Translations under genes and position numbers: made by a program
DNA from: Candidatus Methanoperedens sp.
GTDB taxonomy: Archaea > Halobacteriota > Methanosarcinia > Methanosarcinales > Methanoperedenaceae
Length of the DNA stretch: 36,673 nt
Direction of reading: 5' to 3'
NCBI GenBank assembly: GCA_028717345.1
Contig: JAQUNZ010000020.1
Coordinates: 1 to 36,673, forward strand
In this document: piece by piece, positions 1-36,673 of the stretch
How the letters are laid out: every line of letters starts with the position of its first letter
Position numbering within the stretch: the stretch's first letter is position 1
The notes under the pieces: model-generated
What the model saw: the letters and a program-made list of their open reading frames with translations, nothing else
Database searches by the model: none
Told to the model about the DNA's origin: nothing

Positions 1-428
1 GTGCCTGAAACAACCAGTACCCTGTCCTCCTGCATAGTTGTTGTAGTTAAGCTGCTGCTTGAGTCACTTTTACCTTTTGAGATTATATGGACGTGAAAAT
101 CGTATTCTCCTTCCACAGCGCTTTTATCTACATGTATTTTGAACTTCGCAGTGCGCATCTCATTCCAGTCCTCTATATTGCCGATAACCACTGAATCGTC
201 AAGAACATGCACCGCTTTCTCAGTGGCGTTATTTGCGGGGACAAGCTTCACTACCGTATCGCTCATCCATGTACCGTAACCAGTGTTCTTGATCGGCACC
301 CATACAAAGACCGTATCGCCGGGAGACACAGGTTCATGCTCGGTCACAAGATATATTTTTGCTGCGGATACGCTCTGCAAGAAAAGCAGTGAAACCAGCA
401 AAACCATAATAAATTTTCTTAATTTCAT
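1..428 (-). CDS. Secreted CARDB/COG1361-like protein, C-terminus cut off by window edge
   Basis: Reading from the ATG at 428 toward base 1 gives 142 codons without a stop, so the gene runs off the window. The product begins with a signal peptide (MKLRKFIMVLLVSLLFLQSVSA) and continues as a beta-rich extracytoplasmic domain with phrases such as EPVSPGDTVFVWVPIKNTG, typical of CARDB/COG1361 S-layer-like domains. A GGAGGT ribosome binding site lies about 8 bases upstream, overlapping the end of the ABC ATPase gene at 443, so the two are co-transcribed. In archaea, COG1361 proteins often accompany MacB-like ABC exporters; the permease presumably lies beyond the edge. Function is inferred from context only; the substrate is unknown. 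Confidence 0.75.
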   Translation of the reverse strand, partial: MKLRKFIMVLLVSLLFLQSVSAAKIYLVTEHEPVSPGDTVFVWVPIKNTGYGTWMSDTVVKLVPANNATEKAVHVLDDSVVIGNIEDWNEMRTAKFKIHVDKSAVEGEYDFHVHIISKGKSDSSSSLTTTTMQEDRVLVVSG

Positions 429-442
429 ACATTTTACCTCCA

Positions 443-1111
443 TTATGCCGCATGTCTTCCGTCGATCATTCTCATGACCCTGTTGGCTCTTGCGGCGATT
501 TTTTCATCGTGAGTTATCATAACAATAGTAACGCCCTGAATGTTTAGATTTGAAAAAATATCCAGCACCTCTTTTCCGGCTTCCGTATCCAGATTACCTG
601 TCGGTTCATCTGCTAAAAGGAGAGCCGGACCTGTGGACAGGGCTCTTGCGATAGCTACTCTCTGGCTCTGACCGCCTGAAAGCTGTGAAGGGTAATGATG
701 GGCGCGGGCTGAAAGCCCCACAAGCTGCAGCAGTTCCTCTGATTTATCCCATATTTCTTCTTCTTCGAACTCATGTATCCTCATGGGAAGCTGGACATTT
801 TCAAGGGCTGTTAATGTCGGATAGAGGTTATGGTACTGGAACACGAACCCGATCCTTTTGCCCCTTATCCTTGAGAGTTCCATTTCGTTCAGGTTAGCGA
901 TATCCTGTCCTTCAAGGAGCACCCTGCCTTTTGTGGGGATATCCAGGCACCCTACCATGTTCATGGCTGTGGATTTACCGCTCCCGCTCGGTCCCATGAT
1001 CGCCAGGAATTCCCCTTGTTCTACCTTTAAGCTTAAACCCCGAAGAGCCTGGACCTCTACTTCACCTATATTATAGACTTTCCAGACATCCTCAAGTTCA
1101 ATTATATTCAT
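443..1111 (-). CDS. ABC transporter ATP-binding protein, MacB/LolD type
   Basis: A 222-residue ATPase with Walker A GPSGSGKS (about residues 40-47), ABC signature LSGGQSQRVAIARAL and Walker B LLLADEPTGNLD followed by the H-loop ITHD. This sequence style belongs to the MacB/LolD/FtsE group, which works with FtsX-like permeases in export or envelope-protein release rather than in uptake. It is the first gene of a minus-strand operon with the secreted protein downstream. A palindrome (1147-1167) lies where its transcription start is expected, so it probably shares regulation with the ccm operon. It is not CcmA by sequence: the DEPTGNLD Walker B and signature are of the MacB class. Confidence 0.9.
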   Translation of the reverse strand: MNIIELEDVWKVYNIGEVEVQALRGLSLKVEQGEFLAIMGPSGSGKSTAMNMVGCLDIPTKGRVLLEGQDIANLNEMELSRIRGKRIGFVFQYHNLYPTLTALENVQLPMRIHEFEEEEIWDKSEELLQLVGLSARAHHYPSQLSGGQSQRVAIARALSTGPALLLADEPTGNLDTEAGKEVLDIFSNLNIQGVTIVMITHDEKIAARANRVMRMIDGRHAA

Positions 1112-1146
1112 AAAAATTTTATTAAGGCAATATTATCCAGTTCTCA

Positions 1147-1167
1147 ACTTTACAGCCGATGTAAACT
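1147..1167. promoter_or_regulatory. Operator copy 1, ACTTTAC-N7-GTAAACT
   Basis: Inverted repeat with TTTAC and GTAAA half-sites separated by seven bases, flanked by A-C and C-T. The same architecture recurs at 2189-2209 and 9415-9435. A minus-strand TATA-like TTTAAATA (1188-1195) lies about 25-30 bases upstream, so the repeat should cover the transcription start of the ABC ATPase gene. The cognate regulator is not identified. Confidence 0.7.
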
Positions 1168-1187
1168 TAAATAATTTGCGGTTGTAA

Positions 1188-1195
1188 TATTTAAA
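1188..1195 (-). promoter_or_regulatory. Probable TATA box for the ABC ATPase operon
   Basis: Minus-strand TTTAAATA matches the archaeal TATA consensus. The predicted start, about 26 bases downstream, falls within operator copy 1. Leader length to the ATG at 1111 would be about 50 bases. Confidence 0.45.
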
Positions 1196-1288
1196 GTTTT
1201 AAGCTTTTTTTCTTGCTGATATTTAAAGCACAAACAGGATAAATATCGAAAGAAAATGAAATTACGTGATGATCAGGAGAAACTAACG

Positions 1289-1480
1289 ATGTCAATAATC
1301 GAATTAATGATATTGGTATTCCTGATAAATTTACCATTCGTGGTTATATTGAGAATATTTTCAGGGTTCGGGTGGAAGATCGTGCCATTGCTTATGTTAT
1401 CCTTTGCTGCAGGGCAATTCGCTGGTGGAAAGTTTAGAAGTTTGATAAGCACCAGATGGTCAGAAACCTTCCAAATTTAA
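1289..1480 (+). CDS. Small two-helix membrane protein
   Basis: A 63-residue hydrophobic protein, MSIIELMILVFLINLPFVV..., with two predicted membrane helices joined by a short loop (RIFSGFGWK) and a basic C-terminal tail. The start at 1289 is preferred over the in-frame ATG at 1256 because AGGAG lies 8 bases before it. I do not recognise a family. It precedes the Cys-rich small membrane protein at 1551 and is followed by about 70 bases with no gene. A TATA-like ATATTTAAA lies at about 1220, so it may have its own promoter. Confidence 0.6.
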   Translation: MSIIELMILVFLINLPFVVILRIFSGFGWKIVPLLMLSFAAGQFAGGKFRSLISTRWSETFQI

Positions 1481-1550
1481 AGCAAAAAGACCATAAATAG
1501 AGACTTTACATAACAGATAACATAATAAATTCAATACGGAGATAAAAAAA

Positions 1551-1754
1551 ATGGATTGTTGCGGATCAAGTAAACCCAAAGAGAACGATAAAGAGGCAAA
1601 AACTGGCAAGCTAAGCGGTGAAAATAATCCCCAGAAAGAGCAAGCCCATGCTGGCGGCGGTTGCTGCGGCGGTGGCGGAGCCAATGGTATGTGGCTGCAT
1701 TTAGTACTGATGATTATTCTAGTTATTGCAATATCGTACTTTACAAAAGGATGA
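1551..1754 (+). CDS. Small Cys-rich single-helix membrane protein
   Basis: A 67-residue protein with vicinal cysteines at the N-terminus (MDCCGSS) and a second pair in a glycine-rich stretch (GGGCCGGGG), followed by one C-terminal membrane helix (MWLHLVLMIILVIAISYFT). The long charged segment between the cysteine pairs is probably cytoplasmic. GGAGAT precedes the ATG. Vicinal cysteine pairs suggest binding of a soft metal such as copper, mercury or zinc, but this is inference. The Met-rich protein gene starts 4 bases after its stop, so the two are co-transcribed and probably act together. Confidence 0.7.
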   Translation: MDCCGSSKPKENDKEAKTGKLSGENNPQKEQAHAGGGCCGGGGANGMWLHLVLMIILVIAISYFTKG

Positions 1755-1758
1755 GACT

Positions 1759-2109
1759 ATGAAAAAGAAGACAATGTTAATAATCGGAATTCTCGGAATA
1801 ATCCTGATTTTAGGAGCTGCTGTGGCACTGGCGCAGAATGCAAGCAGCGAGAAAACAAAGGACGCGGAAAATCATGAATGTACTCCGGAGATGATGGAGG
1901 ATATGTCAAAAAATTGCCCTGAGCAGATGATGCAATCATCCGAATGCGAAAATATGATGGATGGTGAAATAGGCCACAGTGGAATGATGGAGGGCAGCAC
2001 TACTTCAGGCAATGCAGAAGCAGGTGAGGGAGAGCATTGCGGAGATATGGGATCCGACATGGATTCAATGATGGGCTCGAAAGATATTGACAAGAAAGGC
2101 ATGATGTAA
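1759..2109 (+). CDS. Secreted Met/His/Cys-rich acidic protein, possible metal binder
   Basis: A 116-residue protein with a signal peptide or membrane anchor (MKKKTMLIIGILGIILILGAAVALA) followed by a low-complexity, acidic region containing many methionines (EMMEDM, EQMMQS, NMMDG, GMMEG, DSMMGS, GMM), several histidines and four cysteines. Methionine motifs of this kind are known in periplasmic copper-handling proteins; copper binding here is inferred. The ATG at 1759 is chosen because AGGATGAG lies just upstream and the signal peptide then starts at residue 1. It lies 4 bases after the Cys-rich membrane protein and is followed by a T-rich hairpin and the ccmE promoter. Confidence 0.7.
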   Translation: MKKKTMLIIGILGIILILGAAVALAQNASSEKTKDAENHECTPEMMEDMSKNCPEQMMQSSECENMMDGEIGHSGMMEGSTTSGNAEAGEGEHCGDMGSDMDSMMGSKDIDKKGMM

Positions 2110-2110
2110 A

Positions 2111-2136
2111 TTTTCTTAAGAAAAACTCTTTTTTAA
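2111..2136 (+). terminator. Possible terminator after the Met-rich gene
   Basis: A perfect 14-base palindrome (TTTTCTTAAGAAAA) directly after the stop codon, followed by a run of T residues. The stem is AT-rich, so it may act mainly as an archaeal oligo-T terminator. Confidence 0.4.
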
Positions 2137-2188
2137 TTTGCATTCTTAAACCACAACCCACTTATAAAGGTAGATTCTTATTTGATTT

Positions 2189-2209
2189 AGTTTACACCTG
2201 TTGTAAAGT
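2189..2209. promoter_or_regulatory. Operator copy 2, AGTTTAC-N7-GTAAAGT, in the ccmE promoter
   Basis: Perfect 7-base arms separated by seven bases. A good TATA box (TTATAAA, 2162-2168) sits 21 bases upstream, so the repeat covers the predicted transcription start of the ccmE operon, the geometry expected of a repressor site. It is closely similar, read in reverse, to copy 1. Confidence 0.75.
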
Positions 2210-2243
2210 TGAGGTTGAATTAATGAAAATGAGAGGAACCTGA

Positions 2244-2654
2244 ATGAACAGAAAACTCAAAAACATGTTTGGTATCGGGATCGTGGCTGTATTATTAATT
2301 TATCTTGGTGCCCAGAGCTTCAGCAACGCACTCTCATTTTACTATGAAGTCGGTGAGTTTGTACAGAAGTCGGATTCATTGAACGGAAAAGTAGTGAACG
2401 TGAATGGCAGCATAGTAAAAGGTTCCACTATATGGGAACCTGAGAAAGCCAGGCTGACGTTCAAGCTTGCAGATAACAATGGCTCGATCACTGTGGTATC
2501 GAACGAGGGAATGCCAGGCAATTACAAAGAAGGCATCCCCGCGGTCGTTACAGGATTTTACATAAACAACACATTTCAAGCGACCCAGGTCGTCACGAAA
2601 TGCCCCTCAAAATATGGAGGAGACCTTGATCATGGAGACCATAACGAAACATAA
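2244..2654 (+). CDS. ccmE: Cytochrome c maturation heme chaperone CcmE, Cys-type
   Basis: A 136-residue protein with one N-terminal membrane anchor (about residues 8-26) and an OB-fold domain. The C-terminal segment has C120-P-S-K-Y124, the C-x3-Y heme-binding motif of CcmE variants found in archaea and Desulfovibrio, instead of the H-x3-Y of classical CcmE. The N-terminal half (VGEFVQKSDSLNGKVVNVNGSI) matches the CcmE pattern. GAGG lies 8 bases before the ATG. It starts the operon with ccmF and the ccmH-like gene. It should hold heme covalently outside the membrane for transfer to CcmF and apocytochrome c. A His/Asp-rich tail (GDLDHGDHNET) ends the protein. Confidence 0.9.
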   Translation: MNRKLKNMFGIGIVAVLLIYLGAQSFSNALSFYYEVGEFVQKSDSLNGKVVNVNGSIVKGSTIWEPEKARLTFKLADNNGSITVVSNEGMPGNYKEGIPAVVTGFYINNTFQATQVVTKCPSKYGGDLDHGDHNET

Positions 2655-2666
2655 AGGAGAATTTTC

Positions 2667-4664
2667 ATGGAATTAGGAGAAACGATATTAACAATCGCTC
2701 TGTTATTGACCGTTTATGCGCTCGCAGCGCACATAATCGGGATATGGAAAAAGAAAAACGAGCTCTTCGACAGCGGAAGGATAGCAATTATCGGCATCGC
2801 CATTCTGACCACTATCGCTTCAATATGGCTTTTCAATCTTTTCATCACCCGCAATTTCCAGTATGAATATGTTGCGATATATAGCAGCCTTGACCTGTCC
2901 ATGGTATATACCATCTCCGCATTCTGGGCAGGCGCTGACGGGTCGCTTCTGCTCTGGGCATGGCTGATATCCATTTATATTGCAGTGATCGCAGCGCGGG
3001 GAAAATCCTATGACAACCTGATAAAGCATGCGATGCCCGTAATTCTCGTCACTCTTGCTTATTTCTTCTATATGCTTCTCACAGAATCCCGTCCTGTCAG
3101 GATGCTTGATTTCATGCCAGCTGACGGGAACGGGCTAAATCCACTGCTTCAGGACCCTGGAATGCTGTTCCATCCCACCACGCTTTTCTGGGGTTATGCC
3201 GGGGTAATAATCCCATTCGCCCTTATGGTCGCCGGCATTTACCTTTCAGACGATACATGGATATACCGCGCGCGACGCTGGGCGCTATGGGCATGGCTTG
3301 GGCTGGCTCTGGGCAATATGTTCGGCAGCTACTGGGCATATACGGTACTGAACTGGGGCGGCTTCTGGGGCTGGGACCCTGTGGAGAACGCCTCATTCCT
3401 TCCCTGGCTCACAATGACCGCATTCTACCACAGCACCATGATACAGGAACGAAAAGGTGGCATGAAGTTCTGGAATATACTGCTCATACTTTTCACCTGG
3501 GAACTCACGGTCTATGGGACACTGCTCACCCGCAGCGGGATAATCGCCTCAGTCCATACTTTCGGTCAGTCGGTAACTGCGCCGTATTATATCAATTACA
3601 TGGCAGTAGTGCTTGCTGCAACTCTCATACTCGTAGTATGGAAGTACAAATCGATCCAGAGCAAAAAGGTCTTTGAGTCCTTTGTATCGCGGGAAGCAAG
3701 TTTCCTATATAATAACTGGATATTCATGGCTGCTACTGCATCCGTGCTGTGGGGAACCACATATCCCCTTCTTTCGGAAGCCTTCCGCGGCTACAAGGTC
3801 ATGGTAGGTCCGAGTTTCTATAACCAGGTAAATGTCCCGCTTGGCATAGCGCTCCTGTTCCTTATGGCGATATGTCCCCTAATTGCCTGGAGGAAAGCCT
3901 CGGTTCCCCATCTTAAGAGGAACTTTACCAGACCATTGGCAGTAGCATTAATTGCCATAGTCATCGCCTTTGCGGTCGGCATCCGGGATTTCTATGCTCT
4001 TGTTGCTGTTGCAGGCACAGTACTAGTCACATCCACCCATTTTATGGATGTTTCAAGGATCGTGAATAAACAGAAAAAGCTTGAGGATGCAGGAGCCCTG
4101 AAGAATATCGGAAGGGCGTTCTGGAATAACCGCAGGACTTTTGGCGGATACATGTGCCATATTGCAATTCTCATGATCATCGTAGCCGCAGCCGGGGCTG
4201 TGGTGTATGAGCAGGCGCAGACCTTCAATATGAGGATCGGTGGCACATACAGCGTCGGCGATTATGACTTCAAGCTTACGAGCATTGACGAGTATGCCAA
4301 AGGCAATAAAGATGTCCAGGCTGCTTATTTTGATGTTTATAAGAACGGTCAGAAGGTATTGACAAAAGGTGAAGCGCGCATGTACCATTATGTGAAACAG
4401 GAAAGTACAAATGTCAAACCCATGGCTTATACTGTGGGCATAGACGACCTGTATTTCTCAGCCCAGGCTATCACTGCTGACAGCGCTACAGTCAAGATCA
4501 AGGTAATGCCCTGGATGTTCCTGATGTGGATAGGGGGGTTCTACGTGCTCATAGCAGGGATCCTGATATGCGTATCGACAGTTGTGCCCATAAGACAGAA
4601 GAGAGCATTCGATGATATAAATATAAATCAAAACAATAAAATAATTGCCGAGGAGAGTATATGA
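2667..4664 (+). CDS. ccmF: Cytochrome c heme lyase CcmF
   Basis: A 665-residue multi-spanning membrane protein, about the usual length. It contains FWAGADGSLLLWAW (about residues 86-99), LQDPGMLFHP and the tryptophan-rich WGGFWGWDPVENA (230-242), the WWD heme-handling signature of the CcmC/CcmF family. A large extracytoplasmic domain lies near residues 520-600 before the last membrane helix. CcmF receives heme from CcmE and attaches it to CxxCH motifs of apocytochromes on the outer side of the membrane. GGAGA precedes the ATG; the stop overlaps the next ATG (ATGA), so the ccmH-like gene is translationally coupled. No CcmA, B, C or D is visible in this window. Confidence 0.95.
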   Translation: MELGETILTIALLLTVYALAAHIIGIWKKKNELFDSGRIAIIGIAILTTIASIWLFNLFITRNFQYEYVAIYSSLDLSMVYTISAFWAGADGSLLLWAWLISIYIAVIAARGKSYDNLIKHAMPVILVTLAYFFYMLLTESRPVRMLDFMPADGNGLNPLLQDPGMLFHPTTLFWGYAGVIIPFALMVAGIYLSDDTWIYRARRWALWAWLGLALGNMFGSYWAYTVLNWGGFWGWDPVENASFLPWLTMTAFYHSTMIQERKGGMKFWNILLILFTWELTVYGTLLTRSGIIASVHTFGQSVTAPYYINYMAVVLAATLILVVWKYKSIQSKKVFESFVSREASFLYNNWIFMAATASVLWGTTYPLLSEAFRGYKVMVGPSFYNQVNVPLGIALLFLMAICPLIAWRKASVPHLKRNFTRPLAVALIAIVIAFAVGIRDFYALVAVAGTVLVTSTHFMDVSRIVNKQKKLEDAGALKNIGRAFWNNRRTFGGYMCHIAILMIIVAAAGAVVYEQAQTFNMRIGGTYSVGDYDFKLTSIDEYAKGNKDVQAAYFDVYKNGQKVLTKGEARMYHYVKQESTNVKPMAYTVGIDDLYFSAQAITADSATVKIKVMPWMFLMWIGGFYVLIAGILICVSTVVPIRQKRAFDDININQNNKIIAEESI

Positions 4665-5083
4665 AAAATAAACTAGTTGCGATCTGGTTCTTCCTGCTTG
4701 TATTTACTGTGCCTGTACTGGCTGTTACCGAGGAAGAAATAACTTCAAACCTGAACTGCCCTGACCAGGGAGGATGTATCATGATAGTGGTTGATTGCAC
4801 CTGCCCTAGTTCGCTTGAAATAAAGGATAAGGTAAGGGCAATGCTTGACCAGGGTTTTTCTGAAAAAAAGATATATGATAAACTGACGGCAGAATATGGA
4901 AAAGAGGTTCTTGCAACGCCGCCCAAAGAAGGATTTGACTGGATAGTATGGCTTGCCCTGCCTGCCGGATTAATAGTGGGCGGTGTTGTGGTCTATAAGA
5001 TCAGCAGGAAGAGAATGGATGAGAACGAGGAATTTGAATTAGAATATGAAAAATTCTTGCAGGAGAGAGAAAAACATGAATAA
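4661..5083 (+). CDS. ccmH: CcmH-like thiol protein
   Basis: A 140-residue protein with signal peptide (MKNKLVAIWFFLLVFTVPVLA), a short helical domain and one C-terminal membrane helix (about residues 93-111), the layout of CcmH/CcmL. Instead of the bacterial LRCxxC motif it has C33, C39, C46 and C48 (LNCPDQGGC...DCTC), resembling archaeal CcmH variants with two cysteine clusters. It probably keeps apocytochrome CxxCH thiols reduced for CcmF. It overlaps ccmF by 4 bases and the next gene by 8. System I* of Desulfovibrio, which also uses Cys-type CcmE, is described as lacking CcmH, so its presence here is notable. Confidence 0.8.
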   Translation: MKNKLVAIWFFLLVFTVPVLAVTEEEITSNLNCPDQGGCIMIVVDCTCPSSLEIKDKVRAMLDQGFSEKKIYDKLTAEYGKEVLATPPKEGFDWIVWLALPAGLIVGGVVVYKISRKRMDENEEFELEYEKFLQEREKHE

Positions 5084-6725
5084 AATATTTTCAATATTTC
5101 TGATAATGGTAATTTTCGCAAATGCCGCTTCAGCGGCAGAGATCAGCGGCAATGCGGCATCCCTCGGGAAAAAGCTTGCCGACCAGAAAGTAACACTGAG
5201 CAGTGTTAAAAGTACGCAGAGCCAGGAAGGAGGCACAGTATATAATTTTACACAACTTTCGGAAACATCGACAGATCAGAACGGTGATTATGCCTTTAGC
5301 AATATTAACGATGGCATGTATCGCATCAATGTGACCTACAACGGCATAACATACGGGGAGAATACAGGTGTTAAGGGGAAAACAGTTGTTGATTTCAATC
5401 TCTCGGAAAATATCGGGGGATACGTACTGAAAGTCAATAATACTCTTGCTGATATTCCTATCCGCCTCATGGATGCAGCCGGGATCGAGGTAATGAGCAC
5501 ATTTACAAATAAAAGCGGGAAGTATTCGTTCAACAGGATCAATGCCGGAAAGAGTTACATTGTCGAAGCTACATATGCAGATGTTCCGTACACGAAACAT
5601 GTCAACGCATCAGAAAATGCTGATTTCATAGTGTATGAATCAACAAAAGAAGGAAACGCGCTTAGCGTTAATGTTGACCACATTATCCTGTCTCAGGCAT
5701 CGAACGGGATAAAAGTGGAAGAATACGTTGTATTCATGAATACCGGCGATAAGGTTTTCTTCAGTAAAGACAGGGCGTTTGTGGGCATTTCCACACCAGA
5801 AGGTATAACCAGGTTTACGACCGATGCGATGGAGTGCTGCCTGCAAAGAGAGAAAGATTCAGCCTGGATAGACCCGATGAACCCTATCCTGCCAGGGGAA
5901 ACATATACAGCCCAGATATCATATGTTTTCAATCCAGAATCCTCGAAGAACCTGTTTTCCAAAGCTATGATCTACAACACCTCATACATGACGGTGCTAT
6001 CTGACAAAAAGAACGGTTTCAGTATCGATAGCCAGTTTGCCAAGAAGGAAACAGTTCCGAACGAAGGGAAAGAATTCGAAGTCTTAAGCTTCATGAGCGT
6101 TCCAAAAGACCAGAGACTGGATATCCAGATAACAGGGTATGTCCCGTCAAAAACAGGAAGCTCTGAAGATTTTAATTATCTTATACCTGTGGTGGCGTTA
6201 ATATTGATCGGAGCAGTATCATATCCGTTGCTTAAAAACAAGATCGGCAAAAAGCAAAAAAGACGTTTTATTAAAAAAACGCCTGTGACGAATGTATCTG
6301 TGGACGAGCCGCATGAACCAGTCGAAACAATTTCACAGCCCGATGTTGCTACAGAGATTGCCGCTGCCGGGAAAGACATAACTGAAATGTCATTCGACGA
6401 GCTGCTGGAGCAAAAGAATGCTGCGTTCGAATCAATTCTGGCTCTTGAAAATAAATTCAACGCAGGAGAGCTTACAGAAAAAGAGTACAAGGAGCATAAA
6501 AAAGAATACAAAGAAAATGCAACGCTCGTTATGAAACAGTTAAAAGAAGCAGCGTTAAACCTTGATCTTGGTCAGCCTGTGCCAGTACTTGAAAAAATGA
6601 TAGCGCACATAGGCGACATAGATATTCTGGAAGAGCTGCTGGAACGGGAAAAAGAAGGAGAGAACAGGGTAGAATTAAAAGAGGCTGTTGAACAGAGGAT
6701 AGATGATATCGAACGCAATGAATAA
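5076..6725 (+). CDS. Secreted, membrane-anchored protein with carboxypeptidase-like repeats and AMECCL domain
   Basis: A 549-residue protein with signal peptide (MNKIFSIFLIMVIFANAASA), two carboxypeptidase-regulatory-like Ig repeats (about 21-110 and 110-185; TDQNGDYAFSNINDGMYRI and NKSGKYSFNRINAGKSYIV), a third domain (about 190-360) with the motif DAMECCLQ and PGETY, one membrane helix (about 370-390) and a cytoplasmic, highly charged coiled-coil tail. The start at 5076 follows GGAGAGAG and overlaps the ccmH stop by 8 bases. The AMECCL domain is clearly homologous to that of the next gene. Its position in the ccm operon suggests a part in extracytoplasmic cytochrome or metal handling; the function is unknown. 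Confidence 0.8.
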   Translation: MNKIFSIFLIMVIFANAASAAEISGNAASLGKKLADQKVTLSSVKSTQSQEGGTVYNFTQLSETSTDQNGDYAFSNINDGMYRINVTYNGITYGENTGVKGKTVVDFNLSENIGGYVLKVNNTLADIPIRLMDAAGIEVMSTFTNKSGKYSFNRINAGKSYIVEATYADVPYTKHVNASENADFIVYESTKEGNALSVNVDHIILSQASNGIKVEEYVVFMNTGDKVFFSKDRAFVGISTPEGITRFTTDAMECCLQREKDSAWIDPMNPILPGETYTAQISYVFNPESSKNLFSKAMIYNTSYMTVLSDKKNGFSIDSQFAKKETVPNEGKEFEVLSFMSVPKDQRLDIQITGYVPSKTGSSEDFNYLIPVVALILIGAVSYPLLKNKIGKKQKRRFIKKTPVTNVSVDEPHEPVETISQPDVATEIAAAGKDITEMSFDELLEQKNAAFESILALENKFNAGELTEKEYKEHKKEYKENATLVMKQLKEAALNLDLGQPVPVLEKMIAHIGDIDILEELLEREKEGENRVELKEAVEQRIDDIERNE

Positions 6726-6733
6726 ATATGGGT

Positions 6734-6817
6734 GAGATTGCGGGGAAACCCGCTTCTCTGTTCAAAACGTCTCCCGATGATGAGGAAAAAAAATATAGAA
6801 CCTTTTTCAAAGGGTTC
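6734..6817 (+). other. Two hairpins in the leader of the second AMECCL gene
   Basis: A hairpin with stem GCGGG/CCCGC closed by a GAAA tetraloop (6740-6753), extended by GAGA/TCTC pairing (6734-6758), is followed by a second hairpin GAACC-TTT/AAA-GGTTC with one bulged G (6798-6817). Both lie between the stop of the upstream gene and the GGAGG of the next. They may be a structured leader, or part of a dispersed element. Confidence 0.4.
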
Positions 6818-6835
6818 ATCAAACCTGGAGGAAAA

Positions 6836-7726
6836 GTGATAATCGCTTCGAGGATATCCATTTCAATGTTCATAGTATTTTTTTATTTCACAGGAATAGC
6901 CTCTGCACAGACCGATGAGAATAATTCAATTAGTGGACACGACCTGACCAATAAGAGCTACGATATAAAAGTCGCTCTCGACCATATTTTCATATCAAAG
7001 AAAAACAATTCTCTTGAGATATCTGAGACAGTTGTATTCAGGAATGAAGGTCAGGAGATATATTACAGCAAGGATAACCATACATTCTTTGCCATATCAA
7101 CTCCGCCTGATGCAAAAAATCTGAAAACCCAGGCAATGGAATGCTGCCTGGTACAGGAAGAAGGAATCGTTTATATGGACCCTATGCAGTCCATCAAGCC
7201 CGGGGAAACCTTCGAGATGCAGATATCCTATACAATAATTCCTCAGGGTAAAGAATATGTCTTCAATAAGAGCTCAATATACAATACAACTTCCCTGTCA
7301 ATGTTCGTTGATAAAAAAAGTGGGATGAGCCTGGAAGGGTCATATGATGCTATCACACTTTCAGGAATTGAATACAATGTTGCCGCTTTTAATGATCTCA
7401 GGGCAGGAGAGAGAGCCAGTATTCCAGTTAAAATGACGCAGGAGACAGGTTATCTGTATATGGGAATTGGATTATTCTTTTTATTTTCAACAGGTTTAGT
7501 TTATCTTTTCAGGGGAAAGATCAAAAGGGAAAGAACAAAAGAGCATACGCTGGAAGAACTTGAACTTGAGAAAATAAAGATATTCCAGACCATTTATGGA
7601 TTTGAAAAACATGCAGAACCTGAAAGGTCTGAAGAGTACAGGAAATTGATGGAAGAATACAGGCAGAAGGCAATCCAGATTTTTATTAAAATAGATAACT
7701 TAAAAGATAAAGGTCAGAAGGAGTAA
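6836..7726 (+). CDS. Secreted, membrane-anchored AMECCL-domain protein, paralogue of upstream gene
   Basis: A 296-residue protein starting at a GTG preceded by a strong GGAGG. This start gives a clean signal peptide (IIASRISISMFIVFFYFTGIASAQ); the in-frame ATG at 6728 would add 36 polar residues and has no good ribosome site. The extracytoplasmic domain (about 45-190) aligns with the third domain of the preceding protein: DHIFIS, VVFRNEGQ, AISTPP, QAMECCL, MDPMQSIKPGETFEMQISY, YNTTSLSMFVDKKSG. A membrane helix (near residues 207-225) and a charged coiled-coil tail follow. It lacks the Ig repeats of its neighbour. Function unknown; two adjacent cysteines in a conserved motif suggest a redox or metal role. 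Confidence 0.8.
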   Translation: MIIASRISISMFIVFFYFTGIASAQTDENNSISGHDLTNKSYDIKVALDHIFISKKNNSLEISETVVFRNEGQEIYYSKDNHTFFAISTPPDAKNLKTQAMECCLVQEEGIVYMDPMQSIKPGETFEMQISYTIIPQGKEYVFNKSSIYNTTSLSMFVDKKSGMSLEGSYDAITLSGIEYNVAAFNDLRAGERASIPVKMTQETGYLYMGIGLFFLFSTGLVYLFRGKIKRERTKEHTLEELELEKIKIFQTIYGFEKHAEPERSEEYRKLMEEYRQKAIQIFIKIDNLKDKGQKE

Positions 7727-7728
7727 TA

Positions 7729-8190
7729 ATGTCAAGATCAAAAAAACACAAACAAATGTTGAAAGATAATCCAGAAAAAAAGCCACCCTACAAGAGTATT
7801 TTGTTCATGGTAATCGTTATTGCGATATTCGGGACTGCAATTTTTTTAGTCATGAGCAAATCAGCAGCTCTTGAGCCTGTTAATAAAGACGCCATTAAAA
7901 TGACCATCACCATGGCAGGGTTTGAGCCTAATATAATCAGGGCAAAAACAGGGCAGCCTGTCACCATTAATCTTATCAACCCGGACAATTCGCATCACAC
8001 GGACGGCGGCGGGGTTCACAACTTTGTTCTTACAGCAGGTTTAGCGAACATGAACATCACAGTTCAGCCTGAAAACCAGACGGTTTTCACGTTCACACCT
8101 ACACAGAAAGGAGAATATCACTGGTACTGTGATTCGTGCTGCGGAGGGAGAGAAAATCCCGGCATGCATGGAACGCTCATAGTGGCTTGA
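7729..8190 (+). CDS. Membrane-anchored cupredoxin with CuA-like Cys loop
   Basis: A 153-residue protein with a basic N-terminus, one membrane helix (about 23-42) and a cupredoxin domain (about 58-153). Candidate copper ligands are H97 (VHNF) and the C-terminal loop YHWYCDSCCGG with C134 and C138 spaced C-x3-C, as in CuA sites of cytochrome oxidase subunit II and nitrous oxide reductase, then M146-H147 before GTLIV. The His normally four residues after the second Cys is not there, and an extra Cys (C137) is present, so the site may be an unusual CuA or a copper carrier. It lies 2 bases after the AMECCL gene and upstream of ccdA, in the same operon. Confidence 0.8.
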   Translation: MSRSKKHKQMLKDNPEKKPPYKSILFMVIVIAIFGTAIFLVMSKSAALEPVNKDAIKMTITMAGFEPNIIRAKTGQPVTINLINPDNSHHTDGGGVHNFVLTAGLANMNITVQPENQTVFTFTPTQKGEYHWYCDSCCGGRENPGMHGTLIVA

Positions 8191-8219
8191 GGCATCATGA
8201 AAAACTTTAGGAACCCTTT

Positions 8220-8915
8220 ATGACAATCGACCCCCAAACATTAACGCTTCCGCTTGTAATAACAGCAGGCTTAATTGACGGCTTCAATCCCTGCGCTTTC
8301 GCAGTTCTTCTGCTTTTTATAACTTTTACAATGGGCATGCTCCAGATGCAGACAAATTACAGGTATGGGTTAATGAAGGTGGGATTCATATACATCAGCG
8401 GGATATTTGTAACCTATGTGTTGATAGGCGTTGGTTTGCTGAGCACCATATCATTTATTTCCACAACTCATGCGGTGGGAAAAGCTGCTGCATTTATTTC
8501 AATGATACTTGGCGTGGTTGTTATGAAGGATTACTTTATTCCTGGCAGCTCTTTTCTGGTAATACCTGAGAGAATGCATACATCTATAAATAAATGGATA
8601 AGGCGCACCACATCTCCCGGAGTATTCGGAGCCGGGGTCCTTGTCGGTCTTTGCACGGTGCCATGCAGCGGAGGCATCTATCTTGCAGTAATAGGTTTGT
8701 TGTCAGTACAGACCAGCCTTGCTCAGGGAATACTGTATCTTCTGCTTTATAATATGATGCTCATAGTGCCGCTTGTGATAATCCTTCTTGCTTCTTCAAA
8801 CAGGGCTGTAGTTGATAGGATGATGGCGTGGCAATCCAGGAATAAGACAAGGGTAAAACTGGTTATGGGGTCATTTATGGTGGCTATGGGCTTCGTGATA
8901 CTATTGATAATATAA
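8220..8915 (+). CDS. ccdA: CcdA/DsbD-type thiol-electron transporter
   Basis: A 231-residue membrane protein with about six helices and the two family motifs, GFNPCAF (about 21-27) in the first helix and CTVPCSGG in the fourth. CcdA uses this cysteine pair to carry reducing equivalents across the membrane to extracytoplasmic thioredoxin-like or CcmH proteins that keep apocytochrome c reduced. AGGA lies 7 bases before the ATG. Its place after ccmEFH and the cupredoxin fits a role in cytochrome c maturation or copper-site assembly. The PCYCGC gene follows after 9 bases. Confidence 0.92.
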   Translation: MTIDPQTLTLPLVITAGLIDGFNPCAFAVLLLFITFTMGMLQMQTNYRYGLMKVGFIYISGIFVTYVLIGVGLLSTISFISTTHAVGKAAAFISMILGVVVMKDYFIPGSSFLVIPERMHTSINKWIRRTTSPGVFGAGVLVGLCTVPCSGGIYLAVIGLLSVQTSLAQGILYLLLYNMMLIVPLVIILLASSNRAVVDRMMAWQSRNKTRVKLVMGSFMVAMGFVILLII

Positions 8916-8924
8916 TGAGGATAT

Positions 8925-9407
8925 ATGAAATCAAAAATTATTCTCAGTGTAATTGCGATCGCGGCAATCTTAATGATCGCTTACATCCTGTCCGGTGGCG
9001 GGCAAACATTGAATAAAATACCTGTTGAAAAGCCAGCGATCTGGGAGGTTAATAAATCAGCTAAACCTGAACTTCCTGAATTTGCCCAGAAAACAGGGCG
9101 GGTGGCAGAAGCCTACATTTTCGCAGTCCAGAACCAGGATAAGGTCATGTATCTTGCCTGTTACTGCGGCTGCTCTGGCATGCAGCATTCTGACAAGCTC
9201 CTGTCACATAAGAGCCTGAAGGATTGTTATATCAAGCCTGATGGCAGCTATGAGCCGCATGCATCGGAATGCAAACTGTGTAATGACATAACACTTGAAG
9301 CGAGGGACATGTTGATGACGGGATATTCGCTGAAAGATGTCAGAAAAAAGATTGATGACGAGTATTCAGGCAGAGGTGTAGGGACAAATACATCGCTGCC
9401 GCCATAG
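8925..9407 (+). CDS. PCYCGC-motif extracytoplasmic protein
   Basis: A 160-residue protein with an N-terminal membrane anchor (about 5-22) and the hallmark ACYCGCSGM with C79, C81, C83, then D-C101 and ECKLC (C116, C119), the pattern of the PCYCGC family (Pfam PF13798). Family members are secreted or lipid-anchored and metal- or redox-linked by their cysteines; no activity is established that I can cite. The C-terminal half is helical (LEARDMLMTGYSLKDVRKKIDDEYSG). It is the last gene of the ccm operon, before operator copy 3, and may be a reduction partner of CcdA. Confidence 0.8.
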   Translation: MKSKIILSVIAIAAILMIAYILSGGGQTLNKIPVEKPAIWEVNKSAKPELPEFAQKTGRVAEAYIFAVQNQDKVMYLACYCGCSGMQHSDKLLSHKSLKDCYIKPDGSYEPHASECKLCNDITLEARDMLMTGYSLKDVRKKIDDEYSGRGVGTNTSLPP

Positions 9408-9414
9408 GATACTT

Positions 9415-9435
9415 ACTTTACACTAAACGTAAAGT
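9415..9435. promoter_or_regulatory. Operator copy 3, ACTTTAC-N7-GTAAAGT
   Basis: Perfect inverted repeat (TACTTTAC/GTAAAGTA, 8-base arms) between the PCYCGC and YHS genes, with the same 7-base spacing as copies 1 and 2. Here a strong TATA box (TATATAAATA, 9439-9448) lies just downstream of the repeat instead of upstream, so the regulator would bind over the TFB/TATA region. Confidence 0.75.
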
Positions 9436-9472
9436 AGATATATAAATAAAATAATAAGGAGAAATGAGAAAT

Positions 9473-9664
9473 ATGCAAATAGACCCAATTTGTGGAATGC
9501 AGGTAGATGAGAATACAGCACAATATAAGACAGAATATAAAGGCAAGACCTATTATTTCTGTGCGCCCGGATGCAAGAAAGCATTTGACTCCGAGCCTGA
9601 AAAATACATAAAGAGCGGACCCTCAGGGATGGGCGATAAAAAACCCTGGTGGAAAATCTGGTAA
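9473..9664 (+). CDS. YHS-domain metal-binding protein
   Basis: A 63-residue protein beginning MQIDPICGMQVDENTA and continuing KGKTYYFCAPGCKKAFDSEPEKYI, the YHS domain (related to TRASH), with C7, C31 and C35 as likely metal ligands. YHS domains accompany copper ATPases and other heavy-metal proteins. The ATG at 9464 would add three residues; 9473 is preferred since GGAG at 9458-9461 is only 2 bases from the former. It ends with a Trp/Lys-rich tail (KKPWWKIW) that may touch the membrane. It heads a unit with a DUF2933 membrane protein under operator copy 3. Confidence 0.88.
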   Translation: MQIDPICGMQVDENTAQYKTEYKGKTYYFCAPGCKKAFDSEPEKYIKSGPSGMGDKKPWWKIW

Positions 9665-9696
9665 TTTTTTTTGCAGAAATCAGAGGAGGTGCATTA

Positions 9697-9957
9697 ATGG
9701 ACAATACAAAGAACCAAAGTATAAAGGAAGGGTTTTTCAGCAGGCACAAGCATACATTAATGATGGTGCTCGGCTGCGTAATCCCTCTTTTACTCATCGG
9801 GATCTTGTGGGTTGCAGGTGTTTCACAGAATATACTTTCTTTTGGGATACTGCTGCTCTGCCCGATAATGCATCTTGTCATGATGAAAAACATGAATCAT
9901 GGTACGCAGAACCCTGAAAGCCAGGTTGATGAAATCAAAAAAGAGGAACTTACATGA
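9697..9957 (+). CDS. DUF2933 small membrane protein
   Basis: An 86-residue protein with a basic/His N-terminus (FFSRHKHTLMMVLGCVIPLLL), two membrane helices and LLLCPIMHLVMMKNMNH, the pattern of DUF2933, a small family often found beside YHS proteins and copper-resistance genes. AGGAGGT is placed 6 bases before this ATG; an in-frame ATG at 9649 lies inside the YHS gene and is rejected. The stop overlaps the next ATG. Function unknown; a His/Met/Cys-lined membrane segment suggests metal transfer, by inference. Confidence 0.8.
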   Translation: MDNTKNQSIKEGFFSRHKHTLMMVLGCVIPLLLIGILWVAGVSQNILSFGILLLCPIMHLVMMKNMNHGTQNPESQVDEIKKEELT

Positions 9958-10349
9958 GAATTTCCAGAATTATAATAGTGTTATCCATAATGACTGCAAT
10001 CGCTATCAGTGGATGCATATCAGGAGATGAGAAGCCTCCTGCTGATTTATTGGAACCGAGAGAGAATTCAGAAGCCGGGATACAGATAACTGCAACTTAT
10101 CTTCCTGATATTACCGATGCCACAGCATTTGAAATCAAAGTCACGGCCCATAAGAACTATAATGATGATTTCATGAATAACTCTTACCTGCGGGATTCCG
10201 GTGGCAAAACATACCAGCCTCTGTCTTATGAGGGTGAAGGCGGGCATCACGCAAGCGGTACACTTCGATTTCCTGAGATCGAAAGCAAGAGATTTGAACT
10301 TGTGATAAAGGACGTTGCAGAAGTAAATGAGAGAATCTTTAAGTGGTAG
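9954..10349 (+). CDS. Putative lipoprotein of unknown function
   Basis: A 131-residue protein with signal peptide and lipobox-like AISGC (Cys at about residue 21), then a beta-rich domain (QITATYLPDITDATAFEIKVTAHKN) resembling small Ig-like or CopC-like folds; HH at GEGGHHASG could bind metal. The start overlaps the DUF2933 stop (ATGA), so translation is coupled. I cannot assign a named family. Confidence 0.7.
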   Translation: MRISRIIIVLSIMTAIAISGCISGDEKPPADLLEPRENSEAGIQITATYLPDITDATAFEIKVTAHKNYNDDFMNNSYLRDSGGKTYQPLSYEGEGGHHASGTLRFPEIESKRFELVIKDVAEVNERIFKW

Positions 10350-10352
10350 TGT

Positions 10353-10457
10353 ATGGCAGATACCAGAATCAAAAGCCTTTTAAAAAATCCGTTTGTTTTC
10401 GGAGCGATCCTGAAAGACAAAGCGATTATTGCAGAAGCGGGAAAATCTATGGTCTGA
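10353..10457 (+). CDS. Possible 34-residue ORF in an intergenic stretch
   Basis: ATG at 10353 opens a short frame, MADTRIKSLLKNPFVFGAIL..., ending TGA at 10455-10457, filling most of the gap between the lipoprotein and the next secreted protein. No convincing ribosome binding site. It could be a remnant of a longer gene or chance. Confidence 0.2.
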   Translation: MADTRIKSLLKNPFVFGAILKDKAIIAEAGKSMV

Positions 10458-10468
10458 CAGGTGAAATC

Positions 10469-11062
10469 ATGAAAAAAATTTATGTTATAATTATTGTGGC
10501 TGCTGTGCTTGCAGTATCTTTTTTATACTTATCAGATGCAAAGAAAAGCATCTTTACAGAGAAAGTGGGTGACATGACTTTGATCAGATACGAGACTGGT
10601 GAAACCGCAACAAAGCAGATATCGAGCATGTACGGATTGAAGGACGTACCTCTGGAGAAAGCTTATTCAGCAGTGTATAAGAGCAACAGAGGCACCATGC
10701 GGATGTGGGTTGCTGAGGCTCCCGATCATAATGTGGCAAATGATGCATTCAATTCCATGAACTCTCTGCTCGGAGGTTCAACAGGGCATGAAGGGCATGA
10801 ATACTCAGGGGATGTGGGGCAGGCAGACTCTCACACAGGGCACAACGATGCGGGTATGAATGAGAACTTCACTAAACCTGTAAAATTGGATATCATGGAA
10901 TTTGTAAAGCCTGATGTTTATATGATGAATGCGAATAATGCAATCAATTACTATTATTTTAAAATGGATTATAAGATGGGGAGAGTTTACTGGATAATTT
11001 TTGATTCACCCGATTTAGACTATCAGATGTCAATCGTGAAACAGGCGGTAATGGACATATAG
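10469..11062 (+). CDS. Membrane-anchored secreted protein with His-rich insert
   Basis: A 197-residue protein with an N-terminal signal anchor (MKKIYVIIIVAAVLAVSFLYLS) and a domain beginning KVGDMTLIRYETGETATKQI. Residues about 110-140 form a His/Gly/Asp-rich insert (GHEGHEYSG...DSHTGHNDAG), a plausible metal-binding loop. AGGTGA precedes the ATG at 10469; no upstream in-frame ATG has a ribosome site. The domain is paralogous to the next gene, which lacks the insert. No known family recognised; co-location with YHS and DUF2933 genes points to metal handling at the cell surface. Confidence 0.7.
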   Translation: MKKIYVIIIVAAVLAVSFLYLSDAKKSIFTEKVGDMTLIRYETGETATKQISSMYGLKDVPLEKAYSAVYKSNRGTMRMWVAEAPDHNVANDAFNSMNSLLGGSTGHEGHEYSGDVGQADSHTGHNDAGMNENFTKPVKLDIMEFVKPDVYMMNANNAINYYYFKMDYKMGRVYWIIFDSPDLDYQMSIVKQAVMDI

Positions 11063-11070
11063 GAGAGGTT

Positions 11071-11598
11071 ATGAGAAAAAATAAATCTGAAATATATCTT
11101 GTAATATTCATAATCGCAGTTATAGCTATCACTGCATTACTTTACGTCAAGACGCAGGAAAGGAATGACTACGGTATTTTCCCGGAAAAACTTGGAGATA
11201 TGACCCTTGTTCTCTATAGGGATGGAGATGTTGCAATGACAGAGGTCAAAAATCTTCATCGCGGAACAAATGTTGAAATAGAGAATGCCTTCATAGCAAA
11301 CTACAGGAGCACACCTGCAAACAAAGCCAAATTCTGGGTATCAGAGTCTAAAAACAGCGAGGAAGCAACGTCACTTCTTGAGTCCATGAACAGCAGGGTG
11401 GGAAAAACAGGGATGTTCAGCGAATCCACCCCCATGGAAATTGAAGGTATCACTGTTTATTTTGTTACGGGACGACCCGAACTCGGTCTGTATCATTACT
11501 TCTATGCCAAAGATAAAATGGTGATCTGGATACAGGTAGATAATCCTGATGAAACTTACAGGCTAAACTTCGTAAAAGAATCTATAAAACGGATATAA
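11071..11598 (+). CDS. Membrane-anchored secreted protein, paralogue of upstream gene without the His insert
   Basis: A 175-residue protein with an N-terminal anchor (about 8-25) and KLGDMTLVLYRDGDVAMTEVKNLH, matching the preceding protein along its length (ENAFIANYRS / EKAYSAVYKS; LLESMNSRVG / AFNSMNSLLG; MVIWIQVDNPDETYRLNFVKESI / RVYWIIFDSPDLDYQMSIVKQAV). It starts 8 bases after its neighbour's stop, preceded by GGAGAGG, so the pair is an operonic tandem duplication. Function unknown. Confidence 0.72.
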   Translation: MRKNKSEIYLVIFIIAVIAITALLYVKTQERNDYGIFPEKLGDMTLVLYRDGDVAMTEVKNLHRGTNVEIENAFIANYRSTPANKAKFWVSESKNSEEATSLLESMNSRVGKTGMFSESTPMEIEGITVYFVTGRPELGLYHYFYAKDKMVIWIQVDNPDETYRLNFVKESIKRI

Positions 11599-11602
11599 TG
11601 CA

Positions 11603-13030
11603 ATGAGAAAAATCTTCAGCGATCTTATTACAACTGGATTCATCCTGCTCATGGTTTTAGTTCTCATCTCAGGTATTTCAGTGCTCCTGGGTTTTGAAAA
11701 ACCTGAAAATATCGAAGGCGGCGATCCTCATGATATGACAGGATTCGCTTATGGCAATTGGGCAGCAACGCTTCTGAGCATCGGGATTTTTTCGTTTTTC
11801 GTGCTCAGCTTCCTTACCCCTCTGAAAAAGCAGAACTGGAGGACCCTGGGAATATATGAGGCATTCATAATCGCCCTCTTCTCTGAGATGTACGGTTTCC
11901 CGCTGACGATATATGTGCTCTCATCACTGTTCGGAGTGACATTATCTTTCGGGCATGCGCAGGGGCACCTTCTCGGAGTGCTTCTTTCAACAGCAGGTGT
12001 AATGAGCATGGAAGCCGCATGGGCATTTGTGATGGTGACAAGCAGCGCCGTCATATTCCTTGGTCTGTTCCTGATGTCAAAGGGCTGGAGTGCTATACAC
12101 TCATCAAATGGAGAACTTGTGACCGAAGGCATCTACCGGTATGTCAGGCATCCACAGTATCTGGGTCTAATAGTAATAACTGTGGGACTGCTCATCCAGT
12201 GGCCTACAATAATCACGCTCGCAATGTGGCCAGTTCTTGTGGTAATGTATTACAGGCTTGCGAAAAAAGAAGAAAAGGAAGCCATAGAGGCATTTGGGGA
12301 AAGATATGAAGAGTATAAACGTCACACGCCTATGTTTTTCCCGTCAATCAAAAATTTATATATAAACAATATTGGATATAATAAACAAATGAACGATAAA
12401 TATGTCCCTGCTCTCAGATTTGGAATGCTAACGCAACTATATGATCCTGTAATGAAGTTGACAGTGCCTGAAGACAAAATCAAAAACAGTCTTGTGCAGC
12501 AGGCGAACATCGGGAAGGATAAAAGGATACTAGACCTTGGATGCGGTACAGCGACGCTTACTATCCTGATCAAGAAGTTCCATCCCGATACTGAAGTGAT
12601 TGGTCTTGATGCAGACCCGAAGATACTTGAAATAGCCAGATCGAAGGTTTCAGCGTCAGGTTTTGATATTGCCCTGGACACTGGAATGGCTTTTGAACTT
12701 CCATACCCTGATCAATATTTTGATCGTGTTTTTTCAAGCCTGATGATTCATCACCTTGCCAGCGATAACAAGAAACGAACTTTTAAAGAGGTGTTCCGCG
12801 TCCTTAAACCCGGGGGAGAACTGCATGTTGCAGACTTCGGAAAGCCTCAGAATGTCATTATGTACGCAATATCCCTTGTTATGAGGAGGCTTGAGGAAAC
12901 TGAGGACAATATAAAGGGTTTATTGCCCGAAATGTTCCATAATGCAGGTTTTGTGCAGATTAACGAGACTGCAAGATACATGTCTATTTTTGGTACTATC
13001 TCTTTATACCGGGCGGTGAAACCTGAATGA
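11603..13030 (+). CDS. Fused membrane isoprenylcysteine-type methyltransferase and soluble SAM methyltransferase
   Basis: A 475-residue two-part protein. Residues about 1-250 have five or so membrane helices and the ICMT/PEMT signature GIYRYVRHPQYLGLIVITVGLL (176-197) with EEKEAIEAFGERYEEYKRHTPMFFP. Residues about 263-475 form a class I methyltransferase with motif I ILDLGCGTATL (309-319), D335 region LDADP, and EVFRVLKPGGELHVADFG. Both halves use S-adenosylmethionine; the substrate is unknown, perhaps lipids or quinone-like compounds. A consensus TATA box lies in the linker at 12355-12366, so the second half may also be made alone from Met263. The stop overlaps the archaeosortase ATG (ATGA). 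Confidence 0.8.
   Translation: MRKIFSDLITTGFILLMVLVLISGISVLLGFEKPENIEGGDPHDMTGFAYGNWAATLLSIGIFSFFVLSFLTPLKKQNWRTLGIYEAFIIALFSEMYGFPLTIYVLSSLFGVTLSFGHAQGHLLGVLLSTAGVMSMEAAWAFVMVTSSAVIFLGLFLMSKGWSAIHSSNGELVTEGIYRYVRHPQYLGLIVITVGLLIQWPTIITLAMWPVLVVMYYRLAKKEEKEAIEAFGERYEEYKRHTPMFFPSIKNLYINNIGYNKQMNDKYVPALRFGMLTQLYDPVMKLTVPEDKIKNSLVQQANIGKDKRILDLGCGTATLTILIKKFHPDTEVIGLDADPKILEIARSKVSASGFDIALDTGMAFELPYPDQYFDRVFSSLMIHHLASDNKKRTFKEVFRVLKPGGELHVADFGKPQNVIMYAISLVMRRLEETEDNIKGLLPEMFHNAGFVQINETARYMSIFGTISLYRAVKPE
12355..12366 (+). promoter_or_regulatory. Internal TATA box in the methyltransferase linker
   Basis: TTTATATATAAA is a near-perfect archaeal TATA box inside the coding sequence. About 26 bases on lies the in-frame ATG (12389, Met263) that begins the soluble methyltransferase domain, fitting a leaderless internal transcript. 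Confidence 0.45.
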
Positions 13031-13836
13031 CCCTGGTGCTATGGATTTCTCTCATTCTTCTTGCTGTAGCGGCATTCGTTCCAAAACAATATAACTCAAG
13101 GTTCTTATCCGGAGGCGCTGGATGGATATTCCTTTCCATCTACTGGTCTATGCAGCCAGGGACTTACATTGAGTTACAGGACTATGTTAATGCCTTTATG
13201 GTATTGGTAGCAGCAGCGGCGTCCCTGTTCATCGCGTATATCATGTTCAATGCGAGAGATAAAAAAGAAGGCGGTTACGATGTATTTATTTCATTGTCCA
13301 GGGCGGCAGCTGTTGGCGGTCTGATCTATTTCATGTTTGCAGAAATAGGATTCTTAAATTCTATGATAATTTCAAATGTGACCGACCAGGCAATCTGGGT
13401 CACAGGCAAATTCGGGTTCCCGGTTGAACAGGTCGCCTGGAACGAGTTTGCTGTCAACGGTATGGTCGTTGAGATAATACTTGCCTGCACTGCGATAGAG
13501 AGCATAGCCCTTTTTTCAGGGATAATCTCTTCTGCTGCAGGTGTTTCTACTATGCAGAAGTTCAGGGCGTTTATGATCTCGGTGCCTGTCGTCTATATAC
13601 TCAATCTTATAAGGGTATCTTTCACAGCCTCAGCATATGGACTGAGCTGGTTCGGAACGCCGGATGAAAGTTTCCATATTTCTGAGCATATTATTACCAA
13701 GGCAGGTTCTTTGCTTGCATTATTTTTGATTTCATATATGATTTTTAAAATCCTGCCTGAGGTTTCAGATATGATAGATGGCGTCCTGAAGATAATGAGG
13801 ATAGAATTCCGCAACCTGTCATTGAGGTATCAATGA
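13027..13836 (+). CDS. artA: Archaeosortase A-like membrane transpeptidase
   Basis: A 269-residue protein with about eight membrane helices and the exosortase/archaeosortase catalytic triad: C154 in EIILACTAIESIALFSG, R196 in YILNLIRVSF, and H217 or H221 in FHISEHIITK. The C-terminal helix ends SYMIFKILPEV, as in ArtA of Haloferax. Archaeosortase A cleaves PGF-CTERM surface proteins and attaches them to lipid. Its substrate is not in this window. It overlaps the upstream methyltransferase by 4 bases and the downstream MoaD-like gene by 4 bases, so all three are translationally coupled. Confidence 0.87.
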   Translation: MTLVLWISLILLAVAAFVPKQYNSRFLSGGAGWIFLSIYWSMQPGTYIELQDYVNAFMVLVAAAASLFIAYIMFNARDKKEGGYDVFISLSRAAAVGGLIYFMFAEIGFLNSMIISNVTDQAIWVTGKFGFPVEQVAWNEFAVNGMVVEIILACTAIESIALFSGIISSAAGVSTMQKFRAFMISVPVVYILNLIRVSFTASAYGLSWFGTPDESFHISEHIITKAGSLLALFLISYMIFKILPEVSDMIDGVLKIMRIEFRNLSLRYQ

Positions 13837-14126
13837 AAATAATAGTAAATTATGATTTTACCCAGCAGGAGCTTCTTGGAAAAACAGATGTTTTTGAGGT
13901 TGCGGAAGGGATCGGACTTGGAGAACTCCTGCGGATGATAGATGCTAAAATTATGGAAGCCGGGAAAAATAAGTGTGTTGATACCACATATAAAACCACG
14001 CTGGCTGGGGGTCAGTTGAATGGATGCGTTGTTTTTATTAATGGTTCAGCGCCGGAAAAAATGCTTGAACACAAGCTGCATGACGGAGATAATGTCGAAT
14101 TCGTTTACGGATTCTGCGGAGGATAA
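13833..14126 (+). CDS. MoaD/ThiS-like ubiquitin-fold protein
   Basis: A 97-residue beta-grasp protein ending in GFCGG; the terminal GG is the site adenylated and thiocarboxylated or conjugated in MoaD, ThiS and archaeal SAMP proteins. An unusual Cys precedes the GG. LHDGDNVEFVYGFCGG matches the family's C-terminal strand. It could be a molybdopterin sulfur carrier, or a small archaeal modifier; no MoaE, MoeB or E1 gene is close. Overlaps archaeosortase by 4 bases; DUF63 follows 2 bases later. Confidence 0.8.
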   Translation: MKIIVNYDFTQQELLGKTDVFEVAEGIGLGELLRMIDAKIMEAGKNKCVDTTYKTTLAGGQLNGCVVFINGSAPEKMLEHKLHDGDNVEFVYGFCGG

Positions 14127-14128
14127 TA

Positions 14129-14968
14129 ATGAATGGGTTGATCGATTTCATAAACCGGAATTATATTGAAGGCATTGTCAATGATACCAGTTATAATCAT
14201 TTTGACATGATCACTTATGTCATCATTTTATTTGCAGGAGTATATGCGGTTCTAAAACTGTTGAATAAATTGAAAATAAAGATCGATGAGGAGTTCGTCA
14301 TCGCTACTATTCCTTATATTTTCATGGGTTCAGTATTCAGGGTAATCGAGGATGCGGATCTTCTGAAGCCTCCAGTCAAATATTTTTTCATTACGCCGAT
14401 TATTTTCTTTGTGATATTTACAATATGTTTCGGTATCCTTCTCCTGTCAAGATATCTTGAGAAGATACAGAAAATAAAAAACTATATCCATGCATATGCA
14501 ATTGCAGGCGTGGTATTATCGTTGGCTGGCGTTGCTATTCTCAGTTATTATAGCCACTCTAACTGGAATCTCAACATTCTTGTATACAGTCTTGTTCCAG
14601 CTATAGGATTGACCGAATTCGTCAGGAGAATATCTCCGGCGATCGGTATGACTTATCTTCGCAGCAGGATATATTCATTTGCGATATTTTCATTTCTTCT
14701 CGATTCGTTTACAACGTATATCGGCGTTGACATTATGGGCTATACAAACAAGCATCCTTTCAGTTCGTTCCTGGCTTCCATTTTTGGAACAGGGGTGGTG
14801 ATGATCCCATTATCTTTGATTTTAGTTATTCTGATAATCCTGTTGCTTGAGAAAGATTCAAAGAATGATAAGAATGAGGACGAAAAATATATGCTTACAT
14901 TGACGTTAATTGTTCTTGGTTTCTCGATGGGTGCAAGGAATTTGCTGGCGATGGTATTTGGAGTTTAG
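14129..14968 (+). CDS. DUF63 integral membrane protein
   Basis: A 279-residue protein with about eight helices and the family phrase YIFMGSVFRVIEDADLL (about 65-81), matching DUF63 (Pfam PF01889), a membrane family widespread in Euryarchaeota and without known function. It ends the plus-strand operon; its stop overlaps the stop of the convergent dtxR-like gene by 4 bases. Confidence 0.85.
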   Translation: MNGLIDFINRNYIEGIVNDTSYNHFDMITYVIILFAGVYAVLKLLNKLKIKIDEEFVIATIPYIFMGSVFRVIEDADLLKPPVKYFFITPIIFFVIFTICFGILLLSRYLEKIQKIKNYIHAYAIAGVVLSLAGVAILSYYSHSNWNLNILVYSLVPAIGLTEFVRRISPAIGMTYLRSRIYSFAIFSFLLDSFTTYIGVDIMGYTNKHPFSSFLASIFGTGVVMIPLSLILVILIILLLEKDSKNDKNEDEKYMLTLTLIVLGFSMGARNLLAMVFGV

Positions 14969-15642
14969 CCGGGGCGCTGATAGAAATCCGATTTTTGTAC
15001 TAATATCTTTTCGGTAAGTTCCTTTCCTAGTGATTTCTCTTCTCCATCCACCATGACCAGAATAGGTCCCCCGAAGGGAGCAATGTTTTTTATCTCAACC
15101 TCGACCTGAGGGTATAATCCAAGGCTCCCAAGATACTGCAGCATCTCAGAGTTCTCCTCAAAGACGCTTATAATAACTCCTTTTTCATTTGCTTTGAGTT
15201 CTGAAAGTTTTACAGTATTATCCTGGACTATAAATCCCTCTTTATCAGGTATCGGATAACCGTGCGGGCATGTTTTGGGATTGCCCAGTTTCTCTTCGAT
15301 TTTTTCCTCCATCTCAGGACTTATATCGTGTTCAAGCCTGCATGCCTCCTCATGTACTTTATCCCATTTAAAACCCAGAATATCCGTAAGCAGGCGCTCA
15401 GAGAGGCGATGTTTTCTTATCACTTTCTTTGCTTCAAGTTCACCTTCTTTTGTCAATACCACTCCTTTCTCAGCGTAGGTCACAAGTCCTTTCTGTTCAA
15501 GTTGCTTTAGCATCTCTGAAACGGATGAAGGGCTTAACTCCAGGCGTTCTGCCAATTTCGAGGTTGTGGCGGATTCATGTATCTCCTGTAATTTATATAT
15601 ATACTCTAAATATTCTTCTATCCTTGGGGATTCTTTTGTCAT
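14965..15642 (-). CDS. DtxR/MntR-family metal-dependent repressor
   Basis: A 225-residue regulator with N-terminal winged helix (residues 1-65; LSPSSVSEMLKQLEQKGLVTY), dimerisation/metal-binding domain with HEEACRLEHDIS (about 97-108) and CPHGYPIP (about 124-131), and a C-terminal FeoA/SH3-like domain (about 145-220). These are the usual Fe(II)/Mn(II)-sensing ligands. As the last gene of the iron-uptake operon it probably controls that operon and itself; a perfect TTAGGT-TT-ACCTAA box lies before FTR1. The start at 15642 lacks a clear Shine-Dalgarno sequence. Confidence 0.92.
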   Translation of the reverse strand: MTKESPRIEEYLEYIYKLQEIHESATTSKLAERLELSPSSVSEMLKQLEQKGLVTYAEKGVVLTKEGELEAKKVIRKHRLSERLLTDILGFKWDKVHEEACRLEHDISPEMEEKIEEKLGNPKTCPHGYPIPDKEGFIVQDNTVKLSELKANEKGVIISVFEENSEMLQYLGSLGLYPQVEVEIKNIAPFGGPILVMVDGEEKSLGKELTEKILVQKSDFYQRPG

Positions 15643-15669
15643 CTATGATTTCAGTAGGCTTCTTGATGA

Positions 15670-16311
15670 TTAATACTTTACTTCACCGTGGGATATTTGT
15701 ATTATCTTGTCCCCTATTTCGCCTATCTCAGGGTTGTGGGTTACAATCACTATTGTTCTCCCTTCGCTGTGGAGTTCCCTGAATATTTCAAGCACTGCTT
15801 CCTCGTTCTTTTTATCGAGGTTTCCTGTAGGCTCATCCGCTAATATTATCTGAGGCTGGTTGATAAGCGCACGTGCTATGCATACACGCTGCTGTTCCCC
15901 GCCAGAAAGCTGGGAGGGCATGTGATGCAGCCTGTGCTCCATGCCAACATGCACAAGTGCCTCTTTTGCTTCTTTCTCGTCCTCAATGCTGTGGAAGTAC
16001 TGCGCTATCATCACGTTCTCAATGGCGGTAAGATGAGGAATCATGTGGAACTGCTGGAAAACAAGACCAATGTTCTCCCGCCGAAAACGTGTTCTCTCCT
16101 TCTGGTTAAGCTTTGTTGTCTCAATTCCATTCACAATCAAAGAGCCGCTTGTTGGAGAATCAAGGCATCCTATCAGGTTCAAAAGCGTGGTTTTTCCACT
16201 CCCTGAAGGACCCATTATATTAGCCCATTCTCCTTTTTCAATAGTGAAACTGGCATCTTTCAATGCGCATGTAGTATCGTATTTTTTGACAAGATTTTTT
16301 GCTATTATCAT
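15670..16311 (-). CDS. ABC ATPase of the iron-uptake operon (FetD-like)
   Basis: A 213-residue ATPase with Walker A GPSGSGKTT, signature LSGGEQQRVCIARAL and Walker B IILADEPTGNLD, of the MacB/LolD class. The ATG at 16311 (MIIAKNLVKKYD) is chosen because AGGA lies upstream; an in-frame ATG at 16338 would add nine residues (MMRGIGLIK) derived from a repeat. It serves the two FtsX-type permeases upstream in the operon. In Campylobacter P19 and E. coli Fet loci, such an ATPase and permeases accompany FTR1; its exact role is not settled. Confidence 0.9.
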   Translation of the reverse strand: MIIAKNLVKKYDTTCALKDASFTIEKGEWANIMGPSGSGKTTLLNLIGCLDSPTSGSLIVNGIETTKLNQKERTRFRRENIGLVFQQFHMIPHLTAIENVMIAQYFHSIEDEKEAKEALVHVGMEHRLHHMPSQLSGGEQQRVCIARALINQPQIILADEPTGNLDKKNEEAVLEIFRELHSEGRTIVIVTHNPEIGEIGDKIIQISHGEVKY

Positions 16312-16340
16312 TTTTATCAGTCCTATTCCCCGCATCAATT

Positions 16341-16379
16341 CCCCGGAATTAATTCCGGGGTCTCACTTCCGGGGTCTCA
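16341..16379. repeat. Palindromic element with 13-base direct repeat
   Basis: A perfect 20-base palindrome, CCCCGGAATT and its complement (16341-16360), followed by a 13-base direct repeat TTCCGGGGTCTCA (16353-16365 and 16367-16379). It lies between the second permease and the ABC ATPase, and overlaps the permease stop codon. Closely related to the element at 18691-18710; probably a dispersed REP-like repeat. Confidence 0.75.
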
Positions 16380-17435
16380 TTCGCCTCTTAATATTACAAC
16401 CGGGTCGATTGAAATTGCACGCCTGATGGGCAGAAGGCTTGCGACAGTGGCGACCATTGTTGAGATTAAAAGGGTGAGAATGAACACTTCAGGCTTTATC
16501 GACACATTCATATCAAATATCTCCATTCCTATGAATTGCGAAAGTAAAAGCCCGATAAAATATCCAAGAATGCCGCCTGCTATACCCATTACCCCGGCTT
16601 CGGCAAGAAATATAGCTGCAAGCCTGCCATTTCCGCAGCCGAGTGCCTTCATAAGTCCTATTTCGCGGCTTCGCTCAAGTACACTTGTAATCATTGTGCT
16701 CAGGAGACTGAGACTTGCGGCCGAGAGAACAAAAAGAGATACGAGAGCCATTAAAAGCTGAGTTTTATCAAGAAGAGCTTTCTCGCTCTCAGCCACCTGC
16801 CGGATTTTCTTTACTTTATAGCCTTCATTCTCAAGATACCTGATTACTTTATCGATATCTCCAAGAACACTCAACTGTACCAATGTAGCCCCACTTTTGC
16901 CTGAAATCTGCTGGGCAGTTTTCATGGGGATGAAAATCCTGTTATCATCAGATGTGCCTGTATCCAGGATACCTGAGACTTTAAAGGATTTCTCCCCTAC
17001 GTTCAGGGGATCACCGATTTTAAGTCCCTGTTTGTTTGCAGCATTAATGCCTGGCAGTACCTCTTCCTGTTCAGGAAGTGCGCCTTCAATATGCCACCAG
17101 GGGTTCATTTTTCTTGCTGCTTCAAGGTCTGTCCCTGCAAATTCTATCTTTTTTGTGTTAACTTCTGCTTTGAAATAAAGAAAAGGGACAGAACCTATGA
17201 TGGAACTATGCGTGGCATTGAACTGGTTGATATATTCTCCTTCACCTGGAAGGACAACCAGATTGGCTCCATAGCTTCGAAGTTCCTGTCCCATCTTTTC
17301 CCTTATATCCAGAGAGATGGTTAGCAGGGAAGTCACCATGGCAGCGCCAAGCATTACTGCAATTACAGATATCAACAACCGCTCTCTTCTTACCCGGAGT
17401 GATTTTGTTACCAGGCGTGCGAACAATTTAATCAC
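16377..17435 (-). CDS. FtsX/MacB-family permease 2 of the iron-uptake operon
   Basis: A 352-residue permease with an N-terminal helix (RERLLISVIAVMLGAAMVTSLLTISLDI), an extracytoplasmic MacB-type domain (about 45-220), and three C-terminal helices with REIGLMKALGCGNGRLAAIFLAEAGVMGIAGG and final PIRRAISIDPVVILRGE. It shares the SYGAN motif (EKMGQELRSYGANLVVLPG) with its neighbour, so the two form a heterodimeric permease. It overlaps the upstream permease gene by 8 bases. Confidence 0.9.
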   Translation of the reverse strand: MIKLFARLVTKSLRVRRERLLISVIAVMLGAAMVTSLLTISLDIREKMGQELRSYGANLVVLPGEGEYINQFNATHSSIIGSVPFLYFKAEVNTKKIEFAGTDLEAARKMNPWWHIEGALPEQEEVLPGINAANKQGLKIGDPLNVGEKSFKVSGILDTGTSDDNRIFIPMKTAQQISGKSGATLVQLSVLGDIDKVIRYLENEGYKVKKIRQVAESEKALLDKTQLLMALVSLFVLSAASLSLLSTMITSVLERSREIGLMKALGCGNGRLAAIFLAEAGVMGIAGGILGYFIGLLLSQFIGMEIFDMNVSIKPEVFILTLLISTMVATVASLLPIRRAISIDPVVILRGE

Positions 17436-18675
17436 CCCTGAGTATGACGGATGGTTCTATTTCAACAGCCTTTTTCACAGGCATCATGCTTCCAAGAAGA
17501 GCGACTGCCAGCGATAGTATCCCTGAAATCAATACAGGGAAAAGTGAGGGGTTTATGATAGCGCCGAATACCCACATGCCTACTATTCTTGCCAGTACAA
17601 TACCAATAAGAATTCCAATTGCCCCGCCTATGATGCCCGTAACAGCCGCCTCGGCAAAGAAAAGCCCGGCGATTTGATATCCATCAGCGCCAATCGCTTT
17701 CATCAACCCGATCTCTTTTTTCCTCTCGAAAATCGAGGTGGTCATGGCTGCACTCACCCCAAGTGAGGCTGAGGTCATGGCTATACCCGTGATCAAAAAC
17801 ATAAGCCATTCAAATTTATTGAGCAGCTTTCCCTCATTGTCAGCCACCTGGCGAATGGGCTTGGCATTTGCATCAATCACTTCTTCAATCTGGAACATTA
17901 TGGAAGAAATATACGGCGTGCAGTACCAGATTTCATACTCACCGGGAGGAAGCAGGAATGGGTCTATCTTCTCTTGCGGCTCAGGCTTGGTCAGTGCGCT
18001 AACCACCACCCGGTCAACCATGCCCTGCTTCCCGAAAAGCATCTGTGCATCCTTGAGAGATACTATCACCTGCCCATCCTCATCCCCGCCAGTGGAGAGA
18101 ATGCCTGAGACTTTGAAAGTTGCATTTTTACTGCCGAACTCTGCACTGAAAATATCTCCTCGCTTCAGGTCTGATTTTTCAGCAGTATTGACACCAACCA
18201 GAGCTTCCCCCAGTGCAGGCCATTCTCCATCCACCTTCCACCAGGGCGCTATTGTCTTTACCCCTGTCCTGATAGTTGCCTCTTTCTCATCCGCTTTCCT
18301 GTTCCCGATAAATGTCCTGTGAACTCCCGGTATCCTTATTTCCTCGTCTAAATAAGTGCCGCTCAGCACTATTTCCGTGTCTTTTATCGTTACAGTATCA
18401 CTGAGATAGGGGGAATATCCTATTATGTTGTGCCTCCAGAAGATGGTCTTCATTTTGTAGAGTTCACTCTCGTTTATGAAAGCGCCTTCGGATGAAGGCT
18501 GCAAAAGAATGTTTGCGCCGTAGCTTTTTAACTCCCGTCCCATTTTATCATTGATATCAAATGATACTGTAAGAAGGGTTGAGGCTATGGACGCGCCCAT
18601 TACTACAGCAAGTACTGCCAGGGCTATCCTGAGCTTTCTTCGTTGAATTGCTGAAAAGAGCAGGCGAGAGAACAT
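17428..18675 (-). CDS. FtsX/MacB-family permease 1 of the iron-uptake operon
   Basis: A 415-residue permease with the same layout as its neighbour: N-terminal helix (about 14-36), large extracytoplasmic domain (about 45-285), and three C-terminal helices with KEIGLMKAIGADGYQIAGLFFAEAAVTGIIGG and VEIEPSVILRGD. The extracytoplasmic part is longer than in permease 2 and includes a Pro-rich loop near residues 230-250. It starts 3 bases after the FTR1 stop. Fet/P19-type loci of bacteria also have two such permeases. Confidence 0.9.
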   Translation of the reverse strand: MFSRLLFSAIQRRKLRIALAVLAVVMGASIASTLLTVSFDINDKMGRELKSYGANILLQPSSEGAFINESELYKMKTIFWRHNIIGYSPYLSDTVTIKDTEIVLSGTYLDEEIRIPGVHRTFIGNRKADEKEATIRTGVKTIAPWWKVDGEWPALGEALVGVNTAEKSDLKRGDIFSAEFGSKNATFKVSGILSTGGDEDGQVIVSLKDAQMLFGKQGMVDRVVVSALTKPEPQEKIDPFLLPPGEYEIWYCTPYISSIMFQIEEVIDANAKPIRQVADNEGKLLNKFEWLMFLITGIAMTSASLGVSAAMTTSIFERKKEIGLMKAIGADGYQIAGLFFAEAAVTGIIGGAIGILIGIVLARIVGMWVFGAIINPSLFPVLISGILSLAVALLGSMMPVKKAVEIEPSVILRGD

Positions 18676-18678
18676 AGG

Positions 18679-20007
18679 TTATTCCCTATTCCCCCGAATT
18701 AATTCGGGGGTCTTTACGGGGTCTTTGAACAGGTCTGCCCTTTCTCCAACATCATCCGTTTTTATCACGATCTCATCGCCAGCGACTGTATATTTAAGCG
18801 GTATGGGATTGCACCCTCCCGCCTCGCCTATAGTATCAGGGTTAATAGGTGCTCCGCACCGCTTGCATATGAGTTGCTCCCCCTCCTGTACATACCCTGC
18901 AGCGCCGCACAGAGCGCAGGCATCATAAGCTACGGCAACACTTCCGTCACTTCTGGTAATCGCAAGAATTCTGGCACTGGCTTTACCATCGCTGCCGTGC
19001 ATAGGGCAGTTTGCTGGCATGTTCTGCATGTCGCAAACATATTTGTGCAAATTCCCATCAGCAGCACTAGCTGCTTGAATCCTTACCTCATTTCCGGTTA
19101 TACTCGCTTTTTCAGGCTTGGGATCTACGCCCTGCGGCAATGCCGATATCTGGACGCTCACGAAAGTAAGTATTAAAAACACAGCTATTGCGCCTATTGT
19201 AATTTTTCTGTTTCTCTCTTTACGGATTGCTCCAAGAGCTTTTCTTTTTTCAATGCCTTCAATACCCTCAGTGTTAATCTGCTTCCATGGCACCATTATG
19301 AACAAAAGCACAAGGAAACCAAGCATTATTCCTGTGAATACAATGGAGGCAGGCTCCTTCACCAGAGGACCTATTATACTCATCCCGGTCTGGTTCAGGT
19401 TTATGATGCCCACTTCTGACCACTCATGAATGCCTCCCACGATTAACTGGAAGATTATTACGGCAAGCATCACACCTGTTATCTTGAAGAATCTTCCGAG
19501 ATTCATTCTCAGGCTGCCTTTGATGAACAGGTAACCAAAAAGCACAGCCAGCGCCAGACCTGCGATCCCCTCAAGCACAGTAGCAGCGCTTGCTTCCTTT
19601 GCTGTTGCAGACAGGAACAATACTATTTCTGCGCCTTCCCTGTATATCATGAAAAACGTGAGCGCCAGGACTCCGAGCGCCTGCCATTTATCAAGGGCGC
19701 TTTCAATGCCCTGCTCTACATCCTGCCTGATGTTTTTCGAAGTTCGGTGCATCCATACCAGCATTGTACCCAGGAAGAATGCTGCAATAAAGAACATCAA
19801 ACCCTCCATAAACTCGCTCCATTCTGCCAGGAGCATCTGGATTGCTATGGCGGTTGCGATGCTTCCTGCTACAGCCGCAATTATCCCGGCATATACATAT
19901 TTTTTCAGCGCCTGTTTACTGGTCTTGCCAAGGTATGCAAGTATTATACCAATTACAAGCGCTGCTTCTATTCCTTCTCTTAGAGTAATTGTCAGTGTTT
20001 CAAACAT
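18679..20007 (-). CDS. FTR1 iron permease fused to DUF2318 metal-binding domain
   Basis: A 442-residue protein. The N-terminal half (about 1-250) is a seven-helix FTR1/EfeU iron permease with both R-E-G-x-E motifs (LREGIEAAL and YREGAEIVL). The C-terminal third (about 300-430) is a DUF2318 domain with CDMQNMPANCPMHG, ACALCGAAG and CKRCGAPIN cysteine pairs. In bacterial Fet/P19 loci these are usually separate proteins. The start at 20007 follows AGGTGA; the in-frame ATG at 20037 lies beyond the DtxR box and is rejected. The last residues (TPELIRGNRE) are encoded by a palindromic repeat. It should move iron into the cell, with the fused domain perhaps handling iron redox state. Confidence 0.9.
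   Translation of the reverse strand: MFETLTITLREGIEAALVIGIILAYLGKTSKQALKKYVYAGIIAAVAGSIATAIAIQMLLAEWSEFMEGLMFFIAAFFLGTMLVWMHRTSKNIRQDVEQGIESALDKWQALGVLALTFFMIYREGAEIVLFLSATAKEASAATVLEGIAGLALAVLFGYLFIKGSLRMNLGRFFKITGVMLAVIIFQLIVGGIHEWSEVGIINLNQTGMSIIGPLVKEPASIVFTGIMLGFLVLLFIMVPWKQINTEGIEGIEKRKALGAIRKERNRKITIGAIAVFLILTFVSVQISALPQGVDPKPEKASITGNEVRIQAASAADGNLHKYVCDMQNMPANCPMHGSDGKASARILAITRSDGSVAVAYDACALCGAAGYVQEGEQLICKRCGAPINPDTIGEAGGCNPIPLKYTVAGDEIVIKTDDVGERADLFKDPVKTPELIRGNRE
18691..18710. repeat. Perfect 20-base palindrome within the FTR1 C-terminus
   Basis: CCCCCGAATT followed by its exact complement. Flanking GACCCC/GGGGTC and the AAT-AGGG tail resemble those of the 16341 element, marking both as copies of one dispersed repeat. 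This copy supplies the last codons of the FTR1 gene. Confidence 0.75.
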
Positions 20008-20020
20008 GATTTTCACCTTA

Positions 20021-20034
20021 TTAGGTTTACCTAA
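20021..20034. promoter_or_regulatory. DtxR-type iron box before FTR1
   Basis: TTAGGT-TT-ACCTAA, a perfect inverted repeat resembling half-sites of IdeR/DtxR boxes, 14 bases upstream of the FTR1 ATG. A TATA-like element (minus-strand TTTAATAA, near 20057-20064) would place the transcription start on or next to the box. A weaker copy, TTCGGT-TA-TCCTAA, lies at 20067-20080. Its likely ligand is the DtxR protein at the end of the same operon. Confidence 0.7.
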
Positions 20035-20205
20035 CATTTTATAATGTATTAGTAGTTATTAAATATTTCGGTTATCCTAATATTATATTTCTTATATCCT
20101 TAATATTAGAAAACTTTGGATAGGTGTAAAAAATTAGGTCAGTCTTCAAGAACGAAATCCTTTTTCTTGAATTAAAATTCTTTTCAGTAAGATTCATATA
20201 TTAGT

Positions 20206-20225
20206 ATATTCAATTGTATGAATAT
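20206..20225. promoter_or_regulatory. Inverted repeat ATATTCA-N6-TGAATAT before the ferredoxin gene
   Basis: Perfect 7-base arms. The same architecture, with one mismatch, recurs at 20603-20622, and both are preceded by AAGATTCATATAT. The nearest regulator gene is the ArsR at 20980, whose family binds AT-rich repeats of this sort. Confidence 0.65.
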
Positions 20226-20270
20226 GAAAGAAAAAACGATTGCTTTAATGGTAAAGGAGGAGTTCCTGTT

Positions 20271-20330
20271 ATGATGGGCACTGAGATACCAGCAGATTTG
20301 ACTAATCTTTATGCACCCCATTTTGTATGA
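20271..20330 (+). CDS. Possible 19-residue leader ORF coupled to ferredoxin
   Basis: ATG at 20271 follows GGAGG at a good distance (8-9 bases) and reads MMGTEIPADLTNLYAPHFV, ending in a TGA that overlaps the ferredoxin ATG. Another tiny frame (20218-20274, MNMKEKTIALMVKEEFLL) overlaps it likewise. The GGAGG is the only good ribosome site before ferredoxin, so it may serve translation through coupling. Coding status uncertain. Confidence 0.3.
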   Translation: MMGTEIPADLTNLYAPHFV

Positions 20331-20518
20331 CAAAATCTTTCATCCGTGCGGAAAAATGTCTTTATTGCGCTGAGTGCCTCGCTGCAAAGGCATGCCAAAG
20401 CAAGGCAATATTCAGGCTGGATGCAAAAGAACCTGCAATCATCGAATCACGTTCCTGTCATGGCTGCTGTATGTGTATTGAGGTATGTAAGGGCGGCGCA
20501 ATAATAGCATTACTTTGA
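20327..20518 (+). CDS. Two-cluster 4Fe-4S ferredoxin-like protein
   Basis: A 63-residue protein with two cysteine sets: CLYCAECLAAKAC (last spacing five residues) and CHGCCMCIEVC (standard C-x2-C-x2-C-x3-C, plus one extra Cys). These should bind two [4Fe-4S] clusters for low-potential electron transfer. No own ribosome site is seen; its ATG overlaps the TGA of the small frame at 20271. A candidate ArsR operator lies about 100 bases upstream. It could supply electrons to the double-cubane protein's activase downstream, by inference from position and shared operator. Confidence 0.75.
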   Translation: MTKSFIRAEKCLYCAECLAAKACQSKAIFRLDAKEPAIIESRSCHGCCMCIEVCKGGAIIALL

Positions 20519-20602
20519 GGAGATCGAAATGATAGAGGTGGATTCGTTATAACCGTAAATGTGAAGGAATAATATAAAGTAAGGAAAGATTCATATATAC
20601 GA

Positions 20603-20622
20603 ATATTCATAATTTAGAATAT
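20603..20622. promoter_or_regulatory. Inverted repeat ATATTCA-N6-AGAATAT before the SHOCT gene
   Basis: Second copy of the 20206 repeat, one mismatch from perfect, with the same six-base spacing and the same upstream AAGATTCATATAT. It lies about 37 bases before the SHOCT gene, which heads the ArsR cluster, as expected for autoregulation. Confidence 0.65.
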
Positions 20623-20658
20623 GTTATTAGAATCCAAAAATGAAGAGGTGTATAAAAA

Positions 20659-20958
20659 ATGAGCAATAAAGATTCAACGTTGTGGATACTCATCGCACTG
20701 CTTGTGGTAGTAATCCTGTTATTTTCCGGAGGCGGAATGATGGGCTTCGGCATGGGCTCTGGCATGTTTTTCGGAGCTATCATAATGGTATTATTCTGGG
20801 GGGCAATAATCTGGCTTGTCATTTCACTTATAAACGCCGGAACACAAAGATCAGAAGAAACATCTGAGTCCGCGCTTGCTATCCTGAAAAAGAGATACGC
20901 CAGGGGCGAATTAACAAAAGAGCAGTACCTTGAGATGGAAAAGGAGCTGACGGGGTAA
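20659..20958 (+). CDS. SHOCT-domain membrane protein
   Basis: A 99-residue protein with two membrane helices (about 8-24 and 33-60) separated by a Gly/Met-rich loop (GGGMMGFGMGSGMFFG), and a C-terminal SHOCT motif (SALAILKKRYARGELTKEQYLEMEKEL). SHOCT proteins are common next to metal-stress and membrane genes and their role is unclear. GAGGTG lies about 9 bases before the ATG. It starts the operon 21 bases upstream of ArsR. Confidence 0.85.
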   Translation: MSNKDSTLWILIALLVVVILLFSGGGMMGFGMGSGMFFGAIIMVLFWGAIIWLVISLINAGTQRSEETSESALAILKKRYARGELTKEQYLEMEKELTG

Positions 20959-20979
20959 ATATGAACCGGAGTACATAAA

Positions 20980-21300
20980 ATGGACAAGAAAATCTTTGAA
21001 ATGCATGCAGAGATATGTAAGGTCTTTACAAACCCCAAAAGACTGGAAATAATAAGCCTTCTCAGGGATGGAGAGAAAACAGTCAACGAGCTGACCGAAC
21101 TGGCCGGCGTGCCGCAGGCAAACGTCTCGCAGCATCTCACAGTCCTGAGGCAGAATAACGTTGTTACCACAAGAAGGAATGGAGCAAATATTTATTACAA
21201 GATCGCGAATCAGAAAATTTTGCAGGCATGCGATTTGATGAGGGAAGTTCTTTTGGAAAAATTATCAGAGAATGAAAAGTTAGCAAGGAGGATGTTATGA
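20980..21300 (+). CDS. ArsR-family regulator
   Basis: A 106-residue winged-helix protein: VFTNPKRLEIISLLRDGEKTVNELTELAGVPQANVSQHLTVLRQNNVVTTRRNGANIYYKI is a textbook ArsR/SmtB fold. It lacks the classic ELCVCDL metal motif; cysteines are at C13 and near residue 86, so the inducer may be a thiol, sulfur species or redox state rather than arsenite. Inverted repeats at 20206 and 20603 are candidate targets. The stop overlaps the DsrE-like ATG (ATGA). Confidence 0.9.
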   Translation: MDKKIFEMHAEICKVFTNPKRLEIISLLRDGEKTVNELTELAGVPQANVSQHLTVLRQNNVVTTRRNGANIYYKIANQKILQACDLMREVLLEKLSENEKLARRML

Positions 21301-21620
21301 AGTTTGGAATAATAATAAACACAAACGATCCGGAAACGGTGTGGAACGCCTTTAGATTTGGTGTTACATCTTTACTTATGGAGCATACAGTAAAAGTTTT
21401 CCTCCTGGGTAAAGGTGTGGAGAGTGAAAATATTCAGGACAAAAAATTCAATGTTCAGGAACAGATAGGGCTGTTTGCAGAGCATAAAGGTCAGATTTTT
21501 GCATGCGGAAGCTGCTTGAAAATAAGGCAGATGAAGGGGAGTGAGGTTTGCCCTATCTCTACTATGCATGATATGCTCCATATAGTCGAAGAGTCTGACA
21601 GGGTTTTAGTATTTGGTTAA
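21297..21620 (+). CDS. DsrE/DsrF-like protein
   Basis: A 107-residue protein: MKFGIIINTNDPETVWNAFRFGVTSLLMEHTVKVFLLGKGVE fits the DsrE/DsrF-like Rossmann-type fold. FACGSCLKIR (Cys pair near residues 65-68) is the position of the persulfide-carrying cysteine in this family. It probably carries sulfur, passing it to or from the OsmC-like protein downstream. Overlaps arsR by 4 bases. Confidence 0.85.
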   Translation: MKFGIIINTNDPETVWNAFRFGVTSLLMEHTVKVFLLGKGVESENIQDKKFNVQEQIGLFAEHKGQIFACGSCLKIRQMKGSEVCPISTMHDMLHIVEESDRVLVFG

Positions 21621-21654
21621 AGGTAAAAAAGTAAAAACGAAAGAAGGTGAAAAA

Positions 21655-22182
21655 ATGATAGTAAATAGAGTAGATGTAGATAAATTCAGGGAAACAGTTG
21701 AAAACGCAAGAAAAAACCCTTCCACCGGCAAGAAAACAATGGAAATTGAAGGTGAATGGAGGATAGGCAAAACAGGACCCCAGTTTGAATCAAAGATAAA
21801 AACAGAAAAGGGAGGAGAGATAACCCTTCTATCCGATGAGACACTGATCCTGGGTGGCGGTGGCACAGCCCCTAACCCTGTGCAGTACTGTATCTACGGC
21901 TTAATTGCCTGCTACGCAGCAACATTCGCAAAATGGGCTGCAATGGAGGGAATCGTACTTAAAAGCTTTAAGATAAAGGCTACTTCGAATATGGATCTGA
22001 CAGGGGCTTTTGGAGTAACACAGAACCCCATCTTAGAACACCTGAAATGGGAGATGATTGTGGACTCGGATGCAAGCATGGAAAAACTGAATAAATTGAA
22101 TGAAATCGCAAAGGAGAGATGCCCCGGCTACTACTGCGTAACGCACGAGATTTTCCCTGAGATCAAAATAATAAAGCAATAA
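21655..22182 (+). CDS. OsmC-family protein
   Basis: A 175-residue protein with the OsmC/Ohr pattern: GGGGTAPNPVQYCIYGLIACYAATFAKWAAMEGI, where the two cysteines of the central helix match those that reduce peroxides in Ohr/OsmC, and a C-terminal CPGYYCVTHEI. The start at 21655 has AGGTGA upstream; the ATG at 21613 overlaps the previous gene and lacks one. OsmC-like proteins next to DsrE or TusA are often proposed in sulfur relay instead of peroxide defence, and the context favours that. Confidence 0.85.
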   Translation: MIVNRVDVDKFRETVENARKNPSTGKKTMEIEGEWRIGKTGPQFESKIKTEKGGEITLLSDETLILGGGGTAPNPVQYCIYGLIACYAATFAKWAAMEGIVLKSFKIKATSNMDLTGAFGVTQNPILEHLKWEMIVDSDASMEKLNKLNEIAKERCPGYYCVTHEIFPEIKIIKQ

Positions 22183-22185
22183 CCA

Positions 22186-22515
22186 ATGAATGACCAGATC
22201 GATGAAATAAGGACAGAGATTGAGCGAGAAAAAACCGCGAGGGACATACTTGGGATAGATTATAATGCGGATGAAATTGAAATAAAGAAGAAATACTGGC
22301 TGCTGGCGATGGAAACCCACCCCGATCTTAATCCATATGATAAAGAAAGAGAGAACAGGTTCAGAATTATAAGTGAAGCATATGAATATCTTACTACACG
22401 GAAATGTGGAAGTCGCTATACCTTTTTCAGGAATGGAACTGTAAAATATAAGGATTCTGTGATTATCTATAATGAAGCAGGTTACTTAAAATGGTGGAAG
22501 ATGGCATTTTTCTAA
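22186..22515 (+). CDS. J-domain protein
   Basis: A 109-residue protein with an N-terminal J-domain (about 15-70): ARDILGIDYNADEIEIKKKYWLLAMETHPDLNPYDKERENRFRIISEAYEYL, including the HPD motif needed to stimulate Hsp70. It has none of the Gly/Phe, zinc or C-terminal domains of DnaJ. It overlaps the double-cubane gene by 25 bases, suggesting it helps Hsp70-assisted assembly of that iron-sulfur enzyme, analogous to HscB; this is inference. Confidence 0.85.
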   Translation: MNDQIDEIRTEIEREKTARDILGIDYNADEIEIKKKYWLLAMETHPDLNPYDKERENRFRIISEAYEYLTTRKCGSRYTFFRNGTVKYKDSVIIYNEAGYLKWWKMAFF

Positions 22516-23645
22516 AGAGCTTGGACCTTTTCAAGGAAGCTTTTCCCGGAAGGATAAACCAAATACTCAAGAGTAAAGAAGAGGGAAAAAAGATAATAGG
22601 AACGCTCTGCCTTTATGTCCCGGACGAACTTATCTATGCGTGTGGCGCAGACCGTGTAATATTATGCGGCGGAAGAAGTGCCACCATTGCGGCAGCGGAG
22701 GAATATTTACCAAGAAATCTCTGTCCTCTGATCAAATCCTCCTTCGGCTCTGTAATTGACCAGAAATGCAGTAAGACTAAATCCTGTCCTCATTTTGGTC
22801 TGGTTGACCTCATAGTTGCAGAGGCTACATGCGATGGGAAAAAGAAGATGTATGAACTTATGGACAAATATATCCCAACCTATGTCATGGATCTTCCGCA
22901 GAAGCCTGAAAATCAGAACGCACAGGAGTACTATATAAAAGAACTTGAAAGCTTAAAAGACGTTCTGGAAAAGCTGACCGGCAATAAAATTACAGACGCT
23001 CAACTCAGGAATGAAATAAAGTCTGCAAATGAGACAAGAAAACTGCTCCATGCTATCTATGAGTTAAGGAAAATAGACTCTCCGCCAATCAGGGGAACAG
23101 AAATGCTAAAAGTTCTTCAGCAGATGCATTTTCTGTCACCCGGCGAGTTCAGAAAGAATCTTGTTTTACTGCTCGATGAGCTAAAATTAAAGAAAAGGGA
23201 GAATTCCGGGCCGAGGATTATGATATCAGGCTGCCCGATGGCAGCAGGAAACATGAAGGTTCCGGAAATTATAGAGAATCGGGGCGGTTTGATCGTGGCA
23301 GAGGAAAGCTGTACCGGCACAAGAGCCTTCTGGGATTTGGTGGATGAGAAAAAGGAACCAATGAAAGCCATAGCTGAGAGATATCTTAAAATCCCCTGTG
23401 CCTGCATGTATCCAAATGAAAGGAGAATCAATCAGATACTAAAGCTTGCCGGGGATTTCAATGTTGACGGGGTTGTTTATTATACCCTTCAGTTCTGCCA
23501 CGGATACAATGTCGAGAAATACAGGGTTGGGGAAGCTTTGAAAAAGTCAGGCATTCCTCTCCTATCTATAGAAACAGACTACAGCGGGGCTGACACCGAG
23601 CAGATAAAGACACGAGTGGATGCCTTTCTGGAGATGCTGGAATGA
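22491..23645 (+). CDS. Double-cubane-cluster / 2-hydroxyacyl-CoA dehydratase-family protein
   Basis: A 384-residue protein of the HgdB/BcrB family: IIGTLCLYVPDELIYACGA, RNLCPLIKSSFGSVIDQKC, DLIVAEATCDGKKKMYE, ISGCPMAAGN, VAEESCTGTRAFWD, LKIPCACMYPNERR and LQFCHGYNVEKYRVGEAL. As a single-subunit gene followed by its own activase, it resembles double-cubane cluster proteins (DCCP), which hold an [8Fe-9S] double cluster and do ATP-driven low-potential reductions; natural substrates are mostly unknown. The two-subunit dehydratases have a second paralogue, absent here. Overlaps its neighbours on both sides, so stoichiometric expression is likely. Confidence 0.87.
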   Translation: MVEDGIFLKSLDLFKEAFPGRINQILKSKEEGKKIIGTLCLYVPDELIYACGADRVILCGGRSATIAAAEEYLPRNLCPLIKSSFGSVIDQKCSKTKSCPHFGLVDLIVAEATCDGKKKMYELMDKYIPTYVMDLPQKPENQNAQEYYIKELESLKDVLEKLTGNKITDAQLRNEIKSANETRKLLHAIYELRKIDSPPIRGTEMLKVLQQMHFLSPGEFRKNLVLLLDELKLKKRENSGPRIMISGCPMAAGNMKVPEIIENRGGLIVAEESCTGTRAFWDLVDEKKEPMKAIAERYLKIPCACMYPNERRINQILKLAGDFNVDGVVYYTLQFCHGYNVEKYRVGEALKKSGIPLLSIETDYSGADTEQIKTRVDAFLEMLE

Positions 23646-24397
23646 TATCTATTGGAATTGATGCCGGGGCTGCGACTACCAAGGCAGTTGTGCTTCGTGA
23701 TAATGAAATCGCAGGATACACCATTATACCTACTGGTTTCGATTTTAGAAAAGCGGGGGAGAAAGCCTTTGAGGAAGTACTCTCAAATTGCGGCATAAGC
23801 GAGAGCAAGGTTGGAACAATTCTGGCTACAGGATATGGCAGAAACAGTATTGGATTTGCTGATAAAACTATCAGTGAGATAACAGCCCATGCCAGAGGTG
23901 TCGGCTATCTTATCCCGGCAGCCCACACGATAATCGACATCGGCGGTCAGGATAGCAAAGTGATCAGCACTGAAAATGGTAAAGTTGTGGACTTTCTGAT
24001 GAATGACAGATGTGCGGCAGGAACTGGTAAGTTCCTGGAATATACAGCAAAAGCTCTTGAAATATCGCTGGATGAACTGGGAACGCTTGCACTGGTCTCA
24101 AAAAATCCGGCAAATATCAGCAGTATGTGTACCGTATTTGCGGAATCTGAAGTTATCAGCCTGAGGGCACAAAAGACTAAAAAAGAAGACATAGCTGCCG
24201 GCCTTATTGAAAGTATTATCCTTAGAACTACTGCAATGGTTAAAAAGCTGGGAATAAAACCCGAAGTGGCTTTTGTGGGTGGAGTAGCCAAAAATCCTGG
24301 AGTAGTAAAGGCTTTTGAAAAGGCATTAGATATCGCGGTACTATTGCCAGAAGAACCCCAGATAACAGGTGCCTTGGGAGCTGCATTGCTTGTTTGA
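23642..24397 (+). CDS. Activase of the BadF/BadG/HgdC ATPase family
   Basis: A 251-residue ASKHA-fold ATPase: IGIDAGAATTKAVVL (phosphate 1), TIIDIGGQDSKVI (phosphate 2), FVGGVAKNPGV, and the two cluster-binding cysteines of NDRCAAGTGKFLE and SSMCTVFAESEV that hold one [4Fe-4S] cluster between two subunits. It hydrolyses ATP to drive single electrons from a ferredoxin into the double-cubane partner. It overlaps that gene by 4 bases (ATGA). It ends the operon and is followed by a hairpin. Confidence 0.93.
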   Translation: MISIGIDAGAATTKAVVLRDNEIAGYTIIPTGFDFRKAGEKAFEEVLSNCGISESKVGTILATGYGRNSIGFADKTISEITAHARGVGYLIPAAHTIIDIGGQDSKVISTENGKVVDFLMNDRCAAGTGKFLEYTAKALEISLDELGTLALVSKNPANISSMCTVFAESEVISLRAQKTKKEDIAAGLIESIILRTTAMVKKLGIKPEVAFVGGVAKNPGVVKAFEKALDIAVLLPEEPQITGALGAALLV

Positions 24398-24420
24398 GAA
24401 TCGCTGCAAGATCCTTTAGG

Positions 24421-24445
24421 CGCTATTCATCTAATAGCGTTATTT
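24421..24445. terminator. Hairpin between convergent operons
   Basis: CGCTATT-CATCT-AATAGCG forms a perfect 7-base stem followed by TTATTT, in the 55-base gap between the activase and MerA stops. Probably terminates one or both transcripts. Confidence 0.5.
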
Positions 24446-24452
24446 ACCTTCC

Positions 24453-25844
24453 TCATTCAGCGCAGCAGCTCATCTTACTGACATCCTTCCTGAATGATTG
24501 CGCGACCAGTTTTACTGCTTCTGTCATAGTCGGAAAAACATGGACAGTATCTATGATATCATCAATGGTCATGCCATATTTTACAGCAAGCACTCCTTCA
24601 TGAATCATTTCCGCCGCCAGCGATGCCAGTATATGCACGCCGAGTATGCGCTCTGTTTCTGCATCGATCACCATTTTTACAAGTCCCCGTGTATCCTTTG
24701 CCAGCACTGCTCTTGGGACAAGTTCCATCGGGATTGTACTGCATCTGCATATTATGCCTTTTTCTTCTGCCTTCTTTTCTGTCAGACCGACACTCGCCAC
24801 TTGCGGCATGGTGAATACGGCATGGGGCACTGCCGAAAAGTCCATCTTTTTCCCTTTACCTGCCAGGGCGTTTTCAGCCGCAATTGAGCCTTCTTTGCCT
24901 GCCACAGTTTCAAGCATGGGTTCGCCGATAACATCGCCTGCCGCCCAGATATCAGGCGATGTGGTTTTCATTTCTTCATCCACGATCACTGCACCATTTT
25001 CATCGATCTTAACACCTGCTTTTTCCAGACCCAGATCCGTTGTATTGGGCTTCCTGCCTGTTGCCATCAGCAGTTTTTCAGCCCTGAATTCTCTTTTTTC
25101 TTCTCCAAAAAGCGCAGTTATTACGATATTACCGTTCTCTTTCCTGGCACTTCTCACGCCTGCCCCGGTTTGGATATTTATGCCTTCTTCTTCAAGATAG
25201 GCTTTGAGATACTCTGAGATTATGCTTTCCTCCTCAGGTATTATCCTGGGACTTCTCTGGAGCACGGTTACTTTTGTCCCGAAATGAGCGAACATCTGTG
25301 CAAATTCCAGACCAATAGCTCTTCCACCCAGAACTATCATCGATTCGGGGAGTTCAGGTAACTCCATAGCCTCTACGTTGGTCAGGTAATCTACACTGCC
25401 TATACTTTCTATTGGAGGGATATGTGAGGAAGAACCGGTTGCTATTACGAACTTACCGGCATGTAGAGTCCTGCCGTTCACCTTTACTTCGTTTTTGGAA
25501 TCAAAAACAGCCTGCCCTCTTACCAGAGTTATCCCTAAAGCATCGATCACATCGATGTACCTGCCCTTCCTCAACCCTTCTACAATCTCTCTTTTCTCGT
25601 TTATTGTGCCAGCGAAGTCAAGGGAAGAGGTAACGTCCAATCCGGTGTGACCATGATTCTTATAATAGTTGATTTCCCCGACCCTGAGCAGGTGCTTGCT
25701 TGGCACGCAGCCAACGTTAACGCAGGTGCCGCCTATTGTGCCTTTCTCGATCATCGCTACTTTTGCTCCCAGATCAACTGCTTTTATCGCAGCCCCGAAA
25801 GCAGCAGAGCCGCTGCCCAGGATTATTATATCATATCTCTCCAT
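24453..25844 (-). CDS. merA: Mercuric reductase-type flavoprotein disulfide reductase
   Basis: A 463-residue flavoprotein with FAD-binding GSGSAAFGAAIKA, active-site disulfide GGTCVNVGCVPSK (C41, C46), NAD(P)H-binding IVLGGRAIGLEFAQMF, the second FAD motif TTSPDIWAAGDV, and C-terminal vicinal cysteines C460-C461 (SKMSCCAE). The C-terminal pair distinguishes MerA, which passes Hg(II) to the active site, from dihydrolipoamide dehydrogenase. It lacks the N-terminal heavy-metal domain present in many bacterial MerA. It reduces Hg(II) to Hg(0) with NAD(P)H in the cytoplasm. AGGT precedes the ATG; a DsrE-like gene lies 9 bases upstream. No MerB, MerT or MerR is present. Confidence 0.88.
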   Translation of the reverse strand: MERYDIIILGSGSAAFGAAIKAVDLGAKVAMIEKGTIGGTCVNVGCVPSKHLLRVGEINYYKNHGHTGLDVTSSLDFAGTINEKREIVEGLRKGRYIDVIDALGITLVRGQAVFDSKNEVKVNGRTLHAGKFVIATGSSSHIPPIESIGSVDYLTNVEAMELPELPESMIVLGGRAIGLEFAQMFAHFGTKVTVLQRSPRIIPEEESIISEYLKAYLEEEGINIQTGAGVRSARKENGNIVITALFGEEKREFRAEKLLMATGRKPNTTDLGLEKAGVKIDENGAVIVDEEMKTTSPDIWAAGDVIGEPMLETVAGKEGSIAAENALAGKGKKMDFSAVPHAVFTMPQVASVGLTEKKAEEKGIICRCSTIPMELVPRAVLAKDTRGLVKMVIDAETERILGVHILASLAAEMIHEGVLAVKYGMTIDDIIDTVHVFPTMTEAVKLVAQSFRKDVSKMSCCAE

Positions 25845-25853
25845 ATTACATAC

Positions 25854-26210
25854 CTAAAATGTAATTATCTGGTAACCCTGTGATATAAGTTTCCTGAAGC
25901 TCGGATGTTCCTCATATTCTCCCATGAGAGGAATGCTGGATTCCATTGCACTCTCTTTGATACCAAAAGCCCCGGCACAAAAGCTGCAGACTCCTGTTGA
26001 TTTACCCTTTAATGAATCGAACAATTCGTGAAACATATGGTCCGGTTTTGAAAGTTCTTTTATCCATTTGGTTCCAGCCCCGTCAAATATAAGCTTAAAA
26101 TCATCGTTTACATCTTTGAACTCCTTTGCAGCCAGAAGTGCGTTATGAACTCTGGCGATATCCTCATGAGTTTCTGTATCTGCCAAAACTATGATTGCTA
26201 CCTTTATCAT
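25854..26210 (-). CDS. DsrE-family protein
   Basis: A 118-residue protein, MIKVAIIVLADTETHEDIARVHNALLAAKEFK..., of the DsrE-like fold, with the thiol position occupied by GVCSFCAGAFG (C-x2-C, about residues 74-77). AGGTGAT lies upstream. It is 9 bases upstream of merA and co-transcribed. A role as a sulfur or metal-thiol carrier for MerA is inferred from position. Confidence 0.8.
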   Translation of the reverse strand: MIKVAIIVLADTETHEDIARVHNALLAAKEFKDVNDDFKLIFDGAGTKWIKELSKPDHMFHELFDSLKGKSTGVCSFCAGAFGIKESAMESSIPLMGEYEEHPSFRKLISQGYQIITF

Positions 26211-26232
26211 GCTATATCATCACCTTGTTTGT

Positions 26233-26262
26233 TAAAAAAAAAGGATGGCAGAAAATCCACCC
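26233..26262 (-). terminator. Intrinsic terminator after the small Cys/Met protein gene
   Basis: On the minus strand GGGTGG-ATTTTCTG-CCATCC (stem of six pairs, one G-T) followed by nine T residues, directly after the stop of the small membrane protein. It separates the TrmB-SEC-C unit from DsrE-merA, though read-through is possible. Confidence 0.6.
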
Positions 26263-26265
26263 TCT

Positions 26266-26394
26266 TCAGAACACGTTCAAAAATTTTGCAGCAACAGCCA
26301 CAATTGCGACCATTACTACTACTAACATCATTTTTTCATGAACGCACATTCCTTCGGAAGTCTTACAGCCTTCCATTGAACACATCTTAGCCAT
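26266..26394 (-). CDS. 42-residue Cys/Met-rich single-helix membrane protein
   Basis: Minus-strand ATG at 26394 after AGGTGATAATT opens a 42-residue frame: an N-terminal metal-binding-like segment (MAKMCSMEGCKTSEGMCVHE; C5, C10, C17, H19) and one membrane helix (MMLVVVMVAIVAVAAKFL). It lies between the SEC-C mini-gene and a terminator, in the same direction. It resembles the small Cys-rich membrane protein at 1551 in design, not clearly in sequence. A metal-binding role is inferred. Confidence 0.65.
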   Translation of the reverse strand: MAKMCSMEGCKTSEGMCVHEKMMLVVVMVAIVAVAAKFLNVF

Positions 26395-26418
26395 AATTAT
26401 CACCTATTGTCCATTTCT

Positions 26419-26517
26419 TTATTTCTTCCCGCAGCAATCCTTGAATTTCTTTCCGGATCCGCACGGACATGCGTCATTGGGCGCAGTTGTCTTTTTTGGT
26501 GTGCAACAACCTGTCAT
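26419..26517 (-). CDS. 32-residue SEC-C motif protein
   Basis: Starts at an ATG with GGAGGT seven bases upstream and reads MTGCCTPKK..., then a complete SEC-C zinc-binding motif, CPCGSGKKFKDCC, with an added CC near the N-terminus. SEC-C is normally a C-terminal appendage of SecA and other proteins; here it stands alone. Longer in-frame starts up to 26631 overlap the regulator gene and lack ribosome sites. Co-transcribed with the TrmB-like regulator. Confidence 0.7.
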   Translation of the reverse strand: MTGCCTPKKTTAPNDACPCGSGKKFKDCCGKK

Positions 26518-26617
26518 ATTTTTTACCTCCATTTTATGTGTCTTTTTCAGACAATCCAATAAATGATGTAATGTAAGATAACCTTCTCCGGGTAGTGAGT
26601 AAAACAAGCACACTCGA

Positions 26618-27013
26618 TTATCGCTTTTCAAAATCCGTTACAAGCTGTCCCATCATCTGGTACCATACATTGAGTTCCCGGTTCATTATGAGCTTTGTTT
26701 CCTCAATAGGGACAGCAGTGTAAATATAAGTAAACCCGCCAGCGCCCAGTACCCTGAATTTTCTTTTTATCATACCCTTGTCCATTAATGTCTGAAGTGA
26801 GCGCTGGATTGAGCTTCTATCCTTTTTAAGAAACTCTGAAACTTCAGCAATAGTATATCCAGGATTATCAAGAAGATAAAAATACACCTCTATCTCGTAA
26901 TCCTTTATCTTAAAAACGCAGCGCATAACATCATTGAATTCAGGCGCTTGAGCCATCATAAGCTCTTCCACACTCTGGAATTCTGTCTTATTTTCATTAT
27001 CCAAAGTATCCAT
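26618..27013 (-). CDS. TrmB-like winged-helix regulator
   Basis: A 131-residue protein with a winged helix at about 45-95: IKDYEIEVYFYLLDNPGYTIAEVSEFLKKDRSSIQRSLQTLMDKGMIKRK, followed by a short beta-hairpin (GGFTYIYTAV) and a C-terminal helix for dimerisation. The pattern is that of the TrmB N-terminal domain without a sugar-binding domain. AAGGTGAAG precedes the ATG. Probably controls the two tiny Cys-rich genes after it, and perhaps the flavodoxin before it. Confidence 0.8.
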   Translation of the reverse strand: MDTLDNENKTEFQSVEELMMAQAPEFNDVMRCVFKIKDYEIEVYFYLLDNPGYTIAEVSEFLKKDRSSIQRSLQTLMDKGMIKRKFRVLGAGGFTYIYTAVPIEETKLIMNRELNVWYQMMGQLVTDFEKR

Positions 27014-27080
27014 AACTTCACCTTATTACTGAATACCAGTCCCTGACCCGGATTGAACTTTGAAAATTGCAATCAGATGA

Positions 27081-27536
27081 TTATTTTACTTTTTTCTTCG
27101 CAGCCTCTGCCAGTTTCTTGCCCATTTCTCTTGCGTTTGTTTTATCAACATCTTTAGGCGCTCCCTGCACAGCTACACCTGGTTTAATCCAGGAAGGATT
27201 GAATACACCCACGACCCGGTCTATTGATGCCAGAGCCGAAACCTGCCCTCCCTGCCCTGTGGTGAAAAGCAGTACAGGTTTTCCCGACAGTTTATCCCTT
27301 ACAGGATAAAAATCTTCAAACAGGCTTTTAAGCTCACCTGCCATATATTCAAAAGCCGAATGCGAACCAAATGCGAATGCGTCAGCACCTGCATCTGAGG
27401 GTTTAGTATCCTTTGCTCTCTTCAGCTCTACACTGACCCCTCCTGCACTCCTTGCCCCATCAGCAATCGCCTGTGCAAGTTTTTCCGTATTGCCTGTTCT
27501 CGATGCATACACTATTAATATTTTCGGTTCAGTCAT
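27081..27536 (-). CDS. Flavodoxin
   Basis: A 151-residue protein with the FMN phosphate loop ASRTGNTEKLA (about 11-21), GSHSAFEYMAGELKSLFED and TTGQGGQVSALASIDRVVG, a flavodoxin/WrbA-like alpha-beta fold. It should carry electrons through FMN, possibly in place of ferredoxin. GGGAG precedes the ATG. It lies in the minus-strand block between the CopZ-like gene (105 bases upstream, with AT-rich promoter-like sequence) and the TrmB-like regulator. Confidence 0.9.
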   Translation of the reverse strand: MTEPKILIVYASRTGNTEKLAQAIADGARSAGGVSVELKRAKDTKPSDAGADAFAFGSHSAFEYMAGELKSLFEDFYPVRDKLSGKPVLLFTTGQGGQVSALASIDRVVGVFNPSWIKPGVAVQGAPKDVDKTNAREMGKKLAEAAKKKVK

Positions 27537-27641
27537 ATTTTAACTCCCAAATTTTGAATTTACCAGTTTATTAATTAGCCGGAAATGGTTTATACTTAGC
27601 CGTTATAAAAATATACTAACTCTATTTTTATATACAAATCC

Positions 27642-28127
27642 TTACTCCTTTTTACTGGTTTTATCGTATAGTTCTATCCCTTTTTTAACAACTTTTGTTA
27701 CTTCACCAAGGCAACATCTTCCGGAAGGATTTTTTCTCTCGCATTCGCATTCCCCTGCTTTTACTTTTGCGCTGATTTCTTTGACGGCAGTACTTTTCCC
27801 CTGTTGCTTAATCTGCTCGAAAATCTTCTCCTGCGTCCATCCAAAACAATAGCATACGGGAATAGGGCTTTCTGTTTCTTTTATGCCAACCCTGACTTTC
27901 ACATCTTCTTTATGCAAATATGCCTGTTGCTCATTATTGAAGTAAACAACCCCGCAGGTAGGTGTTTCACAAAAACAGAATCCATCCAGACTCTCGATAG
28001 TTTCAATAACTGGTTCTTTGACCAGGCTTTTCAGTGTTATTTCACTGACAGGTTTGCCTTTGTTGCCACATTCTTTACAAGAAGTGTTTCCACTTACTTT
28101 AATTTTAACATCACAGCAGCTCTTCAT
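27642..28127 (-). CDS. CopZ-like zinc/[2Fe-2S] protein
   Basis: A 161-residue Cys-rich protein matching the N-terminal domain of Archaeoglobus CopZ: CKECGNKGKPV and LDGFCFCETPTCGVVYFN, SPIPVCYCFGWTQEKIFEQI, then KAGECECERKNPSGRCCLGEV. In CopZ this domain binds zinc and a [2Fe-2S] cluster and is fused to a heavy-metal domain that hands copper to CopA; the metal domain is missing here. Roles proposed for CopZ include Cu(II) reduction. It overlaps the zinc-ribbon gene by 4 bases and so belongs to the AtwA operon. Confidence 0.87.
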   Translation of the reverse strand: MKSCCDVKIKVSGNTSCKECGNKGKPVSEITLKSLVKEPVIETIESLDGFCFCETPTCGVVYFNNEQQAYLHKEDVKVRVGIKETESPIPVCYCFGWTQEKIFEQIKQQGKSTAVKEISAKVKAGECECERKNPSGRCCLGEVTKVVKKGIELYDKTSKKE

Positions 28128-28291
28128 TTCTCTGCATCCACCATTTCAATGTTACTGGATTTACAGGCAGGACAGATAACGCTTTTTCCAAGTCCCTTGA
28201 ATTTATTTTCGCAATCCAGGCAAACGTATTCTTTCAAATCCATTTCTATGTTTTCCATATTGAATTCAGGCACATCTCCAACCATGCACAT
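28124..28291 (-). CDS. Small zinc-ribbon protein
   Basis: A 55-residue protein with YVCLDCENKF and VICPACKSSNIE, a C-x2-C...C-x2-C zinc ribbon in the C-terminal half. The start at 28291 has GAGGTGA before it, within the end of the AtwA gene; the in-frame ATG at 28333 lies in AtwA coding sequence and is rejected. Overlaps the CopZ-like gene by 4 bases. Its partner may be AtwA or CopZ-like protein; unproven. Confidence 0.75.
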   Translation of the reverse strand: MCMVGDVPEFNMENIEMDLKEYVCLDCENKFKGLGKSVICPACKSSNIEMVDAEK

Positions 28292-28296
28292 ATTTT

Positions 28297-30411
28297 TCAC
28301 CTCAATTTCATGTGTATATCTGTAAGCGTCCATCTCTCATACCACGGCTTAGATTTTAAGATTTCGTCTATGTTTTTTCCAAGCTTTTCTGCATAATTTC
28401 CCGCTCTATGAATGTATTGATATGACATTCCAAGGAAACCTTTAACTTCATGCTTCTCGGCTTCCTGCAAAGCCTCTTTGAGACCTGTCTCGTACGCAGG
28501 CATGAATTTCGGAAGCTCCCATGAAATATCGATACCTGCTTTAGCTGCATAATTTATTGCATTTTCTATATACACATGCATTCCATAAATTTGCCCTTCT
28601 GATGCATATCTTTCCGCTTCTTTAAGCAATTCATAGATTCCTATTTCGTATGCCGGCTTTAGCATTTCAAGCCCAATGCTGATATCTTTGTTGAGTTTTG
28701 CAGCAGTCTCTTTTGCTTTTGACACATAAAAGTCAACATCGGACAAAACATTCAGATCTGCGCACTGCTGCGCTCTCTTAAGATATCTTTCCAGGTCGTT
28801 ATTCCTGTCTTGCAGAGTCTTTTCCCTGTCTGGTTTTTCTTCGATTTTAATTTCCTCAAGCACCGAACCGGCATCGCCCATCGCTGTTATTTTGCCAAGC
28901 TTCATGTGCGCAGTGCGGTCACAAACGTTCCTGACAAATTCCATGTCGTGAGAAACTATAACAAATGTCGTCCCCGTCTCTTTTCTTGCTGTCAGGATTG
29001 AGTTTGCAACCTCGTTCTTTGTGATCTGGTCCATCGTTCCTGTTGGTTCGTCGAAAATAATAATCCCCGGTTCTCTTATGAGAACCTGCGCCATTGTCAC
29101 CCTCTGACGTTCTCCCACGCTGAGTTCGTACTGGGTCTTCTCCAGAATCTCACGTGCTGTATTTTCATCAAAGCCCACTGCTTTCAATGCAGCTATCGCT
29201 TTTGTTCCTGCGAGTTCAGGCTCAAGTTTTAAACCTATCGAATCGGTCAGGTTAGATAATACATTCCTGTGAGGGTAAAGTGAATATTCCTGATGCAAGT
29301 AACCAATATGCGGTTTTGCGCGTCCCCTGAAATCTGTGCCTTTTTCGGTCATATCAACCCACATATCCCCGATCCTCACATCCACTTTCCCGCTGTCTCT
29401 CTCCATAATCCCTGCTATGATCTTAGAGAGTGTTGTTTTACCCGCTCCGCTTATGCCCAGTATACCGAAGATCTCTCCTTCGCTGGCTTCGAAGCTCACG
29501 CCATTTACGGCAGGGATCATACCTTTAGAATACGAGTAATATTTCTTCTTTAAATCTTTAATAATAATGATCGGCTCACCGACAACTGCTTTGCCATCAT
29601 TCACCACTCCGGTCATTGCAGAGAACTTTTCAATAATTTCATCAGGTTTTCCTATTTCGATAATTTCTCCTTTATCTAAAAGAATCGCTTTGTTTGTCAG
29701 GTCATGTAAAACGCCAGGCAGATGCGAAGTAACAAGCATTGTCATGTTGTGTTCCTGTTTTGCTTTTAATATGCTCTCATGCACAAGCTTTGCAGTTCTT
29801 GGATCAAGCGTTCCGGTCGGTTCGTCCGCAAGTAAGAGCATCGGGTATTTTGCAAGCTGTCGTGCAAGAACTACACGCTGTTTCTCTCCACCGCTGAGTT
29901 CTTTTCCTGTGTATGTCATTCTGTGGCTGAGCTTCACTTTTTCTATCATTTCTACTGCAACGTAGGGGCGTTTCTCCCTGGGTATCTCGGAATATTCAAA
30001 GCTGTGCATGATATTTTCAATGATCGTTTCATCGCCATATATACCGAAAGTCCGCTGCATCATGATAGCGGTCCTGTCCATGATTTTCCTGTGCATGCCT
30101 TTTGAATTTAGATAGTCGATTCTTTGCAGTTCAGTTTTTGTCCCGCATTTTGAACAGGCAGTGCCTGAGCTGCCTGGAGTATCTATCCTGTTGCATTTTG
30201 GACAGATGGATATATTAAAGATTACCTCGCCCTTAATATCTTCAAATTCCTCAAAGCCGCGGAGCAAATGCAGAAGTGTACTCTTTCCTGCTCCGCTTTT
30301 CCCGATTATACCGATGCTTTCGCCTTCGTTTATGTCAAGATTTATATTCTTGAGGATATGTTTGCCGCCAACATTGATGTTCAAATCCCGTATCTCGATT
30401 AAAGCTGCCAT
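28297..30411 (-). CDS. atwA: Methyl-coenzyme M reductase component A2 (AtwA) homologue with C-terminal repeats
   Basis: A 704-residue protein with two ABC ATPase domains. Domain 1: Walker A GKSGAGKST (37-45), a zinc insert CPKCNR...CSKCG, LSGGEKQRV, LLLADEPTGTLD. Domain 2 (about 275-520): GISGAGKTT, LSVGERQRV, IIIFDEPTGTMD. No membrane segment. This is the AtwA layout; AtwA supports ATP-dependent activation of methyl-CoM reductase. Canonical AtwA ends after domain 2 (about 530 residues); here three tandem 52-residue helical repeats follow (540-591, 592-643, 644-695). AGGAGGAG precedes the ATG, inside the ArsR gene end. Operon with ArsR, zinc ribbon and CopZ-like, so it may be a specialised paralogue. 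Confidence 0.88.
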   Translation of the reverse strand: MAALIEIRDLNINVGGKHILKNINLDINEGESIGIIGKSGAGKSTLLHLLRGFEEFEDIKGEVIFNISICPKCNRIDTPGSSGTACSKCGTKTELQRIDYLNSKGMHRKIMDRTAIMMQRTFGIYGDETIIENIMHSFEYSEIPREKRPYVAVEMIEKVKLSHRMTYTGKELSGGEKQRVVLARQLAKYPMLLLADEPTGTLDPRTAKLVHESILKAKQEHNMTMLVTSHLPGVLHDLTNKAILLDKGEIIEIGKPDEIIEKFSAMTGVVNDGKAVVGEPIIIIKDLKKKYYSYSKGMIPAVNGVSFEASEGEIFGILGISGAGKTTLSKIIAGIMERDSGKVDVRIGDMWVDMTEKGTDFRGRAKPHIGYLHQEYSLYPHRNVLSNLTDSIGLKLEPELAGTKAIAALKAVGFDENTAREILEKTQYELSVGERQRVTMAQVLIREPGIIIFDEPTGTMDQITKNEVANSILTARKETGTTFVIVSHDMEFVRNVCDRTAHMKLGKITAMGDAGSVLEEIKIEEKPDREKTLQDRNNDLERYLKRAQQCADLNVLSDVDFYVSKAKETAAKLNKDISIGLEMLKPAYEIGIYELLKEAERYASEGQIYGMHVYIENAINYAAKAGIDISWELPKFMPAYETGLKEALQEAEKHEVKGFLGMSYQYIHRAGNYAEKLGKNIDEILKSKPWYERWTLTDIHMKLR

Positions 30412-30414
30412 TTT

Positions 30415-30753
30415 TTAACTCCTCCTCCTGCTATTAACAACCTCGCAGGAAAGTATGCCTTCAAGCATTTCCCTGACATGCCTGTCAGAGAGGTCAAGAA
30501 TCTTTGAGATGAGCTCGTTCTTTATCGAATAAACTACAAATTTTCCATTTTTCTCGGTGTTGACAAGCCCACAGTTTCGCAGGCATGCCATATGGTGTGA
30601 GATGAGGCTCTGATCTTTCCCTGTCGCCTCGCAGATATCATTCACGCACATTCCACCTTTCTCTTTCAATGCATAGAGTATCGAGAGTCTGGTCTCATCG
30701 CCTAATGCACTGAAGAAATACTTTTTTGCAATAGTTAAATCTCCATTTAACAT
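30415..30753 (-). CDS. ArsR-family regulator of the AtwA operon
   Basis: A 112-residue winged helix: FFSALGDETRLSILYALKEKGGMCVNDICEATGKDQSLISHHMACLRNCGLVNTEKNGKFVVYSI. Cysteines in the MCVNDIC motif of helix 3 lie where ArsR/CmtR bind metals, and HH and further Cys follow in the recognition helix. A perfect 18-base palindrome covers its start codon, so it likely represses itself and AtwA. The AtwA gene begins 3 bases after its stop. Confidence 0.9.
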   Translation of the reverse strand: MLNGDLTIAKKYFFSALGDETRLSILYALKEKGGMCVNDICEATGKDQSLISHHMACLRNCGLVNTEKNGKFVVYSIKNELISKILDLSDRHVREMLEGILSCEVVNSRRRS

Positions 30754-30766
30754 ATGTACATATGTT
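30749..30766. promoter_or_regulatory. Perfect palindrome at the ArsR/AtwA start
   Basis: AACATATGTACATATGTT is identical to its reverse complement. It overlaps the ATG of the ArsR gene (30751-30753 on the minus strand), consistent with a leaderless transcript and autorepression. Confidence 0.65.
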
Positions 30767-30870
30767 CATGTATTCTGTTATAAATAAGTTTCGGTTGCCC
30801 TATGAATGATTTTGCGTTTTTGTATCGGACTTTGTAGTCATCCTGCGTTAAAAAATCGTTGTAAAAGCGG

Positions 30871-30877
30871 TTAAATA
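30871..30877 (+). promoter_or_regulatory. TATA box of the aIF2-gamma operon
   Basis: TTAAATA about 45 bases before the TTG start; predicted transcription start near 30900, followed by GGAGG at 30911-30915. Confidence 0.4.
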
Positions 30878-30920
30878 CCAGTAATCTAATCTAAGGACAT
30901 TATTTTCATTGGAGGATTCA

Positions 30921-32147
30921 TTGCAACCGGTTGTAAATATAGGCATAGTAGGACATGTTGACCACGGCAAGACCACACTTGTCAGGGCGCTTTCCGGCGT
31001 ATGGACTGACAGGCACAGCGAAGAAATAAAAAGAGGCATCTCTATCAGGCTGGGTTATGCCGATGTAGTGCTCAGGAAATGCCCTAAATGTCCTGAACCG
31101 GAAAGTTATACTGTTAAAGAAGTATGTGAAATATGCGGTGGGAAAACCGAAATATTGCGTCCGATATCATTCGTTGACTCTCCTGGTCATGAAACGCTCA
31201 TGGCTACAATGCTGTCAGGCGCTGCGCTTATGGACGGAGCGCTTCTTGTAATTGCGGCAAACGAACATTGCCCGCAACCCCAGACAAAAGAGCATCTCAT
31301 GGCTCTGAATATAATCGGGATAAAGAATATTATTATCATTCAGAATAAAATTGACATAGTCACTCGCGAAAAAGTCCTTGAGAACTACAACCAGATAAAA
31401 GAATTCGTTAAGGGGACCGTTGCTGAAAATGCCCCCATCATACCTGTCTCTGCCCAGCAGAACGCCAATATTGACCTGGTTATAGAAGCTATTGAAAAAT
31501 ACATCCCTACACCTGTTCACGAATTGGATAAACCTCCCCTTATGTTCGTGGCACGCTCGTTCGATGTTAACAAGCCGGGAACAAAACCAGATAAACTTGT
31601 TGGCGGCGTTATCGGAGGCTCATTAAACTGCGGACGCCTGCATTCAGGAGATGAACTGGAACTTCGCCCCGGAAGAAAAGTCGAGTCTGGCGGGGTGGCA
31701 AAATGGGTGCCTATAACGACAACCATTACAAAGATATTCGCAGGCAACTCTGAGGTGGAAGAGGTGTATCCGGGCGGGCTTATTGGCATTGGTACAATGC
31801 TTGACCCATCACTCACAAAGAGCGACGCCCTTGTAGGTCAGGTCGCGGGGCTTCCAGGCTCCATACCACCCACGATAGACGGTTTTATCATGGAAACAAA
31901 ACTGCTTCCCCGCATTGTGGGAGTAAGTGACGAATCAAAGGTCGAGCCCATACGTTCCAACGAACCGCTGATGCTCAACATCGGGACTGCGACCACGATC
32001 GGCGTGGTGACAAGCGCACGGACGAACGACGCCGAGGTCAAGCTCAAAAGACCGGTATGCGCTGAGGTAGGCTCCTCTGTCGCTATCAGTCGGAGGGTAG
32101 GAGCGCGCTGGCGGCTCATAGGTTCTGGGATATTGAAAGAAATCTAA
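30921..32147 (+). CDS. eif2g: Translation initiation factor 2 subunit gamma
   Basis: A 408-residue GTPase: G1 GHVDHGKT, G3 DSPGH, G4 NKID, G5 VSAQ, and a zinc knuckle CPKCP...CEICG between G1 and G3, which marks aIF2-gamma against EF-1-alpha and SelB. Domains II and III follow (from about 205). It carries Met-tRNAi to the small ribosomal subunit with aIF2-alpha and beta. Start is TTG at 30921, preceded at five bases by GGAGG; a TTG at 30909 would put that site inside the gene. First gene of a conserved archaeal information-processing operon. Confidence 0.97.
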
Positions 32148-32516
32148 ATGAAAAGAGAAGTGATTATTGATACTAACGGGTTGATGATCCCGGGGCAGTT
32201 TGGGATCGATATCTTTATGGAGTTGAAGCGATTGGGATTTGATTCATACATTGTTCCGAGGGCATCTGTCAGGGAACTTGAAAAAATATCCACTCAGGGT
32301 CGCGGGAGGGACAGGACTGCTGCAAAAATCGCATTATCCCTTCTGGAGAGATGCTCCATTGTTGAAAAACAGGGCTTTGCAGATGATGTCATCATGGAAT
32401 TAGCCGAGAGTACAGAATATCCGGTCCTTACCAGTGATATCGAATTAAAGAAAAGATTATGTAGTAAGGGAGTTACTATTGTACAACTTCGGGAACGAAC
32501 CCATTTAAGTTTATAA
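32148..32516 (+). CDS. PIN-domain protein, Fcf1/VapC9-like
   Basis: A 122-residue PIN nuclease-fold protein: VIIDTNGLM (catalytic Asp 8), RELEK (Glu), and VLTSDIELKKRL (Asp near 97) are the acidic residues of the metal site. Position directly after aIF2-gamma is conserved in Euryarchaeota, where related proteins are likened to Fcf1/Utp24 in rRNA processing. No antitoxin gene is adjacent, so a VapC toxin role is less likely. Confidence 0.87.
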   Translation: MKREVIIDTNGLMIPGQFGIDIFMELKRLGFDSYIVPRASVRELEKISTQGRGRDRTAAKIALSLLERCSIVEKQGFADDVIMELAESTEYPVLTSDIELKKRLCSKGVTIVQLRERTHLSL

Positions 32517-32549
32517 TATCTTTTATTAAGAATTATTAAGAGGATTCAA

Positions 32550-33200
32550 ATGTATAAGAAAATGAGATTAGCAGACACGGTGAGAATCGCGCCGGAACTA
32601 CTCGGTGCGCCTGTAGAGGCATCTGTAAAAATCGCTTTACAGGATAAGCTTGAAGGACTTGTGGACAAGACTATCGGGGCGATAGTCGCTATAATGGAAG
32701 TTATAGAAGTGGGAGAAGGACATATACTTGCAGGAAATGCCGGTGTATACTATGATGCAGTTTTTGATGCTGTTACGTTTATGCCTGAAATACAGGAGAT
32801 CATTGAGGGCACAGTCCTTGAAGTTGTAGAATTCGGGGTCTTTGTCGGGATCGGTCCTCTTGACGGGCTCGTTCACGTCAGCCAGCTTACAGATGAATTC
32901 GTAAGCTACGATGAGAAGAACTCACGGCTCATTACCAAGGAATCAGGACGCGCCATAACAGTGGGTGACCGCGTCAGAGCCAGGATAGTCGCAGTGAGCC
33001 TGAATGAGCGTGAGCCAAGGGACAGCAAGATAGGTCTCACCATGCGTCAGCATGCTCTGGGTAAAATTGACTGGCTTGAAGAAGCCCGCCTGGAAAAGCA
33101 AAAGGAAGGAGACGGGGAAACAGAAGGAAAGGCAAAAAAGAAAAAGAAAGAGGACACAAAGGAAAGCCATTCCAAAAAATCTGAAGAGGGGAAAAAGTAA
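32550..33200 (+). CDS. rpoE1: DNA-directed RNA polymerase subunit E' (Rpo7)
   Basis: A 216-residue protein with N-terminal RNP-like domain (about 1-80; DTVRIAPELLGAPVEASVKIAL) and S1 RNA-binding domain (82-175; GTVLEVVEFGVFVGIGPLDGLVHVSQL), as in archaeal Rpo7. A highly charged Lys/Glu tail of about 35 residues extends beyond the usual end. Forms the RNA polymerase stalk with Rpo4. Stop overlaps the next ATG by one base. Confidence 0.96.
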   Translation: MYKKMRLADTVRIAPELLGAPVEASVKIALQDKLEGLVDKTIGAIVAIMEVIEVGEGHILAGNAGVYYDAVFDAVTFMPEIQEIIEGTVLEVVEFGVFVGIGPLDGLVHVSQLTDEFVSYDEKNSRLITKESGRAITVGDRVRARIVAVSLNEREPRDSKIGLTMRQHALGKIDWLEEARLEKQKEGDGETEGKAKKKKKEDTKESHSKKSEEGKK

Positions 33201-33385
33201 TGCCTGAGAATGTCTGCAAGGAATGCCACAGGCTTGTGACAGGACAGGTATGCGATAAATGCAATTCATCGTCCCTGACATCTGATTGGAGCGGCTATGT
33301 CGTGATAATTGACATGGAAAAATCAATGATAGCAAAAAGGCTCGGGGTAAAATCCCCGGGTAAATATGCGTTAAAGGTGCGGTAG
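33200..33385 (+). CDS. spt4: RNA polymerase subunit E'' / Spt4
   Basis: A 61-residue zinc protein with CKECH and CDKC (C6, C9, C18, C21), then SDWSGYVVIID and IAKRLGVKSPGKYALKV, the archaeal Spt4 (RpoE2) sequence. With Spt5 it makes RNA polymerase processive. It overlaps rpoE1 by one base. Confidence 0.95.
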   Translation: MPENVCKECHRLVTGQVCDKCNSSSLTSDWSGYVVIIDMEKSMIAKRLGVKSPGKYALKVR

Positions 33386-33386
33386 T

Positions 33387-33923
33387 TTGAAAAAATATTG
33401 TCTCCCAAAAGAGCTAAGGGAAGAGCTGCGTAAACTCCATGGAACGCTTTACCCGGGAGACGGGGTTGAAACTGCACGAAATATCATAAGAGACCTTAAA
33501 TCCCCAGCCAAGATAATAACCGTAGGGGACATAATAACTTTCAACCTTCTGAGTGCAGGGGTTATACCCAACATATCTTTCGTTGATGAAAGGACAAAAC
33601 GAAGTCCCGTATCCAATGAAGTAACTCACGGTACAAAACATCCCCAGTTCAGGACCATCACGGTGGATAATCCGCCGGGGACGATAACAGAAGAACTTCT
33701 GAAGGAGGTTGCAAATGCTATGCTTTCTGATAATCCGTTACGGATTTTTGTAAATGGAGAAGAGGACCTGGCTGCTCTGCCCTCTATCGCTATGGCGCCC
33801 CTCTCATCAGTAGTTATATATGGGTTGCCGGAAGAAGGGGCGGTACTGGTCAGAGTGACCGAAGACAAAAAAAAAGAGATACAGTCATTACTTGATAGAA
33901 TGAAATGCAAGGAGGAAAAATAA
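33387..33923 (+). CDS. GTP-dependent dephospho-CoA kinase (DUF359)
   Basis: A 178-residue protein with ITVGDIITFNLLSAGVIPNISFVDERTKR, VDNPPGTITEELL and VNGEEDLAALPSIAMAPLSSVVIYGLPEEGAVLV, the DUF359 signatures. The archaeal family was shown to phosphorylate dephospho-CoA with GTP in the last step of coenzyme A synthesis. It starts with TTG at 33387, preceded by AGGTG. Final codons overlap the S24e ATG by one base. Confidence 0.92.
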   Translation: MKKYCLPKELREELRKLHGTLYPGDGVETARNIIRDLKSPAKIITVGDIITFNLLSAGVIPNISFVDERTKRSPVSNEVTHGTKHPQFRTITVDNPPGTITEELLKEVANAMLSDNPLRIFVNGEEDLAALPSIAMAPLSSVVIYGLPEEGAVLVRVTEDKKKEIQSLLDRMKCKEEK

Positions 33924-34267
33924 TGGAACTCCAGATCATCAAAGATAAAAAAAACCCCCTGTTGAAAAGGAGGGAGGTTTCAATAAAGATCAATAATAAG
34001 GGAACTCCCTCAAGAATAGATGTGAAGAACAAACTCGCTGCAATTGCAAATTCCAAACCTGAGCTGATCGTCATTGAGCAGCTTAATACAGCCTTCGGGA
34101 AAACGGAGCTTACGGGAATTGCGAGTATATACGAGAGTGAAGAGCGGTTAAAGCAACTGGCTCACCAGCACCTTATGGCACGGGGCATACCCGTACCTAA
34201 AGAAGGAGAAGCTCCTGCACCAGCAGCAGCTGCGCCTGAAGCAGCAAAAGAACCTGAAAAGAAGTGA
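33923..34267 (+). CDS. rps24e: Ribosomal protein S24e
   Basis: A 114-residue protein: [24 protein letters not shown]... [40 protein letters not shown] is S24e, followed by an Ala/Pro/Glu-rich tail. The start at 33923 follows GGAGG; the ATG at 33905 lies inside the upstream gene and is rejected. Confidence 0.96.
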
Positions 34268-34272
34268 TCCTG

Positions 34273-34422
34273 ATGGCAGTACATGAATTTTACGAAGTTA
34301 GCGGGAATAAGTCAAAGAAGATCAGGCAGTCATGCCCGCGATGCGGTCCGGGAGTGTTTCTCGGAGAGCACAAGAACCGGCTTTCATGTGGAAAGTGCGG
34401 ATATACAGAGTTTAAGAAATAA
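34273..34422 (+). CDS. rps27ae: Ribosomal protein S27ae
   Basis: A 49-residue zinc protein: [46 protein letters not shown] with C21, C24, C39 and C42 forming the zinc ribbon. It lies 5 bases after S24e, as in other archaea, and ends the operon. Confidence 0.95.
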
Positions 34423-34431
34423 AAATACCAT

Positions 34432-34441
34432 AAATTAAATA
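34432..34441 (+). promoter_or_regulatory. Probable TATA box for pycB
   Basis: AAATTAAATAAC-like element about 30 bases before the pycB ATG, in the 47-base gap after S27ae; implies a very short leader. Confidence 0.4.
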
Positions 34442-34469
34442 ACACTGCAACCAATTAAGCCCTGAAATC

Positions 34470-36185
34470 ATGCCCAAGGTAAAACTCACGGACACGACCC
34501 TCAGGGACGCACACCAGTCTCTTATAGCAACGCGCATGCGAACAAGGGATATGCTCCCCATAGCAGAGAAGATGGATGAAATAGGCTTCTTCTCCCTTGA
34601 AGTATGGGGCGGTGCGACCTTTGATTCCTCGATACGCTACCTTAATGAAGATCCCTGGGACAGGCTTCGCGCCCTTAAAAAGACCATCAAAAAGACGCCT
34701 CTCCAGATGCTGCTGAGGGGGCAGAACCTCGTTGGTTACAGGCATTATTCGGATGACATCGTCGTGAAATTCGTGGAGCACGCGGCTGAGTCTGGTATTG
34801 ATATCTTCAGGATTTTTGATGCTGTCAATGATGTTAGGAACATGGAAGTTTCCATTAAAACAGCAAAGCGCGTGGGTGCCCATGTGCAGGGAACAGTCTG
34901 CTACACCATAAGTCCCGTACACCCCATCCCACTGTATGTCAAAATGGCAAAGGAACTTGAAGAAATGGGGTGTGACTCTCTGTGCATAAAAGACATGGCA
35001 GGTCTCATTTCACCCAAGAATGCCTTTGATCTTGTCAAAGCCCTGAAAGAAGAAATATCAATTCCTGTTGACCTTCACTCACACTGCACAAGCGGCATGG
35101 CTCCCATGAGCTATCTCTTTGCATGCGAGGCAGGAGTTGACATCCTTGATACCGCATTCTCGCCATTTGCATGGGGCACATCACAGCCGCCCACAGAAAC
35201 GACCGTGGCAGCCCTCAAAGGAACTCCTTACGAAACCGGTCTTGACCTTATTCTTCTTACTGAGATCAAAAAATATTTCGAGGATATCAAGGAAAAATAC
35301 CGGGGGATACTTGACCCAATATCCGAGCGGATCGACACGAATGTATTGAAATACCAGATACCTGGAGGCATGCTCTCAAACCTGGTATCGCAATTAAAGG
35401 AACAGAACGCACTTGACAAATACGAAGCAGTGCTTGCTGAAATGCCAAGAGTCCGCGAAGAACTTGGCTATCCCCCCCTTGTGACCCCCACGAGCCAGAT
35501 AGTGGGCACCCAGGCAGTACTTAACGTATTGATGGGCGAGCGCTATAAGGTCGTGCCCAAAGAAGTGAGGGATTATGTCAAAGGACTGTACGGGCGCACA
35601 CCCGCCCCCATAAGCAAAGAGATAATCGCAAAAATTTTGGGTGATGAAAAACCCATCACTGTCCGCCCCGCAGACCTGCTTCCACCTGAGCTTGAGAGGG
35701 TCACAAAAGAAGCGTATGAGCTGGGGATCGTCAAGAAACCTGAGGACATACTCACGTATGCCCTGTATCCTGCTATAGCTCCTAAATTCCTGCGGGGAGA
35801 GACCAAAGAGGAGGTGCTTGAAGCACCAAAACCTGGTAATGGAAAAACTGCGCCAATGCCCACTGAATTCAGGGTAGAAGTTGACGGGGATGAATTCAAT
35901 GTGAAGATCCTTTCTGCGGGCGGAGGAATTGCTATTAGCGCTGCGTCAGGACAGGAACGCCCTAAACAGATAGACGGCTCAATAACTGCCAGCATGCAGG
36001 GAATGGTACTCAAGATAAAAGTCAAGAAGGGCAATACTGTTGCCAAAGGCGATGTTGTGATGGTGCTTGAAGCCATGAAGATGGAGAACAATATCCACGC
36101 ACCGCACGGAGGTACCGTGAAAGATATATTCGTAAAAGAAGGAAATACCGTGAGTGCCGGCGATGCGCTGCTAATTATCGAGTAA
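34470..36185 (+). CDS. pycB: Pyruvate carboxylase subunit B / oxaloacetate decarboxylase alpha
   Basis: A 571-residue protein: carboxyltransferase domain (1-about 465) with [40 protein letters not shown], the metal-binding [11 protein letters not shown], and a C-terminal biotinyl domain (about 500-571) with VLEAMKMEN, biotin on K537. It transfers CO2 from carboxybiotin to pyruvate to make oxaloacetate. Since it is directly followed by the biotin carboxylase subunit (2 bases apart) and no membrane beta subunit is seen, the pyruvate carboxylase role is favoured over sodium-pumping decarboxylase. Confidence 0.94.
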
Positions 36186-36187
36186 AT

Positions 36188-36655
36188 ATGTTCAGGAAAG
36201 TATTGATCGCAAATCGTGGAGAGATCGCGATACGTGTGATGAGAGCATGCAGGGAGCTTGGCATAAAGACAGTGGCAGTATATTCTGAGGTTGATAAGAA
36301 TGCTCTCTTTGCGAAATATGCGGATGAAGCATATCCGATCGGTCCTGCTCCCGCGAGCCAGAGTTACCTTAACATGGATGTCATTCTGGAAGTGGCTCAT
36401 AAGGCTTCTGCTGAAGGGATACATCCTGGTTACGGATTCCTATCAGAGAACGCGGAATTCTCTGCCAGATGCGAGAAAGAAGGAATTAAATTTATAGGAC
36501 CTTCTGGAGAAGCCATAAAGAGCGTGGGCAGCAAAATAGCTGCAAAAAAAACCATGGCTGCCGCCGGTATCCCCATAATACCCGGAAGCGAGAACGGTAT
36601 TAGTGACCTGGATGATGCCAGGGATATAGCTGCCAGTATAGGTTATCCGGTTATT
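36188..36655 (+). CDS. pycA: Pyruvate carboxylase subunit A (biotin carboxylase), 3' end missing
   Basis: The first 156 codons of a biotin carboxylase: [86 protein letters not shown]. Genomic sequence ends at about 36655 in GYPVI; the following bases are adapter. Carboxylates biotin of PycB with ATP and bicarbonate. Lies 2 bases after pycB. Confidence 0.95.
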
Positions 36656-36673
36656 AGATCGGAAGAGCACACG
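36656..36673 (+). other. Illumina TruSeq adapter sequence at contig end
   Basis: AGATCGGAAGAGCACACG equals the first 18 bases of the TruSeq adapter. It interrupts the conserved GYPVI(I/V)K(A/P) of biotin carboxylase, replacing the expected codons after Ile. It is an assembly artefact, not genomic DNA. Confidence 0.95.

Follow-up and report, generated by a model that had tools for sequence, protein, structure and literature searches.

Double-cubane cluster proteins (DCCPs) have been described as archetypes of the family of benzoyl-CoA reductases and dehydratases, although what they do in the cell is said to be unknown, and the sole activities measured so far, the reduction of acetylene, hydrazine and azide, are of a physiological relevance called unclear in the same source (PMC11971306). 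In bacteria, DCCP-activase pairs beside selenium genes have been tabulated earlier (PMC5322559 Table 1; PMC10418091 Fig. 5). Here I describe a locus in a window of 36,673 nucleotides from Candidatus Methanoperedens sp. (contig JAQUNZ010000020.1), in which such a pair lies in another context.

Among the closest described systems, the DCCP and DCCP reductase of Carboxydothermus hydrogenoformans (6eno, 7yyl) share with this locus an HGD-D protein with an adjacent activase, a match to NF040772 above cut-off, six aligned cluster-type cysteines and the absence of a second CoA-dehydratase subunit. However, the DCCP of the window belongs to an operon with ArsR, DsrE and OsmC that has an operator to itself. 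The bacterial selenium clusters (YedF, SelA/SelB, SelD; Lin 2015, PMC5322559; mlp, PMC10418091) likewise combine a DCCP-activase pair with a CGxC-bearing DsrE-domain carrier, but the window lacks the TusA-DsrE fusion, SelD is above cut-off in none of 31 Methanoperedens genomes, and OsmC, ArsR, SHOCT and DUF5714 are found instead. While the ArsR of the window resembles the sulfide/persulfide-responsive ArsRs BigR, SqrR and YgaV in its fold and its two cysteines, with BigR as best PDB match, these cysteines occupy other positions (13 and 84), and the BigR model scores 62 bits against a cut-off of 155. The DsrE protein has the fold and a conserved cysteine of the DsrEFH/TusBCD sulfur relay, but it is single, without an F or H partner, and no Dsr genes adjoin. 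DCCP and its selenium link are already known, whereas the archaeal ArsR/DsrE/OsmC context and its regulon appear to be new.

Results

The initial annotation singled out six genes in one direction, encoding an ArsR repressor, a DsrE protein, an OsmC protein, a J-domain protein, a DCCP and its activase. This cluster is borne out, as all six lie on the plus strand and each is placed in its family by Pfam or NCBIfam models (Table 1). They form a tightly packed unit (20980-24397) with junctions of -4, +34, +3, -25 and -4 nt by the coordinates of the open reading frames, so that three of the five overlap; for OsmC, the ATG at 21655 is the likely start and the TTG at 21613 is not. The unit is larger than first noted, as it also includes a SHOCT membrane protein gene, which ends 21 nt ahead of ArsR and keeps this position in most related cassettes, and a palindromic operator about 48 nt upstream of the SHOCT gene. 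A ferredoxin-like protein encoded just ahead of this palindrome is a possible electron donor; a homolog lies near the cassette in genome G029 only, and the linkage is not consistently kept.

Table 1. Features of the operon and its upstream region (positions in the window)
Feature	Position	Strand	Evidence
Small ferredoxin-like protein, just upstream of operator	20327..20518	+	Fer4-type matches below curated cut-offs
Operator-like palindrome, ArsR/SmtB-type, ATTCATATATACGAATATTCATA	20589..20611		Alignment of upstream regions
SHOCT-domain small membrane protein, operon gene 1	20659..20958	+	PF09851 28.7 bits, cut-off 27
ArsR/SmtB-family repressor	20980..21300	+	HTH_5 3e-15; NF033788 85 bits, cut-off 55
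DsrE-family putative sulfur carrier	21297..21620	+	PF02635 1e-12
OsmC-family protein, 175-aa type	21655..22182	+	PF02566 4e-15
J-domain protein, type III (J domain only)	22186..22515	+	PF00226 1e-15
Double-cubane cluster protein (DCCP)	22491..23645	+	NF040772 479 bits, cut-off 350; HGD-D 1e-122
ATP-dependent activase / DCCP reductase	23642..24397	+	TIGR00241 306 bits, cut-off 125

Exact matches to the operator (zero mismatches) occur at 16 sites in 15 of the 31 Methanoperedens genomes, all preceding the SHOCT/DUF5714/ArsR core, where about 5e-5 are expected from base composition; the reversed pattern, used as control, gives 0-1 per genome. As all 16 sites lie at an ArsR-DsrE(-OsmC) core, the operator probably marks a regulon of one operon. 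The regulator itself has the winged helix-turn-helix of the ArsR/SmtB repressors (NF033788 above cut-off) and the conserved palindrome ahead of its own operon. Its only two cysteines are C13, kept in all 18 cassette ArsRs, and C84, kept in 17 of them. Canonical arsenic-, cadmium- or zinc-sensing ArsRs carry a cysteine-rich CxC motif in alpha-3 or a His-rich or His/Asp site in alpha-5, and neither motif was found in this ArsR sequence.

The DsrE protein carries the motif C70-G-S-C73 and a further C85; C70 and C85 are present in 15/15 relatives, C73 in 14/15. It consists of the DsrE domain alone, without TusA fusion, and with SelD above cut-off in 0/31 genomes it was not taken for a YedF; PDB matches to polyubiquitin were judged chance. 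For the OsmC protein the nearest NCBIfam model is NF041052 (OsmC-related (seleno)protein), which scores 61 bits where 95 are required. An Ohr/OsmC hydroperoxide reductase was rejected, as those models score 17-20 bits, far below their cut-offs, yet Cys86 and Cys156 are both kept (15/15 relatives), so that a peroxidase-like activity may remain.

The DCCP matches the equivalog model NF040772 over its full length, and in the PDB it comes closest to two DCCP entries, 7yyl and 6eno (2e-90). Seven cysteines are invariant in 115 homologs (40, 59, 78, 114, 274, 303 and 336); all but C59 align with cysteines of BzdN/DCCP, which by homology suggests that they ligate an [8Fe-9S] cluster. The adjoining activase is related to 4eht, 1hux and 7yyl_E, and its two cluster cysteines, C124 and C163, are invariant (103/103), as in a dedicated activase. 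A search of the genome for a second HGD-D protein gave nothing convincing, with one match of 38% over only 77 aa. A 2-hydroxyacyl-CoA dehydratase or benzoyl-CoA reductase, which would call for two different HGD-D subunits in a heterodimer and for substrate-specific enzymes, was rejected on this single HGD-D protein and on equivalog models far below cut-off; the above-cut-off matches to NF040772 and TIGR00241, the seven invariant cysteines and the missing HGD-D partner agree with the initial assignment as DCCP and activase. DCCPs are widespread, and the Escherichia coli and Methanocaldococcus control genomes match as well.

A gene order peculiar to this contig, which the initial annotation had named as grounds for dismissing the cluster, is not what was found: nine DCCP copies in 7 of the 31 genomes share a conserved neighbourhood, a recurrence that, like that of the operator, goes beyond chance. 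These copies are 90-100% identical as proteins, all have open frames and all lie downstream of the same ArsR-DsrE genes, with two copies in some genomes. The ArsR-DsrE(-OsmC) core is also found without DCCP, as in most core-bearing cassettes, so that DCCP is optional and the carriers can do without it. At several DCCP copies the neighbouring OsmC or J-domain gene is deleted or truncated, and other cassettes hold an extra gene within the operon, either for a methyltransferase of the PEMT/ICMT type or for an Fe-S membrane protein resembling NapH. The ArsR of the window is closer (92%, DNA) to DCCP-less cassettes than to DCCP cassettes (82-84%), while its DCCP is 89-92% identical to the other DCCP copies, which points to parts with different histories. 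DUF5714 is a recurrent partner of the cassette in the genus; profile comparison rejects it as a relative of the C_GCAxxG_C_C protein (probability 1%), and its predicted model (pLDDT 74) matched nothing in the PDB below E=0.5.

The initial annotation also proposed that the operon brings its own chaperone for cluster assembly. The HPD motif of the J domain is intact here and in 3/3 relatives. However, beside the nine DCCP copies the gene is intact once, truncated once and deleted in the rest, and in another genome it occurs without DCCP. It is therefore dispensable, which weakens the chaperone proposal and led me to reject it as an essential part of the cassette. An HscB-like Fe-S co-chaperone was rejected as well, since beside the HPD-bearing J domain there is no scaffold-binding domain and the gene is missing or broken at those eight copies. 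A supposed 5' remnant of DCCP after the J-domain gene of L177 was discarded, as the match stops where the J-domain reading frame does.

Outside the genus, DCCPs are found in comparable company. In Methanomicrobiales (L189, L190, L208-L210) a related OsmC precedes a C_GCAxxG_C_C protein and a DCCP; in a Methanosarcina genome (Methanosarcinaceae, L205) the DCCP-activase pair adjoins a DsrE 79% identical to that of the window; and in G005 a TusA, a TusA-DUF5714 fusion and sulfonate-type ABC transporter genes lie near DCCP-activase. About 18 DCCP loci with SelA/SelB, SelD or YedF, a TusA-DsrE fusion bearing a CGxC motif, were found in bacteria and one Lokiarchaeon. The initial idea of a link to sulfur thus holds in spirit, with carrier genes recurring beside archaeal DCCPs and selenium/sulfur genes beside bacterial ones. 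Its statement that no pathway of such composition is described also stands, as the literature searches turned up none, though the bacterial DCCP-selenium pairing had been tabulated. A SelD profile search of the 31 Methanoperedens genomes gave only matches below cut-off, and most of the control genomes behaved alike; selenoprotein synthesis was rejected on these grounds, sulfur is likelier here, and the bacterial selenium context is not directly transferable.

Discussion

What is established is the gene content, the families, the conservation of cysteines and of gene order, and an operator that is dedicated to this unit and conserved with it. I tentatively propose, as a reading with somewhat less than an even chance of being correct, that the locus serves Methanoperedens as a stress operon for the handling of chalcogens, regulated by its own repressor, to which an optional, ATP-driven double-cubane reductase has been added. 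ArsR, acting as repressor like its family, would sit on the palindrome until its Cys13/Cys84 pair is modified by an inducer, which I guess to be either some reactive form of sulfur or a soft metal(loid). DsrE, through its CGSC motif, and OsmC would then accept and hand on sulfane sulfur (or selenium) as persulfides, as their families suggest. Again judging from the families, ferredoxin would reduce the activase, and ATP would drive electrons into the [8Fe-9S] cluster of a DCCP homodimer, which might reduce or reductively cleave a small substrate, itself a guess, that yields or carries the chalcogen for DsrE and OsmC. The above-cut-off families with all expected ligand cysteines, the nine-copy cassette, the one-operon regulon and the recurrence of DCCP-carrier pairing outside the genus argue for this proposal; the optional DCCP, the loss or truncation of OsmC or J-domain genes at several DCCP copies and SelD above cut-off in 0/31 genomes argue against it. 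As polysulfide reduction needs no ATP-driven electrons, the substrate should be harder to reduce, or the link of DCCP with sulfur is indirect.

Alternatively, DCCP may be a general reductase or detoxifier of acetylene, azide, hydrazine and similar small unsaturated or N-N toxins, with the thiol-protein genes merely co-induced. The genus is linked to nitrogen-oxide chemistry, DCCP is optional in the cassette, and these three compounds are the only ones whose reduction by a DCCP has been measured. However, the doubt over the relevance of those activities (PMC11971306) counts against it, and the repeated pairing with DsrE, OsmC, TusA or YedF across several lineages would be left unexplained, so that I consider it unlikely. 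A soft-metal or metalloid resistance island, in which Hg, Cu or As would be the signal for ArsR, with DsrE, OsmC and DCCP detoxifying together with the neighbouring MerA, CopA-type ATPases and methyltransferases, could be suggested from the ArsR family, the class-I or PEMT-type methyltransferases in or beside the operon, the genes for a heavy-metal ATPase or a NikR-like protein that precede several cassettes, and a MerA-type reductase gene (24453-25844; 590 bits, cut-off 454) convergent with the operon. This explanation is somewhat less likely still, as neither the Cys-rich motif in alpha-3 nor the His-rich site in alpha-5 of known As/Cd/Zn sensors is present in this ArsR, and MerA was rejected as a cassette member, being unlinked to it in nearly all other genomes and paired there with an A2-like ABC protein.

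The patchy distribution, the two copies in some genomes, the frequent internal deletions and the different histories of ArsR and DCCP would also fit a mobile, decaying cassette with DCCP-activase as a passenger, functionally uncoupled from the carriers. Yet in nine of nine copies the DCCP frame is open and its position behind this regulator is unchanged, and DCCP-OsmC and DCCP-DsrE neighbourhoods occur independently in other families, which makes this improbable. Methanoperedens depends on methyl-coenzyme M reductase (MCR), and the ATP-driven electrons might help to reactivate it during sulfur or oxidative stress. A second component-A2 paralog (28297-30411), A2-like genes near three DCCP cassettes and NifX-fold genes in some cassettes point in this direction, as does the ATP-driven activation of MCR with nitrogenase-like 8Fe clusters (PMC12176620). 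However, the solved activation complex has no HGD-D or activase subunit (PMC12176620), DCCP is present in just 7 of 31 genomes of a genus in which all need MCR, and DCCPs are common among bacteria without MCR; this role is very improbable.

Conclusion

For the methane-eating archaea, the self-regulated carrier operon would tie an orphan reductase, DCCP, to sulfur (or selenium) chemistry. This DCCP-carrier operon, independent of the bacterial selenium clusters, may narrow the search for the substrate to that chemistry, and it offers a testable handle on the role of DCCP through the inducer of ArsR and the carrier that works with the enzyme. More broadly, though I hold this generalization to be doubtful, the DCCP family could consist of ATP-driven reductases at work in chalcogen (sulfur/selenium) metabolism that feed or discharge DsrE/TusA/OsmC carriers, the archaeal operon being a sulfur-side version with its own ArsR regulon. 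If true, a class of enzymes without a known natural substrate would thereby gain its first physiological role.

Results

The initial annotation had described six genes at 20980-24397, and all of them were found there on the forward strand, with junctions from ArsR to the activase of -4, +34, +3, -25 and -4 nt. The unit does not start at ArsR as had been supposed: 21 nt separate ArsR from the end of a gene for a membrane protein with a SHOCT domain, and about 48 nt upstream of this SHOCT gene is a palindrome rich in A and T.

Features of the window and of compared loci (L numbers; model scores in bits, cut-off in brackets)
Feature	Location	Strand	Model or remark
CcmF, CcmH cytochrome c maturation genes	2667-5083	+	fits a cytochrome-rich archaeon
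PEMT/ICMT-type membrane domain fused to class-I methyltransferase domain	11603-13030	+	weakly similar to methanethiol S-methyltransferase MddA and ArsM models
DtxR-FeoA-type regulator, MacB-type ABC transporter genes, FTR1/EfeU-like permease with Cys-rich C-terminal domain	14965-20037	-	iron-transport-like
Palindrome	20589-20611
SHOCT	20659-20958	+
ArsR	20980-21300	+	HTH_5 (Pfam/NCBIfam)
DsrE	21297-21620	+	PF02635 (Pfam/NCBIfam)
OsmC	21655-22182	+	PF02566 (Pfam/NCBIfam)
J-domain protein	22186-22515	+	PF00226 (Pfam/NCBIfam)
HGD-D/DCCP	22491-23645	+	NF040772, 479 (350)
Activase	23642-24397	+	TIGR00241, 306 (125)
MerA-type reductase	24453-25844	-
Second, distinct DsrE-family protein	25854-26210	-	directly upstream of MerA-type gene
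Second component-A2 paralog, 704 aa	28297-30411	-	TIGR03269, 720 (517)
NifX-fold protein, behind OsmC	L177 8653-8979		PF02579
NifX-fold protein, behind OsmC	L179 7229-7576		PF02579
NifX-fold remnant	L006 6209-6300		PF02579
Inserted PEMT/ICMT-type methyltransferase	L184 10186-10806; L302 5798-6418; L303 1367-1987; L304 5366-5986; L005; L006

The closest solved structures to the double-cubane cluster protein (DCCP) are the DCCP entries 7yyl and 6eno, with BzdN and HadC ranking behind. Cysteines 40, 59, 78, 114, 274, 303 and 336 are kept in 115/115 homologs, and six of these seven align with cysteines of BzdN, a protein carrying an [8Fe-9S] cluster of the same kind (PMC11971306); both cluster cysteines of the activase are kept in 103/103 sequences. 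The possibility, raised in the initial annotation, that the DCCP is a stray subunit of a CoA dehydratase does not hold as far as the assembly shows, because the genome (2.54 Mb, 96% complete) contains no second HGD-D protein except a 77-residue, 38% match.

Comparison of upstream sequences revealed the palindrome to be common to these cassettes. I searched all 31 Methanoperedens genomes for it, allowing up to three mismatches, and found sites in 17, including 16 exact sites in 15 genomes, where base composition predicts about 5e-5; the pattern read backwards gave 0 or 1 match per genome. All sites stand upstream of the core, although the G011 contig stops short of ArsR and the G001 site (three mismatches) precedes SHOCT-methyltransferase-ArsR without DsrE. 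The palindrome marks a regulon consisting of a single operon, as is typical of an ArsR repressor that controls its own expression and that would probably bind this site.

At 90-93% protein identity, the DCCP occurs in nine copies in 7 of the 31 genomes, two of which hold two each. ArsR and DsrE precede every copy (DsrE truncated in L001), DUF5714 shares the cassette with every copy but the window's, whose genome carries it on a different contig, and intact OsmC adjoins five of the nine. Only in the window is the J-domain gene beside DCCP intact; in L006 it is cut short and fused to the remnant of a NifX-fold gene, and the DCCP frame of most other copies opens with a few codons resembling the J-gene start, the trace expected of a deletion. 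The same core is found without DCCP in at least nine more genomes, and in L177 it carries OsmC, NifX-fold and J-domain genes in that order. Judged by this presence and absence of genes, ArsR-DsrE forms the stable part and is in most cases accompanied by SHOCT, OsmC and DUF5714; DCCP-activase is an optional module, and the genes for the J-domain and NifX-fold proteins are accessories that can be absent. The NifX-fold protein, absent from the window, might bind an 8Fe cluster. Several cassettes have a membrane methyltransferase inserted between SHOCT and ArsR (or DUF5714), possibly acting on S or Se.

The window's ArsR DNA is 92% identical to cassettes lacking DCCP versus 82-84% to those with it, whereas its DCCP shows 88-92% identity to other DCCP copies; the parts therefore differ in history. 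As trees of such short proteins are weakly supported, I claim no direction of transfer.

The MerA-type gene, convergent with the operon, was rejected as a member; elsewhere it is paired with the second component-A2 paralog of the MCR activation system, which has a C-terminal extension. The two lie no more than a few kb apart in other Methanoperedens genomes, at least six in all (G024, G010, G027, G001, G007, G004), and MerA remnants adjoin the paralog in further ones. The canonical A2 is on a contig other than the window's.

Outside the genus, DCCP adjoins a related OsmC in Methanomicrobiales (L189, L190, L208-L210), and a gene for a C_GCAxxG_C_C redox protein separates the two or is close by; tungsten/molybdenum formylmethanofuran dehydrogenase-like genes then follow in L189, L190 and L209. 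In one Methanosarcinaceae genome (L205), a convergent DsrE gene with 79% identity to the window's comes next after DCCP-activase. Methanoperedens G005 has a different DCCP (48%) near genes for TusA, a TusA-DUF5714 fusion, CO dehydrogenase (anaerobic type) and sulfonate-type ABC transporters (two sets; L113, G005:C57, 409-10088), whose binding protein weakly matches SaoX. DCCP and DUF5714 co-occur above chance (13/28) among 393 genomes of the phylum (Fisher 7e-6, inflated by genome relatedness). By sequence clustering, about 18 DCCP loci of the genome collection lie near SelA/SelB, SelD-like or YedF genes, with one example each of SelA, SelB, SelD and YedF above model cut-off. This agrees with a dehydratase and activase tabulated beside YedF, SelA and SelB (PMC5322559) and with DCCP in selenium-linked mlp clusters (PMC10418091). 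No SelD above cut-off was found in the 31 Methanoperedens genomes.

Discussion

The operon is real, conserved and regulated. The most economical reading is that reactive sulfur, or else selenium, would induce it and be handled by its products: DsrE, with its CGSC motif, and OsmC would be thiol carriers, accompanied in some lineages by a putative ATP-driven reductase kept in the operon; the chemical steps are putative. The window's ArsR, which has two conserved cysteines and none of the known As/Cd/Zn motifs, would fit a switch operated by persulfide or by a soft metal. That the electrons would be ATP-driven suggests a substrate that resists reduction rather than a simple polysulfide. While the enzyme class is known, its genomic context is new to judge from the open literature that was searched, in which I found no paper on it under DUF5714, OsmC or DsrE with a dehydratase, or OsmC in Methanoperedens. 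It seems rather unlikely that DCCPs are chalcogen reductases throughout the family, but if true, this would be worth more than the operon finding alone.
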